Shown: positions 1-64,000 of the stretch, piece by piece
Numbering within the stretch: position 1 is the stretch's first letter
Layout of the letters: each line of letters starts with the position of its first letter
NCBI RefSeq assembly: GCF_900129325.1
Contig: NZ_FQUP01000004.1
Coordinates: forward strand, 62,001-126,000
Length of the DNA: 64,000 nt
Reading direction: 5' to 3'
DNA from: Kaistia soli DSM 19436
Lineage (GTDB): Bacteria; Pseudomonadota; Alphaproteobacteria; Rhizobiales; Kaistiaceae
The notes under the pieces: model-generated
The model's database searches: none
Told to the model about the DNA's origin: nothing
What the model saw: only the letters and a program-made list of their open reading frames with translations
Translations under genes and position numbers: made by a program

Positions 1-831
1 GCCGCTGACCGTGAGCACGATCGCGAGCAGGACGACGGAGAGCGTTGCGGCATAGCCGAAGTCGCCGACCAGGAAGAATGTCTTGTAGATATGTGTGGTC
101 AGCACCTCGGTGTCGTAGCCGGGCCCGCCTTGGGTGGTAACCCAGACCAGATCGAAAAAGCGCATCGCCTCAATCGCGGCATAGAGACCAAGGAAGAGCG
201 TCGTCGGCTTCAACAGGGGCACCGTCACGAAGCGGAAGCGCTTGATCCACGAGGCGCCATCGAGCTGGGCGGCCTCGTAAAGCGAAGGATCGATCGCCTG
301 GATCGCGGCGAGATAGATCAGCACGCAGAAGCCGAAGAAGGTCCATGCGCCGACCACGTTGAGCGCATAGAGCGCCGTGGACGGCTCGGCGAGCCAGGCG
401 CCGCCGAGGACGCCGAGACCGACGAGGTCGAGCGCCCAGTTGGCGAGCCCGAACATCGGATTGTAGATCCAGCCCCAGATGATGCCGGCCACCACCAGCG
501 GAATTGTCCGCGGCAGGAAATAGATCGCGCCGAGCACGCGGATGGTGCGCGGCGAGCATTCGGCGAGGATCGAGGCGAGGAGCAGGCCGATCATGAGCGG
601 GAAGGCCAGCGTCAGCACGACCCAGATGCCGTTATGGCCGAGTGCCGTCCAGAACACCTGGTCATCGATCAGCCTCGCAAAGTTGGCAAGGCCGGCAAAG
701 CCGGTGACGGTGCCGTTGTCCCAGGTGAACAGGCTGTAGGCCGCGACCTGCAGGATCGGAAGGCCGACAAAGGCCAGATAAAGCACGAGTGCCGGCAACA
801 CGAACAGGATCGCCGTCCGTTGGCTTGTCAT
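1..831 (-). CDS. CUT1 sugar ABC transporter permease (MalF/UgpA type), 3' end beyond window
   Basis: Inner-membrane subunit of a carbohydrate importer. The 277 codons present start at ATG 831 with MTSQRTAILFVLPALVLYLA, a first hydrophobic segment, and carry at least five more membrane segments. The EAA loop that docks on the ATPase is clear (EAAQLDGASWIKRFRFVTVP), followed by LLKPTTLFLGLY. MalF-type permeases are about 290-310 residues, so only the last 15-30 residues are missing past base 1. The gene is 78 bases downstream of the binding-protein gene at 910-2202 in the same orientation, and a hairpin lies in that gap. A second permease and an ATPase are expected outside the window. The family assignment is firm; the substrate is unknown. 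Confidence 0.93.
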   Translation of the reverse strand, partial: MTSQRTAILFVLPALVLYLAFVGLPILQVAAYSLFTWDNGTVTGFAGLANFARLIDDQVFWTALGHNGIWVVLTLAFPLMIGLLLASILAECSPRTIRVLGAIYFLPRTIPLVVAGIIWGWIYNPMFGLANWALDLVGLGVLGGAWLAEPSTALYALNVVGAWTFFGFCVLIYLAAIQAIDPSLYEAAQLDGASWIKRFRFVTVPLLKPTTLFLGLYAAIEAMRFFDLVWVTTQGGPGYDTEVLTTHIYKTFFLVGDFGYAATLSVVLLAIVLTVSG

Positions 832-858
832 CGATCAATCCCTTTGGATGGTGGAGGC

Positions 859-894
859 GCGACGCCGGCAGCTAAACCGCCTCTCCGGCGTCGC
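859..894 (-). other. Intercistronic hairpin between binding-protein and permease genes
   Basis: A perfect 10-bp inverted repeat (GCGACGCCGG at 859-868 and CCGGCGTCGC at 885-894, 16-base loop) sits between the binding-protein stop and the permease start. There is no T tract on either side, so it is probably an mRNA-stabilising or partial-attenuation structure that keeps binding-protein expression above permease expression, as is known for malE-malF. A second such hairpin follows the binding-protein gene at 9465-10586. Confidence 0.6.
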
Positions 895-909
895 GTCGTT
901 CGGCGCGCC

Positions 910-2202
910 CTAGGGCTGCCAACGCTCGCCGTTGGCGACGGCCTTGCTCCACGACTGCTGCATCGCGGTCAGGAATTCGTCGGGCGTCGCATTGCCGCCG
1001 ATGAGCCGTTGCAGTTCGGGATAGAGCACCTGTGTGACGCTTTCCGGCAGCGTGGTGTGCAGGTCGTAGAAGTTCGTGTCGGGCGTCTTGAGACCTTCGG
1101 CGTAGAACTCCTTCACGGCTGGCAGCGTGTTCCAGCCAGAGAGATCCTCGGCCTTGGTCCCGATCGGCACCAGGAAGCCCTTCTCGACCCAGACCTGCCG
1201 ATGCTCCGGCGAAATCAGGCAGTCGACATAGGCGGCTGCGGCGTCCTTCGTCGCATCCGGCGCGCTTGCAGCGATCTGCCACTGCGAGCCCTCGCCCCAC
1301 ATCGTGCCGGCAGGAATCCCATCAGCGATCGGCGGCAGCATGAACACGCCAAGATCGAACTTGGCGCCGCGGGCCATATCCTGCAGCACCCAGGATCCGG
1401 TTACGGTCATGGCCGCCCGGCCGCCGAGGAACAGTGCATTGGCTTCATCATAGCCGATGCCGTTGAAACCACGGGGGAAATAGCCATCCTTCGCCCAACT
1501 GGCCAGCGTTTCGGCCGCCTGTTTGAAGGCGGGTTGGTTCCAGCTCGCATCGCCGAACAGCACCTTCTCCTCGCCGTCACGGCCGGCGGTGAGACCGAGG
1601 ATGAGGCTCAGCGTGTTGGTCGCCGGCCAGCGGTCGCGATTGCCGAAGGCGATCGGCACATAGCCGGCTTCCTTGACCTTGGAGGCCACGGCCTGGAACT
1701 CGGCATAGGTCTTGGGAACTTCAAGCCCGAGCTTCTTGAAGAGATCGCGGTTATAGTAGACGCCCATCAGGTCCTGCTCCATGGGAACGCCATAGAGCTT
1801 GCCCTTGTAGGAGTTGCGGCCGCGATAGAAGTCGTTGATGCCGTCCCACTTGTACTTCGCGTAGTAGGCGTCGAGCGGCGCCACCTTGCCGGTCCGGGCA
1901 TAGCCAGCGAGCACCGAAGCCGCCGGCCAGGTATAGGCAAGGTCCGGTGTCTTGTCGGCGGAGACCGCGAGGCGGTAGCTCTCGCGGATTCCGATCGACG
2001 GCACGACGGTGCGCAGGATCTTGGTGCCCGGCAGCGTCTTCTCGCAGGCGGCGATGAGTTCATCCATGGCGGGCCCGGCGGCCGTTATGCCAGAGGTAGC
2101 GAACTGGTCCCATTGCGTGACGACGGTTTCGGCGCCGGCCGGAACGATGCTCGCGACCAGCATGGTCGAGGCGACGAGACGCGTTTTGAGAAGTTTGTTC
2201 AT
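910..2202 (-). CDS. CUT1 ABC transporter sugar-binding protein (SBP_bac_1 family)
   Basis: Periplasmic receptor of the importer whose permease follows. The 430-residue product starts MNKLLKTRLVASTMLVASIV and has a type I signal peptide with likely cleavage after PAGA (about residue 24). Length and motifs fit family 1 extracellular solute-binding proteins: YNRDLFKKLGLEVPKTYAEF about residue 150, FLGGRAAMTVTGSW about 255 and a C-terminal helical region ending SWSKAVANGERWQP. The start is supported by GGGAGGA seven bases upstream. It lies 67 bases after an epimerase gene and 78 before the permease, giving a transcription order of regulator, epimerase, binding protein, permease. The ligand is probably a monosaccharide, oligosaccharide or polyol; the sequence does not say which. 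Confidence 0.95.
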   Translation of the reverse strand: MNKLLKTRLVASTMLVASIVPAGAETVVTQWDQFATSGITAAGPAMDELIAACEKTLPGTKILRTVVPSIGIRESYRLAVSADKTPDLAYTWPAASVLAGYARTGKVAPLDAYYAKYKWDGINDFYRGRNSYKGKLYGVPMEQDLMGVYYNRDLFKKLGLEVPKTYAEFQAVASKVKEAGYVPIAFGNRDRWPATNTLSLILGLTAGRDGEEKVLFGDASWNQPAFKQAAETLASWAKDGYFPRGFNGIGYDEANALFLGGRAAMTVTGSWVLQDMARGAKFDLGVFMLPPIADGIPAGTMWGEGSQWQIAASAPDATKDAAAAYVDCLISPEHRQVWVEKGFLVPIGTKAEDLSGWNTLPAVKEFYAEGLKTPDTNFYDLHTTLPESVTQVLYPELQRLIGGNATPDEFLTAMQQSWSKAVANGERWQP

Positions 2203-2269
2203 GGCGGGTTCCTCCCCTTGGTGTAGTTTTCTGACGCGCCGCGCTCTTCCGGCCGCGGCGGATCAAGGC

Positions 2270-3094
2270 TCAGAGCATCGGCTTGATGTAGTCGTAGGCA
2301 CGCCGGGCGAATTGGTCGGGGTCGACCCCGCGGCGGTTGAAGCCGATTTCCATGGTGAGATAGCCGGCAAAGTCGTTCGCCTTCAGCGCGGCGACGAGGC
2401 CGGCATAGTCGACCGGTCCGTGCTGCGGCGGATCGCGATTCACGTCGGCGAGGTGCAGGTGCACCAGATCCTTGCCGAGGCGATGCACGTAATCCGTCGG
2501 CACCTCGTTACGGTAAAGCGTGTGATAGGTGTCGAACATCGCGCCGATATTCGGCTTGTCGACTGCCCGCATCAGCGCGATGACATCGTCGCAGCTATCG
2601 ATCAGGTTGCTGTCCGCCGAGGTCGGCTCGATCGCCATAGTGACACTGAGTGTCGCGGCGTGGTCGGCAATCTCGGCGAGGGCATCGCGACTGAAGGCAA
2701 AGGCATCCTCTCGAGTAGTGCCGAAGATCTGCCAGCCGGCGACATAGAGCACGGTCTTGCCGCCCCATTCGGCGCAGAGCTCCGTCACCTTCTTGTATTG
2801 ACGAATGGCGTCGGCACGCTCCTCGGCAATGGGCGAGGCCACATTGAAGCCAGGACCGCCGCCAGGCGCCGGGAGCATGGAGGCGAGCGCTATGCCGGAA
2901 CTCTCAAGGACCGAGCGAATTTCCCGGCGCCGCTCCGCCGACAGATGGTCCGGATAGGCATGAGGCGCTGCGGCTCCGATCTCGATGCCGTCATACCCGA
3001 TCGCCGCGATCCGGCGGATCGTCTCGTCGAGCGGATAGGCCGGTACCCAGACCGGAAAGCTTGAATAGACCCACGTATTGAAGGCGAGCTTCAC
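2270..3094 (-). CDS. Sugar phosphate isomerase/epimerase (xylose-isomerase-like TIM barrel)
   Basis: Predicted cytoplasmic divalent-metal ketose epimerase or isomerase of 274 residues. The four metal ligands of the D-tagatose 3-epimerase type are all visible: Glu in MAIEPTSAD, Asp in GAMFDTYHTLY, His in VHLHLADVN and Glu in LTMEIGFNRR. A longer reading frame exists, but the start is placed at GTG 3094 because AAGGAG lies six bases upstream and the protein then begins VKLAFNTWVYSSFPVW, the usual first beta strand. It is the first structural gene after the regulator at 3253-5022 and precedes the binding protein, so it probably acts early on the imported sugar. The exact substrate cannot be inferred. 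Confidence 0.88.
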   Translation of the reverse strand: MKLAFNTWVYSSFPVWVPAYPLDETIRRIAAIGYDGIEIGAAAPHAYPDHLSAERRREIRSVLESSGIALASMLPAPGGGPGFNVASPIAEERADAIRQYKKVTELCAEWGGKTVLYVAGWQIFGTTREDAFAFSRDALAEIADHAATLSVTMAIEPTSADSNLIDSCDDVIALMRAVDKPNIGAMFDTYHTLYRNEVPTDYVHRLGKDLVHLHLADVNRDPPQHGPVDYAGLVAALKANDFAGYLTMEIGFNRRGVDPDQFARRAYDYIKPML

Positions 3095-3252
3095 GTCGTT
3101 CTCCTTGCTCGTCCCTGAATGGCCATGCCGAACCAGCCTGGAAGAGGCTTGTCGCACCGCCATCGTCGGTTCGATGTCGCTTTCGTCGCTCGCGGAATAT
3201 CCCACAGCGCACGCCATGCCGGTCTGGCAAAGATGTCCAGATTGGACCGTCT

Positions 3253-5022
3253 TCAGAATGCCGCTGGCGTGACTATGGATTCAGCCCGGCGCTGCGCGTC
3301 CGTGAGAGCTGTGGCGGGCGATTTGAGCCCGAGCAGCATGTCATGGATCTCCTCGCCGGCGATCTGGATCACCTGCGAGATGCCGCGGATAGGCGGCCGT
3401 GGCCACATGCGAAGCACGCGCTGTCGCGCCATCTGGTCGACGACACCGATGACTGGCGAGATCGCCGCAACGTCTGGATCGCGATTGACAGAGAATCGCG
3501 GACTGGCAAGGCTGCCATTGAGGATGTAGAGCTTCGCGGCGCCGGCCGAAGTCAACAAAGAAAGCGCTTGCCACGCTGCAGGGATACGCTCGGGCGCGAT
3601 ATTCGCCGGTATCGCAAGGGCATAGCCGCCGAGCGGCGCAATGTGCCGCCCGTTCGGCCCGCGCGGATGCGGCAGATGTCCCGTCCGGCCGAAGGCGGGC
3701 GATTCCTGGTCGCGCTCGTAGAGATGGGCGAGCAGCGTGTGCGAGTAGGCCATCGCGGACCGACCGGACGCGAACGCCCGCGCGCGGTCATACCAGGCCA
3801 TCGATAGGATCTCGGGCGGCGACAGCGGCATCAGCGCCCGCAAGAACTCCGCCGTATCGCGCGCTTCTGCCGACAGAAATGCGGGACGGAGCGGCATCAT
3901 TGCCCCCGCCTCGCCGTCGTAACCGTCGGCCGTTTTCGGAAGTTCGACTATTGGACAACCATGGGCGGCCATGATTGTCATGAAGGTATGGCCAAGCGCC
4001 GTGCCACGCCCCCCGTTCCAGGCGATGCCATAGACGCCGCGGTCGGGCCTGTGCAGGATGCGCGCCGCGACCAGCAATTCGGCAAGGGTCCGCGGCGGAG
4101 CCACGCCCGCCTCAGTGAGCAGATCGGTGCGATAGACCAGCATCTCGGCAGTCGACATCACCGGAAGTCCATACTGGACGGCATTCCAGCGGGCACTCGC
4201 AACGGCATCTGGCACGAAGTCGCCGATATCTATGCCGCCCTCGGCAACGAGTTCGTCGAGTGGCAACAGGAGACCGCTGCCGGCCATCTCGCCGAACCAC
4301 GGCAGGTCGCAGGCGAGGACGTCGTAGTCGGAAACCCGCTGCGATCCGTTTGCTACAATCGCCTTGCGGAGCCTGTCGATCGAGAGCGCACGGGATTGGA
4401 TCTCGACGCCGAGGATCAGCTCGAATTGCCGCTTGAGGGCATTCATGGCCATGAAGGTCGGGTCAGCATGCACGAGCACGCGCAGGCCCCGCGGTAGATT
4501 AAGCTTGGCGTCGAGCACGGCGAGCGGCGGGATCAGCGCTTCGGTACTCTCCATCCCCGCGCTGGCGCGTGAGGGCCTTCCAGCCGCAAGATTGCCGGCG
4601 ATGGCTCGCATCTCCTTCGCCAGGCCGTACCATCTCGCAAGGAGTTCAGTAGAGGGGTGCAGTGAGAAGGATCGTCCCGTCTCCGTACGAGGACGTCGCA
4701 CAATGAGGCCGTGCAGCAGCAGTTCGCCGATTGTGCGGATCGCTGTACCGTGTGTGAGGCCTGACGCACGGGCAAGCGAGGTCGGGGTCGTCAATCGCCC
4801 GGCAAAATGATTGCGAAGGAGTTCGAGGACGAGGCCGATTGCCCGAACGTCTTCGTCAACGAGCAAGCGAAGGCGGCTCTGAGTGTGAACGCGATCGACG
4901 AAGTCAGCGACCTGCTGAGCCTCGAGGTTGGACCTCGCGTCGATGTGGATCGCCTCGGGGGCCTCGTAAGGGCCTTCCGGGATACCGACCGAGGTTCGGC
5001 GTGTTGAGCGAGCGGAGACCAT
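3253..5022 (-). CDS. Winged-helix regulator fused to a cytoplasmic solute-binding (SBP_bac_1-like) domain
   Basis: A 589-residue protein with no signal peptide. Residues about 55-125 form a winged helix (TTPTSLARASGLTHGTAIRT, then a wing containing RRPRTETGR), most like MarR/IclR folds. After a helical linker, residues about 175-560 read like a complete family 1 sugar-binding protein: LRVLVHADPTFMAMNALKRQ, VYRTDLLTEAGVAPPRTLAE, AFASGRSAMAYSHTL, GGYALAIPANIAPERIPAAW. The natural reading is a one-component regulator in which a binding protein was recruited as an intracellular sensor for the sugar brought in by the downstream CUT1 importer. It is upstream of and co-oriented with the epimerase (158-base gap). 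The ATG at 5022 has no strong ribosome site, so the start could be slightly downstream. The fusion lies in one uninterrupted frame; the function is inferred. Confidence 0.82.
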   Translation of the reverse strand: MVSARSTRRTSVGIPEGPYEAPEAIHIDARSNLEAQQVADFVDRVHTQSRLRLLVDEDVRAIGLVLELLRNHFAGRLTTPTSLARASGLTHGTAIRTIGELLLHGLIVRRPRTETGRSFSLHPSTELLARWYGLAKEMRAIAGNLAAGRPSRASAGMESTEALIPPLAVLDAKLNLPRGLRVLVHADPTFMAMNALKRQFELILGVEIQSRALSIDRLRKAIVANGSQRVSDYDVLACDLPWFGEMAGSGLLLPLDELVAEGGIDIGDFVPDAVASARWNAVQYGLPVMSTAEMLVYRTDLLTEAGVAPPRTLAELLVAARILHRPDRGVYGIAWNGGRGTALGHTFMTIMAAHGCPIVELPKTADGYDGEAGAMMPLRPAFLSAEARDTAEFLRALMPLSPPEILSMAWYDRARAFASGRSAMAYSHTLLAHLYERDQESPAFGRTGHLPHPRGPNGRHIAPLGGYALAIPANIAPERIPAAWQALSLLTSAGAAKLYILNGSLASPRFSVNRDPDVAAISPVIGVVDQMARQRVLRMWPRPPIRGISQVIQIAGEEIHDMLLGLKSPATALTDAQRRAESIVTPAAF

Positions 5023-5371
5023 CTAGGGGATCGCATTCATCACAGTGAGCGTGCTGTAACGGTTTTGCTACGCCCCAGTATGATGAAAGGCCCGTCGGCA
5101 AGCCATCTCAACGATGCAATGAATGGCGCATGAAGCCCGTCGCCGAGCAATCGCGCTTCGAGCACTCAACGAAGTACAACGGCCGCCGGGCGACGCGAGA
5201 TGTCTATCGTCACTCGACGCACCAGCGATGCCTGCCATTGAAAAGGCGGGCCCTGAGGCCCGCCCACTTCTCAAATAATCAGCTACTCGACATAGAGGAA
5301 GCGGTTGAATGTGTGGAAGGACTCAAGCCCGCCCTTGCGTACGACCACCTAGTCTTCAGGGCGCACGCCCC
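5023..5371. other. Intergenic region: regulator promoter, terminator and a short protein-like remnant
   Basis: Between the fused regulator and the ABM-domain gene. The part next to 5022 should hold the regulator's promoter, but no clear operator is visible. The terminator of the upstream CUT2 operon is listed separately at 5241. Between it and 5371, the minus strand reads VRKGGLESFHTFNRFLYVE followed by a stop, with an in-frame TAG just before it. This looks like the tail of a lost protein, but I cannot assign a family. Confidence 0.4.
5241..5266 (-). terminator. Rho-independent terminator of the CUT2 operon
   Basis: Read on the minus strand: an 8-bp GC stem (GGCGGGCC/GGCCCGCC, loop TCAG, plus-strand 5245-5264) followed directly by TTTT. 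It is about 105 bases after the stop of the ABM-domain gene and before the next regulator, so it ends the 11443-5372 transcript and separates it from the CUT1 cluster. Confidence 0.85.
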
Positions 5372-5671
5372 TCAGGCCAGATCGCTGATCATCGTCAGTC
5401 TGCGGACATCGACCGGGCCGGCCAGCAGGTTGTCGACCTGCGTCAAGAGGGGCTGCAGATGCGGCATCTTCATATGCGCCTCAAGATCGAGGTCGCTGCG
5501 CCAGTTCTCATAGAAGATGAAAACGCACGGGTCCGCGGCATCGACATGGAAGTCATAGTTGATGCAGCCAGGCTCTGCCCGCGTCGGCGCCACGATCGCG
5601 GCGAGGACGTTATACAGGTCCTCGCGCCGCTCGGGGCGGGCCTTGAGCGTACCGATGACAGTGACGGGCAT
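5372..5671 (-). CDS. ABM-domain (antibiotic biosynthesis monooxygenase fold) protein
   Basis: A 99-residue dimeric alpha/beta-barrel protein: MPVTVIGTLKARPERREDL at the start, then EPGCINYDFHVDAADPCVFI and FYENWRSDLDLEAHMKMPHL, the typical pattern of the YgiN/ABM family. Some members are cofactor-free monooxygenases; many have unknown roles in sugar operons. ATG 5671 begins one base after the permease stop, with AGAGGA inside the permease end, so it is translationally linked as the last gene of the CUT2 operon. Its position suggests a role in processing the oxidised sugar, but that is not shown by sequence. Confidence 0.85.
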   Translation of the reverse strand: MPVTVIGTLKARPERREDLYNVLAAIVAPTRAEPGCINYDFHVDAADPCVFIFYENWRSDLDLEAHMKMPHLQPLLTQVDNLLAGPVDVRRLTMISDLA

Positions 5672-5672
5672 C

Positions 5673-6608
5673 TCAAGTCCTCTTCTGGCTGAGGGCAACG
5701 GCGAGGATGATGATGGCGCCCCGGGCGATCAGCTGCTGGCTGAATTCGAGGCCCATGAGGATCAGGCCGTTGTTGATGAGGCCGATCATCAGTGCGCCGA
5801 CGATGGTCCCGATCACCGTGCCGCGGCCGCCGAAGAGGCTGGTGCCGCCGAGCACCGCCGCCGCGATCACCGAGAGTTCGTCGCCCTCGCCGAGCTGGAA
5901 GCGGCCGGATTGCAGGCGGCCGGCATAGAGCATTCCGGCGAGCGCCGCGGCAGAGGATGAGATGACCAGCACCTTGAACTTGATCGCCTTGGTATCGATG
6001 CCCGAATAACGGGCGGCCGTCTCGCCGCCGCCGGTCGCGAGGACCCTCCGGCCAAAGCCGGTGCGGCGCAGCACGATGTGGCCGATCGCGCCGAGGATAA
6101 CCATCCACAGCAGCAGGACGGGCACCGGCCCGACATTGCCGCCGCCGAACAGCCAGGAATAGCCGGGGGAGAGGATCGGCACGGCCGCCGTCGCGGAAAT
6201 CCACATTGCGACGCCTTTTGCAATCCCCATCATCGCAAGCGTGGTGAGGAAGGAGGGAATGCCTACGCGGGTGGTGAGCCAGCCGTTGAACATGCCGACC
6301 GCAAGGCCCGTGGCGAGGCCGGCGATCACGCCGACGACCGGACCGCCGACGGCGATCGCCATGGCGACGGTGACGGTGCTGAGGCCGGCGACGGCGCCGA
6401 CCGACAGGTCGATCTCGCCGGCAGAGAGCACGAACGTCATGGCGATCGCCATCACGGCGATCATCGCCGTCTGGCGTACGATGTTGAGCAGATTGTTGGG
6501 GTTGAGGAACCCCTTGTCGGCCAGCGTCGCCGCGAAGACGACGAAGATCACCAGGAAGCCGATATAGATGATGTTCTGCCGCCAGTTGGCGAAGAAGGCG
6601 CTAGCCAT
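5673..6608 (-). CDS. CUT2 sugar ABC transporter permease (RbsC type)
   Basis: Inner-membrane permease of 311 residues with eight to ten hydrophobic segments. Family features: FLNPNNLLNIVRQTAMIAVM after the first membrane helix, TFVLSAGEIDLSVGAVAGLS (the conserved GEIDLSVG motif), TTRVGIPSFLTTLAMMGI, and VLGGTSLFGGRGTVIGTIVG near the C-terminus. The start codon is the base after the ATPase stop (TAAATG), with CAGGAG six bases upstream. It forms the channel for the ligand delivered by the binding protein at 9465-10586. Confidence 0.95.
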   Translation of the reverse strand: MASAFFANWRQNIIYIGFLVIFVVFAATLADKGFLNPNNLLNIVRQTAMIAVMAIAMTFVLSAGEIDLSVGAVAGLSTVTVAMAIAVGGPVVGVIAGLATGLAVGMFNGWLTTRVGIPSFLTTLAMMGIAKGVAMWISATAAVPILSPGYSWLFGGGNVGPVPVLLLWMVILGAIGHIVLRRTGFGRRVLATGGGETAARYSGIDTKAIKFKVLVISSSAAALAGMLYAGRLQSGRFQLGEGDELSVIAAAVLGGTSLFGGRGTVIGTIVGALMIGLINNGLILMGLEFSQQLIARGAIIILAVALSQKRT

Positions 6609-8174
6609 TTAAATCTCCTGAACCGCGAGGGCCTTCTGGATTTCGATCTGCAGCCGCTGCTCGGCCGCCTGGAGGCGGTGGGCGAGGTCATCGGCGGAGA
6701 CCTCCGGATCGTCCAGCGCCTCGCGTGGCAGATCCTGATGGATGCGCCCATCCGCCATCACGAGGATGCGGTCGCAGGCGGTCAACAGTTCCGACAGCTC
6801 GGAGGAGATCATGATGATCGCCTTCCCGGATGCTGCGAGCTCACGCACGAGGCGGATGATCTCGGATTTGGAGCCGATATCGATGCCGGCCGTCGGCTCG
6901 TCGAGAATGAGAATTTCAGGGTCGGTGGCGAGCCACTTGCCGATCACGACTTTCTGCTGATTGCCGCCAGAGAGCGTAGCGACTGCATGATCGCGGCTGG
7001 CCGTCTTCACCTTGAGTCGATCGATCTGCGTGTCGGTGAGGCTGTTGGCCGCCTTGGTGTCGACGAAGCCAGCCTTCGACAGGCGGCCGATGACGGCGAG
7101 GATCATGTTGGAGGCGACCGAGTGGGCGGGAATGATGCCCTGCGTCGCCCGCGCTTCCGGTACCAGCGCGACGCCGGCCGCGATCGCGTCGCTCGGCTTG
7201 CGGATGGCGACGGCACGACCCTTGATGCGGATCTCGCCGCTGGCAATGGGATCGATGCCGGCCACTGCGCGCGCCAGCGATGAACGGCCCGAACCGAGCA
7301 GACCGGCAAGACCAAGCACTTCGCCGCGATGCAAGGTCAGCGAGATGTGCTCGGGCTTATGGGCGCCGCTGACATCCTTCAGTTCGAGCAGCACCTCGCC
7401 CTTGGTCGCCTGGATCCGCGCGACATCGGAAAGCCCCATCGAGCGCTTGCCGACGATATGCTCGATCATCGTATCGATCGGCAGTTCGGCGAGCGGCGCC
7501 GTGATGACATGGCGGCCATCCCGCAAGATCGTCGCGCGATCGGCGATGCGGGCGATCTCGTCCATGCGATGGCTGACATAGATGACCGCGATGCCCTTCG
7601 CCTTCAACTTGCGCAGAAAGACGAACAGCCGCTCCACGTCGGAAACGGCGAGCGCCGTCGAAGGCTCGTCGAGCACCAGCACCTTTGCATCCTGCGAGAT
7701 CGCCTTGGCGATTTCGGTCAGCTGCTTCTGCCCGGCGCCGAGATCAGCGACGATCGCCTTCGGGTCGACGAAGACCTCGAGCATCGCGAAGATCTCCGCG
7801 GCGCGACGCTCGGCCTCGTTATCGTCAATGAAGCCGATGCCGTCGCGCCATTCGCGCGTCAGGAAGATGTTCTGGGCCACGGTCAAGGTCGGGACCAGGC
7901 TCATTTCCTGATAGTTCATGGCAATGCCGGCGGCTCGGGAGGCCTCCGGCGTATGCGTCGTGAGCGGCACGCCGCCGACCTCGATCGTGCCCTGATCGGG
8001 GCGATGAACCCCGTTCAGGATCTTGAGGATTGTCGACTTGCCTGCGCCGTTGCCGCCCAGCAGCGCATGAACCTCGCCGGGGAGGATTTCGAGGCTGACG
8101 TCGTCAAGGGCGCGAACGCCCCCGAAGGCCTTTGAAATGCCGGTCATGCGGACAGCAGCGGCATTAGGGATCAT
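6609..8174 (-). CDS. CUT2 sugar ABC transporter ATP-binding protein (RbsA type, tandem ABC)
   Basis: A 521-residue cytoplasmic ATPase with two nucleotide-binding domains. First half: Walker A GGNGAGKST, a variant signature LGAGQKQ (LSVGQ is common) and Walker B VLVLDEPSTALA. Second half: degenerate Walker A GLLGSGRSS, signature LSGGNQQKV and Walker B ILILDEPTAGID. The asymmetry is normal for RbsA/MglA proteins. The start is set at ATG 8174 (MIPNAAAV), preceded by GGGAGAAGG and overlapping the dehydrogenase stop by four bases (ATGA); an earlier TTG is less likely. It energises the permease at 5673-6608. Confidence 0.95.
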   Translation of the reverse strand: MIPNAAAVRMTGISKAFGGVRALDDVSLEILPGEVHALLGGNGAGKSTILKILNGVHRPDQGTIEVGGVPLTTHTPEASRAAGIAMNYQEMSLVPTLTVAQNIFLTREWRDGIGFIDDNEAERRAAEIFAMLEVFVDPKAIVADLGAGQKQLTEIAKAISQDAKVLVLDEPSTALAVSDVERLFVFLRKLKAKGIAVIYVSHRMDEIARIADRATILRDGRHVITAPLAELPIDTMIEHIVGKRSMGLSDVARIQATKGEVLLELKDVSGAHKPEHISLTLHRGEVLGLAGLLGSGRSSLARAVAGIDPIASGEIRIKGRAVAIRKPSDAIAAGVALVPEARATQGIIPAHSVASNMILAVIGRLSKAGFVDTKAANSLTDTQIDRLKVKTASRDHAVATLSGGNQQKVVIGKWLATDPEILILDEPTAGIDIGSKSEIIRLVRELAASGKAIIMISSELSELLTACDRILVMADGRIHQDLPREALDDPEVSADDLAHRLQAAEQRLQIEIQKALAVQEI

Positions 8175-9337
8175 CCAACCTTCTCCCAAACGCCGCTTTG
8201 GCCCGAGCGGATGAAGGCGTCGGCGACGAGTTCCGTCAGCAGGCCGTCATTGAAGTTCGGGCTCGGCTGCTGCTTCTTCGCGATTGCTGAGAAGAAGTCA
8301 TAGCACTCGACGATCTTGGTTTCGGAGTAGCCGATGCCGAGACCGGGGATCGGCCACAATCCGGAACCATAGGGATGCGCCGGGCCGGTATAGATCGTGC
8401 GGAATCCGCGCGCATCGGCCGGATCATCGGCGAACATCACCTGAAGTTCGTCGCGGCGCTCATAGTTGAAGTGGATCGAGCCCCTGGTGCCGTGGATTTC
8501 CAGCGTGATGAAGTTGTTGCGGCCATAAGCGTTGCGCGTTGCCTCGAGGCTGCCGATCGCGCCGTCCTTGAAGCGCAGCATCGAGACGAGCTCGTCGTCC
8601 ACATCGACCTCGCCCCGCTCGGCATCTGCCGACTTCTCGGCGGCACCCAGCTTGTCGACGCCGCCTAGCTGCAGCGGACGGGTCTTGTTGTAGATCGGGG
8701 TCATGGCGATCACCTCAGCGATCGGCCCGACGAGATAATGCGCGAGATCGACAACATGCGTCCCGATGTCGCCGACGGAGCCGGACCCGGCAATCTTCTT
8801 CTGGAAGCGCCAGGAGAGCGGCGAGTCGGGATCGGCCGACCAGTCCTGCAGATAGGTGCCGCGGAAGTTCAGGATGCGGCCAATCCGGCCTTCCTCGATA
8901 AACTTCTTGGCAAGCGCCACGGCAGGCGTGCGCCGGTAGTTGAAAGCGACCATGTGGATGACGCCGGCGGCCTTGACCGCCTCGACCATCGCCCGGGCCT
9001 CCTCGACAGTGCGCGCAAGCGGCTTCTCGCAGATGATGTGCTTGCCGGCCTTGGCCGCGGCGATGGCAATTTCCGCATGGACATTGTTGGGCGTGCAGAT
9101 GTCGACGACATCGATATCAGGCCGGGCGACGACGGCGCGCCAGTCCGATGATGCTTCCTCGAAGCCATAGCGGCGGCGCGCTTCCTCGGCCGCACCGTCG
9201 GTCACCTCGACCACGACCTTGCGGTGGGGAATGGCCGGAGCCGGCCAGAAGAACATCGGCATCGAGGCATAGGCCATGGCATGCGCCTTGCCCATGAACC
9301 CGCCGCCGATCATGGCGACGTTCATCACTTTGGTCAT
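8171..9337 (-). CDS. Gfo/Idh/MocA-family NAD(P)-dependent oxidoreductase
   Basis: Predicted cytoplasmic sugar or polyol dehydrogenase of 388 residues. The N-terminal Rossmann fold starts MTKVMNVAMIGGGFMGKAHA; the EKP motif appears in CEKPLARTVEEA; the catalytic region GSGSVGDIGTHVVDLAHYLV carries the conserved Asp-x-x-x-His pair of the family. ATG 9337 has AGGAG seven bases upstream; the longer upstream frame is not credible. With the IolE-like protein at 10631 it suggests oxidation of an imported cyclitol or sugar to a keto compound followed by isomerisation or dehydration, as in inositol catabolism, though the real substrate is not determined. Confidence 0.9.
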   Translation of the reverse strand: MTKVMNVAMIGGGFMGKAHAMAYASMPMFFWPAPAIPHRKVVVEVTDGAAEEARRRYGFEEASSDWRAVVARPDIDVVDICTPNNVHAEIAIAAAKAGKHIICEKPLARTVEEARAMVEAVKAAGVIHMVAFNYRRTPAVALAKKFIEEGRIGRILNFRGTYLQDWSADPDSPLSWRFQKKIAGSGSVGDIGTHVVDLAHYLVGPIAEVIAMTPIYNKTRPLQLGGVDKLGAAEKSADAERGEVDVDDELVSMLRFKDGAIGSLEATRNAYGRNNFITLEIHGTRGSIHFNYERRDELQVMFADDPADARGFRTIYTGPAHPYGSGLWPIPGLGIGYSETKIVECYDFFSAIAKKQQPSPNFNDGLLTELVADAFIRSGQSGVWEKVG

Positions 9338-9427
9338 CGGTTTTCTCCTGAAAGAGAGCGGCTTTGGCAAGCGGCAGCCGTCCGCCGCTCTGGCTGGAGG
9401 CAGGCGCAGGTCGCACCGTTCGATGCT

Positions 9428-9455
9428 GCACGGGGCGCATTGCGGCGCCCCGTGC
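9428..9455 (-). other. Intercistronic hairpin after the CUT2 binding-protein gene
   Basis: A perfect 11-bp inverted repeat (GCACGGGGCGC at 9428-9438, GCGCCCCGTGC at 9445-9455, 6-base loop) lies nine bases past the binding-protein stop and about 90 bases before the dehydrogenase start. No T tract follows, so a stabiliser or partial terminator that raises binding-protein mRNA relative to downstream genes is more likely than a full stop. Confidence 0.7.
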
Positions 9456-9464
9456 GCTTGGGCC

Positions 9465-10586
9465 TTACTGGCCGAGGCTCTTCTTGACGTTGTCGGTCGC
9501 GTCGGTCGAATAGACCGCCTTCCAGCCTTCGAGCAGCGTGTCTCGCGTGACCGGCAGAGCCGGCAGCGCCACAAAGGCCGGAGCGTCCTTGCCGAGCAGA
9601 GCGTAGCCGGCGAGCTTTGCCTCCACGACGCCGGCGTCATAGGGACGCTGCGCGCCGAGGCCCTTCACGAAGCCGTTCTGCGCCATCGAGATTGCGACAT
9701 TCTCGCCAAGGTCGATCGTGGTGATGACGAGATCGTCACGGCCAGCGTTGCGCGCCGCCGAGATCACGCCCTCGGCGGGCACGTCCCAGACCGCCCAGAT
9801 GCCTTTTACGTTCGGGTTGGAGGTCAGGATGGCCGAAGCGGCCTTCTCGGCGTCGCCCGAGAAATCGGGGCCGCCGATGCCCTGCTCGGCGACGATCTTG
9901 ATGTCCGGATAGTCAGCGGCGATTGTCGCCTTGAAGGCGTCGTAGCGCTGCTTCGTGACGAAGAAGTCGGCAGCATGGAAGACCACGCCGATGTCGCCCT
10001 TTCCGCCAAGCGCCTTGGCCATCAGATGCGCGGAGGCGACACCGTTGCCGTAGTTGTCGGCCGAGACCACGGACACATAGTCCTTGCCGGCCACGAAACC
10101 GGTCGGGACGTTGTCCATGAAGACGAGCTTGGTTCCGGCTGCCGCCGCTGCCTTGTAGGCTGCGGCCGTCGCCGTCGGATCGGTCGGGATCGACACGATG
10201 ACGTTCGGCTTCTGGGCCATGATCGTCTCGAGGTCGGCGACCTGCTTCTCCGGCTTGAAGCCGGCATCGGTCACCGCGAGCACTTTGATACCCATGTCGG
10301 CGAACTGCTTTTGTAGGCCGTTGATCTGTGCGCGCGACCAGTCATTGCCGCCGTAATGCATGACGATCGCGGCGGTAGCGTTCATGCCCTTGATCTTGGC
10401 GAGTTCGTCGGGGGTTAGCATGACGCTCGACGCCGGCGAGGGAGCCTCGCCCGAAGGGCCCTTGGAAAGGACCGTCTTCTGCAGGTCGGCGAGCGCCTGG
10501 TCCGGATCGGCCAGCGCCGGCCCGGCATAGGCGAGAGCGAGCGTCAGCGCGGCGGCCGAGCCCAGCAGGGTTCGTCTGGAAATCAT
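9465..10586 (-). CDS. CUT2 sugar-binding protein (Peripla_BP_4 family)
   Basis: Periplasmic receptor of 373 residues. It starts MISRRTLLGSAAALTLALAY with a twin-arginine-like or Sec signal peptide and probable cleavage after PALA (about residue 27). Binding-fold motifs: IVSIPTDPTATAAAYKAAAA, KLVFMDNVPTGFVAGKDYVS, GVVFHAADFFVTKQRYDAF and ITTIDLGENVAISMAQNGF. GGGAGGA is seven bases upstream of ATG 10586. It is the second gene of the operon, 44 bases after the isomerase, and is followed by a strong hairpin. The cytoplasmic protein at 12994-14049 is a clear paralogue, sharing DNVPTG-x-x-x-GKDY, SADN, ADFF and the IDLG/VDLG region. Confidence 0.95.
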   Translation of the reverse strand: MISRRTLLGSAAALTLALAYAGPALADPDQALADLQKTVLSKGPSGEAPSPASSVMLTPDELAKIKGMNATAAIVMHYGGNDWSRAQINGLQKQFADMGIKVLAVTDAGFKPEKQVADLETIMAQKPNVIVSIPTDPTATAAAYKAAAAAGTKLVFMDNVPTGFVAGKDYVSVVSADNYGNGVASAHLMAKALGGKGDIGVVFHAADFFVTKQRYDAFKATIAADYPDIKIVAEQGIGGPDFSGDAEKAASAILTSNPNVKGIWAVWDVPAEGVISAARNAGRDDLVITTIDLGENVAISMAQNGFVKGLGAQRPYDAGVVEAKLAGYALLGKDAPAFVALPALPVTRDTLLEGWKAVYSTDATDNVKKSLGQ

Positions 10587-10630
10587 CACTAAGTCCTCCC
10601 GGAAGTGGGGCTTGGCCCCGTTCGCGGCCC

Positions 10631-11443
10631 TCAGGCCGATTCGAGATAGCTCCTGCTGGCCTTCGCGCCCTCCAGCGGGTCGGCCCAGGAATCGAGCTCC
10701 GTGCACACCCAGCCGTCGAACCCGATTTCGCGAAGCGCCGCGATGATCGCGTCTGTCGAGATATCGCCTCGGTCGAGGGGGGTGAACGCGAAAGGCTCCT
10801 TCTGGAAGCCCTTCAGATGCACATAGGAAATGCGCGCTGCATGCTCGCGGATCAGCGCGGCCGGATCGCCGCCGGCCGCGGCGAGATGCGCGGTATCAGG
10901 GCAGAAGTCGATGCCGGTCAGCCCGAAGATCCTGCTGACTTCCGCCGGCCCCTCGACGATGGTCGACAAATGCGGGTGATAGTGAGCGGTGAGCCCGCGG
11001 TCCTCGGCGATTTCCTTGACCCGGTCGAGCGCCGCTGCAAGCCGCGGATAGTCTGCCTCACGGATGCCGTCGAAGCGCTTGGCGCCGCCGCCGACAACGA
11101 GATGGGGGGCGCCGAGTTCGGCAGCCCGATCGGCCGCGCGGATAATGCGGGCCAGCTCTTCCGGCAGGATGTCGTCAAAGATGAAATTTGCGCCGGCATA
11201 GGTCGCTACGAGCGTCAGCCCGTTATCGGCGAGGAGAGCACTCATCTCGTCGGCGCTGAAGTCGAGAAGGTTGCCGTCGAAGAGCTCGACGCCCTCGTAG
11301 CCGGCCGCCGCGATATCGGCAAAGGCCCGACGCATGTCGCCGAAGGTGCGATAGGCGAGGTTGGTGATTGACGTGACGCCGACGGCGTCCCCACCGAGAT
11401 TCCCCCAGCAATTCGCATGATAGGCGAGCTTTAAGCTCGACAT
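10631..11443 (-). CDS. IolE/IolI-like sugar isomerase or dehydratase (TIM barrel)
   Basis: A 270-residue xylose-isomerase-like TIM barrel protein. Metal-site segments are YEGVELFDGNLL, LTAHYHPHLSTIVEGPAEV, IDFCPDTAHLAAAGGDP, ISYVHLKGFQ and WVCTELDSW. The YHPHLST segment resembles the YHHHMGT of 2-keto-myo-inositol dehydratase (IolE) rather than the Glu of ketose epimerases, so dehydration or isomerisation of a keto-cyclitol is plausible. MSSLKLAYH at 11443 is chosen because GGGAGGAG lies six bases upstream; the ATG two codons earlier would abut the ribosome site. First gene of the operon, divergent from the ROK regulator. Confidence 0.87.
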   Translation of the reverse strand: MSSLKLAYHANCWGNLGGDAVGVTSITNLAYRTFGDMRRAFADIAAAGYEGVELFDGNLLDFSADEMSALLADNGLTLVATYAGANFIFDDILPEELARIIRAADRAAELGAPHLVVGGGAKRFDGIREADYPRLAAALDRVKEIAEDRGLTAHYHPHLSTIVEGPAEVSRIFGLTGIDFCPDTAHLAAAGGDPAALIREHAARISYVHLKGFQKEPFAFTPLDRGDISTDAIIAALREIGFDGWVCTELDSWADPLEGAKASRSYLESA

Positions 11444-11529
11444 CGGCATCTCCTCCCAGTGCTTGCCGCCTTCCATGACGCTGGCTTAAGGCGATAAAAA
11501 ATCGATGTCAACAATTTAACGTCCTATCG

Positions 11530-11555
11530 TGCATATCTTTTGCAGATTTAATGCA
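11530..11555. promoter_or_regulatory. Candidate operator A in the isomerase/ROK divergent promoter
   Basis: An AT-rich nested inverted repeat: TGCAT (11530-11534) and ATGCA (11551-11555) enclose ATCT (11535-11538) and AGAT (11544-11547). It lies in the 186-base region between the two divergent starts. ROK repressors often bind AT-rich dyads, so this is a reasonable site for the adjacent regulator, without direct proof. Confidence 0.4.
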
Positions 11556-11571
11556 TAAGTGTGGCGTTGCC

Positions 11572-11589
11572 AGACCGAACGGTCGGTCT
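11572..11589. promoter_or_regulatory. Candidate operator B: AGACCG-N6-CGGTCT dyad
   Basis: A perfect 6-bp inverted repeat with a six-base spacer, which also contains the overlapping dyad GACCG-AA-CGGTC at 11573-11584. It is about 40 bases upstream of the ROK start. It differs in composition from site A, so it may bind a second regulator or serve autoregulation. Confidence 0.4.
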
Positions 11590-11629
11590 TATGAAGGGAG
11601 CGATCGCGACGCCGCAGAGAGGACGAGAC

Positions 11630-12982
11630 ATGTCGACGCCGGCCCTTGCGGAAGCCGCTTCCTCTCCGCGCCGGAAAGGCCGCCCGCGCGTCTCCGAGAC
11701 AGCCTCACCAAGCCTCGTCCAAATCCTCAATCTGGTCCGCTCCGGGCAGGCGACTACCCGCCAGGAAATAGAGCGGTATAGCGAGCTTGGGCGCGCGGTC
11801 GTGGCGGATCGGCTCGGCACGCTCTGTGAACTCGGCCTACTCAATGAAAGCGAACTCGGCGCGGCGGCTGGCGGCCGGGCCCCGCGCCTCGTTAGGTTCA
11901 GTGCGGATCGCGGCAAGATCCTTGTCGCGACGCTGGACCAGACGGCGCTCGGCGTCGGGATTGCCGATCTCGGCGGCGCCCTGCTGATGGAGCATCACGA
12001 GGCAAGCGAGCTCACCCAGCCGGTGTCATCCCTAGCCGAGCGGCTCACCACGCTGTTTCGCTGGATTCTCGAACGCCAGGGCAACCCGCCGCTTTACGGC
12101 ATCTCGATCTCGTTGCCCGGTGCCGTGCCGGATGGCGGCGAAGCGGTCTTCCTTGGCACCACACCCACGGTACTGCCCGGCTGGGAGAACTTTCCTCTCG
12201 TCGAAACACTGGTCGAGGCGTTCGAGGCACCGGTCTGGCTTCGCTCCAGCGTCGAGACGATGACGATGGGCGAGCTGCATGCCGGGGCGGGAAGCGGCCA
12301 TCGGACCATCCTGTTCGTCAAGGTCGGCAAGCGCATCGGTGCAGGCCTCGGCAGCGACGGCGCGCTCTTTCGCGGGGCGCAGGGTGCAGTAGGGCTTATC
12401 GGCTCGGTGCCGGTGTCGGGACCTGGAGGCGGCGGCACGCTCGAAGCCATGGCCGGCTCGGACCGTATCGCCCAGGAGGGCAGAAGCGCGGCCGAGCGTG
12501 GAGCGAGCCCGATCCTCGCCGAGCATATCCGCCGCGGGGGCGAAATCACGGCGCTCGAAGTGGCGCAGGCGGCTCAGATCGGCGACGCCGCCGCGATCGA
12601 GATCCTCTCTCAGAGCGGCAGGCTGATCGGTCAGGTGGTCGCGACCCTCGCGAACATGCTCAATCCTGCCCTCATCGTGCTTTCCGGCTCTATCGCGCAG
12701 ACGAACGACATCCTGCTCGCCTCCGCGCGTGAGGCGATCTACGGCGCCTGCCACCCATTGGTAAGCCGGGACCTGCAAGTCGTCCGCTCGCAGATGGGCA
12801 GTTCGGCCGGCCTCGTTGGGGCGGCGATCGTCGCCATCGAGGGCGTGTTCTCACCGGCCATCCTGAGAGACTGGATCATGGCCGGCAGGCCGCAGGCACA
12901 TCCGCTCTTCCAGCGGATCAAGGACGACATCGCGCGGAAGAGACTTGCGGAGGAGAGCACGGTCCGGCCGCCGGACGCGTGA
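11630..12982 (+). CDS. ROK-family transcriptional regulator
   Basis: A 450-residue NagC/XylR-type regulator. Residues about 25-95 form a winged helix (SLVQILNLVRSGQATTRQEI, then VVADRLGTLCELGLL); the rest is a ROK fold (KVGKRIGAGLGSDGALFRGA, GSVPVSGPGGGGTLEAMAGS, NPALIVLSGSIAQT). The cysteines of the usual ROK zinc site are absent: the equivalent segment is glycine-rich with no Cys. ATG 11630 is preceded by GAGAGGA at six bases. It is divergent from the CUT2 operon and is followed after 11 bases by a leaderless binding-protein homologue, so the pair probably senses the CUT2 ligand and controls 11443-5372. Confidence 0.9.
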   Translation: MSTPALAEAASSPRRKGRPRVSETASPSLVQILNLVRSGQATTRQEIERYSELGRAVVADRLGTLCELGLLNESELGAAAGGRAPRLVRFSADRGKILVATLDQTALGVGIADLGGALLMEHHEASELTQPVSSLAERLTTLFRWILERQGNPPLYGISISLPGAVPDGGEAVFLGTTPTVLPGWENFPLVETLVEAFEAPVWLRSSVETMTMGELHAGAGSGHRTILFVKVGKRIGAGLGSDGALFRGAQGAVGLIGSVPVSGPGGGGTLEAMAGSDRIAQEGRSAAERGASPILAEHIRRGGEITALEVAQAAQIGDAAAIEILSQSGRLIGQVVATLANMLNPALIVLSGSIAQTNDILLASAREAIYGACHPLVSRDLQVVRSQMGSSAGLVGAAIVAIEGVFSPAILRDWIMAGRPQAHPLFQRIKDDIARKRLAEESTVRPPDA

Positions 12983-12993
12983 GGAGGAAGGAC

Positions 12994-14049
12994 ATGGCGA
13001 TTTCTGGTCTCGGTCCGCACGGAGAGCGGGCGTCGGCTCCCGAACGGGTCCTACTTCTGCCGGAGGACATGGCGCGAGCGCGGGCGCGCGGCTTTCGCGT
13101 TGCCATCGTCCTCCACACGCTGGCGAGCGACTGGGCCAAGCAGCAGCTCTCCGGCGTGATTGGCATGCTCGGCGATTGCGGCGTCGCGGTGATCGATGTC
13201 GTCGACTGCGCCTTCACGCCAGAGGTGCAGATCGAGGCGCTCGACCGGCTGATCGCCGAGGCTCCGGACGCGATCCTCTCGCTCCCCGTCGCCAATGCCA
13301 AGGTCGCGGCCGCCCATGCGCGTGTCGCGGCGGCCGGCATCAAGCTGGTGCTGCTCGACAATGTGCCGACCGGCCTCCTACCCGGCAAGGACTACATCTC
13401 GCTCGTCTCGGCCGACAATTTCGGTCTCGGCAAGATCGCCGCCGAATGCCTGTCCCCCCATGTTCCCGAGGGCAGCGAGGTCGGGGTCCTCGGTTACGAA
13501 GCGGATTTCTTCGCGACCAACGAGCGCGAGATCGCCTTCGTGAAGTGGATGCGCATCAACCGCCCGGATGTGCGGCTGCAGGTCCGGCGATTCCCCTCGC
13601 TCGCCGATGCCGCCCGAGCCACGCGCAGCCTCTTCGAAGATCACCACGACATCGCCGGGCTCTTCGTCGTTTGGGATACGCCGTCGATCGCCTCCGCCGG
13701 TGTGCTGTCCACGCTCGGTCGGAGAATTCCGATGGTGACGGTCGATCTCGGCCAGGACGCCGCGATTGCCCTTGCCGCAAACAACTCGCTGGTCGCGATC
13801 GCCGCCCAGCAGCCGTTTCGCCAGGGCGAGACGGCAGCGTCTGTTACCGTCAGCGCCCTTCTCGGACGCCTGACGCCGGATTGGGTGGCGCTGCCCGGCC
13901 TTGCCGTCACCGCCGAGAACGTCGTGGAATCCTTCCAGACCGTCTGGCGCAAGCCCGCTCCGCGGGAGGTGCTACAGATGCTGAGCCTCGTCAGTCCAGC
14001 ACCGCTGCGCAACACGCCCTCTTGGCAAGAACCGAGCGGGGGGCTTTAG
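12994..14049 (+). CDS. Leaderless cytoplasmic paralogue of a CUT2 sugar-binding protein
   Basis: A 351-residue Peripla_BP_4-fold protein with no signal peptide, membrane helix or DNA-binding motif. It begins MAISGLGPHGERASAPERVL and enters the fold at ARGFRVAIVLHTLASDWAKQ. It is clearly homologous to the operon's periplasmic receptor at 9465: VLLDNVPTGLLPGKDYISLV, YEADFFATNEREIAF, VVWDTPSIASAGVL and MVTVDLGQDAAIALAANNSL all have close matches there. AGGAGG is six bases upstream of ATG 12994, just after the ROK stop, so the two are co-translated. The likely role is a soluble intracellular ligand sensor or co-regulator partnering the ROK protein. A mis-called start hiding a signal peptide is unlikely: the upstream extension (MRRKD) is short and hydrophilic. 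Confidence 0.85.
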   Translation: MAISGLGPHGERASAPERVLLLPEDMARARARGFRVAIVLHTLASDWAKQQLSGVIGMLGDCGVAVIDVVDCAFTPEVQIEALDRLIAEAPDAILSLPVANAKVAAAHARVAAAGIKLVLLDNVPTGLLPGKDYISLVSADNFGLGKIAAECLSPHVPEGSEVGVLGYEADFFATNEREIAFVKWMRINRPDVRLQVRRFPSLADAARATRSLFEDHHDIAGLFVVWDTPSIASAGVLSTLGRRIPMVTVDLGQDAAIALAANNSLVAIAAQQPFRQGETAASVTVSALLGRLTPDWVALPGLAVTAENVVESFQTVWRKPAPREVLQMLSLVSPAPLRNTPSWQEPSGGL

Positions 14050-14217
14050 CGGGCGGGAATACCCTCGCGCAATGAAGCGGCCGCCGGTGCCTCGACTGCT
14101 TGGCACAGCTTAGGAGGAGGCTCGAAGACCGGCTATGGGAAGCGAGCCAGCGTCAGCTTCAGATGCGTCGCGTTACATCGCGAATAGCTTTTTGGCGGCA
14201 GGAAGCTTTCCACATAA

Positions 14218-14511
14218 TCAGCAAAGGCGCACCCCTTGATGCTCGCGATGCTGCCGGTCGGTCTTTCCGGGCTCTGAGGATACACGACGATCAGCCGCTG
14301 GTGCAGGCTCTACCGGACGATCCGGGGCCGCCATCACCTGATCCGCGATGCGGCGCGCCTCCTGTTCGGGCGGACCATCCTCCCGGTCGGTAATCTCGCG
14401 CTGCAACCTCGCGGCGCCATCCAGAAGGTTTTCACGATATCCGGCCCGACGCTGCGCCTTTGACGTAGCCTGCAGCGGGCCTCTTGAGGGCGGGGCGAAG
14501 GTGAAGATCAT
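14218..14511 (-). CDS. Possible small basic protein, unidentified
   Basis: A 97-codon frame starting MIFTFAPPSRGPLQATSKAQ with GGAAAGG upstream. It is rich in Arg, Ala, Gln and Glu and shows no family I recognise. It lies inside a stretch that looks decayed, so it may be non-coding or a remnant. Included only because it is the best frame in the gap. Confidence 0.18.
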   Translation of the reverse strand: MIFTFAPPSRGPLQATSKAQRRAGYRENLLDGAARLQREITDREDGPPEQEARRIADQVMAAPDRPVEPAPAADRRVSSEPGKTDRQHREHQGVRLC

Positions 14512-14947
14512 CTCGACGCCGCCTTTCCTCGATCAGGTCAATGAGTGGAACTCTGCCTGAACATCGAAGACGCTGATTGATGATACCAATTTTCTTGCCA
14601 ACTCGATCCGAGTCAATCACCAACTTGGACTTACTCGACGTTTCTAGGCCGCACTAGCCAGATGCTGGCGTTGGCCGGCGAACTTGCCCCGAATGCATAT
14701 CATTGGCGGATAGCGCAGGGAAGCAGCCCTTCCGGTCGCCGCAGAGCCCGTGCGAGGGCGCAACGCTAACCGTATCAATTGCAAGCCTTCTCAACCCGAC
14801 GAACTGCTGGGAAAACGTGAGCCGCAATCAAGTCCGCCGTTATCAGGCACCTCCAGCCGCGCCGCCGGTAGATCGAAGTCTCGTTGCTTGATGACCTATT
14901 CAGCAACAGAAGTGGCCTGTTAAGCGCGGCCAACTCCCTATTCTTTC

Positions 14948-14970
14948 CGCGAGAATTCCCTGTTCTCGCG
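14948..14970. repeat. Perfect hairpin repeat with TTCCCTG loop
   Basis: CGCGAGAA (14948-14955) and TTCTCGCG (14963-14970) flank the loop TTCCCTG. The same heptamer recurs at 15053 and 15066. No T tract follows, so it is more like a REP-type or intergenic mosaic element than a terminator. Confidence 0.5.
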
Positions 14971-15398
14971 CGCCGACCTGATAACGCAAATCATTGATTT
15001 GGCGTCGCTATCGGCGTTGTCACGCTTGAAAGAGGCCGATATCGGCGAAATCTTCCCTGTATTTTCCCTGATAACAGAGAAATCGGCAGAGACAGATTTG
15101 CAGCCGACTGCACCCACCGCCACTAACTTCTTGTTTTTCCAGTATTTTCGCCACTTCAGAGACCACGGCAAATAGCGCCGTTGTTTCCGGGGCTTGCAGG
15201 TGGCTGATCTTTGGTCGGGTCCTATGACGCGCCATTTGGTTTGACCACGTGGCAGCAAGCGGGATTAGCCGGGATTACCCAGGATCAAGCGGAATAGTCG
15301 CGAGCGCGCGCGATCTCGATCTGCACCGTGTCGAAGTCCATCGTCGCAACCTTGACGATGAAAGGCTCAACGTTCGCGCAAAACGCCCCGCACTCGGG

Positions 15399-16142
15399 CT
15401 AGATATCTATCCTGAGGCGATAGCGATCGCCCCGATAGGTCATCTGGGCAAACTCGACAGGCGTGCGATCGGCGGTTTCCGACAGGCGCGAGACAACAAG
15501 GGCAGCGGTGCCTGAGTCCACGCCAAGGCTTGTAGCCGTTTGCGTGTCGAGCACGCGCGCCTCGATCACCTCGTGGCCGGACAAGATGCGGACGCCGCAG
15601 ACCGATTCCAACCACTGATACAACGACCCCGCATCCAGTTCGCGCACGGTGGGTGGCTTGTGGCCGGCAAGGACGTGCGGTGCGATCCACGAGATGGACA
15701 CGGCGATGGGCTTAGCGTCGGCCAGCAACAGCCGATGAATCCGAAAGCCCTGCTTGGCCATTGGCGCACGCAAGATATCGCGCACTTCAAGGGGTATCGC
15801 CGCGAGACCTGCGCTGATCGTCTGGTACGAGGGCGCATGGCCCCGGCGGCGCATGTCCTCCGAAAAGCTCGCCATGACATTGGCGGGCAGCTCGACCATC
15901 GGCTCGACGACGACGGAGCCGACGCCGGAGCGGCGGACAATCAGGCCTTCCCGTTCCAGCGTGTCGAGCGAACCGCGCGCGGTCGTGCGGCTGACGCCGA
16001 AGACGCGGTTCAACTCCGCCTCGGACGGCAGAAGATCGCCCGGCTTGAAGTGGCCGGCGATGATGGCGCTGCGCAGCCGCTCGGCGATCTGATGCCACAG
16101 CGGCGCGCCCCCCGAAGTCAGAGACGAATCATTCCAAGCCAT
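15399..16142 (-). CDS. GntR-family regulator (HutC subfamily, UTRA domain)
   Basis: A 247-residue repressor-type protein. Residues about 10-80 form the GntR winged helix (PLWHQIAERLRSAIIAGHFK, PGDLLPSEAELNRVFGVSRT); residues about 95-245 form a UTRA ligand domain (FSEDMRRRGHAPSYQTI, AKQGFRIHRLLLADAKPIAV, TPVEFAQMTYRGDRYRLRID). The ATG at 16142 has no strong ribosome site; a GTG two codons upstream is possible. It is divergent from the PfkB-BtpA-transporter operon and most likely controls it through the palindrome just upstream of its own start. The effector may be a phosphorylated sugar. Confidence 0.9.
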   Translation of the reverse strand: MAWNDSSLTSGGAPLWHQIAERLRSAIIAGHFKPGDLLPSEAELNRVFGVSRTTARGSLDTLEREGLIVRRSGVGSVVVEPMVELPANVMASFSEDMRRRGHAPSYQTISAGLAAIPLEVRDILRAPMAKQGFRIHRLLLADAKPIAVSISWIAPHVLAGHKPPTVRELDAGSLYQWLESVCGVRILSGHEVIEARVLDTQTATSLGVDSGTAALVVSRLSETADRTPVEFAQMTYRGDRYRLRIDI

Positions 16143-16158
16143 GCGCACGCTGTACCAA

Positions 16159-16168
16159 TGTCATGACA
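16159..16168. promoter_or_regulatory. TGTCATGACA palindrome, candidate GntR operator
   Basis: A perfect 10-bp palindrome 17 bases upstream of the GntR start. A half-site match (AATGTCATTA) recurs at about 16299-16308 near the PfkB side of the same divergent region. Size and symmetry fit HutC-type operators. Binding is inferred. Confidence 0.5.
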
Positions 16169-16352
16169 GATTTTCCATCATCTCCTGGGACCGAAGCGGG
16201 CATCTAGACGCCTGTTGCTGATGCAGGCTGCACTCATTTCGGGCACGAGACCCCATCGCAAAAAAATCGTGCAGAGCAGGAAACCGACCGGTTGACCAAA
16301 TGTCATTACGTTCGTACGTTTGATCATTCTTCGGTCCAACTGGAAACCGCTC

Positions 16353-17258
16353 GTGGCCGCGTCAGCTCTCCTATTTGTCGGTGACGTGAGCCTCGATCTG
16401 ACGATGGCCGTTTCACACGTGCCGCAGCCGGACGAGAAGGTCCATGCCGACCGCACTGTCGAAGGGCCCGGAGGCGTGGTCGCCAATGCGGCCGCGGCGG
16501 CCGCTGCCAGCGGCTCGGCCGTCAGGCTCTGCGTCAGGCTGGGCAACGACACCGCGTCCGAGGTGCTGCTTGCCGGCCTTCGAGCGGCCGGCCTGGCGGT
16601 CGAGGTGGAGCACGGCGACAGCTCGGTCTACCGCGTTGTCGTGCTGATCGAGCCGCATGGCGAAAAGCGGCTGATGCTCGATCCCAACCCGACCTTGTTC
16701 CCGACGCTCGAGGCGATCGAGCGGGTGTCGCTGGACGACGTTGCCCATGTGCACACCGCGCTTTACGGGCCGGCCGCGCCGCGGCTGGTCCAGCGTTGCC
16801 GCGAAGCCGGCGTGCCATGGTCGCTCGACCTCGAGCCCGCAACCTTTAAGGACGGTTTCGACACGATCGCCCATCTGGTCGCGGGCGCGAGCGTCGTCTT
16901 CGTCAATGCCCTTTCGGCGCGCGCAATCGGCGACGGCTTTGAGCAGATCCTGCTGCGGACCGGCGCGAAAAGCGTCGTCCACACGATGGGCGCTGAGGGC
17001 GCGCGCTACGCTTCGGCGGCCGCCATCTTCACCGTCGCGCCACCATCGGGCCTCGCCGTCATCGACACCACCGGCGCTGGTGATTGCCTTGCCGGCTGGT
17101 TCGTTGCCGGGCTGGCAGCCGGCCTGCCGCCGCAGGAGAACCTGCGCCGCGCCGTCGTCGCCGCCAGTCTCTCCTGCGGTCGGCTCGGCGGCCAGATGTC
17201 ATTTCCCGACCGCACCGCGGTCCTGTCCCAGCTTCAGATCGTCGAAGGCGTTTCATGA
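16353..17258 (+). CDS. PfkB-family carbohydrate kinase
   Basis: A predicted cytoplasmic ATP-dependent sugar or nucleoside kinase of about 301 residues. The ribokinase-fold motifs are GPGGVVANAAAAAAASGSAV near the N-terminus and IDTTGAGDCLAGWFVAGLAA with the catalytic Asp near the C-terminus. It starts at GTG 16353 (VAASALLFVGDVSLDL) after a GGAAA site; a TTG at 16320 in the same frame cannot be excluded. It overlaps the following BtpA gene by four bases (ATGA). The pairing with BtpA recurs with a different PfkB at 28480-29411, which suggests that the kinase phosphorylates a sugar released or modified by the BtpA protein. Confidence 0.88.
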   Translation: MAASALLFVGDVSLDLTMAVSHVPQPDEKVHADRTVEGPGGVVANAAAAAAASGSAVRLCVRLGNDTASEVLLAGLRAAGLAVEVEHGDSSVYRVVVLIEPHGEKRLMLDPNPTLFPTLEAIERVSLDDVAHVHTALYGPAAPRLVQRCREAGVPWSLDLEPATFKDGFDTIAHLVAGASVVFVNALSARAIGDGFEQILLRTGAKSVVHTMGAEGARYASAAAIFTVAPPSGLAVIDTTGAGDCLAGWFVAGLAAGLPPQENLRRAVVAASLSCGRLGGQMSFPDRTAVLSQLQIVEGVS

Positions 17259-18097
17259 CCGCTCCACAGGTTCTTCCGCAAAAGCCCGATGCGCTGAAGG
17301 CGCTGTTTCCGGTCTCGAAGCCGGTCATCGGTGTCGTCCACCTCAAGCCTTTGCCGGGTGCGCCGCGCTATGACGGCCAGCCCGTGCGTGAGGTCTATGC
17401 AGCTGCCGCGGCGGACGCCAGGACGCTGGCGGCAGGGGGCGTCGACGGCATCATCATCGAGAACGCCAGCGACATGCCGTTCTCGCGCCCCGATCAGATC
17501 GGTCACGAAACCGTCGCCGGGCTGACTGCGGCCTGCCTTGCGGTGCGCGAGGTCGTCGACACGCCGATCGGCATCACCTGTGTGGCCAATGGCGCGCTCG
17601 CTGCCTTGGCAGTAGCCAAGGCGGTCGGCGCTGGATGGGTGCGCGTCAATCAGTGGGTCAACGCCTATGTCGCCAATGAGGGGTTCCTCAACGGCCCGGC
17701 CCCCGAGGCGATGCGCTATCGCTCCCATATTCACGCCAGGGACGTCGCCATCTTTGCCGATGTGCATGTGAAGTTCGGCGCGCATGCGATCACAGCCGAC
17801 CGCTCGATCGCCGAACAGGCGACGGATGCCGAGTGGTTTGATGCCGATGTCCTGATAGCGACCGGCACGCGCACGGGATCGCCGACCGAGCCACGCGAAG
17901 TCGACGAGGTCCGGTCCGGAACCAACCTGCCGGTGATCGTCGGCTCTGGTCTGTCGCCCGAGCAGGTTCCGGCGCTGTTCCGATCGGCCGATGGCGCGAT
18001 CATCGGGCAGTGGCTGAAGGTTGACGGGAAATGGTGGAATCCGGTCGATCCGCGCCGCGTCGAGCGGCTGATGGAAGCTGTGGCGAAGGTCCGTTGA
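17255..18097 (+). CDS. BtpA/SgcQ-family TIM-barrel protein (copy 1)
   Basis: A 280-residue member of the BtpA family (Pfam PF03437). The family is named for a cyanobacterial photosystem I factor, but its broad distribution, including E. coli SgcQ, points to an uncharacterised TIM-barrel enzyme. Conserved blocks: VIGVVHLKPLPGAPRYDGQP, GGVDGIIIENASDMPFSRPD, VRVNQWVNAYVANEGFLNGP and IFADVHVKFGAHAITADRSI, with LPVIVGSGLSPEQV as a phosphate-site-like loop. ATG 17255 overlaps the kinase stop. About half the residues match the second copy at 29411-30256 by eye. Its position between a PfkB kinase and a CUT2 importer suggests catabolism of a glycoside or nucleoside; the reaction is unknown. Confidence 0.88.
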   Translation: MTAPQVLPQKPDALKALFPVSKPVIGVVHLKPLPGAPRYDGQPVREVYAAAAADARTLAAGGVDGIIIENASDMPFSRPDQIGHETVAGLTAACLAVREVVDTPIGITCVANGALAALAVAKAVGAGWVRVNQWVNAYVANEGFLNGPAPEAMRYRSHIHARDVAIFADVHVKFGAHAITADRSIAEQATDAEWFDADVLIATGTRTGSPTEPREVDEVRSGTNLPVIVGSGLSPEQVPALFRSADGAIIGQWLKVDGKWWNPVDPRRVERLMEAVAKVR

Positions 18098-18140
18098 GAC
18101 CGGTCCTGTCGGCCGAGACCAGGGAAAGGGACGCGTCCGG

Positions 18141-18284
18141 ATGAGCACTAAGGCCTTCTCGGTCGGCGCAGCACGGAAGCGTGCCGCAACCCGGCCCGCG
18201 GATTTCGAACCTCGGAATGCAACGCGGGTCGCCAGAGAACTTGATCTCGATGACCGCAATGCCCAGGACGGACGGGAGCGCTGA
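18141..18284 (+). CDS. Possible 47-residue small protein
   Basis: ATG 18141 (MSTKAFSVGAARKRAATRPA) to TGA 18284, with an AGGGAAAGGG stretch ten bases upstream. It fills the gap between BtpA and the ATPase gene. It is basic then acidic, has no recognisable family, and its end places the next gene's TTG start within six bases, so it could be a leader peptide coupling translation. The coding potential is weak. Confidence 0.3.
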   Translation: MSTKAFSVGAARKRAATRPADFEPRNATRVARELDLDDRNAQDGRER

Positions 18285-18289
18285 TCGCC

Positions 18290-19060
18290 TTGACCGAACC
18301 TTTCCTCCTTGCCAAGGGCATCACCAAGCGCTTCGGCGCGCTGACTGCCCTGTCCAATGTCGATCTGGAGATAAGGCGCGGTGAGGTGCTCGCGCTGCTC
18401 GGTGACAACGGCGCCGGGAAATCGACTTTCATCAAGGTACTTGCCGGCGCGCATGCACCGAGCGATGGCCAGCTTCTCGTTGAAGGTCACCCGGTCTCGT
18501 TCAATTCACCGAAGGATGCGGCCGCCGCCGGAATCGCGACCATTTTCCAAGAACTGGCGCTGTCCGAGAACCTGTCGATCGCGGAGAACGTATTCCTTGG
18601 CCGCGAGATGAAGCGCTCGGTGTTCGGCGTTCCCTTTCTGAAACGCGCCGAGATGAAGAAGCGCGTCGGTGATCTGCTGGTCGAACTCGACGCTCATATC
18701 TCCGATCCGTCCGCCGCCGTCGGCAGCCTTTCGGGCGGCCAGCGCCAGGCGGTCGCCATCTGCCGGGCGCTCAACCTGAATGCCAAGATGGTGATCATGG
18801 ACGAGCCGACGGCAGCGCTTGCGGTCGCTGAAACCCGCAAGGTGCTCGAACTCACCCGCCGACTCGCCACCCGAGGCTGCGCGGTCGTGCTGATCAGCCA
18901 CAACATCTCCGATGTCTTCGAGGTCGCCGACCGCATGGTTGTGTTCCGGCGCGGTCGCAAGGTCGCCGAGCGATTGCGCGACCAGACCACGCCCGAGGAG
19001 ATCGTCGCCTTCATCACGGGTGCCCATGCGGATGTCCGGGCGCTCGAGAAAACCAGATAA
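18290..19060 (+). CDS. CUT2 ABC transporter ATP-binding protein, single ABC domain (FrcA-like)
   Basis: A 256-residue ATPase with one nucleotide-binding domain: Walker A GDNGAGKST, Q-loop IFQELALSENLSIAENVFL, signature LSGGQRQAVAICRALN, Walker B MVIMDEPTAALAVAET and switch His in LISHNISDVF. It is half the length of RbsA-type tandem ATPases and resembles the fructose importer subunit FrcA, so a homodimer would serve the permease pair. The start appears to be TTG 18290 with GGGAG about 11 bases upstream, which should give modest translation. It is in the operon with the binding protein at 19085. Confidence 0.92.
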   Translation: MTEPFLLAKGITKRFGALTALSNVDLEIRRGEVLALLGDNGAGKSTFIKVLAGAHAPSDGQLLVEGHPVSFNSPKDAAAAGIATIFQELALSENLSIAENVFLGREMKRSVFGVPFLKRAEMKKRVGDLLVELDAHISDPSAAVGSLSGGQRQAVAICRALNLNAKMVIMDEPTAALAVAETRKVLELTRRLATRGCAVVLISHNISDVFEVADRMVVFRRGRKVAERLRDQTTPEEIVAFITGAHADVRALEKTR

Positions 19061-19084
19061 CGACATCCAGAAAAGGGAAATCAC

Positions 19085-20071
19085 ATGAAGGACATGGTCA
19101 GGATATTCGCTACGGCCGCGGCGATCGCCACGATCGGCGTGGGCGCGGCCTTTGCGCAGGAAAAGCCGAAGGTGGCGTTCGTGCCGCAGATCGTCGGCAT
19201 CCCCTATTTCAACGCCATGGAGGCCGGCGGCAAGAAGGCTGCGGCGGACCTCGGCGTCGACTTCATCTATTCCGGCCCTGTGGACGGCAACCCTGTCGAC
19301 CAGTTGCAGATCGTTCAGAACCTGATCGACCAGGGCGTCAACGCGCTCGCCGTCAGTGTCCTCGATGCTTCGGCCATCGCGCCGGTCGCGGAGGCCGCAA
19401 AGGCCAAGGGCGTCAAGCTCTTTACCAGTGACAGCGACGCGCCCGACAGCGGCCGCCTCGTCTATGTCGCGCAGGCGACAGACGAAGGCCTCGGCGACGC
19501 AATCATCGACGAACTGGTCAAGCGGGTCGGCGAGGATGCCAAGATCGGTATCGTCTCCGGCGAGGCGACCGCCTCGAACCTCAATGCCTGGATCGGCTTC
19601 ATGCAGAAGCGGGCGGCAGCAAGATATCCGAAGCTCAAGCTGCTCGAGCCGCAATATGCCGGCAGCACCGCGCAGCGCGCGGCGCAGGTCAGCTCTGACC
19701 TGATGGCTGCCAATCCGGACCTGAAGGGCCTCATCGCCGTCGCGTCGAGCACCTGCCCGGGCGTCGCGCAGGCGATCGAAACCGCCGGCAAGATCGGCCA
19801 GATCACCGCTACCGGCTATTGCAGCCCGAATACGGCGCGCGCCTATCTGAAGAGCGGTGCGTTCGGCTTCACCGTGCTGTGGGATCCTAGCCAGCTCGGT
19901 TATCTGACCGTGTGGGCCGGCAAGCAGCTGATCGACGGCAAGGCTTTCGAGGCAAGCAACACCATTCCCGGCATGACCAGCCCGGCGACCTACGACGCCG
20001 CGACCGGCATTCTGCTGCTTGGGCCGCCGGCGATCTTCACGGCCGAGAACGTCGACAAATACGACTTCTGA
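19085..20071 (+). CDS. CUT2 sugar-binding protein (RhaS/LsrB-like)
   Basis: A periplasmic receptor of 328 residues. It starts MKDMVRIFATAAAIATIGVG with cleavage after AFA (about residue 24). Motifs: KVAFVPQIVGIPYFNAMEAG, VDQLQIVQNLIDQGVNALAV, GVKLFTSDSDAPDSGRLVYV and AQATDEGLGDAIIDELVKRV, which resemble rhamnose (RhaS) and autoinducer-2 (LsrB) receptors more than ribose RbsB. AAAAGGGAAATCAC precedes the ATG. Downstream are two permease genes. The ligand is undetermined. Confidence 0.93.
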   Translation: MKDMVRIFATAAAIATIGVGAAFAQEKPKVAFVPQIVGIPYFNAMEAGGKKAAADLGVDFIYSGPVDGNPVDQLQIVQNLIDQGVNALAVSVLDASAIAPVAEAAKAKGVKLFTSDSDAPDSGRLVYVAQATDEGLGDAIIDELVKRVGEDAKIGIVSGEATASNLNAWIGFMQKRAAARYPKLKLLEPQYAGSTAQRAAQVSSDLMAANPDLKGLIAVASSTCPGVAQAIETAGKIGQITATGYCSPNTARAYLKSGAFGFTVLWDPSQLGYLTVWAGKQLIDGKAFEASNTIPGMTSPATYDAATGILLLGPPAIFTAENVDKYDF

Positions 20072-20090
20072 GCGGACACGGCGCCCGACC

Positions 20091-21065
20091 ATGATCAACG
20101 TCCTGCCCCGCGGCGCCGTGGTTGAGAAACGCGAGCTGCTTCTGCTCGCGGCGTGTGTGCTGGCGATCGCGCTGTTCGCGATCGCCTCTCCCTTCTTCGC
20201 AACCGCGGACAACGCGGTCACGATCCTGCGCAACAGCGTCGAACTGCTGCTGATCAGTCTCGGCATGTCGTTGCTGCTCGCTATGGGCGGCGTCGACGTG
20301 TCGATCGGCACTGTGATGGGTCTCGCCGCCTTCGTCATCGGCAGGCTCCTTACCGCCGCCGTCGATCCGTCGCTGGCCGCCCTTGCCGGCATTCTGGCCG
20401 GTACCGCGCTCGGCATGGTGACCGGCGCCGTCGTCGTGTTCGGCCGAATCCCGGCCATTGTCGCCACGCTCGGCCTGCTCGGGGTCTACAAGGCGGCGAT
20501 CTATCTGGCGCTTGGCGGTGCCTGGCTTTCTGGCCTGCCGCCGACATTGACCGAGATGCTGCAGGTTCGGATCGTCGGCGTGCCGATTGCGGTCATCGTC
20601 ATCGCGCTCTCCTATGGCGTGATCTGGCTGGCGATGCGGCGAACCCCGTTCGGGCTTCATCTGCTCGCTGTCGGCAATTCCGAGGAGAAGGCGCGCCTCC
20701 AAGGCGTCAACACCAAGCTCATCCAGTTCTCGACCTTCGTCATCAGCGGCACGTTGGCCGGCGTGGCGGCGGTGTTCTACATCGGCACCTATCGCAATGT
20801 GGAGATGACCATCGGCAGCACGCTGGCGCTCGACGCCATCGCCGCCGTGGTCCTCGGTGGCACCAGCATCCTTGGTGGCAAGTGCAGCCTCCTCGGCACC
20901 GTACTCGGCGTGCTGCTGCTGCGCATCCTTCAGAACGGCCTGTTGCTCGTCGGCGTGCCGTCATTGTGGCAGGCGGTCGTCACGGGCGCTCTTCTGATCG
21001 GCGTTCTCAGCATCGAGGGCCTTTCGGGCCGGCTGCAGCTCAAATTCGCAGGCGCCACACAATGA
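20091..21065 (+). CDS. CUT2 sugar ABC transporter permease 1
   Basis: A 324-residue RbsC-type membrane protein: ATADNAVTILRNSVELLLIS, SLLLAMGGVDVSIGTVMGLA (the GGVDVSIG motif), FGRIPAIVATLGLLGVYKAA and DAIAAVVLGGTSILGGKCSL. ATG 20091 is 20 bases after the binding-protein stop. It overlaps permease 2 by four bases (ATGA), so the two are co-translated and probably form a heterodimer, as in the Lsr and Rha systems. Confidence 0.95.
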   Translation: MINVLPRGAVVEKRELLLLAACVLAIALFAIASPFFATADNAVTILRNSVELLLISLGMSLLLAMGGVDVSIGTVMGLAAFVIGRLLTAAVDPSLAALAGILAGTALGMVTGAVVVFGRIPAIVATLGLLGVYKAAIYLALGGAWLSGLPPTLTEMLQVRIVGVPIAVIVIALSYGVIWLAMRRTPFGLHLLAVGNSEEKARLQGVNTKLIQFSTFVISGTLAGVAAVFYIGTYRNVEMTIGSTLALDAIAAVVLGGTSILGGKCSLLGTVLGVLLLRILQNGLLLVGVPSLWQAVVTGALLIGVLSIEGLSGRLQLKFAGATQ

Positions 21066-22018
21066 TCGCGCTTCGCAGAATGCGCGGCCAGAACCTCGTC
21101 CTGGCGATCCTTGCGGCATTGTGGGTGGCGACGATCATCGGACTGTCGGCGCTCAGCCCCGCGATGTTCAACGCCGGCACGCTGACCAATATCCTGCAGT
21201 TCTCCACCATCCTGTCGCTGGTGGCACTCGGCCAGACACTGGTGATCCTGTCGGGCGGCGCCGGCATCGACCTGTCGATCGGGGGAACCGTGTCGCTGTC
21301 GGCGATGCTCGCCATGCTGGCATTCAAGACGGGCATGCCGATCGCCCTGGTGCCGCCGGCCTGCATCCTGATCGGACTGCTGCTTGGCGCCATCAACGGG
21401 CTGCTCGTGACCAGGCTGCGCATCCTGCCGCTCATCGCCACGCTCGGCACGCTGTTCATCTATTCCGGCTCGGCACTGGCGCTGACAGGCGGCGCGGCGA
21501 TGTCCGGCGTGCCGGCCTGGATGCTTGCCTGGGGTCGTGGCACGATCGCATCGCTGCCGTTGCCCTTTATTACCATCGCGCTGCCCGCCTTCATCGTGGC
21601 TGGCATCGTCCTCCTGTGGACGGCCTGGGGTCGCTGGATCTACGCGATGGGCTTCAACGAGCGCTCGGCGCGGCTGGTCGGCATTCCTGTCGATCGCGTC
21701 CGCTTTCTCATCTACACGATCAGCGGCGGGCTGGGTGGTCTTGCCGGCCTGATTTCCCTGGCCTGGCTGGGCAGCGGTCGCCCCAATATCGGTCAGAACC
21801 TCGAGCTGGAATCGCTGACCGCGGCGATGCTTGGCGGCGTCGCCATTGTCGGTGGACGCGGCGGCGTCGGAGGCGTGCTCGCCGCCGTGCTGCTTCTGGT
21901 GACGCTCAAGACCGGCTTGCTGCGCCTCAACGTCAACACCGTCTGGCAGGTCGGCATCGTCGGCATACTTCTGATCGCCGTGTTGATTGCCGACCGCCTG
22001 ACGACACATCGGAGATGA
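21062..22018 (+). CDS. CUT2 sugar ABC transporter permease 2
   Basis: A 318-residue RbsC-type membrane protein starting MIALRRMRGQNLVLAILAAL. The conserved block is LVILSGGAGIDLSIGGTVSL; later LRILPLIATLGTLFIYSGSA and LTAAMLGGVAIVGGRGGVGG. The start overlaps the stop of permease 1. It ends two bases before the M20 hydrolase gene. Partner of permease 1 in the same importer. Confidence 0.95.
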   Translation: MIALRRMRGQNLVLAILAALWVATIIGLSALSPAMFNAGTLTNILQFSTILSLVALGQTLVILSGGAGIDLSIGGTVSLSAMLAMLAFKTGMPIALVPPACILIGLLLGAINGLLVTRLRILPLIATLGTLFIYSGSALALTGGAAMSGVPAWMLAWGRGTIASLPLPFITIALPAFIVAGIVLLWTAWGRWIYAMGFNERSARLVGIPVDRVRFLIYTISGGLGGLAGLISLAWLGSGRPNIGQNLELESLTAAMLGGVAIVGGRGGVGGVLAAVLLLVTLKTGLLRLNVNTVWQVGIVGILLIAVLIADRLTTHRR

Positions 22019-22020
22019 GA

Positions 22021-23337
22021 ATGGACAGCCTCGAGCAGAACATCGCCAAGCGGGTTGAGGAGCGCACCGACCGCATCGTCGAGACCTTGAGCGATCTGGT
22101 CCGTTTCCCGTCGATCGTCCTGTCAGACCCGACCAAGGCGGGTCCCGGCGAGCGCGACTGCCAGCTCTACCTCCAACAGCGCCTCGAGGCGCTCGGCTTC
22201 ACCACCGATCTGTGGGAGCCGGACGGTCCTGCGCTCTATGAAAAGTACAAGGGACGCCCCGGCGCCAACAAGGGGCGCACCTTCGTCGGACGGCCCAATC
22301 TCGGTGGCGTGCTGCGTGGCAACGGCAGCGGCCGCTCCATCATGCTGAACGGCCATATCGACGTGGTCCCGCCGAGTGCAGCTGAACACTGGAAGACCGA
22401 GCCGTTCACCCCTGTGCTTCAGGACGGCAAGCTCTATGGGCGCGGTTCCGTCGACATGAAGGGCGGCGTCACCTGCATGCTGATGGCGATCGAGGTCCTG
22501 AAGGAGCTCGGCGTACCGCTGTCCGGAGACGTGGTGTTCACGACTGTGGTCGACGAAGAGATTGGCGGCATGGGCTCGCTTGCCATGGTCGACCGCGGCT
22601 TCAAGGCCGATGCCGGCATCATGACCGAGCCGACGGCGAACCGGATCGCTCCGCTCTGCCACGGCGTCGTCTGGGGCCGGATCGTCATCGACGGCATTGG
22701 CGGCCATGCGGAACTAACGCCACGTGCCTGGTATGAGGCGGGTCCCGTCGACGCCATCCAGCTCTGCCGCCAGATGCTCGACGGGATTGATATCCTCAAC
22801 CGGCGCTGGATGACCGATCCCAGGAAGATGCACCCCCTGATGGACATGCCCAACCAGATCATGGTGACGCAGATGCAGGCCGGCGAGCATCCGGCCTCGA
22901 CCGCCGGCCGGGCCGAGATCGTGATCGACGCGCAGTACCTGCCGAGCGAGAAGGACGAGTTCGGGCTTGGCGGCCACGTCAAGCGTGAGATCGAGGAGCA
23001 CATAGCCTTCGTCTGCCAGGCCGATCCTTATCTCCGAGCACATCCGGCCCGCATCGAATGGATCCTCGACGCCGACTGCGCCGAGGTGCCAGCCGAGCAC
23101 CCGTTCGTGCAGACGATGCAGGGCGCCTGCGCGGCGACCGGCCTGTCGCCTGTGCTGGCGGGCTTCGGCCCCCATTCGGACATTGGCCTGCCGAGCGGGC
23201 TTGGCGAGACGCCGACCATCAATTTTGGCCCCGGCGATCCGACGCAAGCCCATCAGGCGAACGAGCATCTCGCCGTCAGCGATCTGGTCGAGTGCACCAA
23301 GGCGATCGCCATCGCAGTGGCCCGCTGGTGCGCGTAG
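22021..23337 (+). CDS. M20-family metallohydrolase (ArgE/DapE type)
   Basis: A 438-residue zinc-dependent amide or peptide hydrolase with no signal peptide. Metal and catalytic segments: LNGHIDVVPPSAAEH (His and catalytic Asp), GRGSVDMKGGVTCML (bridging Asp), VVDEEIGGMGSLAM (catalytic Glu pair) and DPTQAHQANEHLAVSDL (terminal His). A dimerisation lid contains GIGGHAELTPRAW. Size and motifs match acetylornithine deacetylase/succinyl-diaminopimelate desuccinylase relatives. It ends the operon two bases after the permease, so it probably removes an acyl or carbamoyl group from the imported compound; substrate unknown. Confidence 0.92.
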   Translation: MDSLEQNIAKRVEERTDRIVETLSDLVRFPSIVLSDPTKAGPGERDCQLYLQQRLEALGFTTDLWEPDGPALYEKYKGRPGANKGRTFVGRPNLGGVLRGNGSGRSIMLNGHIDVVPPSAAEHWKTEPFTPVLQDGKLYGRGSVDMKGGVTCMLMAIEVLKELGVPLSGDVVFTTVVDEEIGGMGSLAMVDRGFKADAGIMTEPTANRIAPLCHGVVWGRIVIDGIGGHAELTPRAWYEAGPVDAIQLCRQMLDGIDILNRRWMTDPRKMHPLMDMPNQIMVTQMQAGEHPASTAGRAEIVIDAQYLPSEKDEFGLGGHVKREIEEHIAFVCQADPYLRAHPARIEWILDADCAEVPAEHPFVQTMQGACAATGLSPVLAGFGPHSDIGLPSGLGETPTINFGPGDPTQAHQANEHLAVSDLVECTKAIAIAVARWCA

Positions 23338-23338
23338 A

Positions 23339-23374
23339 GCGCGCGGGCGTCCAGGCGTCTGGACCCTGCGCGCC
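23339..23374 (+). terminator. Candidate terminator after the M20 gene
   Basis: A GC-rich hairpin directly after the M20 stop: TCCAG (23350-23354) pairs with CTGGA (23359-23363) around loop GCGT, extended by GGG/CCC and GCGCG arms with small bulges. There is no T run, so termination may need Rho. Confidence 0.45.
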
Positions 23375-23381
23375 ACCGAGC

Positions 23382-23389
23382 AAGCGCTT
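23382..23389. promoter_or_regulatory. AAGCGCTT palindrome, candidate LacI-family operator
   Basis: A perfect 8-bp palindrome with the central CG typical of LacI/GalR operators, about 180 bases upstream of the LacI start. It could pair with the site at 23538 for looping. Inferred from symmetry only. Confidence 0.35.
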
Positions 23390-23537
23390 AACAAAGTTCA
23401 TCTCTTATGCTGCGCGCATCAGATTTGGACAGACGCTGCTTTATTCTTCAGCATACATCGTTCGAACGGAATAATTCTCGCAGAATCTTTGATAAACCGC
23501 TTGTCTCGGTTCAAAACGCTGCTAGCGTGAAGCGTCT

Positions 23538-23552
23538 TGTAAACCGGTTACG
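23538..23552. promoter_or_regulatory. LacI-type operator just upstream of the lacI-like gene
   Basis: GTAA-ACCGG-TTAC (23539-23551) with core AACCGGTT (23542-23549) resembles the LacI/GalR consensus TGTAAACCGGTTTACA. It ends 15 bases before ATG 23567, a position suited to autorepression of the whole regulator-transporter operon. Confidence 0.6.
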
Positions 23553-23566
23553 TGGGATTGGTTTCC

Positions 23567-24652
23567 ATGAGCGCGAAGGTATCCCGATTGTCCGATGTCG
23601 CCCGCACCGCAGAGGTGTCGGTTGCCACGGTTTCGCGCTTTCTCAACAACCGTCTGCAGCTTCCGGAGGAGACGGCGGCGCGGATCCGGCGCGCCGTCGC
23701 CGAACACGAATACACGCCCAATCCGCATGCGAGAAATCTGTCTCTCGGCCGCTCCGAGACGATCGCGCTGGTCGTTCCGGACATAGCAAACCCCTATTTC
23801 GCCAGGCTAGCAGCGGCGGTGGAGCGCGAGGCCGGCCAGCAGGGCTATGCATTGACGCTGTGCGCCTCGCTCAACACGCTGCAGCGCGAGCGCGAATACA
23901 TTGCGCGACTCAGCGGCAGCGCGGTCGATGGCATCATCTTCGTCAGCAACCACGCCGACGACGGCACGTTGCGCGATCCCATCAATGCGAGCAGCCGCCG
24001 GGTCGTCATTCTCGACGAGGATGTGGGCGGCGTCGTTGGCCCGCGCGTCTTCAGCGACAATGAGTTGGGCGGCTATTTGGCTGGCCGCCATCTGATCGAG
24101 ATGGGGCACCGGTCGATTGCTTTCTTCGGCGGCCCGCAGGCGATGCGCAGTACCGAGGCGCGTCTGGCCGGAATCCGCCGGGCCATCGCCGAATCCAACC
24201 AGCATGTCGTCATTCGCGATGAGTTTTTCGGGGCTTATTCGCCTGAGCACGGCCGCGCCTGCGCCTCGCGATTTCTGTCGTCCGGCAGCGAGGCGACGGC
24301 CCTTCTCGTATCCAGCGATGAGATCATGATCGGCGCGCTGGAGATCTTCCGCCGCGAAGGCATCCGCTTGCCGAGCCAGCTGTCGGTGATCGGCTTCGAT
24401 GACATCGCGCCATTCGTCCTGTTCGACCCGCCGCTGACCTCGATCCGGCAGCCGGTGGAGATGATGGGGCGCCGCGCCGTCGACCTGCTGATCCGTAGCC
24501 TCAGGGGCGAGGATCTCGACAGAGTGATCGAATATCTGCCCGTCGAGCTGATCCTGCGCGGATCAGTTTCTCATCCGCGGGCAGGCAAAAGACTGCCACC
24601 AAGCGCAGATAACCAGAAAGAGGGGAATGAACATGATGAAATCGACGCTTAA
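23567..24652 (+). CDS. LacI-family transcriptional regulator
   Basis: A 361-residue repressor. The N-terminal helix-turn-helix reads SRLSDVARTAEVSVATVSRF, followed by the hinge TPNPHARNLSLGRSETIALV, then a Peripla_BP_3 domain (VPDIANPYFARLAAAVEREA, LSVIGFDDIAPFVLFDPPLT). The ATG at 23567 has only a weak ribosome site; GTG 23552 is an alternative. It is unusual in being the first gene of the operon: its last codons overlap the start of the binding-protein gene, so repressor and receptor are co-translated. Likely autoregulated through 23538-23552, with a sugar or nucleoside as inducer. Confidence 0.93.
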   Translation: MSAKVSRLSDVARTAEVSVATVSRFLNNRLQLPEETAARIRRAVAEHEYTPNPHARNLSLGRSETIALVVPDIANPYFARLAAAVEREAGQQGYALTLCASLNTLQREREYIARLSGSAVDGIIFVSNHADDGTLRDPINASSRRVVILDEDVGGVVGPRVFSDNELGGYLAGRHLIEMGHRSIAFFGGPQAMRSTEARLAGIRRAIAESNQHVVIRDEFFGAYSPEHGRACASRFLSSGSEATALLVSSDEIMIGALEIFRREGIRLPSQLSVIGFDDIAPFVLFDPPLTSIRQPVEMMGRRAVDLLIRSLRGEDLDRVIEYLPVELILRGSVSHPRAGKRLPPSADNQKEGNEHDEIDA

Positions 24653-25571
24653 GCTTCTCGCGACCTCGACAATGCTCGTCGCCTTGGCGGCGACCGGCGC
24701 CAGCGCGGCCGGCAAGACCTTCGCGCTCATCCAGTATAATCAGCAGGTCTCGTTCTTCACGGACATCACCCGCGGCGCACAGGAGGCTGCCAAGGCCTCG
24801 GGCGACGAGTTGCTGGTGTTCGACGCCAACAATTCCGCGCAGGCCCAGGACAGCGCCTTCGATACCTACATCCAGCAGAAGGTCGACGGCATCATTATCG
24901 TGTCGGTCGACCAGAACGGCGTCATGCCCGCTGTGCGCACCGCTTCCGAGGCCGGCATTCCGGTCGTGGCCGTGGACGGCGTGCTGCCGGAAGGCCCGCA
25001 GAAGGCGCAGATCTCGGTCGACAGCTACACGGCCGGCAAGCTGATCGGCGAGTTCTATGTCGACTACGTCAAGAAGAACATGGGCGGCAAAGTCACCCTC
25101 GGCAGCGTCGGTGCGCTGAACTCCGATCTTCAGAACCTGCGCCAGAAGGGCTTTGACGAGGTCGTCAATGCCGCCGGCGTTGCGACCAGCGTCGGTGTCG
25201 TCGACGGCCGCAATATCCAGGATCAGGCATTGGCTGCGGCCGAGAACCTCCTCACCGGCAATCCCGATCTGCAGACCCTCTATGCGACCGGTGAGCCCGC
25301 CCTGGTGGGCGCGGTCGCCGCTGCAGAAAGCCAGGGACGGACCGACAAGATCAAGCTGTTCGGCTGGGACCTGAGCGCCCAGGCGATCGCGGCGATCGAT
25401 CAGGGCTTCCTCGTCGGCGTGGTGCAGCAGGATCCCTTCCTCGAAGGAAAGAAGGCCGTCGAGGCATTGGTGACCTTGGCCGGCGGCGGCAGCGTCGAGA
25501 AGGAAATCAAGGTGCCCGTGACGATCGTCACGAAGGAGAATGTCGACGCTTTCCGCGCGCAGTTCAAATGA
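24633..25571 (+). CDS. CUT2 sugar-binding protein (RbsB type)
   Basis: A periplasmic receptor of 312 residues: signal peptide MMKSTLKLLATSTMLVALAA with cleavage after ASA, then FALIQYNQQVSFFTDITRGA, VDGIIIVSVDQNGVMPAVRT, IPVVAVDGVLPEGPQKAQIS and KLFGWDLSAQAIAAIDQGFL. Three nearby ATGs exist (24627, 24633, 24636); 24633 gives the best seven-base spacing from GAGGGG. The start overlaps the end of the LacI gene by 20 bases, and the stop overlaps the ATPase start by four. Together with the ribokinase and BtpA downstream, the ligand may be a riboside. Confidence 0.93.
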   Translation: MMKSTLKLLATSTMLVALAATGASAAGKTFALIQYNQQVSFFTDITRGAQEAAKASGDELLVFDANNSAQAQDSAFDTYIQQKVDGIIIVSVDQNGVMPAVRTASEAGIPVVAVDGVLPEGPQKAQISVDSYTAGKLIGEFYVDYVKKNMGGKVTLGSVGALNSDLQNLRQKGFDEVVNAAGVATSVGVVDGRNIQDQALAAAENLLTGNPDLQTLYATGEPALVGAVAAAESQGRTDKIKLFGWDLSAQAIAAIDQGFLVGVVQQDPFLEGKKAVEALVTLAGGGSVEKEIKVPVTIVTKENVDAFRAQFK

Positions 25572-26353
25572 GCGCGCTCAACGTCACGGAGGCGGCTTCG
25601 GCCGCCTCCGGTTCCCCGCCAGCGAGACCTCGGATGCGCGTCCGCGGCATTCGAAAGAGCTTCGGATCGATCGAGGCGTTGCGCGGCGTCGATCTCGATC
25701 TATGGCCCGGCGAATGCCTGGGCCTGGTCGGCGACAACGCCGCAGGCAAATCGACCTTCACCAAGATCCTCGCCGGAACATACCTGCCGGACGCGGGCAC
25801 GATCGAGCTCGACGGCAAGGAAATCGCCTATTCCGGTCCGGCCGAGGCGCGTGGCTACGGCGTAGAGATGGTCTATCAGGACCTCAGCCTTTGCGACACG
25901 ATCGACGTCGCGGGCAACCTCTATCTCGGCCGCGAGATCAGTAAGGGACCGTTTCTGGACAAGGCGGCGATGCAGCGCGGCGCGCATGAAATGCTGCGCA
26001 AGCTGGAGATCCGCATTCCCAACACGGCGCTAAAGGTCGCGCAGCTCTCGGGCGGCCAGCGACAGTCCATCGCCATCGCGCGTTCGGCAGCCTTCGATCC
26101 CAATGTTCTGATCCTCGACGAGCCGACATCGGCGCTCGCCGTGGCCGAGGTCGAGGCCGTGCTCGCCTTGATCAACAGGCTGAAGGCAAAGGGTGTCGCC
26201 GTCGTGCTGATCACGCACCGTCTGCAGGACCTCTTCCGCGTCTGTGATCGGATCGCCGTCATGTATGAGGGCACCAAAGTCGCCGAGCGGGCAATCGCCG
26301 AGACCAATCTCGAGGACATCGTCCGCCTGATCGTTGGAGAGGGGCACCGCTGA
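25568..26353 (+). CDS. CUT2 ABC transporter ATP-binding protein, single ABC domain
   Basis: A 261-residue FrcA-like ATPase: Walker A GDNAAGKST (Ala where Gly is usual, Lys and Ser intact), MVYQDLSLCDTIDVAGNLYL, signature LSGGQRQSIAIARSA, Walker B VLILDEPTSALAVAEV and LITHRLQDLF. ATG 25568 overlaps the binding-protein stop (ATGA) and the TGA overlaps the permease start (TGATG), so translation is tightly coupled. Energises the permease at 26353. Confidence 0.94.
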   Translation: MSALNVTEAASAASGSPPARPRMRVRGIRKSFGSIEALRGVDLDLWPGECLGLVGDNAAGKSTFTKILAGTYLPDAGTIELDGKEIAYSGPAEARGYGVEMVYQDLSLCDTIDVAGNLYLGREISKGPFLDKAAMQRGAHEMLRKLEIRIPNTALKVAQLSGGQRQSIAIARSAAFDPNVLILDEPTSALAVAEVEAVLALINRLKAKGVAVVLITHRLQDLFRVCDRIAVMYEGTKVAERAIAETNLEDIVRLIVGEGHR

Positions 26354-27348
26354 TGACGCTCTATACCGAACGCCAGAGTGGCTCCCGTCTCAGGGACTTC
26401 TTCGAAAGCCACGCGCATGTGCTGTCGATCGCCGTCTTCCTGATCGCTTGCTGCGCGCTGTTCACGTCCATCAACGACGTGTTCCTGTCTCCCGGCAATC
26501 TGCTCAACCTGCTTCGGCAGGCGGCGCCGACGCTGATCGTCGCCGTGGCCATGACATTCGTGATCACCACCGGCGGTATCGATCTTTCCGTCGGCTCGAT
26601 CATCGCCCTCGTCAATGCGTCGGCCGCCCTGCTGCTGCGGGCTGGCTGGGACTGGCCCGTTGTCTCGGTGCTGATGCTGATGCTGGGTGCTGTGATCGGC
26701 CTCTTTCAAGGTTATTTCGTCGCCTATCAGCGCATACCGGCCTTCATCGTCACGCTTGCCGGGCTTTCGGCGATCCGCGGCATCGCGCTGGTGCTGACGG
26801 GCGGCTTCTCGATCCTCATTCCGCCCGGTCTGTTCCTCAGCATCGGACGCGGCACGCTCTTCGGCATTCCGTCGCCTGCTCTGATGGGGCTGGCGGTGGC
26901 GCTGATCGGCTTCATCGTGCTGAACTTTACGGTCTATGGCCGGCATGTCTGTGCCGTCGGCGCCAATGCTGAGGCTGCGCGGCGCGTCGGCATCCCGGCG
27001 AGGCGCGTCGTCGCGTCCGTCTATGTGTGGAGCGGCGTTGCTGCGGCGCTGGCCGCTCTGGTGGTGGCTGCGCGACTGGGCTCCGGCTCGTCCAATGCGG
27101 CTGTTGGCACCGAGCTCGACGTGATTGCTGCGGTGGTGCTGGGCGGCACCTCGCTGATGGGCGGCCGCGGGACCATCGTCGGCACCGTCATGGGCGCGCT
27201 GACGATCTCGGTGATCAGCAACGGTCTCATTCTCTCGAAGATCGATGCGTTCTACACGCAGATCGTGACCGGCGCGATCATCCTGATCGCAATCTGGGTG
27301 AACACCCGCATCTTCGATCAGGTCGGCAGCGTCCGGCGCAAGAGCTGA
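26353..27348 (+). CDS. CUT2 sugar ABC transporter permease
   Basis: A 331-residue RbsC-type membrane protein: FLSPGNLLNLLRQAAPTLIV, MTFVITTGGIDLSVGSIIAL, YQRIPAFIVTLAGLSAIRGI, DVIAAVVLGGTSLMGGRGTI. It is the only permease in this operon, so a homodimer is expected, unlike the two-permease system at 20091-22018. The phosphotriesterase-like gene follows after 12 bases. Confidence 0.95.
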   Translation: MTLYTERQSGSRLRDFFESHAHVLSIAVFLIACCALFTSINDVFLSPGNLLNLLRQAAPTLIVAVAMTFVITTGGIDLSVGSIIALVNASAALLLRAGWDWPVVSVLMLMLGAVIGLFQGYFVAYQRIPAFIVTLAGLSAIRGIALVLTGGFSILIPPGLFLSIGRGTLFGIPSPALMGLAVALIGFIVLNFTVYGRHVCAVGANAEAARRVGIPARRVVASVYVWSGVAAALAALVVAARLGSGSSNAAVGTELDVIAAVVLGGTSLMGGRGTIVGTVMGALTISVISNGLILSKIDAFYTQIVTGAIILIAIWVNTRIFDQVGSVRRKS

Positions 27349-27360
27349 GGGTCCTTCGCA

Positions 27361-28422
27361 ATGAGCGAGCTTTCCGTTGCGCATGTGGGATCTGGGCAGG
27401 TCATGACGGTGACCGGACCCATTTCCGCGGACGCGCTTGGCGTCACGCTGATGCACGAGCACATCCTCAATGACTGCACATGCTGGTGGCATGCGCCAAA
27501 AACGCCCGAGCGCCAGCATCTGGCGTCTAGCTTCGTCTGTATCGAAATCCTCGGCGAGCTCCGCCAGGATCCGTTCGTCAACAAGCACAACATCCGGCTC
27601 GACGACGAACAACTGGCGGTCGCCGAGCTGAAGGATTTCGAGGGCCAGGGGGGCAGGACGGTCGTCGAGCCAACCTGTCAGGGGATCGGCCGCGATCCGC
27701 TGGCGCTGCGCCGCATCTCTGAGGCGTCCAATCTCAATGTGGTCATGGGCGCCGGCTTCTATCTCGCCGGCTCGCATCCGGCCAAGGTCGCGGCCATGTC
27801 TGTCGACGAGATCGCAGACGAGATCGTGCGAGAGGCAACGGTCGGCGCTGATGGAACCGACGTCAAGATCGGCATCATCGGCGAGATCGGCGTTTCAGCG
27901 GCCTTCACCGCCGACGAGGAGAAATCCTTGCGCGGTGCGGCCCGAGCGCAGATACGGACCGGATTGCCACTGATGGTGCACCTGCCGGGCTGGCTTCGGC
28001 TCGGCCACAGCGTGCTCGACATCGTTGCGGCCGAGGGTGCCGACCTAAAGCACACCGTGCTCTGTCACATGAACCCGTCGCATGACGACCTCGGCTACCA
28101 GAGCGAGATCGCAGCGCGCGGCGCCTTCGTCGAATATGACATGATCGGCATGGACTTCTTCTATGCCGATCAACAGGTCCAGTGCCCGAGCGACGAGGAA
28201 GCCGCCCGCGCCATCGTCAAGCTGATCGAGCGCGGGTATGGCGACCGCGTGCTGCTGTCGCACGACGTATTCATCAAGATGATGCTGACGCGCTACGGCG
28301 GCAATGGCTACGGATACATCCTGCGCCATTTCCTGCCGCGGCTCCGCCGCCATGGGGTGTCGGAAGACGCGATCCGCACGCTGCTGGTCAACAATCCCCG
28401 CAGCGTCTTCTCATCCCGATGA
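27361..28422 (+). CDS. Phosphotriesterase-family metal-dependent hydrolase (lactonase-like)
   Basis: A 353-residue amidohydrolase-superfamily protein. Binuclear metal site: LMHEHILNDCTCWW (His-x-His), KIGIIGEIGVSAAF (Glu where classical phosphotriesterase has carboxylated Lys, as in PHP/lactonase members), LPLMVHLPGW (His), TVLCHMNPSHDDLG (His) and VLLSHDVFIKMML (Asp). Such homologues commonly hydrolyse lactones or esters. ATG 27361 follows GAGGG by nine bases, and the gene belongs to the LacI-transporter operon. It converges with the ribokinase. It may open a sugar lactone formed from the imported compound. Confidence 0.9.
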   Translation: MSELSVAHVGSGQVMTVTGPISADALGVTLMHEHILNDCTCWWHAPKTPERQHLASSFVCIEILGELRQDPFVNKHNIRLDDEQLAVAELKDFEGQGGRTVVEPTCQGIGRDPLALRRISEASNLNVVMGAGFYLAGSHPAKVAAMSVDEIADEIVREATVGADGTDVKIGIIGEIGVSAAFTADEEKSLRGAARAQIRTGLPLMVHLPGWLRLGHSVLDIVAAEGADLKHTVLCHMNPSHDDLGYQSEIAARGAFVEYDMIGMDFFYADQQVQCPSDEEAARAIVKLIERGYGDRVLLSHDVFIKMMLTRYGGNGYGYILRHFLPRLRRHGVSEDAIRTLLVNNPRSVFSSR

Positions 28423-28479
28423 TGGCCAGCCGCTAGCATGACCTCCGCTCGCCTCCTCGGAGTGCTCTCCCCTGTCGCC

Positions 28480-29385
28480 TTAGGCGGGCGCCTTCAGCTT
28501 CAGGATGGCCGCGATCTCGTTTCTCGCCGGGAAGGACGCGAGCGTGCCCGCGCGCTGCACTGTAATCGCCGCCGCAAGGCTGGCCGCACGGAGAGCGGCG
28601 ATCCCGGTCATGCGGTGCGTGAACAGACCCGCCGCCAGGACCCCCATGAAAGTGTCGCCGGCGCCCGTCGTGTCGACGACCTCGACCGTGTCGGCGGAAA
28701 CGTGGTGCAGGCCGCTTGCGTCGCAGAAAACGGCGCCCCGACCGCCAAGTGTCACGATGACCTCGCGGACCCCGGCATCGCGCAAGGCCTTTGCCGAGGC
28801 TACGGCGGAGAACTCCTGGCTGAGCGACCGCGCCTCGCCCTCATTGACGACCAGCACGTCGACCATCCCGAGCAGTTCCCCATGGCCGGCATGCAGCGGC
28901 GACGGGTTGAACAGGGTGTGGATGCCGGCCCGGCGCGCTGCGGCAAACCCGGCCCGGGTGGCGTCGAGCGAAAGATTGCCCTGCATCAGGATTTGGTCGC
29001 CGGCGGCAAGGTCTCCGACGAGCGCCTCAACGGTGTCGGGTTTGATCGAGAGGCTGGCGTTGACGGTGCTGACGATGGCGTTCTCGCCATTGGGGTCGAT
29101 GAAGATCAGCGAGCGGTCGGTCGCCGTGGCGGCGATCATCAGCTCATCGACATTCAATCCTTCGGAGGCGAGCGCGTCCGCCACCCAGCGGCCGTCGGCA
29201 TCATTGCCGATCGCGGCCACGAAGCGGACATCCGCGCCTGCACGCGCCGCAACGATTGCCTGATTGGCGCCCTTGCCTCCCAAATCCCGCTTCGGAGCCC
29301 CGGCGATGATCGTCTGGCCGGGCGACGGCCATGTCTCGACGCCCATGGCTTCGTCGACCGTCGCGTTACCCAACACCAGAAGCAT
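28480..29385 (-). CDS. Ribokinase-like PfkB carbohydrate kinase
   Basis: A 301-residue kinase with close ribokinase motifs: MLLVLGNATVDEAMGVETWP, KRDLGGKGANQAIVAARAGA (the GGKGANQA motif), IHTLFNPSPLHAG, VLVVNEGEARSLS and VDTTGAGDTFMGVLAAGLFT with the catalytic Asp. It is encoded opposite to its neighbours: convergent with the phosphotriesterase gene and divergent (25 bases) from the second BtpA gene, so it probably shares a promoter region with the ureide cluster. It probably phosphorylates ribose or a related pentose released by that pathway. Confidence 0.92.
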   Translation of the reverse strand: MLLVLGNATVDEAMGVETWPSPGQTIIAGAPKRDLGGKGANQAIVAARAGADVRFVAAIGNDADGRWVADALASEGLNVDELMIAATATDRSLIFIDPNGENAIVSTVNASLSIKPDTVEALVGDLAAGDQILMQGNLSLDATRAGFAAARRAGIHTLFNPSPLHAGHGELLGMVDVLVVNEGEARSLSQEFSAVASAKALRDAGVREVIVTLGGRGAVFCDASGLHHVSADTVEVVDTTGAGDTFMGVLAAGLFTHRMTGIAALRAASLAAAITVQRAGTLASFPARNEIAAILKLKAPA

Positions 29386-29410
29386 GAGATGCCACCTTGA
29401 AGAGAAAGTA

Positions 29411-30256
29411 ATGTCTCAGACATCTAGCAAAGAAAATAATATCATCAAGAAGATTTTTGGAAGAACGCAGGTCATTATCGGCGTCGTTCATTGTCCGCCT
29501 ATGCCTGGATCTCCACGCTATAAGCGAGATGATTTCAAGATCAGCATAGATAAAGCGGTTGACGATGCGGATAACTACGTTGCCGGCGGTGTCGATGGTC
29601 TTATTATCGAGAATCATGGCGACATCCCCTTCGTCAAGCCGGGCGATATTGGGTATGAGGTGGCCGCCGGCCTCGCCGTGATCACCGACCGTATCCGGCA
29701 GCGCACCGACATCCCGCTCGGGATCAATGTCCTTGCCAATGCGGCGCGTCCGGCCCTGGCCATCGCCAAGACGGCTGGTGCCGCCTTCGTGCGCGTCAAT
29801 CAATGGGCCAACGCCTATGTCGCCAATGAGGGCTTTATCGAAGGAGAGGCGGCATCGGCGCTTCGCTATCGCGCCGCGATCGCCGCCGAGGATGTCGCGA
29901 TCTTCGCCGACGCTCATGTGAAGCATGGCTCGCACGCGATCGTTGCCGACCGTTCGGTGACAGAACTGGTGCGCGACGTCGCGTTCTTCGATGCTGACGC
30001 CGTGATCTGCACCGGCCAGCGGACAGGCGATGCGGCGGCGCTCGACGAGATCCAGACCATGCGCGATGCGACGAACCTGCCACTCCTGGTCGGCAGCGGC
30101 GTCACGCCCGACAATGTCGGCTCCATGCTGCCGCTTCTCGATGGGCTGATCATCGCCAGCGCGCTGAAATCCGGCGGCGTCTGGTGGAACCCCGTCGAGC
30201 GGGGCCGTGTCGAAGCCTTCATGAACAAGGTCCATGCCATCCGGCCGGCCGCTTGA
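29411..30256 (+). CDS. BtpA/SgcQ-family TIM-barrel protein (copy 2)
   Basis: A 281-residue paralogue of the protein at 17255. Shared blocks: GVVHCPPMPGSPRYKRDD, GGVDGLIIENHGDIPFVKPG, VRVNQWANAYVANEGFIEGE and IFADAHVKHGSHAIVADRSV, then LPLLVGSGVTPDNVGSM and GGVWWNPVERGRVEAFM. ATG 29411 is chosen because a purine-rich AAGAGAAAG precedes it and the N-terminus (MSQTSSKENNIIKKIFG) leads into the first strand. The first 230 bases are markedly AT-richer, with different codon choice from the rest, which suggests a mosaic gene. It is the first of a six-gene run ending at 34806. Reaction unknown. Confidence 0.88.
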   Translation: MSQTSSKENNIIKKIFGRTQVIIGVVHCPPMPGSPRYKRDDFKISIDKAVDDADNYVAGGVDGLIIENHGDIPFVKPGDIGYEVAAGLAVITDRIRQRTDIPLGINVLANAARPALAIAKTAGAAFVRVNQWANAYVANEGFIEGEAASALRYRAAIAAEDVAIFADAHVKHGSHAIVADRSVTELVRDVAFFDADAVICTGQRTGDAAALDEIQTMRDATNLPLLVGSGVTPDNVGSMLPLLDGLIIASALKSGGVWWNPVERGRVEAFMNKVHAIRPAA

Positions 30257-30266
30257 GGAATTCTCC

Positions 30267-30920
30267 GTGACCCAATCGAAGACCCCGCTCTCCGAGCGCA
30301 TCCGCGTCGCAAGCCAGCCGGCCTGGGACGGGATGCAGGAGCACCCATTCGTCACCGCGATCGAGGCCGACAGGCTCTCTGACGCCGAGTTCCGCGCCTA
30401 TCTGATCTACGAATGCGACTTCGTCGAAACGGCGATGCTGATCTTCGGCCACATGTTGGTGAAAGCCCCCGGCCTTGAAGAAAGACGTTGGCTGGCCGGC
30501 GTGCTGCAGGCTCTCGCGGTCGAGCAGATCGGCTATTTCGAGACGACTTTCGCAAAGCTGGGAATCACAACTGAGGTGCGTGCCAAGGCGATGCCGCCCT
30601 CGGTTCTCGCCTTCCGCGATGGCATGCTGAAGATCGCGGCCGAGGGCAATTATCTCGACGGGGTCGCCATCATGCTCGCGGCCGAATGGATGTACGCGAC
30701 GTGGTGCAGCCGGGCCGCGAAATGCACGATTTCGAACCCTGTGCTCAAACGCTGGGTAGACCTCCATGCAGAGCCCGAATTCCTGGCGCAGGCCGATTGG
30801 CTGCGCCGGCAGATCGACAGCGCCACGCCGGCGCTGGAACCGCAACTGGCGGCGAGCTTTCGCCATGCGCTGGAACTGGAAATCGACTTCCACACCGCCC
30901 CGCTGGAAAGGACCGCGTGA
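30267..30920 (+). CDS. TenA/thiaminase-II-like protein apparently lacking the catalytic Cys
   Basis: A 217-residue all-helical protein of the TenA/PqqC fold: PLSERIRVASQPAWDGMQEH, RAYLIYECDFVETAMLIFGH, AVEQIGYFETTFAKLG, GVAIMLAAEWMYATWCSRAA. TenA enzymes with thiaminase activity carry Cys in an LPC-x-W segment; here the aligned segment is MLAAEW with Ala, so it may belong to the TenA_E class or have a new role. GTG 30267 has GAGGA seven bases upstream. The stop overlaps the hydantoinase ATG. There is no TPP riboswitch or thiamine gene nearby; the context is ureide breakdown instead. Confidence 0.78.
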   Translation: MTQSKTPLSERIRVASQPAWDGMQEHPFVTAIEADRLSDAEFRAYLIYECDFVETAMLIFGHMLVKAPGLEERRWLAGVLQALAVEQIGYFETTFAKLGITTEVRAKAMPPSVLAFRDGMLKIAAEGNYLDGVAIMLAAEWMYATWCSRAAKCTISNPVLKRWVDLHAEPEFLAQADWLRRQIDSATPALEPQLAASFRHALELEIDFHTAPLERTA

Positions 30921-32377
30921 TGCAGGACGACTATGATCTGGTGATCCGAGGCGGCACGGTCGTCAGCGCGACGCAGGTATTCCGCGCCGATGTGGCGATC
31001 CGCGGCGAAACCATTGCGGCTATTGGCGATGGTCTGCGCGCTCCGAAGGAAATCGACGCCGGCGGCCTGCTGGTCATGCCGGGAGGAGTCGACACCCATT
31101 GCCATCTCGATCAGGTCGAGCCCGGCATGGGTTATGGCGCCGAGAACTTTTTCAGCGGCAGCCAATCGGCCCTGCGCGGCGGCACGACCTCGGCGATCTC
31201 CTTCGTCACCCAGTTCAAGGGCGAGCCGATCCGGGAGGTACTGGCCGAAACGCTCAGGCGCGGGCGCCGCTCGATCATCGATTACAGCTTCCACCAGATC
31301 ATCACCGATCCGAGCGACGAGGTGATTGCGGAGATTCCGGCCGTCGTGGCCTCGGGCATACGAAGCCTGAAGGTGTTCCTGACCTATGATGGCGCGCGGC
31401 TCGACGACCGGCAGTATCTGAAGGTGCTGGCTGCGGCGAGGCGCGAAGGCGCGATGACCGTCGTGCATTGCGAAAACTACGACGCCATCGGCTGGATGAC
31501 GGAACAGCTTCTCGCGGCGGGGCTGACGGCGCCAAAATATCATGCCTGGTCGCGGCCGAAGGTGGTGGAACGCGAGGCCACCTACCGGGCCATCGCGCTG
31601 GCCGAACTGGTCGATACGCCGATCCAGGTCTTCCACGTTTCCTGCGCGGAAGTGGCCGAAGAAATCGCGCGGGCCAAGCTGCGCGGCCTCAAGGTCTGGG
31701 GCGAAACCTGCCCGCAATATTTCGCGATCAGCGCGGCCGACATGGCACGCGAGAATTTCGAGGGTGCGAAATACATGTGCAGCCCGGCCCCGCGCGACGT
31801 CCAGGACCGGGAGGGACTGTGGGAGATGATGCGGCGCGGCGTCCTTGACGTCGTCTCGTCGGACCACAGCGCCTTCAATTTCACTGGCGCCTTCGCCAAG
31901 GACATGAATGGCCGCGACGCGCCGTTCCGCGATATTCCGAACGGCGTTCCGGGTGTCGGAACGCGCATGCCGCTGCTGTTCTCCGAAGGCGTGGTCAAGG
32001 GGAAGATCGACCTTCCAACCTTCGTGGGCCTGACGGCGACCAATCCGGCCCGCATTTTCGGCCTCGAAGGCAGGAAGGGCGCGATCGTGCCCGGAGCCGA
32101 CGCCGACATCGTCTTATGGGATGCTGCCAAGACGCGGACGGTCACGAATGCCGATCTGCACCACGCGGTTGACCACACGCCCTATGAGGGCCGCGAGGTG
32201 ACCGGCTGGCCGGTCGTCACGCTCAGGCGCGGCGAAGTGGTGATGCGTGACGGCGAGGTGACCGGCGCGGAGGGAAGCGGCGCGTTCCTGGCCCGCGGCC
32301 CCTACGCCATCGCCACGCCGACCGGGCATCTCCCCAATGGCTTCGACGCTTCCACCGCGACGCTCGCAACGACCTGA
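30920..32377 (+). CDS. Hydantoinase/dihydropyrimidinase-family cyclic amidohydrolase (possible allantoinase)
   Basis: A 485-residue binuclear zinc hydrolase. Ligands: MPGGVDTHCHLDQVEPG (His-x-His), GIRSLKVFLTYDGARLDD (carboxylated Lys, and the Tyr of hydantoinases), TVVHCENYDAIGWM (His), QVFHVSCAEVAEEI (His) and VVSSDHSAFNFTGAF (Asp). It opens cyclic diamide rings such as dihydropyrimidines, hydantoins or allantoin. The motifs look closer to D-hydantoinase, yet the adjacent ureidoglycine aminohydrolase and allantoate amidohydrolase make allantoin or a relative a strong candidate. It starts at ATG 30920, overlapping the TenA-like stop by one base. Confidence 0.92.
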   Translation: MQDDYDLVIRGGTVVSATQVFRADVAIRGETIAAIGDGLRAPKEIDAGGLLVMPGGVDTHCHLDQVEPGMGYGAENFFSGSQSALRGGTTSAISFVTQFKGEPIREVLAETLRRGRRSIIDYSFHQIITDPSDEVIAEIPAVVASGIRSLKVFLTYDGARLDDRQYLKVLAAARREGAMTVVHCENYDAIGWMTEQLLAAGLTAPKYHAWSRPKVVEREATYRAIALAELVDTPIQVFHVSCAEVAEEIARAKLRGLKVWGETCPQYFAISAADMARENFEGAKYMCSPAPRDVQDREGLWEMMRRGVLDVVSSDHSAFNFTGAFAKDMNGRDAPFRDIPNGVPGVGTRMPLLFSEGVVKGKIDLPTFVGLTATNPARIFGLEGRKGAIVPGADADIVLWDAAKTRTVTNADLHHAVDHTPYEGREVTGWPVVTLRRGEVVMRDGEVTGAEGSGAFLARGPYAIATPTGHLPNGFDASTATLATT

Positions 32378-32395
32378 TTCACGCAAGGACCTCAA

Positions 32396-32779
32396 ATGAA
32401 CGACATCACCCGCGTCGCGATCGACGAGATGCCAACGAAATCCAAGAACGCCATCTACCATTTTCCAGGCGGCGGCGGTCTCTTGTGGTGCGTGGCGACC
32501 TCCGAGGACCTGTCGCTCGACCTGCCGCAGCAGGCGGAAAATGCGCTCGGCGTCATCGACCGCTATCTGAAATCCTACGGCCTCGACCGCACCCGCATCG
32601 TGCGCGCCGAAGTGATCGTGACCGACCATGGCCGCAAGCCGGAATTCGATGCCGTCTGGGCGAAATGGATGCCAGAGGGCAAGGGCCCCGTACGCTCCTT
32701 CGTTCAATCGGTCATGCCTGATGGCGACCAGGTCGAAATCATCATGACGGTCGCTCTGCCGGCCGACTTCAAGGGTTGA
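32396..32779 (+). CDS. RidA/YjgF-family deaminase-like protein
   Basis: A 127-residue trimeric-fold protein: AIYHFPGGGGLLWCVATSED, QQAENALGVIDRYLKSYGLD, RIVRAEVIVTDHGRKPEFDA, MPDGDQVEIIMTVALPADF. The usual Arg that binds the carboxylate of imines in the RidA subfamily (near the C-terminus, in a (C/R)VE-type motif) is not obvious; the equivalent reads QVEIIMTVAL. Members near pyrimidine or ureide genes (for example RutC-like) hydrolyse reactive enamines or aminoacrylates. It lies 18 bases after the hydantoinase and four before the ureidoglycine aminohydrolase. Confidence 0.87.
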   Translation: MNDITRVAIDEMPTKSKNAIYHFPGGGGLLWCVATSEDLSLDLPQQAENALGVIDRYLKSYGLDRTRIVRAEVIVTDHGRKPEFDAVWAKWMPEGKGPVRSFVQSVMPDGDQVEIIMTVALPADFKG

Positions 32780-32783
32780 GCCG

Positions 32784-33578
32784 ATGCATCCCTCTTCCAT
32801 GAAAGTGAAACCCGGCCGTATCGCGCCCGGCGCCTTCGGGCACACGCGCGGCACGGTGAAGCGCAATTATGCCGTCATGCCGCCGGAAGGCATCATGGAC
32901 AGCTATCTGCCGCGCTGGGAACGCACGGTGGTCCGCTTCCAGGCCGCGCCGCAGCTTGGCGCGCGCTTTGCCCAGGCTGTGCTCGAAATCGCGGAAGGCG
33001 GCGGCACGCGGGAGGCGTTCTCCGATGAGCTGGAACGGTTGCTTTATGTGCTCGAGGGCTCTGTGGAGCTGACGGTGGAGGGCATTGCCAGCCGCCTCGA
33101 TCCGGAGGGCTATGTCTATCTGCCACCGAATGCCAAATTCTCGGTGCGCAATATCGGCCCCGGCGAGGCAAGGGTGCTGGGCATCAAGAAGCCCTATGTC
33201 TCGATCGGGCTGCCGCCGCCGGACTTGATCATTTCAAAGCGCAACGATCTCGAGAAGATCAACCATAACGGCACAGAGGGGCGCACTTGGGAGCATCTAC
33301 TGCCCTATGGCGACATGCGCTTCGACATGGAGCTGAACATCCTGTCCTTCGCGCCGGGCACCCATTTCCCGGATGTCGAAACCCACATCATGGAGCATGG
33401 GCTCTACATGCTCGAGGGACAGGGCATGTATCTCCTCGACCAGGATTGGCACGAGGTCTGGAAGGACGACTTCATCTGGATGGGACCGTTCTGCCCGCAG
33501 CTGTTCTATCCGACCGGCTGGGAAACCTCGGCCTACCTCCTCTACAAGGATGTGAACCGGGATGTCAGTTTCGGATAG
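32784..33578 (+). CDS. allE: (S)-ureidoglycine aminohydrolase (bicupin)
   Basis: A 264-residue two-cupin enzyme that releases ammonia from (S)-ureidoglycine to give (S)-ureidoglycolate in allantoin breakdown. The N-terminal cupin includes LERLLYVLEGSVELTVEG; the C-terminal cupin carries the Mn site E-x-H-x3-H in VETHIMEHGLYMLEGQGMY and the Gln in PFCPQLFYPTGW. KDVNRD at the end is typical of the family, as is the length. It overlaps the allantoate amidohydrolase gene by 17 bases, so the two pathway steps are co-translated. Assignment strong. Confidence 0.93.
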   Translation: MHPSSMKVKPGRIAPGAFGHTRGTVKRNYAVMPPEGIMDSYLPRWERTVVRFQAAPQLGARFAQAVLEIAEGGGTREAFSDELERLLYVLEGSVELTVEGIASRLDPEGYVYLPPNAKFSVRNIGPGEARVLGIKKPYVSIGLPPPDLIISKRNDLEKINHNGTEGRTWEHLLPYGDMRFDMELNILSFAPGTHFPDVETHIMEHGLYMLEGQGMYLLDQDWHEVWKDDFIWMGPFCPQLFYPTGWETSAYLLYKDVNRDVSFG

Positions 33579-34806
33579 GCGAACCGAGGCCGAACGGGCC
33601 TGGCAGCGCCTCGAAATCCTGGCGGCCTGCACGGACGAGCCGGGACGGATTACCAGGCTCGCCTTCTCGCCGGCATTGAAAGAGGCGAACGATCTCGTTC
33701 TCGGCTGGATGCGGGAGATCGGCATGGCTGCGTCGATCGATGCGGCTGGCAACGTCGTCGGCCGATATGCGGGTGCTGCCGAGGACGCGCCGGCGATCAT
33801 GCTCGGCTCGCATCTCGACACGGTTCGAGACGGCGGCCGCTATGACGGAGCGCTGGGCGTGGTCGCAGGACTGGCCGTCGTCGAACGGCTGGCCTCCGCG
33901 TCATGTCGGCTGCCTGTCGCTATCGAGGTCGTGGGTTTTGCAGACGAAGAGGGGACCAGATTTGGCGGCTCTGTCTTGGGCAGCATGGCCATGGCGGGCC
34001 TCGAACCGTCCGGCTGGGCAGCCCGCGTTGACATCGAAGGCGTTTCAGCGGGACAGGCCGCGATCGCGTTCGGCCTCGACCCGGCGCGTGTGTTCGAGGC
34101 CTCGCGCCGTGACACGCCCCCTTCGGCCTATATCGAGCTTCACATCGAACAGGGCCCCGTCCTCGAAGACCGCGGCGTTGCCCTTGGCTGCGTGTCCGGG
34201 ATCGCCGGTGCATTGCGTGCAAAGGTAACGGTTTCAGGCGAAGCCGGCCATGCCGGCACCGTTCCCATGGACATGCGGGCGGATTCGCTCGTGGCGGCGA
34301 GCGAATGCATTCTCGCGGTCGAAAGGATCGCCAAGCAGTTTCAATGCATTGCGACGGTAGGGCAGATACGGTGCCATCCAAACGCAACCAATGTCATCGC
34401 CGGCAGCGTCACCTTTTCGCTGGACCTCCGATCTATTGAAGACGGCAGAAAGAGCGCGGCGGCAGAGGATATGTTTCGTGCGTTTGGAATAATCGCAGCG
34501 AGCCGAGGGGTTCTTGTCGAGACCGAGATTACGTCCGACACGAATTCGACGTTATGCGATCCTCGCCTCACCGGCATCATTCGCAAAGCACTGGACGAAA
34601 CCGGATGCCCCGTCATCGAAATGCCAAGCGGCGCAGGTCATGACGGCCTGAACGTCGCGCACATCGCGCCGATCGCTATGATCTTTGTCCGCTGCGCACG
34701 CGGTTTGAGTCATCATCCTGATGAGTCGATCACGATTGATGATCTGGCGATGGGTATCGAGGCTGTCGTCAAGACATGCACGATGGCTGCAGGCGAATAT
34801 GACTGA
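33562..34806 (+). CDS. allC: Allantoate amidohydrolase / N-carbamoyl amino acid hydrolase (M20 family)
   Basis: A 414-residue M20-family enzyme expected to hydrolyse allantoate to (S)-ureidoglycine, ammonia and CO2, or an N-carbamoyl amino acid. Metal ligands: IMLGSHLDTVRDGG (His), RYDGALGVVAGLAV (Asp), GFADEEGTRFGGSV (Glu pair), AYIELHIEQGPVLED (His) and GLSHHPDESITIDD (His); PSGAGHDGLNVA is also conserved. It begins inside the aminohydrolase gene. Because its product is the substrate of that neighbour, the allantoate reading is preferred over beta-ureidopropionase or hydantoin use. Last gene of the run. Confidence 0.9.
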   Translation: MSVSDRRTEAERAWQRLEILAACTDEPGRITRLAFSPALKEANDLVLGWMREIGMAASIDAAGNVVGRYAGAAEDAPAIMLGSHLDTVRDGGRYDGALGVVAGLAVVERLASASCRLPVAIEVVGFADEEGTRFGGSVLGSMAMAGLEPSGWAARVDIEGVSAGQAAIAFGLDPARVFEASRRDTPPSAYIELHIEQGPVLEDRGVALGCVSGIAGALRAKVTVSGEAGHAGTVPMDMRADSLVAASECILAVERIAKQFQCIATVGQIRCHPNATNVIAGSVTFSLDLRSIEDGRKSAAAEDMFRAFGIIAASRGVLVETEITSDTNSTLCDPRLTGIIRKALDETGCPVIEMPSGAGHDGLNVAHIAPIAMIFVRCARGLSHHPDESITIDDLAMGIEAVVKTCTMAAGEYD

Positions 34807-34905
34807 CGACGGCTACTGCTACAGGGGCAGTGATGGACGATCGAGCCCGAAATTTCAGGATGGATCCAATCCATCAACTCCCAGGACTATCACCTAAGGC
34901 GCTGA

Positions 34906-35090
34906 TCAATGTCTAGGCTGCCCCTTGCTTAGGCGGTCAATGCCCGCCACAGCCTGCGGGGTAATTGGATATTCGTAGTCCATGCCACCGAGCTCATAAA
35001 GCCGCCGCTTTTTGAACCGCACAACCGAAATTGTACTCGGATCCTCGCCCGCATCCAGTATCGCGCGCCCATCCTCTTTTATGTAGCATT
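34906..35090 (-). pseudogene. Fragment of an unidentified protein
   Basis: On the minus strand about 60 codons read like real protein: WQCYIKEDGRAILDAGEDP, STISVVRFKKRRLYELGGMD, YEYPITPQAVAGIDRLSKGQ, then a stop. No start codon lies nearby in this frame, and upstream it runs into the antisense of the gamma-glutamyltransferase gene, so it appears 5'-truncated. The 318 bases between the allantoate and glutamyltransferase genes hold nothing else I can name. Confidence 0.35.
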
Positions 35091-35124
35091 GCCAGGCGCG
35101 TTGTTTCGAAGGCGGTTCATCAAA

Positions 35125-36876
35125 ATGCTGCGGTTCTCCTTGGTTCTGGTTGGCGTAGGTCTTTTGGCCACCCCAGCGCTGGCGGCGTCGCCTGCCCCTG
35201 TCGAGGGGCAGCGAGGCATGGTGGCGAGCGACCAGGCGCTTGCGGCGGAAGTTGGCGCCGAGATCCTCAGAGCCGGCGGCAACGCCGTGGATGCCGCGGT
35301 GGCGGTCGGATATGCCCAGGCCGTCGTCAATCCATGCTGCGGCAACCTTGGCGGCGGTGGCTTCATGACTCTGCGCCTTGCCGATGGGCAGGCCGTGTTC
35401 ATCGATTTTCGGGAGGCTGCGCCCAAGGCCGCCGGTCCTAATGTCTTTCTTGACGATCAGGGCAAAGTCATTCCGCGCGCCAGCCTCGATGGCTGGAGGG
35501 CCGCCGGCGTATCGGGCACGGTCGCCGGTCTCGAGCTCGCGCTTTCGAGATTCGGAACAATGAAGCGCGCTGACGTGATGGCACCGGCGATCCGGTTGGC
35601 GCGCGATGGCTTCATCCTCACTCGTCCAGATGCCGACATCATCGCGACGGGATCGGCCGCTTTCCGGGCTGATCCAGCGCTCGCGCACTACTGGCTCCAC
35701 GATGGCGAGCCGCTCAAGGCCGGCGACAGTCTCGTCCAGTCACAACTGGCAACGACGCTGCAGGGCATTTCCGATCAAGGGCCCGACTATTTCTATAAGG
35801 GCCCGATCGCCGCGGCGATTGTCGCAGCAAGCGAAAAGAACAATGGGCTCTTCAGCCTTGACGACTTCGCGAACTATACGGCGCGGATCGGCAAGCCGCT
35901 TGAATGCTCCTATCGGGGATACGAGATCCTGACGGCCGCGCCACCAAGCGCCGGTGGGCTCGCCGTTTGCGAGATCCTCAACATTCTCGAATTCTATCCC
36001 GTCGGCTATCTCGGTTTCGGCTCGGCCGATACGGTCCATCTGATGACGGAGGCCATGCGCCATGCCTTTGTCGACCGCAACTCCGCGATCGGTGATCCAG
36101 CCTTCGTCAAGAACCCCGTCGAGCGGCTGATCTCCAAGGACTATGCAGCTGCGCTTCGGCTGACCATCGACCCGTACAAGGCGACGCCTTCCGAGACTTT
36201 GTCCGGCACCACGTCGCCCCATGAAGGCACCGAGACGACGAGCTTCTCGGTCGTCGACAAGGCAGGCAATGCGGTCGCTGTCACCTATTCGCTCAACGCC
36301 TATTTCGGAGCCCGCGTCATGGCGCCCGGTACAGGGTTCTTCCTGAACGATACGATGGACGACTTCACCATCAAGGTCGGCGCGGCCAACCTGTTCGGAC
36401 TCGTGCAGGGCGAAGCCAACGCCATCGCGCCCTCTAAAAGGCCGGTGAGTTCGATGGCCCCGACGATTGTAGTCAAGGACGGCCGGCCTTTCATGGTGCT
36501 TGGGAGCCCCGGCGGGTCGCGCATCATCACCGCCGTCGTCGAGACGATCCTCAATGTCGTGGATTTCGGCATGACCATCCAGGAGGCGGTCAATGCGCCG
36601 AGGGTGCATGCGCAATGGCTGCCGGACATTCTCTTTGCCGAACCCTATGCGCTGTCGCCCGACACGGTTCGTGCGCTAGCGGAACGCGGTCATACGGTTC
36701 GTCTGCAAAAACCCTGGGGCGCTGTCGAGGCCATTCTGCTCGGCAGCGGCGCGGCCCCTAAGGGCGAATTGCCGTCATTTGGCGACGATACGGTGCGCGG
36801 AGAGCTTCCACGCCCAGGATATATCTATGGCGGCCATGACGCTCGCCGTCCGGCCGGAGCCGCGATTGCCGAATGA
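35125..36876 (+). CDS. ggt: Gamma-glutamyltransferase, exported
   Basis: A 583-residue N-terminal nucleophile hydrolase that transfers or hydrolyses gamma-glutamyl groups, normally in the periplasm. Signal peptide MLRFSLVLVGVGLLATPALA at the start; MVASDQALAAEVGAEIL and GNAVDAAVAVGYAQAVVNPC are family blocks. The autocatalytic Thr is about residue 371 in GTETTSFSVVDKAGNAVAVT, with Ser where TTH is common. GSPGGSRI supplies the oxyanion Gly pair. ATG 35125 is preferred over an upstream TTG. Co-oriented with the ureide genes but 318 bases downstream, so possibly separate. Its stop lies only seven bases from the break in the truncated gene at 36883. Confidence 0.93.
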   Translation: MLRFSLVLVGVGLLATPALAASPAPVEGQRGMVASDQALAAEVGAEILRAGGNAVDAAVAVGYAQAVVNPCCGNLGGGGFMTLRLADGQAVFIDFREAAPKAAGPNVFLDDQGKVIPRASLDGWRAAGVSGTVAGLELALSRFGTMKRADVMAPAIRLARDGFILTRPDADIIATGSAAFRADPALAHYWLHDGEPLKAGDSLVQSQLATTLQGISDQGPDYFYKGPIAAAIVAASEKNNGLFSLDDFANYTARIGKPLECSYRGYEILTAAPPSAGGLAVCEILNILEFYPVGYLGFGSADTVHLMTEAMRHAFVDRNSAIGDPAFVKNPVERLISKDYAAALRLTIDPYKATPSETLSGTTSPHEGTETTSFSVVDKAGNAVAVTYSLNAYFGARVMAPGTGFFLNDTMDDFTIKVGAANLFGLVQGEANAIAPSKRPVSSMAPTIVVKDGRPFMVLGSPGGSRIITAVVETILNVVDFGMTIQEAVNAPRVHAQWLPDILFAEPYALSPDTVRALAERGHTVRLQKPWGAVEAILLGSGAAPKGELPSFGDDTVRGELPRPGYIYGGHDARRPAGAAIAE

Positions 36877-36882
36877 GGCTCG

Positions 36883-37003
36883 GATAGAACCAGCTCATCA
36901 ACTCGCCGCCCCGCTTGCCGAGCGGATGATCCAGGCTCTGATCCGGGCCGGCCGCGAAGCCGTCAATTGACACGGCGAACCCTGCAACGCGAACCTTGCC
37001 CAT
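36883..37003 (-). pseudogene. Truncated dihydrofolate-reductase-family (RibD C-terminal) gene
   Basis: ATG 37003 with GGAGG upstream begins MGKVRVAGFAVSIDGFAAGP, followed by DQSLDHPLGKRGGELMSWF, the standard first 40 residues of RibD_C/DHFR-family proteins of about 180-220 residues. Homology stops near 36885, and what follows is antisense of the gamma-glutamyltransferase end. It is the third gene of an ArsR-SRPBCC-reductase cassette, five bases after the SRPBCC stop. The loss of its 3' three-quarters marks a DNA junction. Confidence 0.8.
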
Positions 37004-37008
37004 CGCCG

Positions 37009-37527
37009 TCAGACCTCCAAATCCAGGATGACGACCAAGTCGTCCAGCTGCTCGAATTGCTCTCCCCACCCGCTTGTGCTTCCCGAGGCGAGGGCCTCGT
37101 CGAGCGCTTCTTTCGAAGGATAGAGTTCGTGCACGACGAGCTGTGTCGCGCCATCTTGTTCTTCGAAGGTTACCGTGGTGACGGCCCCATTTTCACCCCC
37201 CTCGTCATTGGTCCAGACAATGCGGGAGGGCGGCGTCACTTCGATGTATCGACCGATGAATGCCATGGGCTGCTCCGATGAAGGATGGCCCATCACCAAG
37301 CGGTACGCGCCGCCTGTACGAACATCGGCCTCATAGGAGATCAAGGTGACACCGAACGATTTCGGCGCCCACCATCGCTGAAACAATTCCGGCCTAGTCC
37401 ATGCCTCGAAGACGACGCGCGCCGGGCCGTCGACGGTTCGCGTCACCACAAGCTCCCGATCCGACGTCCGCTCAACCTTTGTGCGGGCCCTGCCGGCGGC
37501 GGGATCACTCTGTCTCCCTGCGTTCAT
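37009..37527 (-). CDS. SRPBCC (AHSA1-like) domain protein
   Basis: A 172-residue hydrophobic-cavity protein: SDRELVVTRTVDGPARVVFE, AWTRPELFQRWWAPKSFGVT, GGAYRLVMGHPSSEQPMAF, GRYIEVTPPSRIVWTNDEGG and GWGEQFEQLDDLV are the standard blocks. The start ATG 37527 has AGGGAGA six bases upstream and overlaps the regulator gene by 23 bases. Proteins of this type in ArsR cassettes are of unknown ligand. Confidence 0.92.
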   Translation of the reverse strand: MNAGRQSDPAAGRARTKVERTSDRELVVTRTVDGPARVVFEAWTRPELFQRWWAPKSFGVTLISYEADVRTGGAYRLVMGHPSSEQPMAFIGRYIEVTPPSRIVWTNDEGGENGAVTTVTFEEQDGATQLVVHELYPSKEALDEALASGSTSGWGEQFEQLDDLVVILDLEV

Positions 37528-37870
37528 CGAAAGTCTCCCTCTGTTTCAGTTCCTCGACGATCTGGTCCAACACGTCGAAACGCGAAGCCCAAAGCCGACG
37601 ATATTCTTCGATCCAGGCTGTCTCTTCAGCCAATCGGCTGATGCCGAGCGTGCAGGTCCGCACGCGTCCAACCTTCTGCGTCGTGACCAGTCCCGCCTGC
37701 TCCAAGACGCGAACATGCTTCTTCATGCCGGTGAGGGTCATGTCGAACTTGCCTGCAAGTTCAGTGATCGAAGCATCCCCTCTCCCGAGTTGCTCCAGAA
37801 CGCCGCGTCGCGTCGCGTCCGAGAGCGCGGCGAAGGAAACGTTGAGACGGGAGGATAGAAACTGAACCAT
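37505..37870 (-). CDS. ArsR-family transcriptional repressor
   Basis: A 121-residue winged-helix protein: FAALSDATRRGVLEQLGRGD, ASITELAGKFDMTLTGMKKH, VRVLEQAGLVTTQKVGRVRT. It lacks the CxC metal site of classical ArsR/SmtB, so it is of the non-metal subclass that is usually paired with SRPBCC genes. Translationally coupled to 37009-37527. A perfect dyad over its own start codon indicates autorepression. Confidence 0.94.
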   Translation of the reverse strand: MVQFLSSRLNVSFAALSDATRRGVLEQLGRGDASITELAGKFDMTLTGMKKHVRVLEQAGLVTTQKVGRVRTCTLGISRLAEETAWIEEYRRLWASRFDVLDQIVEELKQRETFDERRETE

Positions 37871-37880
37871 ATAGTTCAGT
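37861..37880. promoter_or_regulatory. ArsR autoregulatory operator over the start codon
   Basis: ACTGAAC (37861-37867) and GTTCAGT (37874-37880) form a perfect 7-bp inverted repeat with a six-base spacer that contains the start codon (37868-37870). The position and symmetry suit binding by the encoded repressor. Confidence 0.65.
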
Positions 37881-38059
37881 ATCTAGCGTATGGACCCGCG
37901 TCGCGCAAGGGAAGCGAGATCAGCCGCCAATTGAGCGTGAAGCAGACTGCCTCGATCGCAACAGGCTTAAAAGGTAGGTGCACCGATCGCCCTAGATTAC
38001 GATTCGCTAGCAGCGGGGGTGCGATCGAACGTCTTGTCCCTGAGAGCGTCGGTACCCAG

Positions 38060-38959
38060 TCATCCGCCGCCGGAGTCGGGGATAGCAAGGAGGTGCCCGC
38101 AGGCCTTGCAGTGGACGGCGTCTGGCTCGTGACGCAGCAGCGCGCATTGCGGACAGCGGAAGGACACCTTGTAGGGCCGGAACAAGGCTTGAGCGAGCCG
38201 GACAAAAAGCGAAATCCCAACGATCATCGTCACGATCGAGGTTAGCTTACCGGCAGTACCCGGCAGCGTTATATCGCCAAATCCCGTCGTCGTAACCGTG
38301 GCAACGGTGAAATAAAGGGCGTCAATCCAGCCCCCGATACCCGAGCCCGGACCAGCGAATACGGTATAGACGAAGCCGGTTATAACGAAGAGGCAGGTTA
38401 CGAGGTTGATCCCCGCTCGGCAGACATCTTCCCACTCCTGATAGCCGTGTCGGCGAAGCGAGCGCCAGAACAGGCTCTTTTGCGACAATGACCAAAGACG
38501 GAGGATGCGTAGGAAGCCGAGATTGGCAAGCCACAGCGGTGCCAGAAGTGTGGCGAGGACGACAAGATCGACCCACACGACCGGCTGCCGAAGCCAGCGC
38601 CGCAAACTGGTAGCGGCCGCAGCTCGTGCCGAGAAGTCGGCGGCGAGCAGCAGCGCGATGGCATAGTCGACCCACAGGAACGCCCGCCACTCCTGAAGCA
38701 CGGGGCTGAGCACAAAGAAACCGATGATAACAAGGTCGACGCTGGCCAGGGCCCACTGGAATCGTGTCGCCCGCGGGTCAGTCCCGACATAGAGCTCGCG
38801 CAGCCGCCTGCGCCACGGCGCTCGATGGGCATACCCGGTGCCGTCGTCGGACTCGGGTCGCGACTCGATGACCGCCGAAACCGTCCTCTCTCCGTTGGCG
38901 GGGAGGTCAGTGGGCTGCGCTGCGCCTACCTTGCTGTCTTCGGTATCGATGATCTCCAT
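38060..38959 (-). CDS. Potassium channel-like ion channel with C-terminal zinc ribbon
   Basis: About 299 residues. A Kv-like four-helix region is followed by a pore: FQWALASVDLVIIGFFVLSP, FLWVDYAIALLLAADFSARA, WVDLVVLATLLAPLWLANLG, then FLRILRLWSLSQKSLFWRSL as a possible S4 with few Arg. The selectivity filter is TVTTTGFGDITLPG, between helices INLVTCLFVITGFVYTVFAG and LTSIVTMIVGISLFVRLAQA. The tail has two CxxC pairs, CPQCALLRHEPDAVHCKACG, a zinc-ribbon pattern. ATG 38959 is a guess; an upstream GTG or ATG up to 39028 is possible. Function: inner-membrane K+ flux, gating unknown. Confidence 0.85.
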   Translation of the reverse strand: MEIIDTEDSKVGAAQPTDLPANGERTVSAVIESRPESDDGTGYAHRAPWRRRLRELYVGTDPRATRFQWALASVDLVIIGFFVLSPVLQEWRAFLWVDYAIALLLAADFSARAAAATSLRRWLRQPVVWVDLVVLATLLAPLWLANLGFLRILRLWSLSQKSLFWRSLRRHGYQEWEDVCRAGINLVTCLFVITGFVYTVFAGPGSGIGGWIDALYFTVATVTTTGFGDITLPGTAGKLTSIVTMIVGISLFVRLAQALFRPYKVSFRCPQCALLRHEPDAVHCKACGHLLAIPDSGGG

Positions 38960-39095
38960 GGGGCCATGGGGTTGGAGAAGTGGGCTTTTCAGCCTGGGAG
39001 TTTCGCACAGGCCCGTGCGATGAGGCAAACCATCCTACGCAGGTGTTGCCGGCGGTGAATGGATGCGTCAGGGCCGACGGTTGTCATAGGCCTCA

Positions 39096-39746
39096 TCAGC
39101 GCAGCAGGCCGTCCAGGTCGAAATCGTCCCAGCCTTTCAGCGGCGTCTTCTCCTGGCGAGCGCTGCCCTCGGCCTTCGCGTTGTCCGCTAGCTTGCCGGC
39201 CTTCTTCAGCGCGGCCTTCTGCCTGCCACGCTGGCGATTCTCGGCCGCCGCCAGCGCGTCCTGCTCGCGCCAGATGTCCGGCAGGTTGCGGTCGAGGATG
39301 TCTTCGATGTGGCGCGGCTCGAAGACATGGAAGGTGATCTTTCGCGCGCGACCGCGCAGCTGGACCGTGCGGGTGCCGGCGCTCTGCAGCCGACCGTCCT
39401 TCAGCCAGCGGTGGCGCTCGGCCGTCTTGATTGAAAGGATATCTTCGATCTCGCGCGGGATGATCGGCAGATCCTCGATGCCGGTCAGTGTTCGAGCGAC
39501 GACGGCGGCCGTGGCCGCATGAGGGTCTAGATCCTCTTCCGGGACGCGCAGCACGAGTGTCCCGGTTTCGACGTCGACCAGTTTCCGCTCGATAAACGAC
39601 AGCTGCGCCCGCACCTCGAGCAGGATGCCCCGCGTCCGGACAGCAGATCCCAACGTGGCCGCTGTCGACAAAGGCCATCGCTGGACAAGTCGGGTGGGGG
39701 CTTTCGGCTTGGACGAGCGCGGCATGGCCTTGAAATGGCGATGCAT
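39096..39746 (-). CDS. Hypothetical protein with excisionase-like helix-turn-helix
   Basis: A 216-residue protein. Central residues about 90-150 resemble a MerR/excisionase winged helix: EIEDILSIKTAERHRWLKDG, RLQSAGTRTVQLRGRARKIT, FHVFEPRHIEDILDR. The C-terminus is a charged coiled-coil-like stretch ending KGWDDFDLDGLLR. ATG 39746 has GGGG five bases upstream. It starts less than 100 bases from the decayed P4-type integrase on the same strand, so it may be the excision or regulatory protein of the lost element. I do not recognise the family with certainty. Confidence 0.6.
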   Translation of the reverse strand: MHRHFKAMPRSSKPKAPTRLVQRWPLSTAATLGSAVRTRGILLEVRAQLSFIERKLVDVETGTLVLRVPEEDLDPHAATAAVVARTLTGIEDLPIIPREIEDILSIKTAERHRWLKDGRLQSAGTRTVQLRGRARKITFHVFEPRHIEDILDRNLPDIWREQDALAAAENRQRGRQKAALKKAGKLADNAKAEGSARQEKTPLKGWDDFDLDGLLR

Positions 39747-39834
39747 ATTCACCCCTTCAACCAGATAAGCGGCGCCCCGGGTACGGCGGGAGGGGTTTGC
39801 GGCAGGGACAACTCAGGGAGGAGGCTACGGCAAC

Positions 39835-40380
39835 ATCCCCATGAGCGCCGGTATTGCCCCGAAGTCCATAGCGGCATGATGGCCGCGCACCTGCTTTTCC
39901 TTCGGCAGGATGCTGTCGAGGTTTTCCTCCACCGGGCCGGGTTAAGGTCCTTGCGGTGCCCCTTTGCAATCGCGGCATCCAGCACCTTTTCGATGCGACC
40001 GCGAAGTCTCGAAGCGGTCTCGCGCTTGGCCGTCCAGATCGGCTTTAGCACGTCCTCGATGTCATCGACCGTGATCTGATCAACGCGAAGCGGCCGAAGC
40101 GGACCGGGCATAGTCCCGGAGGGTCCGCTTTGTGAGTTCGAGCCGGCGCTCAGCGGTTGGATCGCCGCCCTCGGCGATCGTCTGACGATGTAAATCCGCC
40201 AATTCACGAGCGCGCTTGAGCGAGATGTCGCCGAGACTTCCGAGTCCCATCTCGTGCCACTTGCCGTCGCGACGGAAGACGATCGTCCATTGCTTCGATC
40301 TGCATGGGGCGAACCGGAGATAGAGGCGGTTTCCCTCCGCGTATCGGCCCGGTTCCTTGATGGACTTTATGGAGAGAGCC
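39835..40380 (-). pseudogene. P4-type tyrosine recombinase (integrase), frameshifted and truncated
   Basis: Pieces in successive frames: SIKSIKEPGRYAEGNRLYLR and DGKWHEMGLGSLGDISLKRA (N-terminal DUF4102 domain), REFADLHRQTIAEGGDPTAE, then in another frame VDQITVDDIEDVLKPIWTAK, RETASRLRGRIEKVLDAAIA, KGHRKDLNPARW, and after a further shift ENLDSILPKEKQVRGHHAAM before TAG at 39837. The catalytic C-terminal domain with R-H-R-Y is absent, and part of the middle is deleted. A relic of a genomic island; no flanking tRNA is seen in the window. Confidence 0.82.
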
Positions 40381-40787
40381 GAGAGCCTGTTGGATCCTCC
40401 GCGAAAGACCAGGCCGACAGGACGAACGTCGCGACGCGAAACGTCGCAACGCTCATTTTTGGTCGCAGCGTGCGAAGCTCTATATTACATAAGGGCTTAT
40501 GGGTAGATCGGCCCCATTCGTCGGCCGCCGCGGTGCGACGCTTGGAATCGCCTTTGCTTCGGTTCATCTCTCAAGCCGATTGGGACAGAAAGTGCGACGC
40601 TCGGTACTTCCGTTGCGTCCGGCGCATCCGAATGAAAGTGGCGCAACGCCAGCACCACACCGCCAGCACGCCAGCCGAGCTTATGGGGCCTCTTGGCGTG
40701 ATGGTTGGGCCACAAACCGTGTTTAGCGCGTCGCGAACAAGATGGGTTGGTAGCGGCCGTCGCTTCATAGATTGACTGGGAAAGACG
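40381..40787. other. Gap with a CGTCGCGACG palindrome
   Basis: No credible gene. A perfect 10-bp palindrome at 40427-40436 is followed by a near repeat (AACGTCGCAACG, about 40439-40450). This could be an attachment or promoter element of the lost integrative element, or chance. Confidence 0.3.
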
Positions 40788-41579
40788 TCAGACCCGAAGA
40801 AACTCTGCGGTAGATCCCGCGGTTTTCAAAGAGCCGCGAGATACTCGATCAAGTTTGAAGCCGCTTTGCTCGAGCTTCGCCCAAACGCGCTCGCGACCAT
40901 CAATTGAATGGCATTCGATGCCAATCTTGCGCGCGAGCCTGAGATCATTTCTATCCGAGTCAACTATGAACGGGACCTCACCGCCTTCGATATCTATTTT
41001 TAGATAGTCGACCTCTTTAGCCAGGAACTCACTTACGATACTCTCAAGGCCCACGCATTCGACAGATATAAAGTTCTGATCGCTGGGCTTTTCCTGCGTT
41101 TTCCTCGAGTGACTTTTAATTTCGGGAGCGGCGCTCATAAAGAGATGTCCAGGGGAGGCTCCGAGCGCCAAACACTTACAAGTGACGCTGTTCTGCATGT
41201 TGTTTCTAGTAATGTTCGAAACAAGCTTGTCGAACGTGGACGGAAAGGGTTCGATCGCGACGATCTGGCATTGTGGAGCCGATTTTTTCGCAAATAGGCT
41301 GAACGCTCCAATATTTGCGCCGGCGTCGATTACGGTTAGGGCATCGGAAGGAACCCGATATTCATCAGCGCACCACACAGCCCAAAGCGTAGTGAGGTCT
41401 TCAAAATCGTATATTATGAGCTTTTGACCTTGGTTATCATGAAGCTCAATCGGATAGCGGAGCTTTCTCAGCCCCAAAAAGGCTTGGATAACCGCTAGAT
41501 ATTCCCGAACGTTCCTAGTGCATCGACTGATTTCAGGAAGCCTGTCGATACTCTTGAGTCCCCGAATCATTCTGCGCAT
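40788..41579 (-). CDS. FkbM-family methyltransferase
   Basis: A 263-residue SAM-dependent methyltransferase: TVIDAGANIGAFSLFAKKSA (motif I), CQIVAIEPFPSTFDKLVSNI, VDYLKIDIEGGEVPFIVDSD (the IDIEGGE motif), RKIGIECHSIDGRERVWAKL. These enzymes O-methylate sugars or polyketides and often sit in surface polysaccharide loci. ATG 41579 is chosen because AGAGG lies eight bases upstream; the GTG at 41588 overlaps that site. Codon use is clearly more AT-rich than the surroundings, so recent transfer is likely. No other polysaccharide gene is adjacent. Confidence 0.9.
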   Translation of the reverse strand: MRRMIRGLKSIDRLPEISRCTRNVREYLAVIQAFLGLRKLRYPIELHDNQGQKLIIYDFEDLTTLWAVWCADEYRVPSDALTVIDAGANIGAFSLFAKKSAPQCQIVAIEPFPSTFDKLVSNITRNNMQNSVTCKCLALGASPGHLFMSAAPEIKSHSRKTQEKPSDQNFISVECVGLESIVSEFLAKEVDYLKIDIEGGEVPFIVDSDRNDLRLARKIGIECHSIDGRERVWAKLEQSGFKLDRVSRGSLKTAGSTAEFLRV

Positions 41580-42832
41580 GAACTTCACCTCTTTCGGCGA
41601 CCGGCACAGACAGAATGCTTGAGGATCACCGACGATGACCCATCCGGTGGTATCTAGCTAGGCAAGTCCGACCACTGTCAATCCTGCCAGATATCTTTGA
41701 GGAAATTGAAAGCTGATCTCATGCTGGTCGGCCCCGTCGTGCGATCGCGGCTACGTGAAGACCGACCTTCGATCCACGAAAAGGACTGGCGGATCCTGGG
41801 TTGTCTTCCTCACGATTTGGTCCGATAGATTGTCGGATACACTTCGGTGGGATCACGTGGTGACTTTTGATAACGAAGTTCATCTTCGACGTTTTATTTT
41901 GAATAATCGAATCGATGCTCTGGCTTCCGAACGTGTCTATGAAATGAGACCCCGCATCTGGACGGCAATGTCAGTCATGGCGCGAGAGGGCGATCGTATC
42001 GGCGGCCACAGGTTCGCGTTGCTATGGGAAGATACGTGGTCAGGCGTAAGGAAGCTACAATATTACAGTTTTCGGAGTAATTCCTTTTTAATTCTTTAAC
42101 AATAGTCGCCTTTTTGGGCACGATTTCCCACTCAGATGGGAGACTTGTCTCTGCCCTCGACCGTTTCTTACGAGAATACGATCTGGACGGATTGTCATAC
42201 TCGACTTTGCAAACGGCCAAATCGGCCTATGCGCTACTGCGAGAGGGTTTCCGGCTCGCGCTTGAGGGCTGGAATAACGGGTCGTCCGACGGTCTCTGGC
42301 GGTCTTCGAGGGGCTTGCCGCTCCTCTGCGAGTTTTGGGGGAGCGTTGGGCGACTATTCGTGCGCTCACGTATTAAGTCCGGCGATGCGCAAACACCGTC
42401 GGCGCTTGCTGCTGGATGGCGTTGGCGATTGGCGTGCCCCTCGCGTGGGGCTCCCCATAATTCAAAGCTTCACTTAGCCGGCCCTGTTTTACGACGGAGA
42501 CGTCCCGTGTTCGGACGCATTCCGATTCGGCGTCCTTCTTGGAATAGACCGCCAAATGAAAGCCAGTATCAGGAGGAGTGACGATCCACAATTTCGGGCC
42601 CGCTTCGAGTGGAACCGCGTTGAACTAATGGCTGCCATTGATGAGGTTCGGATGCAGGCGCTTGCACGAAGACGAGCCCAGCGAAGATCACGCGCCGGGC
42701 GGAGGCGGCGTCAGCGGGCCTTAGGGGGCCGTCATGACGCCGTCACACCAAGGCTTGCGCCACCGGCGAAGTTGAGTCGGAATCAGAGGAACCGGGAAGA
42801 ACTAGCGTCGGCCAGGGGCGGACGTCTGGCGC
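41580..42832. other. AT-richer 1.25-kb segment with no convincing gene
   Basis: Low-GC DNA continuous in style with the FkbM gene up to about 42300, then returning to high GC. Frames are short and none matches a family I know. A best candidate frame is listed at 41755. Probably part of the same acquired and decayed segment. Confidence 0.4.
41755..42099 (+). CDS. Possible hypothetical protein
   Basis: A 114-codon frame from GTG, containing WDHVVTFDNEVHLRRFILNN and RIDALASERVYEMRPRIWTA. It lacks a clear ribosome site and a known domain. Composition matches the acquired segment. May be spurious or a gene fragment. Confidence 0.25.
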   Translation: MKTDLRSTKRTGGSWVVFLTIWSDRLSDTLRWDHVVTFDNEVHLRRFILNNRIDALASERVYEMRPRIWTAMSVMAREGDRIGGHRFALLWEDTWSGVRKLQYYSFRSNSFLIL

Positions 42833-43711
42833 TCAGGCCACCGACTGCTGCCGTCGGTCGCGGGCGGGGGTCACCCCGAACAGCCGTCCATACTCGCGCG
42901 TGAACTGGGGGACACTCTCATAGCCAACGCTATAGGCGGCGTTGCCGATCGGTTCGCCCGCCGACAGCATCAGGCGCCTCGCTTCGATCAGGCGAAGCTT
43001 CTTCTGGAACTGCAAGGGCGTCAGTGACGTGATGGCGCGGAAGTGCTCGTGGAACGCAGAGAGGCCCATTCCCGCGGTGCTCGCCAACTGCTCGACGCGC
43101 AGCGGCGCCGCGAGCTCGGAGCGGATCAGGTTGACGGCGCGGGCGATGCGTTGCGCATGGCTGCCAGGGATCCCCAGCGCGCGGATGGCGCCGCCATGAC
43201 GGCCGGACAGCAGCCAGAAATGCAGCTCGCGCAGCAGCTGCGCCTGGAGAATCGGGATCGTTGCCGGCCTGTCCACGAGCTTCAGCAAGCGCAGCGCCGC
43301 GTCGGCAACCTCGCTCTCCGTCGGGTCGACCCGGATCGGGGCGCCGGCCAGAAAGGGAGCCGCCCCCATCTCCGTGACGAGTTCAGCCACCACGGCTGGA
43401 TCAATCTCGAAGACGATGGAGATGTACGGCCTGGCCAGATTGGCCTCGGTGATCTGGCTCACCGTGGGCACGTCTGCGGTGATCAGCAGCGACTCGCCGG
43501 GACGGAGATCGAAGGTGCTGGCGCCCATGGCCACGTGCTTGCGGCCCTGTAGCACCAGGGCGACGAGCGGCCGGTTGATCGCATACTGAATCGCCGTCGG
43601 CATCGTCTCCCGCACCACGGCAAGCCCTGGGATCGGGGTCGTGGCCACGCCGTGTGCGTCGGCATGGGGTTCAGCGAAGCGGGCGGCTGTGGCGAGCAGC
43701 GTCTCTGTCAT
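42833..43711 (-). CDS. AraC-family regulator (AraC_N domain)
   Basis: A 292-residue activator. The N-terminal ligand domain includes IQYAINRPLVALVLQGRKHV and LRPGESLLITADVPTVSQIT (the AraC_N/PF06719 pattern); the C-terminal double helix-turn-helix includes PLRVEQLASTAGMGLSAFHE, HFRAITSLTPLQFQKKLRL, IGNAAYSVGYESVPQFTREY. It is divergent (139 bases) from an SDR gene, the common arrangement in which it activates that reductase. The effector is unknown. Confidence 0.93.
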   Translation of the reverse strand: MTETLLATAARFAEPHADAHGVATTPIPGLAVVRETMPTAIQYAINRPLVALVLQGRKHVAMGASTFDLRPGESLLITADVPTVSQITEANLARPYISIVFEIDPAVVAELVTEMGAAPFLAGAPIRVDPTESEVADAALRLLKLVDRPATIPILQAQLLRELHFWLLSGRHGGAIRALGIPGSHAQRIARAVNLIRSELAAPLRVEQLASTAGMGLSAFHEHFRAITSLTPLQFQKKLRLIEARRLMLSAGEPIGNAAYSVGYESVPQFTREYGRLFGVTPARDRRQQSVA

Positions 43712-43850
43712 GGCCTCACCCTATCCTGCGCAGCGAGTGCACTCAAGCGTCGCGGACTATCAGGCAAGAAATGGCGAGCATCCGGCAACTCTGCCGGCCG
43801 CGGCTGCGCGATTGTTTCTCCAGCGAAAACGCTGATCAAGGAGCAAGCGC

Positions 43851-44606
43851 ATGACCACCATCTCGATCGTCACCGGGGGCAGCCGCGGCCTCGGCCGCAA
43901 CACCGCCATCAGCATCGCGCGTCATGGCGGCGATGTGATCCTCACCTATCGGAGCGGCGCCGCCAACGCCGCGGCCACCGTGGCCGAGATCGAGGCGCTG
44001 GGCCGCAGGGCGGTGGCCCTGAAGCTCGATACCGGCATCGTCGCCAGCTTCCCGGGCTTCGTCGACGCCGTTCGCTCCACGCTCAGGGACATATGGGGTC
44101 GCGAGAGCTTCGACCACCTCGTCAACAATGCCGGCCACGGCGAAATGGCCAGCTTCGCCGAGACGACCGAGGCACAGTTCGACGCCCTGTTCGACGTTCA
44201 TGTGAAGGGCGTCTATTTCCTCACCCAGGCGCTCCTGCCGCTGATGGTGGATGGCGGGCGGATCGTCAATTTCTCCAGCGGCCTCACCCGCGCCAGCTAT
44301 CCCGGCTTTTCCGCCTATTCCGCGGCCAAGGGCGCCGTGGAGATCCTGACGCTCTACATGGCGAAGGAACTGGGCAGCCGCGGCATCACCGCCAACACCA
44401 TTGCGCCGGGAGCGATCGAAACCGACTTCCTCGGCGGCGCCGTCCGCGATACGCCGGCCTATAACGAGGCCTTCGCGAGCATCATCGCGCTTGGCCGCGT
44501 CGGCCTGCCTGACGACATCGGCCCCGCTGTCGCGAGCCTGCTCGGTTCCGACAACCGCTGGGTAACCGCGCAGCGCATCGAGGTGTCGGGCGGCCAGAAC
44601 ATCTAG
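43851..44606 (+). CDS. Short-chain dehydrogenase/reductase
   Basis: A 251-residue NAD(P)-dependent oxidoreductase: ISIVTGGSRGLGRNTAISIA (cofactor motif TGxxxGxG), HLVNNAGHGEM, IVNFSSGLTRASYPGFSAYS with the catalytic Ser and Tyr-x3-Lys (YSAAK), GITANTIAPGAIETDF. AAGGAG is eight bases upstream of ATG 43851. A strong hairpin follows its stop. Substrate unknown; probably controlled by the divergent AraC protein. Confidence 0.94.
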   Translation: MTTISIVTGGSRGLGRNTAISIARHGGDVILTYRSGAANAAATVAEIEALGRRAVALKLDTGIVASFPGFVDAVRSTLRDIWGRESFDHLVNNAGHGEMASFAETTEAQFDALFDVHVKGVYFLTQALLPLMVDGGRIVNFSSGLTRASYPGFSAYSAAKGAVEILTLYMAKELGSRGITANTIAPGAIETDFLGGAVRDTPAYNEAFASIIALGRVGLPDDIGPAVASLLGSDNRWVTAQRIEVSGGQNI

Positions 44607-44621
44607 GCCGCGACGTCTGCT

Positions 44622-44662
44622 ACCGGCGCGGGACGGCCCGACCTGCCCGCGCCGGTTTGTTG
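44622..44662 (+). terminator. Terminator after the SDR gene
   Basis: A perfect 11-bp GC-rich stem (ACCGGCGCGGG at 44622-44632, CCCGCGCCGGT at 44646-44656; 13-base loop), followed by TTGTTG, 16 bases after the SDR stop. The weak T tract makes it an intermediate-strength terminator. Confidence 0.65.
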
Positions 44663-44964
44663 CGGCCACCTATGCATTGCGGCAGATCCCCGGGCTCGAC
44701 CGGGATTGCCCTCAAGTCGGACATTGAGCGGACATCATTCCCCAACAGCAGACATGGCCGGCCGAATCTACCGCAATGTTGTCGGCGGGGCTCGTCATGG
44801 CGAATACGCACGCCGACGAGCGAAGGTCGGACCACGACGAAGTTACACGCTCTGTCGCGCGCCTCGGTCACGATTAATCACGGCAGCAGGCAGCTGACTT
44901 CGGCGAGGGTCGTCGGCCATGCAAGAGGTCGAGCCTGCGATAGATTCTTGAATCCGGCTCCTGG
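44663..44964. other. Intergenic, rhizobial-style repeat sequence
   Basis: No gene. Contains GTCGGACATTGAGCGGACATC at about 44718-44738, i.e. two spaced copies of the word GGACAT, a kind of intergenic sequence I associate with rhizobia from general familiarity. Function unknown. Confidence 0.35.
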
Positions 44965-46035
44965 TCACTCTCGCCCAGATCGGGCCGAACATGCAGACCT
45001 GTGTACAACCGACGCCTCAGCCTTCTTCCAGGCGTCGAAGCCGCCTTCGATGTGGCGGGCGGTCTTGAGGCCGGCATCCTGCGCCGCTTGCACGGCCATG
45101 GCCGAACGTTCGCCGAATGCGCAGTAGAAGACGATCCGCTTGCCGCCGTCGGCCGCCAGCGCATGCAGCATGCCACCGGCGTCGAGATTCTCCTGCAGCG
45201 CGGGGTACGGGGCATGGAGCGAGCCGGGGATGACCCCGTGGCGCTCGCGTTCGGTCTTCTCGCGCAGGTCGACCAGCGTCACGTCGCTGCGGCCGCGCAT
45301 GTCCATCGCCTCCTTCGCCGAGACAGACCAGCCCTTGCGAGCGATGTCGTCCTGGTGCAGGCCGATGCGGATGTTGGCTGGAACCGCGACGTCCATCATC
45401 TTTGGATTGGGCAGGTTCAGGCTGTTCATCAGGTCGACATACTCGTCGATCGATTTTACCCGCAGCCGCGGATTGAAGCGCTTTTCCTCGCCGATTGTGG
45501 AGACCGTGTCGCCCTTGTAGTCATGCGCCGGATAGAGCAGCGTCTCGTCCGGCAGGCGCAGCAGCTTGTTGAAAATCGAGTCGTATTGCGCGCGCGGATT
45601 GCCGTTCTGGAAATCGGTGCGGCCCGTGCCGCGTATGAGCAGCGTGTCGCCGGTGAAGACGCGGCCGCCCATTACATAGGAATAGGAATCGTCGGTGTGG
45701 CCGGGCGTGTAGAGCGCATCGAGGCTCAGGCCCTCGATGGTGATGCGGTCGCCGTCCGCGACGCGCATCGAGACGACGTCGGCCTTGGTCTGCTCGCCCA
45801 TGACGGTGATACAATGCGTGTGGTCGCGCAGCGCGCCGAGGCCGGTGATGTGGTCGGCGTGCAGATGCGTGTCGACCGCCTTGACCAGCCGCAGATCGAG
45901 CTCGCGCACGAGCTGCAGGTAGCGATCGACCTTTTCGAGCACGGGGTCGATGATCAGCGCCTCGCCACCCGGCCGGCTGGCCAGAAGGTAGGTGTAGGTG
46001 CCGGATACGCTGTCGAACAGCTGTCGGAAGATCAT
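44965..46035 (-). CDS. Persulfide dioxygenase (ETHE1-like MBL fold) fused to rhodanese
   Basis: A 356-residue two-domain protein for sulfide/persulfide oxidation. Residues 1-235 are a beta-lactamase-fold dioxygenase: VDTHLHADHITGLGALRDHT (HxHxDH), LYTPGHTDDSYSYVMGG (Fe His), VFTGDTLLIRGTGRTDFQNG (Fe Asp), LLYPAHDYKGDTVS. Residues about 250-350 are a rhodanese domain with active-site loop VFYCAFGERS. The fusion should turn glutathione persulfide into sulfite and then move sulfur to thiosulfate. ATG 46035 has GGAG six bases upstream. It lies 102 bases after the peroxiredoxin gene on the same strand, so the two likely form an operon. Confidence 0.9.
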   Translation of the reverse strand: MIFRQLFDSVSGTYTYLLASRPGGEALIIDPVLEKVDRYLQLVRELDLRLVKAVDTHLHADHITGLGALRDHTHCITVMGEQTKADVVSMRVADGDRITIEGLSLDALYTPGHTDDSYSYVMGGRVFTGDTLLIRGTGRTDFQNGNPRAQYDSIFNKLLRLPDETLLYPAHDYKGDTVSTIGEEKRFNPRLRVKSIDEYVDLMNSLNLPNPKMMDVAVPANIRIGLHQDDIARKGWSVSAKEAMDMRGRSDVTLVDLREKTERERHGVIPGSLHAPYPALQENLDAGGMLHALAADGGKRIVFYCAFGERSAMAVQAAQDAGLKTARHIEGGFDAWKKAEASVVHRSACSARSGRE

Positions 46036-46137
46036 GGTCCGCTCCATCATTCGCAAAAGGATTTCGGCCGAACGCAGACGACAGCCCGTCGTTGCGTATC
46101 CTTCGGGGACGGGCGAACCGTCCCCGAAGCGGTGCGC

Positions 46138-46803
46138 CTAGGTCAGGACCGGCTGCGGCACGATGCGGATATAGGGCTTCGGCTCCTTCCAGCCCTGCGG
46201 ATAGAGCTGCTTCGCTTCGTCGTTGGAGACAGAGCCGGCGATGATCACGTCGTCGCCCGGCTTCCAGTTTACTGGCGTGGCGAGGCGGTGCTTGGCGGTC
46301 AGCTGCAGCGAGTCGACGACGCGCAGCACCTCGTCGAAGTTGCGGCCAGTGGTCATCGGATAGGAGATCACGAGCTTGATCTTCTTGTCCGGCCCGATGA
46401 CGTAGACGTTGCGGACGGTCTGGTTGTCGGACGCCGTCCGGCCGTCGGACGTGTCGCCGGCAGCGGCGGGCAGCATGTCATAGGCCTTGGAGACGGCGAG
46501 CGTCGGATCGCCGATCATCGGGAAGTTGGGGGCCATGCCCTGCGTTTCGCCGATGTCCCTGGCCCAGCCGGCGTGCTTGTCGACCGGGTCGACGCTGAGG
46601 CCGATGATCTTGACTCCGCGCTTGTCGAATTCGGGCTTCATGCGGGCCATGTAGCCCAGCTCTGTGGTGCAGACCGGCGTGTAGTCCTTGGGGTGCGAGA
46701 ACAGGATGCCCCAATCCTTGCCTAGCCACTCGTAAAACGAGATCGGACCCTGGGTCGTCTCGGCGGTGAAATCCGGTGCCAAATCGTTGATGCGAAGCGA
46801 CAT
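46138..46803 (-). CDS. 1-Cys peroxiredoxin (Prx6 type)
   Basis: A 221-residue thiol peroxidase with peroxidatic Cys45 in FSHPKDYTPVCTTELGYMAR. The Prx6-type C-terminal arm is present (SYPMTTGRNFDEVLRVVDSL, TPVNWKPGDDVIIAGSV). No resolving Cys in the usual 2-Cys position is seen. ATG 46803 is preceded by GGAAGGGAAG. First gene of a likely operon with the persulfide dioxygenase, divergent from the BTAD regulator, which fits reduction of peroxides or persulfides under sulfur stress. Confidence 0.94.
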   Translation of the reverse strand: MSLRINDLAPDFTAETTQGPISFYEWLGKDWGILFSHPKDYTPVCTTELGYMARMKPEFDKRGVKIIGLSVDPVDKHAGWARDIGETQGMAPNFPMIGDPTLAVSKAYDMLPAAAGDTSDGRTASDNQTVRNVYVIGPDKKIKLVISYPMTTGRNFDEVLRVVDSLQLTAKHRLATPVNWKPGDDVIIAGSVSNDEAKQLYPQGWKEPKPYIRIVPQPVLT

Positions 46804-46937
46804 GATGCTTCCCTTCCTGGTTGAATGTGTCGAGGTGGGCAGGTTACGAGTGCTCCGTTCCGCGAGCGTTCCCCGAAGTAGCAATCGTTGCGGCGAAGAC
46901 GTCCGGGCCGCGCCGGATCCGTCTCGGGCAGGGAAAC

Positions 46938-48662
46938 ATGGTGCAGCTGGTCATTCATTTACTGGGGCGCTTCGCCGTCCGCGTCGGCGGCGAGGAGGTT
47001 CCCCCGATCGCCTGGAAGCGCGATCGCGCCGCCGCTATCGTCAAACTGTTGGCAATCTCGCCGCAGCACAGGATCCATCGCGAGCAGATCATGGAGGCGT
47101 TCTGGCCCGACCAGGATGCCGAGCTGGCTGGGGCCAACCTCCGCAAGGCGATCCATTTTGCCCGCCGCGCCATGGGTGCGCATGACCTGATCGCGGTCAA
47201 CAAGGAGATCGTCGCCTTCGCCGACGAGGTCGATCTCGTGACCGACCTGGAACGGTTCGAGGCGGCGGCGAAGCGCGCCCTGCGCAGCGGCGACCCGGCC
47301 GAATGCGAGGCGGCGGCCGACCTCAATAGCGGCGTCCTGCTGCCCGACGACCGTTTCCTGGAATGGCTGGACGCTCCGCGCGAGCGGCTGCAGCAGCTCA
47401 ATCGGTCGGTGCTCCGGACCGGCCGGCTCTGGCACCGTCTGATCGCCCTCGACCCGACCGACGAAGAGGCGCAGCGCGCGCTGATGCAGGCGGCGCTCGA
47501 CGCCGGAAACCGCGGCGAGGCGATCCGCCAGTTCGATCAACTGCGCGAGCGACTGCATGCCGAGCTCGGCGTCGGTCCGAGCAAGGCTTCGATCGAGCTC
47601 TATGAGCGGGCGCTGGCGCTGTCCGGCGTCGAACCGGCGTTGCCGGCCGAGCGCATCCGTGCCTCGATCGCCTGGGCGCTGGTGCATCTGCAGAGCGGCG
47701 AGTTCGACAAGGCGGCCGAGCTCGCCCGCGAGACGCGCGCGCAGGCATTCGATAGCGGTCTGGCCCGAGAGGTCGGCGAGGCGGGCGCGGTTCTCGGCCT
47801 GACGGCGCATATGCAGGGGCGCTGGCCGCAACTGTTCCGCAGCGAGTTCACCGAATGGGTGCGTAGCCGGGACGATTTCGTCCCTTCTGTCTTCGACGGA
47901 CATCTCTGCCTCGCCGAGTTCTGCTTGTGCGACGCCAAGGGGCACGCTGCCATCGCCGCGTCCGCACGGGAGCTCATGTGCGTCGCCGAGGAGGCCGATT
48001 CAATCGCCGGCCGCGCTTTGGCCGGCCTGATCCTCGGCGAGATTGCCCGCTGCGCCGGCGACCTCGACGCGGCGGAGAAGCATCTGACCGAGGCGGAGCG
48101 CCTGCATGTCGGCGCCAATGCGCTGTCGGGCCGCGTCCTTGTGTTGGAGCGGCTGGCCGAGATCGCGCTGGCGCGCGGCCAGAAATGGCAGGCCGGCCGG
48201 CTGATCCAGCGGGCGCTCGGCGACGCCGCGCAATCCTGGCTCTCCAATCATCTGTTGCTACGCCTGCAGGCGCTGGCGGTCAGGGCGGCGACGACGCCGG
48301 AAAAGGTCGAAGAAGCGATCCTGACCGGCGACCGGCTGCTGACGCCGGGCGCGTGCCAGCCCTGTTCGATGGCGCTGCGCATCGCCTCCACCGTCGCTCT
48401 GACGCAAGCGGGGAAGTTGGAACAGGTCGATCGCCGCCTGAACGAGGCCGAACGCATCGCCGGTATGTGGCAGGGCGGCCCCTGGGCGGCGGCGCTCTGG
48501 GAGGCGCGCGGCTTGCAGCGGCAGGCGCAGGCGAACCCCGTTCGGGCGCTCGCCGCTTTCGCGGAGGCGGCGGCGCGCTACGAGGAGCTGGGCCGCCCGC
48601 TGGACCAGGCCCGCTGCAACGGCCGCATGTCTGATGTGATGCCGGAGCACGCACCGCGATAG
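46938..48662 (+). CDS. BTAD-domain (SARP-like) transcriptional regulator with TPR-like C-terminus
   Basis: A 574-residue protein. Residues 1-95 form an OmpR-type winged helix (MVQLVIHLLGRFAVRVGGEE, RIHREQIMEAFWPDQDAELA); residues about 100-240 are the bacterial transcriptional activation domain (DLERFEAAAKRALRSGDPAE, PTDEEAQRALMQAALDAGNR, RLHAELGVGPSKASIELYER); the rest is helical TPR-like repeats (ALAGLILGEIARCAGDLDAA). ATG 46938 follows AGGGAAAC. Divergent (134 bases) from the peroxiredoxin/persulfide dioxygenase pair, its most likely target. BTAD regulators are mainly known from actinomycetes. Confidence 0.9.
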   Translation: MVQLVIHLLGRFAVRVGGEEVPPIAWKRDRAAAIVKLLAISPQHRIHREQIMEAFWPDQDAELAGANLRKAIHFARRAMGAHDLIAVNKEIVAFADEVDLVTDLERFEAAAKRALRSGDPAECEAAADLNSGVLLPDDRFLEWLDAPRERLQQLNRSVLRTGRLWHRLIALDPTDEEAQRALMQAALDAGNRGEAIRQFDQLRERLHAELGVGPSKASIELYERALALSGVEPALPAERIRASIAWALVHLQSGEFDKAAELARETRAQAFDSGLAREVGEAGAVLGLTAHMQGRWPQLFRSEFTEWVRSRDDFVPSVFDGHLCLAEFCLCDAKGHAAIAASARELMCVAEEADSIAGRALAGLILGEIARCAGDLDAAEKHLTEAERLHVGANALSGRVLVLERLAEIALARGQKWQAGRLIQRALGDAAQSWLSNHLLLRLQALAVRAATTPEKVEEAILTGDRLLTPGACQPCSMALRIASTVALTQAGKLEQVDRRLNEAERIAGMWQGGPWAAALWEARGLQRQAQANPVRALAAFAEAAARYEELGRPLDQARCNGRMSDVMPEHAPR

Positions 48663-48896
48663 CGGGGCAGCACACGATGGCAGGAAGCCGGTAGTCTCAA
48701 TGCTTTGCATCTGCACGTCTGCGCAACGCGAACTGTCCGGTGCCAGTCTGTCGCACTGTCGAGGCGCGCCACACTCGCTCGTTTGTCCCAAAGCTCGCTG
48801 GGGTATCCCATCTGGCTACAGCAAAAAGTCGTTGTGCATCCGTGTTTGAGTGTGCTTCGAAGCTTGAGGCGGCACTGGCTTCCGCGGGGCTAAGAA

Positions 48897-49901
48897 TTGG
48901 CGGAACGTCAAGATCCGGACGACACGGATGAAACGCGTATCGGAACGGATGCCAAGCTTTATCGGCTGAAGCGTCTGTCGACGGCCGATTTCGAGTCCGG
49001 GGAGCGTTTCGACGCCTGGCGCGAGACTGCCTACAGCATTGCGAATCTGGAGCCTCCCAAAGCTGAAGACGGCGAACTGGTGGGCATCAAACGGGCTGTG
49101 CGCGGCGCGATAGGACTTTTCGCCAGCCATGAAGGTTCTGTGCATCGCACGCTCGTCACACCGGCTGCACGGCGGAGCGGCGGGCTGGATGCCATCATCA
49201 TCTCGATGATGGCGACGGGAAGCGTCGGGCTTGAGAGCGCCGGCGGCCCGCAATCGACGACACCCTCCGGCCGGCTCGTTGCCTATGACGCGACCCGTCC
49301 CATGCGCTACCACTGGAGCATCGGGAAGGAAGTCTATCTCGTGTTGCCGCGGACCAAGGCATTGGAGGCATTCGGGGGTGAATTGCCCGGCCTTGTTCTG
49401 CCGCTCGATACGGTCCCGCTCGGCGTTATGGTCCGCGACCAGATGGCAGCACTGGACCTCCATGCCGATCACCTCGACCCCAAAGAAATGGCAATCGCGC
49501 TCGACGCGCTGCACACATTGGCGCTGCTTCTGCTCCAGCGTATTGGACGGGGACTGAATGGGAGGAACGAGCCGGATCCGAATGCGCTCTTCCTCGCGTC
49601 CAAGCGCTTCATCCAGGTCAACTACAATCTGATGGACCTTTCGCCGGACACCATTGCCCATGCCGTGGGGTGCTCGCGGGCGACGCTGTATCGGGCCTTC
49701 GCGCAAAATGACGCGACCATCATGGAGACGGTCCGCGACGTCCGGCTCGCCATGTCACGCAAATTCATTGAGGCCGGTATGGAGCGCAGCATATCCGTCA
49801 TCGCCTATGATTGCGGCTTCAAGGACGTATCATCGTTCGGAAAGCAGTTTCGCAGCCGGTTTGGCGTCTCGCCGAGTGCGTGGCGCGACCAATTCCGCTG
49901 A
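48897..49901 (+). CDS. AraC-family regulator (AraC_binding_2 domain)
   Basis: A 334-residue activator. The N-terminal half matches the AraC_binding_2 pattern (LSTADFESGERFDAWRETAY, LEPPKAEDGELVGIKRAVRG, GRLVAYDATRPMRYHWSIGK); the C-terminus carries the AraC helices (DLSPDTIAHAVGCSRATLYR, ISVIAYDCGFKDVSSFGKQF, RSRFGVSPSAWRDQ). The start appears to be TTG 48897 without a good ribosome site, so the true start is uncertain. It lies 332 bases before the autotransporter gene in the same orientation and may regulate that cluster. Confidence 0.88.
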   Translation: MAERQDPDDTDETRIGTDAKLYRLKRLSTADFESGERFDAWRETAYSIANLEPPKAEDGELVGIKRAVRGAIGLFASHEGSVHRTLVTPAARRSGGLDAIIISMMATGSVGLESAGGPQSTTPSGRLVAYDATRPMRYHWSIGKEVYLVLPRTKALEAFGGELPGLVLPLDTVPLGVMVRDQMAALDLHADHLDPKEMAIALDALHTLALLLLQRIGRGLNGRNEPDPNALFLASKRFIQVNYNLMDLSPDTIAHAVGCSRATLYRAFAQNDATIMETVRDVRLAMSRKFIEAGMERSISVIAYDCGFKDVSSFGKQFRSRFGVSPSAWRDQFR

Positions 49902-50233
49902 CTGAACACCCCTCCCGCGAGCCTAGAATCCATCCTCCGATCGGTGCGCAACTGCTTGACGCTTCACGGCGACCGCTGTGCGGCGCGCGCGCCGGCACGC
50001 GGGGTCATCCGTACCCGGAAAACCGTTCAGGCGTCTCAAGTTTCGTCGTCGTGTATCACGCAGCCCGGCGCGGCCAAAAAGCGGTTGCACGTGTCGCCGA
50101 CGCCATGCTTTTCCGGCTTTCAAAGGTCATCGGGTGAGTGGCGCTCCAACGCCGACATCTGGGCCGGAAGCACTCCCTCGGAGGCGATGCGTCGTGGTTC
50201 ACGCTCGCCCATCCCGATCAGAGGATCTCGACG
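49902..50233. other. Upstream region of the autotransporter
   Basis: No gene. High-GC leader with no clear dyad; presumably carries the autotransporter promoter. Frames here are short and without family resemblance. Confidence 0.4.
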
Positions 50234-53200
50234 ATGACGGCCGTTGCGATGTTCATAGGTAAGCGTCCACGAGCAAGTGTGGGCTTCCTGGATACGACGG
50301 CTCTTTCAACGCTTTTAGTTTGTCGCGTGCCAGTCATCGTCCTGGCCATAGGGTTATCTCTCGCAACCAGCACAGTCTATGCCGCGAACTTCAACGTGGC
50401 GAGCGACTCCGACCTTCGGAACGCGATCAGCAGCTCGAGCGATGGCGACACCATCACGTTCACGGCCAACATCACTCTGGGCAGCAACCTGCCGAACGTG
50501 ACCAACAATGTTACCTTTGTCGGCGGCAACCACACCCTTTCGGGCGCCAACCAGTATCGCGGCCTGTTCGTGCAATCCGGCACGGTGGCGGTGAATGATC
50601 TCACTATTGCCGACGCCGTGGCGCAGGGCGGCAGCGGTGGCACCGGCTGGGGCGGGGGCGGTGGCGGTGGCGGCGCAGGACTCGGCGGCGCGCTGTTCAT
50701 CTCCAAGGACGCTCATGTCTCGGTCAGCAATGTCAGTTTGCAAAACAATGCAGCGCACGGTGGTGCGGGCGGAAGTAGCACTGGAGACGGCGGCGGCTCA
50801 TATGCGTGGACCAGCGGCGGCGGCGGCGGCTACTTGCCCAGCGGGGCCAATGGCGGCAATGCCAGCGCCTTCTCCAGTGGCGGAGGCGGAGCAGGTGGTG
50901 GCGGCGATGGCTACGACGACGCCAATGGAGCCAATGGAGAATTCGGCGGCGGCGGGGGTGGCTCCGGCCAAGCCTTCGGCGGATCCGGCGGCTTTGGCGG
51001 CGGCGGTGGAGGTGGTTCGGGGGGAACCACGAAGCCCGGTGGCTTTCTCGGCGGCAGTGGCGCTGCCGGCGGAACCAATTTCGACACCAAATTGGGTGGC
51101 GGAGGTGGTGGTGGCGCCGGCATGGGCGGAGCGATTTTTGTAGAGCAAGGCGGCTCCCTTGCATTGACGGGTCCGCTCAACGTCTCGGGGAACACGGCGG
51201 CAGGTGGCGCCGGCGGGGCCGGCTATGCCACGGGCGTGAAGGGTGGCGCGGCGGGCTCCGGCATATTCCTCGCCGGCAACGGTACACTGACCATAGAGCC
51301 GGCGACGGGCCAGACCTACAACATCGCTGACGCCATCGCCGATCAGACCGGCTCGGGCGGAACGGGCGCCGCTGCTGGCAGCTGGGCGCTGGTGAAAGAC
51401 GCACCGGGCACGCTGATCCTGACTGGCGCGAATACCTATAGCGGCGGAACTACCGTCAATAATGGCACCCTCCAGGGCAACAGCCTCGGCATCCAGGGCA
51501 ACATCCTGAACAATGCCCAGGTCCTGTTCGACCAGAGCGCCAACGGCATCTATGCCGGAAACATGTCGGGCACGGGCACTCTCATCAAGACCGGCACCGG
51601 CAACCTCACACTCGACGGCGTCAACACGCAGGCGGGCGGCACGCGGGTCGAGAACGGCGTGCTCTATTTCCGCACCGACGCCAGCCTCGGTGCGGCCGGC
51701 AGGGCCATCGAACTCGCTGGCGGCGCGATCGGGATCGGCACAGCAAACGGGCAGGCGATGAATCGCGCCCTGGCGCTGACGGGAACCGGCGGCATCTATG
51801 TAGGGCCGAACAGCGGCGATCCGAATGCCAAGGTCACCTGGAACGGGGCGATCAGCGGCGCCGGCGCCCTGATCGTCGCTGGAGACGGCATTCTCCAACT
51901 CGCCGCGAACAACACCTATACCGGCGGCACACGGATCGTCGGTGGCGATGTCAGGTTCACGACCGACGCTAATCTGGGTGCGGCCGGCGCAGGGATCGCG
52001 CTGAACAGCGGCACCATCGGTACCACTGCGGATGCGGCTGCGGCGCTTGCCATCGACCGCAATCTCACAGTGACCGACTTCGGCTCCATTTATGTCCAGA
52101 ATAATCCGTTGGTCTGGAGCGGCGATATCAGCGGCACCGGCCGACTCAGCAAGGACGGTGGCGGCGTCTTGCAACTCACCGGCACGAACACCTATAGCGG
52201 CGGGACCATCATCAATGAGGGTACGCTGCAGATCGCATCAGACGACAAGCTTGGCGCGGCCGGATCCAACATCCTGATGGTCAACAACGGTCACCTCTGG
52301 GCGACCAACAGCTTCACCACGGATCGTTCGATCACGTTGACGGATGCCGGCGGTGGCTTCCAGCTCGATGCCGGCACCACGTTGACACTGACGGGCGCCA
52401 TAGGGTCGGGCGGGACAGGCCCCAAGACACTCAGCCTGGTCGGCAGCGGCACGCTCGTCCTCGCCGCTGCTTCCTACGCGTATGGCGGGATCAACAATTA
52501 CGGTGGCACCATCGAGGGCAATACCAGCAACCTGCGCGGCGACATCGCCTTCGACAACAATGCCGGCAACACCAATGCCCGCTCGATCGTGTTCAATCAG
52601 ACGACCGACGGCACCTTTGCCGGCGACATCTCGGGCATGGGCAATACGCTGGGTCTTGGCACCATCACCAAGACCGGAGCCGGAACGCTGATCCTTGGCG
52701 GCACGAGCAAGTTCAAGTCGCAAGTCCCCGGCCTGGCAGAGTTCACGGTTCTCGGGGGTACGCTGCAAGGAACGAGTTCCAGCCTGCTCGGCGATATCGT
52801 CAACAATGCCGCCCTGAACTTCGACCAGAGCTTCGACGGCACCTATGCCGGCAGTATGAGCGGCACCGGCACTCTAGCCAAGAACGGCACTGGCAGAGTC
52901 AATCTCACCGGCGTTAGCAGCGTCGGCGGCGGAACGACGATCCTCGGCGGCAATCTCGCCGTCAACGGTCACCTGACCAGCAATGTCACTGTCGACAAGG
53001 GCGGCACGCTAAGCGGCTCTGGCAATGTGACGGGCGACATCACGAATAATGGCGGCACGATCAAGCCGGGCAACTCGATCGGGCATCTGACGGCCGACGG
53101 CACCTTCACGCTCAACAGCGGCGCGCTGGAGATGGAGGTCGATGCCGCCGGCGACAGCGACCGGATCAGCGTTGTCGGACAGGGCCACAAAGTCATGATC

Positions 53201-54535
53201 AATGCCGGCACGCTGCAGATCGTCGCCAATCCCGGCATCTACACGCCCGGCACCACCTACACCATCATCACTACCGAAGCCGGCGGCACCGTTACCTTCG
53301 GCGACGTGGCCGGTGGCGTCGGTTTCCTCACACCTGAGGTCTCGCTCGATCCCTGGCACATCTATGTCACGCTGGCACTCGCCGACAACGCGTTCCAGTC
53401 GGCCGGCGCGACGCCCAACCAGCAGGCGGTCGGCGGCGCGCTCGACGCCATCGCTGCCAGCGGCGAGGTCGATGGCCTCATTACCACCATGGCCAATGTG
53501 CCGATGGAGCAGGGCTCCGCCGCCCTGCAGGTGCTGAGCGGCCAGCCCTATGCCGACGTCGGCACGGTGAACCTGCGCGCCAGCCAGCTATTCATGAACG
53601 CGGTCGGACGCCAGATGTCGGTCGCGCGTAGGGGCACCTCAGGCGGTGACCGGGTCTCCCTTGCCAGCCCCGGCTCCGACGACATGGTCGGCTTCACGAC
53701 CTGGATGAGTGGCATCGGCAGCACCGGTAGCATCAGTGGCAACGCCAACGCCTCCGGTCTCGACTATTCGCTGGGCGGCACCGCCTTCGGCCTCGATTAC
53801 CGGCTCAATCCCAGCCTGCTGCTCGGTGTTGCCGGCGGCTATGTCGCCGGCTCGCAATCGGTCGACGGCTTCGCGGGCGACAGCGACCTCGACACGCTGA
53901 GCGTCGCCGCCTACGCCTCCTTCGCGCAGGGCGCGTTCTACGCCGACGCGCTGGCGGGGTACGCCAACGCCAGCAACAGCCTGCAGCGTTTCATCGGAAG
54001 CCCGGGTCTTGCTCCGGGGATCGCCTATGGCGATACCGACGCCGGCCAGTTCCTCGGCCAGATCGAGACCGGCTACAGGTTCGACGTCGACACACCGTTC
54101 AAGTCCTCGATCACCCCCTTCGGCCGGCTTCAGGTGGTCTCGCTCGGCCAGGACGGCTTCACCGAGACCGGCTCCAGCCTCTACAACCTCTCCGTCGCGT
54201 CGCAATCCACCACCTCGGTGCGCACCACCTTTGGTGCCGATTTCAACGCCACCCTCGATCTCGGCACCGGCATGCCGCTCGACCTTGGGCTGCGGCTCGG
54301 CTGGGTGCACGAATTCGCCGACACGGTGCAGTCGATGAATGCGTCGTTCACCTCCGCTCCAGGTGCCGATTTCACCGTGTTCGGCACCACGCTGCCCCGC
54401 GACAGCGCGCTGGTCGGCTTCTCCGGCAACTTAGGGATCAGCGACAACGCCTCACTGTTCGCCAGTTACGATGCGGAACTCGGCAACGGTGACGACAACC
54501 AGCAGCTCTGGGGCGGGCTCAAGCTGACGTGGTGA
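50234..54535 (+). CDS. Autotransporter (type Va) with Gly-rich passenger and PATR repeats
   Basis: A 1433-residue outer-membrane protein. ATG 50234 (GAGGA eight bases upstream) gives a long signal peptide of about 50 residues ending TSTVYA. A short beta-helix start (DLRNAISSSSDGDTITFTAN) leads into a Gly-rich stretch at residues about 131-342. Passenger-associated repeats follow at residues about 390, 454, 549, 642, 739, 815 and 885 (for example TLILTGANTYSGGTTVNNGT). Residues about 1150-1433 form the translocator barrel (GFTTWMSGIGSTGSISGNAN, WVHEFADTVQSMNASFTSAP), ending in the terminal aromatic of GGLKLTW. Probably a surface adhesin or anchor. A decayed copy of its N-terminal part lies at 59155. 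Confidence 0.94.
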   Translation: MTAVAMFIGKRPRASVGFLDTTALSTLLVCRVPVIVLAIGLSLATSTVYAANFNVASDSDLRNAISSSSDGDTITFTANITLGSNLPNVTNNVTFVGGNHTLSGANQYRGLFVQSGTVAVNDLTIADAVAQGGSGGTGWGGGGGGGGAGLGGALFISKDAHVSVSNVSLQNNAAHGGAGGSSTGDGGGSYAWTSGGGGGYLPSGANGGNASAFSSGGGGAGGGGDGYDDANGANGEFGGGGGGSGQAFGGSGGFGGGGGGGSGGTTKPGGFLGGSGAAGGTNFDTKLGGGGGGGAGMGGAIFVEQGGSLALTGPLNVSGNTAAGGAGGAGYATGVKGGAAGSGIFLAGNGTLTIEPATGQTYNIADAIADQTGSGGTGAAAGSWALVKDAPGTLILTGANTYSGGTTVNNGTLQGNSLGIQGNILNNAQVLFDQSANGIYAGNMSGTGTLIKTGTGNLTLDGVNTQAGGTRVENGVLYFRTDASLGAAGRAIELAGGAIGIGTANGQAMNRALALTGTGGIYVGPNSGDPNAKVTWNGAISGAGALIVAGDGILQLAANNTYTGGTRIVGGDVRFTTDANLGAAGAGIALNSGTIGTTADAAAALAIDRNLTVTDFGSIYVQNNPLVWSGDISGTGRLSKDGGGVLQLTGTNTYSGGTIINEGTLQIASDDKLGAAGSNILMVNNGHLWATNSFTTDRSITLTDAGGGFQLDAGTTLTLTGAIGSGGTGPKTLSLVGSGTLVLAAASYAYGGINNYGGTIEGNTSNLRGDIAFDNNAGNTNARSIVFNQTTDGTFAGDISGMGNTLGLGTITKTGAGTLILGGTSKFKSQVPGLAEFTVLGGTLQGTSSSLLGDIVNNAALNFDQSFDGTYAGSMSGTGTLAKNGTGRVNLTGVSSVGGGTTILGGNLAVNGHLTSNVTVDKGGTLSGSGNVTGDITNNGGTIKPGNSIGHLTADGTFTLNSGALEMEVDAAGDSDRISVVGQGHKVMINAGTLQIVANPGIYTPGTTYTIITTEAGGTVTFGDVAGGVGFLTPEVSLDPWHIYVTLALADNAFQSAGATPNQQAVGGALDAIAASGEVDGLITTMANVPMEQGSAALQVLSGQPYADVGTVNLRASQLFMNAVGRQMSVARRGTSGGDRVSLASPGSDDMVGFTTWMSGIGSTGSISGNANASGLDYSLGGTAFGLDYRLNPSLLLGVAGGYVAGSQSVDGFAGDSDLDTLSVAAYASFAQGAFYADALAGYANASNSLQRFIGSPGLAPGIAYGDTDAGQFLGQIETGYRFDVDTPFKSSITPFGRLQVVSLGQDGFTETGSSLYNLSVASQSTTSVRTTFGADFNATLDLGTGMPLDLGLRLGWVHEFADTVQSMNASFTSAPGADFTVFGTTLPRDSALVGFSGNLGISDNASLFASYDAELGNGDDNQQLWGGLKLTW

Positions 54536-54608
54536 TGGCTGAGGACGCGCACGTCTCGATGTCTCGCCACCAGCCACCCGACCGACCAGTCAAATTGGAG
54601 AAAGCATT

Positions 54609-55301
54609 ATGCTAGATCGACGTATCGTACTCTTCGCCGGCATGGCTGCGCCGGTCGCGACAATGGTCAGCGCCACCGCCACGGCGCAGGGGGCGCCCGG
54701 CCTCGTTTCGGCCCAGGTCGCCGATCCGAACGGCGAACTGGCAGCAAAACGCTTCGAGATGCTGCGTCGCTTCCGCAGCATGTATTCGGGCCGGCATTTC
54801 GAGCTGGATCTGTTCGATGCCGATACCGGATATCTTCAGACCACGCTCGCAGATGCCGACCGTATGTCGCTGCGCTTTTTCGTCGAGTATAACAACGTCT
54901 GGTGGTTTGCGATCATCGACGGCGTCGACGTGCCCTCCATCGCCTACGATCCGGAGACGGACACCGGCGCCATCGTGCTCGACATCCGCTATGGCGACCA
55001 GCACCTGCTCGCCATGCAGCACATTCAGTTTAAGGGGGACCGTATCTCGCGGCTCCAGACCTATGCATCGAATACTTTCTTCGGCAGGGACAAACCGCTG
55101 ATCCGCCTTGACGCCTATGGCAACGCGATCTGGCTTGAGACCGGATACGATTTGAAAATCTCGGCGGAAGCCGCCGAGGTGTTCCTGCGAACCCCCGAGG
55201 GACTGCGCTTCGCGGAACATGAGCCCACCCGCGCCGCCATCATACGGATCAAGGGCAATCTGGCCGATCTGCGCAAGCGCTACGGCTGGCCGCCGATCTG
55301 A
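54609..55301 (+). CDS. Secreted hypothetical protein
   Basis: 230 residues. A signal-like N-terminus (MLDRRIVLFAGMAAPVATMV, with ATAQG as probable cleavage region) is followed by a mixed alpha/beta domain (RFRSMYSGRHFELDLFDADT, VWWFAIIDGVDVPSIAYDPE, RYGDQHLLAMQHIQFKGDRI), loosely like SnoaL/NTF2 folds. GGAG is eight bases upstream of ATG 54609. It sits 73 bases after the autotransporter and 82 before the monooxygenase, so possibly one transcript. Function not recognised. Confidence 0.75.
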   Translation: MLDRRIVLFAGMAAPVATMVSATATAQGAPGLVSAQVADPNGELAAKRFEMLRRFRSMYSGRHFELDLFDADTGYLQTTLADADRMSLRFFVEYNNVWWFAIIDGVDVPSIAYDPETDTGAIVLDIRYGDQHLLAMQHIQFKGDRISRLQTYASNTFFGRDKPLIRLDAYGNAIWLETGYDLKISAEAAEVFLRTPEGLRFAEHEPTRAAIIRIKGNLADLRKRYGWPPI

Positions 55302-55383
55302 ACGCGGCGATGATGCGTCCCGTGGCATTTCGCTATCCGGCTCCGCGACGCTCGCTGAACTGCAGCAAGGAAAGACGAGTTTC

Positions 55384-56937
55384 ATGAAAACCGATGCAGA
55401 CGTTCTTGTCGTGGGCGCCGGCCCCACCGGACTGCTGCTGGCGGCCGAGTTGCAGCGCCGGGCCGTCGATTGCCTGCTGATCGACGCCCATGACAAACCG
55501 ATGTCGTGGGATCGGGCAACGGTCGTCCATCCCCGGTCGATCGAGATATTCGACGCCCTCGGCATATCCGCTCCCTTGCTGCAGGCCGGCGTCCGCCAGC
55601 GCCTGGCGCGCGTTCATTCGGACGGAAGGGCGCTGGGCGATATCGACCTCTCCCTCTCGGGCAGCCGCTATGCCTATAATCTCGGCGTCTCCGAGGAGGT
55701 CACCGAAGCGATCCTGACGGATTACCTCGGCCGGCTCGGCGGCTCGGTGACGCGTTCGACCCGTCTGGCAGACCTCCGGCAGCAGGAGGATGGCGTCACG
55801 GCGATCCTGGAATGCGAAGGCGAGCCGAGAGAGGTCCGCGCCCGGTGGGTGGTGGGTTGCGACGGGCATCACTCGACGGTCCGCTCGCTTGCCGGCATCG
55901 AGCAGGATGGCCACGAGATCGAGGAACCCTGGGCGGTGTTCGACACCGCCATCAGCGGCTGGCCGTATTCCCACGAGGCCAACTACGCCTATCTCGATGC
56001 AACGCCGATTATCCTGACTGCGCTGCCGGATCAGCGCTGGCGCGTCTATCTCAGGCCGAGCTCCGAGGAATCCGACCTGGTGGCGGATGCTGCCGGCACG
56101 CTGATCGGCTATCTCCCCGATGCAACCTTCACCGAAGTCGCCAATCCGACGCGTTTCCATTGCTATACCAGGGTCGCGAAACAATACCGCGCCGGGCGCC
56201 TGCTGCTCGCGGGGGACGCGGCACATACCTGCAGCCCGATACAGGGCCACGGCATGAATAGCGGCCTGCAGGATGCCTTCAACCTTGCCTGGAAGCTGGC
56301 GCTGGTGTGCAAGGGTCGCTCCTCGCAATCCCTACTCGACAGCTATGAGGCGGAACGACGCCCGGTGGCGCTGAAGTTCACGGCGGCCGGCGACGAGGCC
56401 GACCAAGCCCAGATGCTGAGGGATGGGGCCGACCGTCGCGCCCGCGACGCGGCCATCCGCGGGGTGTTCGCCGATCCTGTCACGCGCCGGCAGGAAGCGG
56501 TGGCCGAGGCCGAACACGACATCGACTATGGTGCGTCGCCCATCGTGATGGGCGAGCGCAATGACGGGCTCGCACCCGGTCAGTTGTGGCCGAGCGATCT
56601 CGCGATATCGCCAGCCCGCGAGGCACCCTCAACGTCCGTCACGGCCACTGGCCATACCGCGATCGTCGTCAGCGGCATTCTGGCGGAAGCGGACGAGGCG
56701 GCGGAACTCCATCGGTTGGTCAAGGCGCATTTCGGCACGCCGGTTTTCGACTTCGACGCCGAGCCTTCAGCCGGAGAAGAGTCTGCCAGCAGCGACCCCG
56801 CCATCGCCGAGCGGCTCGGGGTGCGCGGCGTGACGCTCTTTTTAGTGCGGCCAGACGGCTATCTCGGACTGCGCGCCGACGGGCATCACGCCGACGCGCT
56901 GGCCGCCTATGCGGCCCGGCTCGGCTCACCGCCATGA
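55384..56937 (+). CDS. FAD-dependent aromatic monooxygenase (PheA/TetX-like)
   Basis: A 517-residue class A flavoprotein hydroxylase. VLVVGAGPTGLLLAAELQRR is the FAD Rossmann motif, WVVGCDGHHSTVRSLAG the DG motif, RLLLAGDAAHTCSPIQGHGM followed by NSGLQDAFNLAWKLALVCKG the GD motif; the C-terminal thioredoxin-like domain ends GYLGLRADGHHADALAAYAA. These enzymes hydroxylate phenols, polyketides or antibiotics with NAD(P)H and O2. MKTDADV at 55384 is the best start, with AAGGA about 12 bases upstream. The stop overlaps the SMP-30 remnant start (ATGA). Confidence 0.93.
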   Translation: MKTDADVLVVGAGPTGLLLAAELQRRAVDCLLIDAHDKPMSWDRATVVHPRSIEIFDALGISAPLLQAGVRQRLARVHSDGRALGDIDLSLSGSRYAYNLGVSEEVTEAILTDYLGRLGGSVTRSTRLADLRQQEDGVTAILECEGEPREVRARWVVGCDGHHSTVRSLAGIEQDGHEIEEPWAVFDTAISGWPYSHEANYAYLDATPIILTALPDQRWRVYLRPSSEESDLVADAAGTLIGYLPDATFTEVANPTRFHCYTRVAKQYRAGRLLLAGDAAHTCSPIQGHGMNSGLQDAFNLAWKLALVCKGRSSQSLLDSYEAERRPVALKFTAAGDEADQAQMLRDGADRRARDAAIRGVFADPVTRRQEAVAEAEHDIDYGASPIVMGERNDGLAPGQLWPSDLAISPAREAPSTSVTATGHTAIVVSGILAEADEAAELHRLVKAHFGTPVFDFDAEPSAGEESASSDPAIAERLGVRGVTLFLVRPDGYLGLRADGHHADALAAYAARLGSPP

Positions 56938-57175
56938 GCGCATTCTCGGTCATCGATCCGCGCTTCGACAGGCTGGCTCTCCATCTGGCGAAGCTCGAAT
57001 GCCTATGGACCGGCGGATCACCTGCACCGAGCATATCGGACCCGTCGAGGTCCCCGGAAACGTGTCGAACCTCTGCTTCAGCGGGCGCAGGCACAACCGG
57101 CTGTTCATCACCGCGCCGACCGCGCCTGCCGCCATCTACCTCAACGCACAGGGCGCGCAGCACCCACACCCGTGA
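56934..57175 (+). pseudogene. SMP-30/gluconolactonase-family gene with a large internal deletion
   Basis: ATG 56934 starts MSAFSVIDPRFDRLALHLAK, then LECLWTGG, the usual N-terminus of SMP-30/gluconolactonases of about 290-300 residues. At about 57010 the frame changes and the sequence becomes the family's C-terminus: EHIGPVEVPGNVSNLCFSGR, RHNRLFITAPTAPAAIYLNA, then QGAQ and a stop at 57175. About 200 codons of the propeller are missing. The overlap with the monooxygenase stop shows it was a co-translated lactonase partner. Confidence 0.8.
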
Positions 57176-57228
57176 GGCAGTTCGGAGCGAGTGGCCGGCA
57201 CATTGATTGTCGCATTTGGAGATCGATT

Positions 57229-58800
57229 ATGACTTCGCTGAAGCTTGCGCTGCTGGCGCTGCTGCTCGGCTCCACGCTGAGCCTTCCCGCACAGGGCCAG
57301 ACAATTCCCCTCACCCTCGGCGCGATTCCCCCCGAGGACGTGATCCCGCTGGCCGAGGGGGGCATTGAGAAGGCGTTGGCCGCGCTCCCGGCCGCCATCG
57401 AGGACACGCTCAAGCGCAGCGGCGTGCCCGGCGCTGCGGTGGCCGTCGTCCACGGCGGAAGTACCGTCTTCGCGCGCGGTTTCGGAGTACGAGAACTGGG
57501 AAAAAGCGCGGCGATCGACACGGCGACAGTCTTCCAGTTGGCCTCCCTGTCGAAGCCGATCGCTGCCACGATTGCCGCCATCCAGGTCACCAAGGGCGTA
57601 GTGAAATGGGATGATCCGGTCGCGAAATATCTCCCCGACTTCAAGCTCGCGGAAGCCTATGTGACGGCCAATGCCACGGTGGGCGACTTCTATTCGCACC
57701 GCTCGGGCCTGCCCCATGCTGCCGGCGATACTCTGGAGGATTTGGGGTTCGACCGCGCGACGATCTTCGAGCGGCTGCGCCTGCTGAGGCTCGACCCGTT
57801 CCGTATCACCTACGCCTATACCAATTTCGGCCTCACAGCCGGAGCCGAGGCGGTGGCAGCCGCCGCCGGGAAGCCGTGGGCGGACCTTGCCGAGCAGGCA
57901 CTCTATTCGCCCCTCGGCATGACATCGACGAGCTCGCGCTACGCCGACTTCGTGGCGCGCAAGAACCGCGCGGCGCTGCACACTCTCCAGGCTGGCCGCT
58001 TCGTGCCGCTCTATCAACGCGACGCCGACCAGCAGGCGCCCGCCGGCGGCGTCTCCTCCAATGTGACCGACCTCGCGGAATGGCTGAAGCTGTTGCTGGC
58101 CAATGGCCGGCATGGCGGCAAGGAAATGATCGCGCCCAACGACCTTCTGCCAGCGCTGCGCGCCGAGTCCTTCAGCTCGCCCGCCCAAACCATCGGATCG
58201 CGCTCGGGCTTCTACGGCTACGGCTTCAACGTCTCGGTCAATGCCAACGGCCGGCCGGCGATGAGCCATTCCGGGGCCTTCGTGCTCGGTGCCGGCACCA
58301 ATGTGCAGATCTTGCCGTCTGCCGACATCGCCATCGTCGTCCTGACCAATGGCGGACCGGTAGGTGCGGCCGAAACCATATCGAGCCAGTTCATGGATAT
58401 CGTGCAATACGGCGCGACGACCCGCGACTGGTATCCACTGCTGCATCCGTTGCTGATGCAGAATTACGACCCGTTCGGCGATCTCGTCGGCAAGATCGCC
58501 CCCGCGACAGTGACCGCGGCGCGACCGCTGGGCGACTATGTCGGCAGCTTCGAGAGTGCCTATTTCGGCCCCGCCCGCATTTCGCAAGGCAAGGACGGTC
58601 TCGTCCTCACGCTCGGTCCCGGCAATGTGACGATGCCGATGACCCATTGGGACGGCGACACCTTCTCCATCGCGCCGCGCAGCGAGAATGCGCCTTACGG
58701 CTCGTTGTCCTCGGTCCGGTTCGCGGTGAAAGGTGGCAGGGTCGAGGCCGTCAGCATCGACTATCTCAATGCTGACGGCCTTGCGACATGGACGCGATGA
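57229..58800 (+). CDS. Exported serine hydrolase (class C beta-lactamase / esterase family)
   Basis: A 523-residue penicillin-binding-fold enzyme. Signal peptide MTSLKLALLALLLGSTLSLP with cleavage near AQG. Nucleophile FQLASLSKPIAATIAAI (SxxK), TYAYTNFGLTAGAEAVA (YxN), AMSHSGAFVLGAGTNVQI as the third box (HSG). A C-terminal beta domain of about 110 residues follows (DYVGSFESAYFGPARISQGK). GGAG is eight bases before ATG 57229. Could be an esterase, amidase or peptidase; antibiotic resistance is only one option. Confidence 0.9.
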   Translation: MTSLKLALLALLLGSTLSLPAQGQTIPLTLGAIPPEDVIPLAEGGIEKALAALPAAIEDTLKRSGVPGAAVAVVHGGSTVFARGFGVRELGKSAAIDTATVFQLASLSKPIAATIAAIQVTKGVVKWDDPVAKYLPDFKLAEAYVTANATVGDFYSHRSGLPHAAGDTLEDLGFDRATIFERLRLLRLDPFRITYAYTNFGLTAGAEAVAAAAGKPWADLAEQALYSPLGMTSTSSRYADFVARKNRAALHTLQAGRFVPLYQRDADQQAPAGGVSSNVTDLAEWLKLLLANGRHGGKEMIAPNDLLPALRAESFSSPAQTIGSRSGFYGYGFNVSVNANGRPAMSHSGAFVLGAGTNVQILPSADIAIVVLTNGGPVGAAETISSQFMDIVQYGATTRDWYPLLHPLLMQNYDPFGDLVGKIAPATVTAARPLGDYVGSFESAYFGPARISQGKDGLVLTLGPGNVTMPMTHWDGDTFSIAPRSENAPYGSLSSVRFAVKGGRVEAVSIDYLNADGLATWTR

Positions 58801-59154
58801 TCGCGGCCTTACCCGTTCGACATGCCTCGGACGAACTGGACGAGGTCTCACATCTAGTGGGCGCGACCTCCCTCGCGCCCATTCCTGTCGGGTGATCTGG
58901 GCATCATTCACCCGTGCGGTGCGCCGGCATCAACCGGAGATGCGCTGAACGACCAGTCCGTACAGGTCCCAACGGCACATTCTTCGCCCCGAAATGCGCT
59001 ATGCAGCCCACGCCGCCGCCGTCGCTTTCCGTAGCAGAATCGACTGATTCTCCTCGCCAAAACCCCCGTAAGGAGTGGCTTCGGTATCGCCGGATGTCTC
59101 CTCCGTGGGAAATGCCTGTCAACGACGGGCCGACCTCACGCGCGGGCAACGATC
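58801..59154. other. Intergenic; no gene seen
   Basis: High-GC DNA between the serine hydrolase and the autotransporter remnant. Frames are short, without ribosome sites or family resemblance. Confidence 0.4.
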
Positions 59155-59480
59155 CCAGCCATCGGCTTCTTATTGCTTGCGGGCCCGGCCTTCGCGGCAG
59201 ACTTCAATGTCGCCAACGACGCCGAACCGCGTCGCGCGATCGGCAGAGCCGGAGATGGCGATACCATCACCTGCACCGCCAATATTACGCTCGCAAGTAA
59301 CCTGCCGACGGTGCAGCGCAACGTGACGTTCAAAGGCGGTAACTTCTCCCTGTCCGGCAACAGCCGGTATCGCGGCCTGTTCGTGGAGTCCGGCACCGTC
59401 GCGGTCAATGATCTGACCATCACGCAGGCGCGGGCGCGGGGGTGGAAATGGCTGGAACGGTTTCGGCGGCGGCGGGGGCG
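59155..59480 (+). pseudogene. Decayed duplicate of the autotransporter N-terminus
   Basis: In one frame: TIPAIGFLLLAGPAFAADFN, DGDTITCTANITLASNLPTV, NVTFKGGNFSLSGNSRYRGL, FVESGTVAVNDLTITQA. These align with DGDTITFTANITLGSNLPNV and NQYRGLFVQSGTVAVNDLTI of the intact protein at 50234. After about 59432 the frame shifts and GGGNGWNGFGGGGGGAR continues the Gly-rich tract in another frame before homology ends near 59480. No start with ribosome site and no barrel remain. Confidence 0.85.
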
Positions 59481-59648
59481 GCGCGAGGCTCGTCCGCTCA
59501 TGGAGCAAAGCACATTCATTGCCCCTGGCGTCAGATGTCGGGAGTATCGCCGTCTCCGAGAAGCCGCCCGGTTAACTCGGGCGAGCCAAGATAACCAGCA
59601 AAACAACTCTCCCCATACTATACGGACGATGGGCGTTGAGGCACGAAG

Positions 59649-60680
59649 CTATCTTCGCGAAGGTTCTGAACCTGAAGGCGCGGCATCGACGATTTTCCGC
59701 ATGAGCTTGAAGAAATCACGCATCTCAATGCCGCGGCTGTTCTGGCTGGGATCCACGGTCTGCACGATGACGAGGCGCATTTCCGGCAGGAAGGCTATGA
59801 CCTCGCCTCCATATCCAGCGTTGAACGCGCCGCCCTCGCCCCACTGATCGGTGTTGAGTGTCCACCACATATAGCCATAGCCGCTGTTATGACCGGGCGG
59901 CTGCGACAGCGCCGACGTCGATAACCGCGCCCAGGCGGCGGGGACGACCTCTCTTCCGTCCCATGTTCCGCCGTTCAGGAAAAGTTGGCCGAAGCGGGCG
60001 AGGTCGCGCGCGCTCATCATGAAGGGATAGGCCGGGTGGACGGAGGCACCTTCGAGCACATAGCGACCGTCACGCACGGAAAAATCCTCCATGCCGATCG
60101 GCGCCGCGATGCGCCTGGCGAAGCTTGCGAAGATGTCCTCGCCGGTCTGCCGGCGGTAGATCGTGCCGAGCGCGTTGAAATCCCAGTTGTTATAGTACCA
60201 GAAGGTGCCAGGCGCGTGGCTGCCTCGTCCCGGCCGCTTGCCACGGGCATCAGCCGTCTCGTAGGCCGCGGCATGATAGACGCCGGAGCGCGTCATCAGC
60301 AGGTCGCGCACGGTCGCCTGCTTCTCCGCTGCGGTGAGCGCCGGCGCCTTGTCGTCGATGCCAAGCTCGCCAAGCGTGCTGGCCGGATCGATACGGCCTT
60401 CGGCGATCGCGATGCCATAGAGCGCGGAGAGGAGGCTCTTGCGGACGGAGGCGATGTTGACCCGGCGCGTAACATCGCCCCAGCGAGCAACTACCTTGCC
60501 ATCCTGCACCACCATGACGGCGGTAGGGTTCAGGTCGGCGGCGAAGGCCTCCGCCGCCTTCAGCCTGTCGACCGACCATCCGCTTGCTGCAGGATCGACG
60601 CTCTGCCACGGCTTGGCACACGCGCCGCTAGCAAGGGCGAGCAGCAGCAGAGGCGCGAACAGGATGCGCAGGGATATCAT
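59649..60680 (-). CDS. Exported serine hydrolase (beta-lactamase family), smaller
   Basis: 343 residues. Signal peptide MISLRILFAPLLLLALASGA, possibly a lipoprotein (ALASGAC near residue 21). VNIASVRKSLLSALYGIAIA holds the SxxK nucleophile, WYYNNWDFNALGTIYRRQTG the YxN, and EGGAFNAGYGGEVIAFLPEM replaces the third box. ATG 60680 lies 12 bases after the alpha/beta hydrolase stop, so the two form an operon. Likely a secreted esterase or peptidase; a distant relative of the enzyme at 57229. Confidence 0.9.
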   Translation of the reverse strand: MISLRILFAPLLLLALASGACAKPWQSVDPAASGWSVDRLKAAEAFAADLNPTAVMVVQDGKVVARWGDVTRRVNIASVRKSLLSALYGIAIAEGRIDPASTLGELGIDDKAPALTAAEKQATVRDLLMTRSGVYHAAAYETADARGKRPGRGSHAPGTFWYYNNWDFNALGTIYRRQTGEDIFASFARRIAAPIGMEDFSVRDGRYVLEGASVHPAYPFMMSARDLARFGQLFLNGGTWDGREVVPAAWARLSTSALSQPPGHNSGYGYMWWTLNTDQWGEGGAFNAGYGGEVIAFLPEMRLVIVQTVDPSQNSRGIEMRDFFKLMRKIVDAAPSGSEPSRR

Positions 60681-60692
60681 CCGGCCACCGCC

Positions 60693-61679
60693 TCAATTCG
60701 ATAAGCGCGGCGGGGGATCGGGCAGCGCCTGCAACGCCGCGATGATCGCCTCAGTGCTTTTGCCGGCAGCGCACATCCCGTCCGCCAACTCACCGAAGTC
60801 GACGAGATCGTGATGGCGGTCATCCCTCGCCCGTTCGAGCGGGATGAGCCAGGCGGCGTGGCCACGCGCCGTCAGACCCTCGAAATAGAGCTTCTGCGCG
60901 GAGAAAGGCACATTGGTCTCGCGCGGATCGCCGATGACGAAGATACGGCGCTTCGGATCGGACGGGATCTTGTCGAGCACGGCATAGGGATCGAAGCGCG
61001 TCAGCTTTTCGCCTGGCTTCAGGAGGCCGCGCGTCTCCAGATAGGCGCGATAGGCGGAAGCCCCTGACGAGATCACGGCACAACGGAGATCATCGCGCCT
61101 GGCGAGCATCTCCGCCACCAGCGTACCGCCGCCGCTATGGCCGCCGAGCGCAAAGGCGCCGATGCCATAGCGCTTCTTAAGGCCATCGAGCGCGGCATTG
61201 ACCAGGGCCGCCTCGACCGGACGGCCGCGCATCGTGAAATGCTTGCCGGCGCTGCCATAGGTGCCCGGCCTTCCAAGAAAGATCGTTGGAACACCAAAAC
61301 GCGTGAAAAGCTTCTGTTCCATCGCGACCATCTCGCCCGGTCCGAAGCCGCTCTGTCGCTTGTCGGCATTGTTGCCCTTCGGCCCGAGCACGTCGCCGTT
61401 CAGCCAGACCATGGCGACAGGATTGAGCCCGGGCGCAAGGCCGGCTGCGTAGTAGCGCATGCAGGCCGAAGCGCCGCCGATCTCAACCCAGATCGCGGTT
61501 TCCTTTTGCTCCAATGCCGTGCATTCCTCGCGCGTAATCGCGATGCCAGCGACCACCTTGGCGGGATCGAAATTTGCCTTTTCCGGCACGGACTGAGCCA
61601 GGGCCGGCCCCGCGGCTGCGGCAAGCGCCAAGCTTATCGCCGCCGCCGCATGGCAGATTGTCTTCGATAGAACCTGCAT
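60693..61679 (-). CDS. Exported alpha/beta hydrolase
   Basis: 328 residues with a clear signal peptide (MQVLSKTICHAAAAISLALA, cleavage after PALA). Hydrolase motifs: GAFALGGHSGGGTLVAEMLA (nucleophile GHSGGG), RIFVIGDPRETNVPFSAQKL (acid region), RARDDRHHDLVDFGELADGM (His region). GGAGGA precedes ATG 61679 with only three bases of spacing. Paired with the serine hydrolase downstream; both are exported, suggesting extracytoplasmic ester or amide breakdown. Confidence 0.9.
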   Translation of the reverse strand: MQVLSKTICHAAAAISLALAAAAGPALAQSVPEKANFDPAKVVAGIAITREECTALEQKETAIWVEIGGASACMRYYAAGLAPGLNPVAMVWLNGDVLGPKGNNADKRQSGFGPGEMVAMEQKLFTRFGVPTIFLGRPGTYGSAGKHFTMRGRPVEAALVNAALDGLKKRYGIGAFALGGHSGGGTLVAEMLARRDDLRCAVISSGASAYRAYLETRGLLKPGEKLTRFDPYAVLDKIPSDPKRRIFVIGDPRETNVPFSAQKLYFEGLTARGHAAWLIPLERARDDRHHDLVDFGELADGMCAAGKSTEAIIAALQALPDPPPRLSN

Positions 61680-61802
61680 GGTTCCTCCGTCTTCAGGACG
61701 GACGAGAGAAGAGCGGCTGAATCCGTCTCATCTTTGACGCCGGGTTGCGTGATCCACAGGCAATTCCAGATCTTCTTGCCGGGTGTGCGCCGTGTCCAGC
61801 GC

Positions 61803-62045
61803 TCATCCCGGGAGGCCGCGGCGGCGGGTCTCGATCGACTCGCCGCCGCGGGCCAGAACCGCGACGCCGTTCCTCGATCTCTGACCAGGCCAAACCGCGC
61901 CATAGCCGGCCTAGCGTAGCAGCTGGGAACTTCTCATTCGGTGCCTTCAACTCCTGCAAGCTGACGGCATCCGGCGCAGCTTCTTCCATCCAGCGCAGAA
62001 GCACCGGAAGTTGATGCCGTTGACGTTGAAGGTCGCTATCTTCAC
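61803..62045 (-). pseudogene. Exonuclease III (xth)-like gene, frameshifted 5' fragment
   Basis: GTG 62045 starts VKIATFNVNGIN, the exonuclease III N-terminus. One frame over follows LPVLLRWMEEAAPDAVSLQE and LKAPNEKFPAAT; then a third frame reads GYGAVWPGQRSRNGVAVLAR, GGESIETRRRGLPG and stops at 61803. At least two frameshifts, and the last two-thirds of a roughly 260-residue enzyme is missing. Non-functional. Confidence 0.8.
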
Positions 62046-62187
62046 CAGGCCGAAACGCCCGAGACAGGCGCCCAATCCCGGCGCCCATCCTGTTCTGTGG
62101 CGAACCATGCGAGAGGGCGGTGCTTGGCGAGCGAAAGCGTCATACACTAACATCGACGCCGAACGACATCGCAGGGCAGGCCATGAC

Positions 62188-62961
62188 ATGCGCGTGATCG
62201 ACAGGGCGTCTGCCGAACCATATTACCAGCAGCTCGCCCGAATTCTCGCCGAGGAGATCAAGTCGGGGACGTATCCCAAGGGATCGCGCCTGCCCGGCGA
62301 GACGGATCTTTGCCGGAGCTATGATCTCTCGCGCTCGACCGTTCGCGAGACGCTGCGCACGCTCGAGCAGCAACGGCTGATCCGAATGGTGCCGCGCCGG
62401 GGCGCGTTCGTCAGCGGAAGCCCGGTCAAGGGCTGGACGTTGCAGGTGACCGAAGGCTTCCTGGAAACGAGCTCGCACGCCGCGGACCGGGTCGTGGAAA
62501 CAGAGGTCTTGCGGGCGGCTTTCGTCGCCTTGCCGGAGGAAGCGGCGGCGGCGCTCGAACTTCCCGAGGGCCAGCGCGGCTTTGTGCTGGAGCGGCTGCG
62601 TCGTGTCGACGGCAAGCCTGCTGTTCATTCGCTGAACTACCTGACAGAGGATGCCGGCGCCGCGCTTCTCGGCAAGCCGGTGCTCGCCGGCCAGGCTTCG
62701 CTCAACGAGACGCTACGCGAGGCAGGCTTCGCGATCTACTCAGCGCGCCGCGACGTGGCAGCAGTACCGGCGCCACCGGAATCGGCTCGTCTGCTCGAAG
62801 TCAGCCGTGGCTCGCCGCTGCTGCTGATCCAGTCGGCCTCTCGCGGCGAGGGCGACCGTCCCTTTGATTTCTATCGCTCCTATGTGCGGAGCGACGTGAT
62901 CATCATTTCCGTCAATGCCGAAGCGCACGAAGCGACGTCAAATCAGCCTGCACAAAGCTGA
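62188..62961 (+). CDS. GntR-family regulator (HutC subfamily, UTRA domain)
   Basis: 257 residues. Winged helix: AEPYYQQLARILAEEIKSGT, KGSRLPGETDLCRSYDLSRS, TVRETLRTLEQQRLIRMVPR. UTRA domain: RRVDGKPAVHSLNYLTEDAG, SLNETLREAGFAIYSARRDV, RPFDFYRSYVRSDVIIISVN. ATG 62188 follows GGGCAGG. Its 3' end overlaps the 3' end of the convergent FGGY kinase gene by 50 bases. Likely regulator of a sugar-kinase locus extending right of the window. Confidence 0.9.
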   Translation: MRVIDRASAEPYYQQLARILAEEIKSGTYPKGSRLPGETDLCRSYDLSRSTVRETLRTLEQQRLIRMVPRRGAFVSGSPVKGWTLQVTEGFLETSSHAADRVVETEVLRAAFVALPEEAAAALELPEGQRGFVLERLRRVDGKPAVHSLNYLTEDAGAALLGKPVLAGQASLNETLREAGFAIYSARRDVAAVPAPPESARLLEVSRGSPLLLIQSASRGEGDRPFDFYRSYVRSDVIIISVNAEAHEATSNQPAQS

Positions 62962-64000
62962 AGCGCTCCGTATGGAAGGCAGCCGCGGAAGGATCGGGGT
63001 CGAAGCGATCGACCCTCGCGTGAGGCATCGCTTTATCGCCACCCGAGCCCACAGAATCGCGCGCCAAAAGCGCCGCACCGACGCCGGCCTGCTCGCTCTC
63101 GTCGATGCGGAAGAGAGGTCTCCCCAGCAAGGTGGCGCGCCAGCGCATCAAAGGATCGGACCTGCTCCAGCCGCCGCTGCTATAAACGGGGGATTCCTTG
63201 ACGCCCGCATGCAGCATCTCGTCGATCACCGAACGCGTGACGAACGCGCAACCCTCCAGCAGGGCAGGCAGATGGCTTAGCATCGCCCCATTGCCCGCAC
63301 CGCCATCGGTGTGGGCCAGGGCTGCCAGCGCGGAGCGAGATGGCAGCCAGGGTGGGTCCGAGGCGAAATCCGCCGTCGATATGCGACCGAGGGCGGCCTG
63401 CCAATCCGGCGCCGGCCCCAGCACGCGCATGGCTTCGCCGAACTCGAAGACGTAGCTGATCGACTGGCCGGCAGCTGCAGTGATGGGCACGGAATGAACA
63501 AGGCTGGTGCCCGGCCGCGGCGCGTAGTGGCTGGCCTCGGCATAGATGAGTTCCGCAGTCCCCAGCGAATCAACGATTGCGTCGCGGTCGAGCCGCCGAA
63601 TGAAGGATGCAGCCACGGGGTGATCATGCCCGCCGGCCACAAGCATCGTCTCGGTGCTGCACGCGCCGGACTGCGTCAGTGGCCCCGCCTGCATGGCCCC
63701 AATGACGGCGCCGGCCGCGAGGACCGGAGGCAGATCGGGGGCCCGTGCCGCCGCAAGCAACTCTGGAATCCAGGCTCTCGCCGTGACGTCGTAGCAGGCC
63801 GTGCGCGCGGCCAGCGTCTCACTCATGAAAGGACGGCCGCTCCAGACGGCGAGCGGATAATCGGTCAGAGCGAGCCAGAGGCCCGCGTCGTTTTCCGAAT
63901 GCCTCGCCAGCCAGAGCCATTTGGCGGCTGTCCGGGTCGGCTCGAAAACGATACCGGTAAGCGTGCTCGACGGCAGGCGCTGCTGCAGGTCCTCGGCCTC
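62912..64000 (-). CDS. FGGY-family carbohydrate kinase, 5' end beyond window
   Basis: 363 codons of the C-terminal part of a xylulokinase/gluconokinase-type enzyme, open to the right edge (the frame begins exactly at base 64000). Motifs: LVAGGHDHPVAASFIRRLDR and AIVDSLGTAELIYAEASHYA (phosphate-binding loop of the ASKHA fold), SPVYSSGGWSRSDPLMRWRA and LFRIDESEQAGVGAALLARD (adenosine motif). Family length is about 450-520, so some 100-150 residues lie outside. It phosphorylates a pentose, hexonate or polyol. Convergent with the GntR regulator. Confidence 0.9.
   Translation of the reverse strand, partial: EAEDLQQRLPSSTLTGIVFEPTRTAAKWLWLARHSENDAGLWLALTDYPLAVWSGRPFMSETLAARTACYDVTARAWIPELLAAARAPDLPPVLAAGAVIGAMQAGPLTQSGACSTETMLVAGGHDHPVAASFIRRLDRDAIVDSLGTAELIYAEASHYAPRPGTSLVHSVPITAAAGQSISYVFEFGEAMRVLGPAPDWQAALGRISTADFASDPPWLPSRSALAALAHTDGGAGNGAMLSHLPALLEGCAFVTRSVIDEMLHAGVKESPVYSSGGWSRSDPLMRWRATLLGRPLFRIDESEQAGVGAALLARDSVGSGGDKAMPHARVDRFDPDPSAAAFHTERFSFVQADLTSLRALRH

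Follow-up and report, generated by a model that had tools for sequence, protein, structure and literature searches.

Closest described systems

Kinase-first catabolism of a nucleoside is represented by PsuK/PsuG, which act on pseudouridine. The locus of the soil bacterium Kaistia soli DSM 19436 resembles this system in having a PfkB kinase followed, as proposed here, by cleavage of the sugar–base bond at the 5-phosphate level; it differs in carrying BtpA in place of PsuG, a CUT2 importer and extra hydrolases. Hydantoinase–carbamoylase operons combine a D-hydantoinase family enzyme with an N-carbamoyl-amino-acid hydrolase. The same pair, with an M20 enzyme like N-carbamoyl-amino-acid hydrolases, is found in K. 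soli, but it is joined there to BtpA, a kinase, TenA, Rid and UGlyAH, and no racemase is present among the cluster genes. The UGlyAH and M20 amidohydrolase families are shared with the allantoin/ureide pathway (AllB, AAH, UGlyAH, AllA), whereas the K. soli locus has a D-hydantoinase-type enzyme (HYD) rather than AllB, its UGlyAH belongs to another clade, and no PuuE, AllA or HIUH was seen in the cluster. Finally, the sgcABCEQX genes of E. coli likewise combine BtpA/SgcQ with sugar uptake and a protein resembling Zn-hydrolases, but with a PTS instead of CUT2 and a kinase, and without TenA, a phosphotriesterase-like protein or hydantoinase. In E. coli, sgcQ stands with RPE-like SgcE and Zn-hydrolase-like SgcX, and the function is described as not established (PMC13343008).

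Organization of the locus

The locus occupies 15.4–34.8 kb of the window, i.e., of the whole 64,000-nt stretch of DNA analysed, and CUT2 importers, PfkB kinases and BtpA proteins are each represented twice in it. An earlier note had described a cluster of eight genes at 27361–34806 next to a LacI-controlled CUT2 importer. All eight genes exist and match the named families in profile searches, and the adjoining LacI regulator and importer were confirmed at 23.55–27.35 kb. However, the locus is larger than these eight genes, which make up its distal half; it starts at ~15.4 kb and has GntR, kinase, BtpA2, CUT2-II and M20 genes upstream.

Except where indicated, the genes lie on the plus strand. 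The upstream module starts with a GntR/UTRA regulator (15399..16142, minus strand; Pfam GntR 71 and UTRA 97 bits; 217 bits against the GntR beside the Sagittula kinase-BtpA genes). It is followed by the second PfkB-family kinase (16359..17258, start uncertain within 16320–16386), with 99.6 bits for TIGR02152, far under the cut-off, and a phmmer score of 233 bits against the Sagittula kinase, and by the second BtpA/SgcQ protein, BtpA2 (17255..18097; TIGR00259 218 > 153), which shares 49% identity with the first BtpA. CUT2-II consists of an ATPase (18290..19060; phmmer 393 bits against the Pantoea dispersa ATPase), an LsrB/rhamnose-binder-like binding protein (19085..20071; best PDB match 5gta, 153 bits) and two gene-called permeases, A (20091..21065), which served as the PERM2a reference in the locus comparison, and B (21062..22018; 351 bits against the Pantoea permease). 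An M20 ArgE/DapE-type deacylase (22021..23337; TIGR01910 231 > 218) comes next.

The LacI-family regulator (23567..24652, open frame from 23552; Pfam LacI and Peripla_BP_3) is preceded by a putative LacI operator, TTGTAAACCGGTTAC (23537..23551, no strand assigned). The exact TGTAAACCGGTTAC occurs once in the whole genome, at this operator-like site. Of 89 module loci, 42 have its core, AACCGGTT, close to LacI or to the ATPase gene, and in the other 47 it was not found there; none was seen in locus L241. A search for inverted repeats near LacI gave nothing useful, the generic LacI consensus was found 21 times in the window against 14.8 expected, and the strict palindrome GTAAACCGGTTTAC had no match in the K. 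soli genome at ≤2 mismatches. An Rfam scan of the 64,000-nt window and a tRNA search of it each gave 0 matches.

CUT2-I comprises a binding protein (24627..25571; best PDB match 5hsg, 343 bits), which is only distantly like ribose binders (next match 2fn8, 108 bits), and an ATPase (25568..26353) and a permease (26353..27348), both open frames conserved in module loci. The eight distal genes are those for a phosphotriesterase-like (PTE) metallohydrolase (27361..28422; 565 bits against its close relative PDB 3k2g; Pfam PF02126 242 bits), a ribokinase-like PfkB kinase (RK; 28480..29385, minus strand), BtpA/SgcQ (29411..30256), a TenA-like protein (30261..30920, open frame from 30234; PF03070 73 > 22), HYD (30920..32377), whose start overlaps the TenA stop, a RidA-family protein (RID; 32396..32779; PF01042 38 > 27, PVR and VEI motifs present), a divergent ureidoglycine-aminohydrolase-like bicupin (UGlyAH, or UGAH; 32784..33578; TIGR03214 309 > 200) and an M20 carbamoylase/allantoate-amidohydrolase-type enzyme (AAH; 33562..34806).

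A recurrent module and its Kaistia variant

The importer, PTE, kinase, BtpA and TenA constitute a widespread module of many Alphaproteobacteria and Enterobacterales. It unites BtpA/SgcQ, the 3k2g-type PTE, the 5hsg binder, the 3i3y-type kinase and the TenA-like protein, and no published description of it was found in a search of open-licence PMC papers. In the best 80 of 528 confirmed BtpA loci (the named loci, some of them cut by contig ends), the kinase was present at 76, the binding protein and the permease at 74, a LacI-family match at 73, the ATPase at 72 and PTE and TenA at 70 each; 10 had no TenA match, as did three of the eight annotated plasmid loci of the module. The same 80 loci included a GATase1-like gene at 66 and an M20 hydrolase at 53 (M20p 36, AAH2 17), while hydantoinase was found at just one, so that the common form of the module lacks it.

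In K. soli, HYD, RID, UGAH and AAH form a cassette. Four of 14 Kaistia genomes, as well as one genome from another family, have it at this module position. Its position and order are identical in these five genomes of two families (the window, L238, L239, L240, which corresponds to K. hirudinis L048, and L241), and TenA and HYD overlap in both the window and K. hirudinis. When ten genes of the window were compared with their counterparts in the nearest relative, dN/dS was 0.04–0.21, with RK, AAH and TenA evolving faster than the rest. This linkage, the gene content of the variant, the overlapping genes and the low dN/dS are direct observations, and because the gene order is identical in five genomes of two families and dN/dS is so low, the co-occurrence goes beyond chance.

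Looser links were found in Sagittula, where HYD and RID-UGAH-AAH stand beside kinase-BtpA..BtpA-TenA, and in Fulvimarina, with a broken UGAH remnant behind TenA. As a control, 24 further UGlyAH loci from the class were read over 7–20 kb each, and none showed BtpA, TenA, the module-type kinase or HYD. Against the linkage, the UGAH-RID pair also occurs in genome G095, where neither BtpA nor HYD lies within 20 kb. All five cassette genomes lack the GATase1-like gene. That the cassette replaces this gene is only an interpretation, since the gene is missing at 14 of the best 80 of 528 loci, 13 of which have no intact cassette and some, not all, of which are cut by contig ends.

Relation to the allantoin route

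According to the earlier note, the last genes form a recognised allantoin route. This is not clear from our results: equating the tail with the allantoin route would be too simple, judging by the UGlyAH clade, the type of HYD and the other allantoin genes of the genome. HYD scores as a D-hydantoinase (TIGR02033 507 > 393) and falls below the AllB allantoinase cut-off (242 < 358), the PuuE model matched none of the eight genes, and by these profile scores the cluster holds no AllB- or PuuE-type allantoinase. UGlyAH was matched in 34 of 385 genomes, from which 24 strong loci besides that of K. soli were taken, leaving out nine weak matches and a second partial match in G154. In a tree from which 6 of 23 non-cassette loci were left out, and with which the Fulvimarina fragment was compared separately, the 17 others, 11 of which have allantoin genes in their vicinity, formed a clade that excluded the window UGlyAH, which lay in a separate clade with 100/100 support. 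PuuE, AllA or HIUH was nearby in 16 of the 24 other UGlyAH loci. AAH exceeds its cut-off (NF006775 486 > 479), and its best PDB match is the N-carbamoyl-L-amino acid hydrolase 3n5f (296 bits), with 177 bits for the allantoate amidohydrolase 1z2l.

Outside the cluster, the genome carries an AllB allantoinase, a second AAH, OHCU decarboxylase and ureidoglycolate lyase (a single PF04115 match, C7:372 kb). The absence of ureidoglycolate enzymes stated earlier is therefore true of the cluster but not of the genome. No dedicated allantoin permease had been seen in the cluster, and no NCS1 permease was found in the genome either, in a search that matched 4 of 14 controls. Allantoicase was not found in a genome search in which no control matched.

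Properties of the module proteins

The module kinases keep the ribokinase motifs, with N7, D11, GGK, N41 and Q42 invariant in 84 of 84 aligned sequences, all of which have QGN where 4 of 4 aligned ribokinases have QLE. By score and by motif, the window kinase is not an RbsK ribokinase (TIGR02152 232 < 300; QGN for QLE).

Both BtpA proteins exceed the TIGR00259 cut-off (223 > 153 for the first). The AlphaFold2 model of the first (pTM 0.87, low confidence at 135–143 and 172–177) suggests a phosphosugar-type TIM barrel. Its Foldseek matches include HisF, HisA, RPE, TrpA, TrpF, OMPDC and ThiE, with moderate TM-scores (0.46–0.62 by query length among the 50 matches listed), and are chemically diverse, some (CutC, PdxJ, ketopantoate hydroxymethyltransferase) having no connection with ribose. 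The PTE-like protein carries H32, H34, E175, H207, H236 and D302 of the 3k2g/Rsp3690 group, which we take to be metal ligands. The TenA-like protein was modelled with a TenA fold (pLDDT 96.6); its AEWMY segment, with A141, E142 and W143 invariant, presumably occupies the position of the active-site Cys of thiaminase II. The structure alignments (A6 and A7) do not include the rows from plasmid records.

Proposed pathway and alternatives

Based on the above results, we suggest, with a probability of roughly 40%, that the locus is under LacI control and serves the catabolism of a nucleoside-like N-ribosyl compound, which would be imported, phosphorylated and then cleaved by BtpA before hydantoin/ureide breakdown. 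Judging by their family, the CUT2 importers would take up the N-ribosyl compound. The ribokinase-like enzyme would then phosphorylate the ribosyl 5-OH, its QGN motif pointing to a C1-substituted ribose as the substrate. From its fold and conserved residues, BtpA may bind the phosphoribosyl group and release or rearrange it to a pentose 5-phosphate, and the TenA-like and PTE-like hydrolases may trim the molecule at some stage. In this variant only, the aglycone would be, or become, a hydantoin or ureide, whose ring HYD would open; the M20 enzyme could decarbamoylate the product, and the UGlyAH-like bicupin with RidA could deaminate it, presumably yielding a glyoxylate-level acid, ammonia and CO2. 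As the common form of the module is without hydantoinase (one locus of the best 80 of 528), a hydantoin aglycone would apply to the Kaistia-type variant only. A ribosylated hydantoin or ureide had been suggested earlier; that idea is partly supported, by the finding of one linked unit in several genomes and by the better fit of a ribosylated N compound than of free allantoin to the importer, kinase and BtpA, whereas the allantoin-route and ureidoglycolate claims are not supported as worded. A narrower version is doubtful: the substrates would be oxidation-damaged RNA nucleosides (e.g., 5-hydroxyhydantoin, guanidinohydantoin or allantoin ribosides), BtpA a 5-phosphoribosyl-hydantoin glycosidase, and the bicupin part of a hydantoin, not allantoin, route.

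The main rival, which we consider rather unlikely, is that two functions lie side by side, a ribose/N-glycoside module and a cassette for free hydantoin or allantoin sharing its transcript. Since the cassette is intact at one of the best 80 of 528 module loci and missing at 79, its acquisition next to the module may have served some other purpose; relatives of the HYD subfamily also occur in other gene contexts, and the window AAH is nearer to the genome's other AAH (40% identity) than to the two module-type AAH2 compared (32–34%). Moreover, the cluster UGlyAH keeps the metal and K residues of E. coli YlbA and is the genome's sole UGlyAH scoring over the cut-off, so that the K. soli allantoin route may itself need it. 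However, the gene overlap in two genomes, conservation in five genomes of two families, the two further associations in Sagittula and Fulvimarina and the absence of the GATase1-like gene from all five argue against mere adjacency, as does the presence of another allantoinase, AAH and ureidoglycolate lyase in the genome.

It is less likely still that the substrate is a non-nucleoside N-glycoside or an acylated ribosylamine (Amadori-like or N-acyl), with an isomerase- or lyase-type BtpA step to ribulose 5-phosphate and with PTE, M20 and UGlyAH as side-chain amide/ester hydrolases. TrpF and HisA, both among the Foldseek matches, rearrange N-phosphoribosyl groups, and M20 enzymes recur in the module (M20p 36, AAH2 17 of the best 80 of 528 loci). 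The company of RPE-like SgcE and Zn-hydrolase-like SgcX kept by sgcQ also agrees, as does PTER, an animal PTE-related protein with 3k2g as its top structural match, described as hydrolysing an N-acyl bond (PMC11374699). However, this proposal leaves the hydantoinase without a reason. Thiamin-pyrimidine salvage, considered on account of the TenA fold, is very improbable and was dropped: the TenA-like protein is far under the thiaminase cut-off (TIGR04306 46 < 130), a distant second TenA homologue lies elsewhere in the genome (C7:592 kb), and the scan of cluster genes gave no other thiamin family above its cut-off. Plain ribose use was rejected in view of the kinase score and the extra hydrolases, pseudouridine in view of the far too low score of the pseudouridine kinase model (31.6 against a cut-off of 540), and the reductive pyrimidine route in view of a separate hydantoinase, M20 and MMSDH cluster at C14.

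As an N-ribosyl catabolic locus, the cluster would tie several enzymes without an agreed joint role in the literature found into one testable pathway. The Kaistia variant hints at hydantoin/ureide chemistry of the aglycone, so the role of BtpA may be tested directly with a short list of compounds.

Gene content of the locus

All eight genes which the earlier note had placed at 27361-34806 were recovered by profile searches in the families named, the ribokinase-like gene lying on the minus strand. The hydantoinase passed TIGR02033 (D-hydantoinase/dihydropyrimidinase; 507 > 393) and scored below the cut-off of the AllB allantoinase model (242 < 358). The last gene narrowly passed the allantoate amidohydrolase (AAH) model (486 vs a cut-off of 479); its best PDB relative was N-carbamoyl-L-amino acid hydrolase (296 bits), with allantoate amidohydrolase 1z2l at 177 bits. 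A second unit, located 5′ of the LacI gene, encodes GntR, a PfkB kinase, a second BtpA protein, a second CUT2 importer (CUT2-II) and an M20 ArgE/DapE-type deacylase. The full locus, comprising this unit, the core module (LacI to TenA) and the hydantoinase cassette behind TenA, spans ~15.4-34.8 kb of the window. A similar CUT2-II/M20 unit adjoins the first module in Pantoea dispersa, and, judged by binding-protein score, such units stand beside it in 8 of 80 named loci.

A gamma-glutamyltransferase gene (35089-36876) follows immediately 3′ and was not seen within the conserved cluster. The window also contains a further sugar locus (5372-14049) with a CUT2-type permease and ATPase, a Gfo/Idh/MocA dehydrogenase, a sugar-isomerase-like barrel, a ROK protein and two binding proteins, as well as a 1402 aa autotransporter with passenger repeats (50327-54535).

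Conservation of the core module

Using ten aligned BtpA sequences as the query, we confirmed at least 528 relatives. The best 80 were retained as named loci, so the counts are biased toward close kin; some loci end at contig ends. At >100 bits, BtpA was present in 80, the kinase in 76, the binding protein and permease in 74 each, LacI-family proteins in 73, the ATPase in 72, the phosphotriesterase-like protein (PTE) and TenA in 70 each, a GATase1-like protein (PF07090) in 66 and an M20 hydrolase in 53 (36 M20p and 17 AAH2). Eight annotated plasmid loci carried most module genes in similar order; TenA was absent from three of them, and neither the CUT2 importer nor PTE was seen in the Sagittula plasmid locus. 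Among unassigned genes around 88 loci, no cluster, these being only partly identified, occurred in more than 8 loci. Two proteins without a Pfam match lie between both Sagittula BtpA genes (L158, 20815-21889). Acidisoma and Skermanella encode LacI-PfkB fusions, the LacI HTH being joined to the kinase (L065, 2744-3949; L106, 5817-7010), adjoining BtpA, TenA, kinase and PhyH-type dioxygenase genes.

Of 89 loci, 42, mostly of Enterobacterales, have a putative operator centred on AACCGGTT close to where LacI or the ATPase begins. L238, L239 and L240 (the K. hirudinis locus) also carry the window version, TTGTAAACCGGTTAC (23537-23551), which was not seen in L241. TGTAAACCGGTTAC has a single exact copy in the whole genome, four further matches carrying two mismatches; with the backward control, the numbers of matches were 4 and 9.

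The hydantoinase variant

The order LacI-binding protein-ATPase-permease-PTE-kinase-BtpA-TenA-hydantoinase-Rid-UGlyAH-amidohydrolase, where UGlyAH is the ureidoglycine-aminohydrolase-like bicupin, is present in the window and in L238 (genome G396), L239 (G386), L240 (G392) and L241 (G481). Kaistia belongs to Hyphomicrobiales, and G481 to a different family of this order; within Kaistia, the hydantoinase was found at ≥78% identity in 4 of 14 genomes. The TenA and hydantoinase genes share a single base in the window and four in K. hirudinis, and pairwise dN/dS for ten genes between the window and L238 was 0.04-0.21. GATase1-like, M20p and AAH2 had no match in any of the five variant loci; 13 of the 80 named loci, some but not all of them short contigs, lack both an intact cassette and the GATase1-like gene. 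Looser links occur in Sagittula (hydantoinase, PotD-type transporter, RidA, UGlyAH and AAH, then GntR-kinase-BtpA..BtpA-TenA) and in Fulvimarina, where a C-terminal UGlyAH piece (79% identity to the window and 83% to K. hirudinis over 70 residues) lies 3′ of both TenA and an integrase-core gene. The main rival to the single pathway proposed below is that two pathways stand side by side in one locus.

The Fulvimarina stretch 3′ of the module (L050, 10427-11541) holds the broken UGlyAH remnant and the start of an M20 gene, judged by eye without a score. Close hydantoinase relatives in L159 (10703-16458), L160 and L163 accompany FAD/2Fe-2S oxidoreductase, DAO and DHDPS-family genes, a setting reminiscent of hydroxyproline-type clusters (for L160 by gene layout only). 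Window positions 39096-42000, where G+C falls to 0.54 at 40-42 kb near frames resembling, by eye, integrase remnants and a methyltransferase, are a possible island edge.

Relation to allantoin degradation

The earlier note's statement that ureidoglycolate enzymes are missing holds for the cluster but not for the genome, which encodes elsewhere a ureidoglycolate lyase flanked by a pair of PuuE-like genes, neither of which reaches the cut-off of 425 (scores of 364 and 122). Also outside the cluster are an AllB allantoinase (534 > 358) and an OHCU decarboxylase adjoining an AAH (491 > 479). No NCS1 permease was found in the genome; allantoicase had no match there, nor had the controls of the same search. 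Only one UGlyAH in the genome, the window copy, is above the cut-off, and thus it could still serve the genome's allantoin route.

The search of 385 genomes of the class sample gave 24 other strong UGlyAH loci, read over 7-20 kb each. PuuE, AllA or HIUH matches lay nearby in 16, and BtpA, TenA, the module kinase and the cluster-type hydantoinase in none. RidA was near UGlyAH in one (G095; L165, 11777-16230), where the pair lies beside an Asp/Asn beta-hydroxylase-like protein, an FAD-binding protein and a PLP enzyme, with neither hydantoinase nor BtpA. In L180 (9906-11210), a distant TenA-like gene adjoins hydroxyisourate hydrolase. In a tree of 21 UGlyAHs (6 loci dropped; bootstrap not fully converged), the window protein and those of K. 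hirudinis, Sagittula and G095 separated from the 17 others with support of 100/100; 11 of the 17 have PuuE, AllA or HIUH nearby. At the 22 columns separating the two clades, YlbA matches the window's clade at 7 and the other at 2. Every row, YlbA included, keeps the E, H, H, Q and K residues that we take to form the metal site and pocket, so UGlyAH activity of the window bicupin is possible.

Proposed pathway

Alignment of 84 module kinases, each from a different locus, showed no variation at N7, D11, GGK, N41 and Q42. The motif that follows reads QGN in all 84 and in the closest PDB chain, 3i3y ('Carbohydrate kinase'), versus QLE in four ribokinases (1gqt, 6znx, 8cqx, 4x8f), whose Glu presumably contacts ribose. 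PDB matches to the BtpA sequence were weak, C-terminal only and mostly to tryptophan synthase alpha. Its predicted model (pLDDT 84, pTM 0.87) matched HisF, HisA, RPE, TrpA, TrpF, OMPDC and ThiE, presumably all phosphosugar or phosphate binders, along with CutC and others. The TenA-like protein has a TenA fold, as judged by structure comparison of its own model. PTE is a very close relative of 3k2g (565 bits), which we take to be Rsp3690. PMC5341072 mentions an esterase activity of Rsp3690, PMC11374699 describes PTER, whose top structural match is 3k2g, as hydrolysing N-acetyltaurine, and PMC13343008 gives the substrate of the E. coli sgcABCEQX operon, which includes SgcQ, as not known.

Based on the kinase motifs, the BtpA model, the PTE relatives and the TenA fold, we suggest that the substrate would first be imported and then 5-phosphorylated, after which BtpA would release the phosphoribosyl moiety and the aglycone would be broken down last. 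The window carries a real, conserved and under-described catabolic locus. Its most likely substrates would be N-ribosyl compounds, with a hydantoin or ureide as the aglycone suggested by the Kaistia variant.
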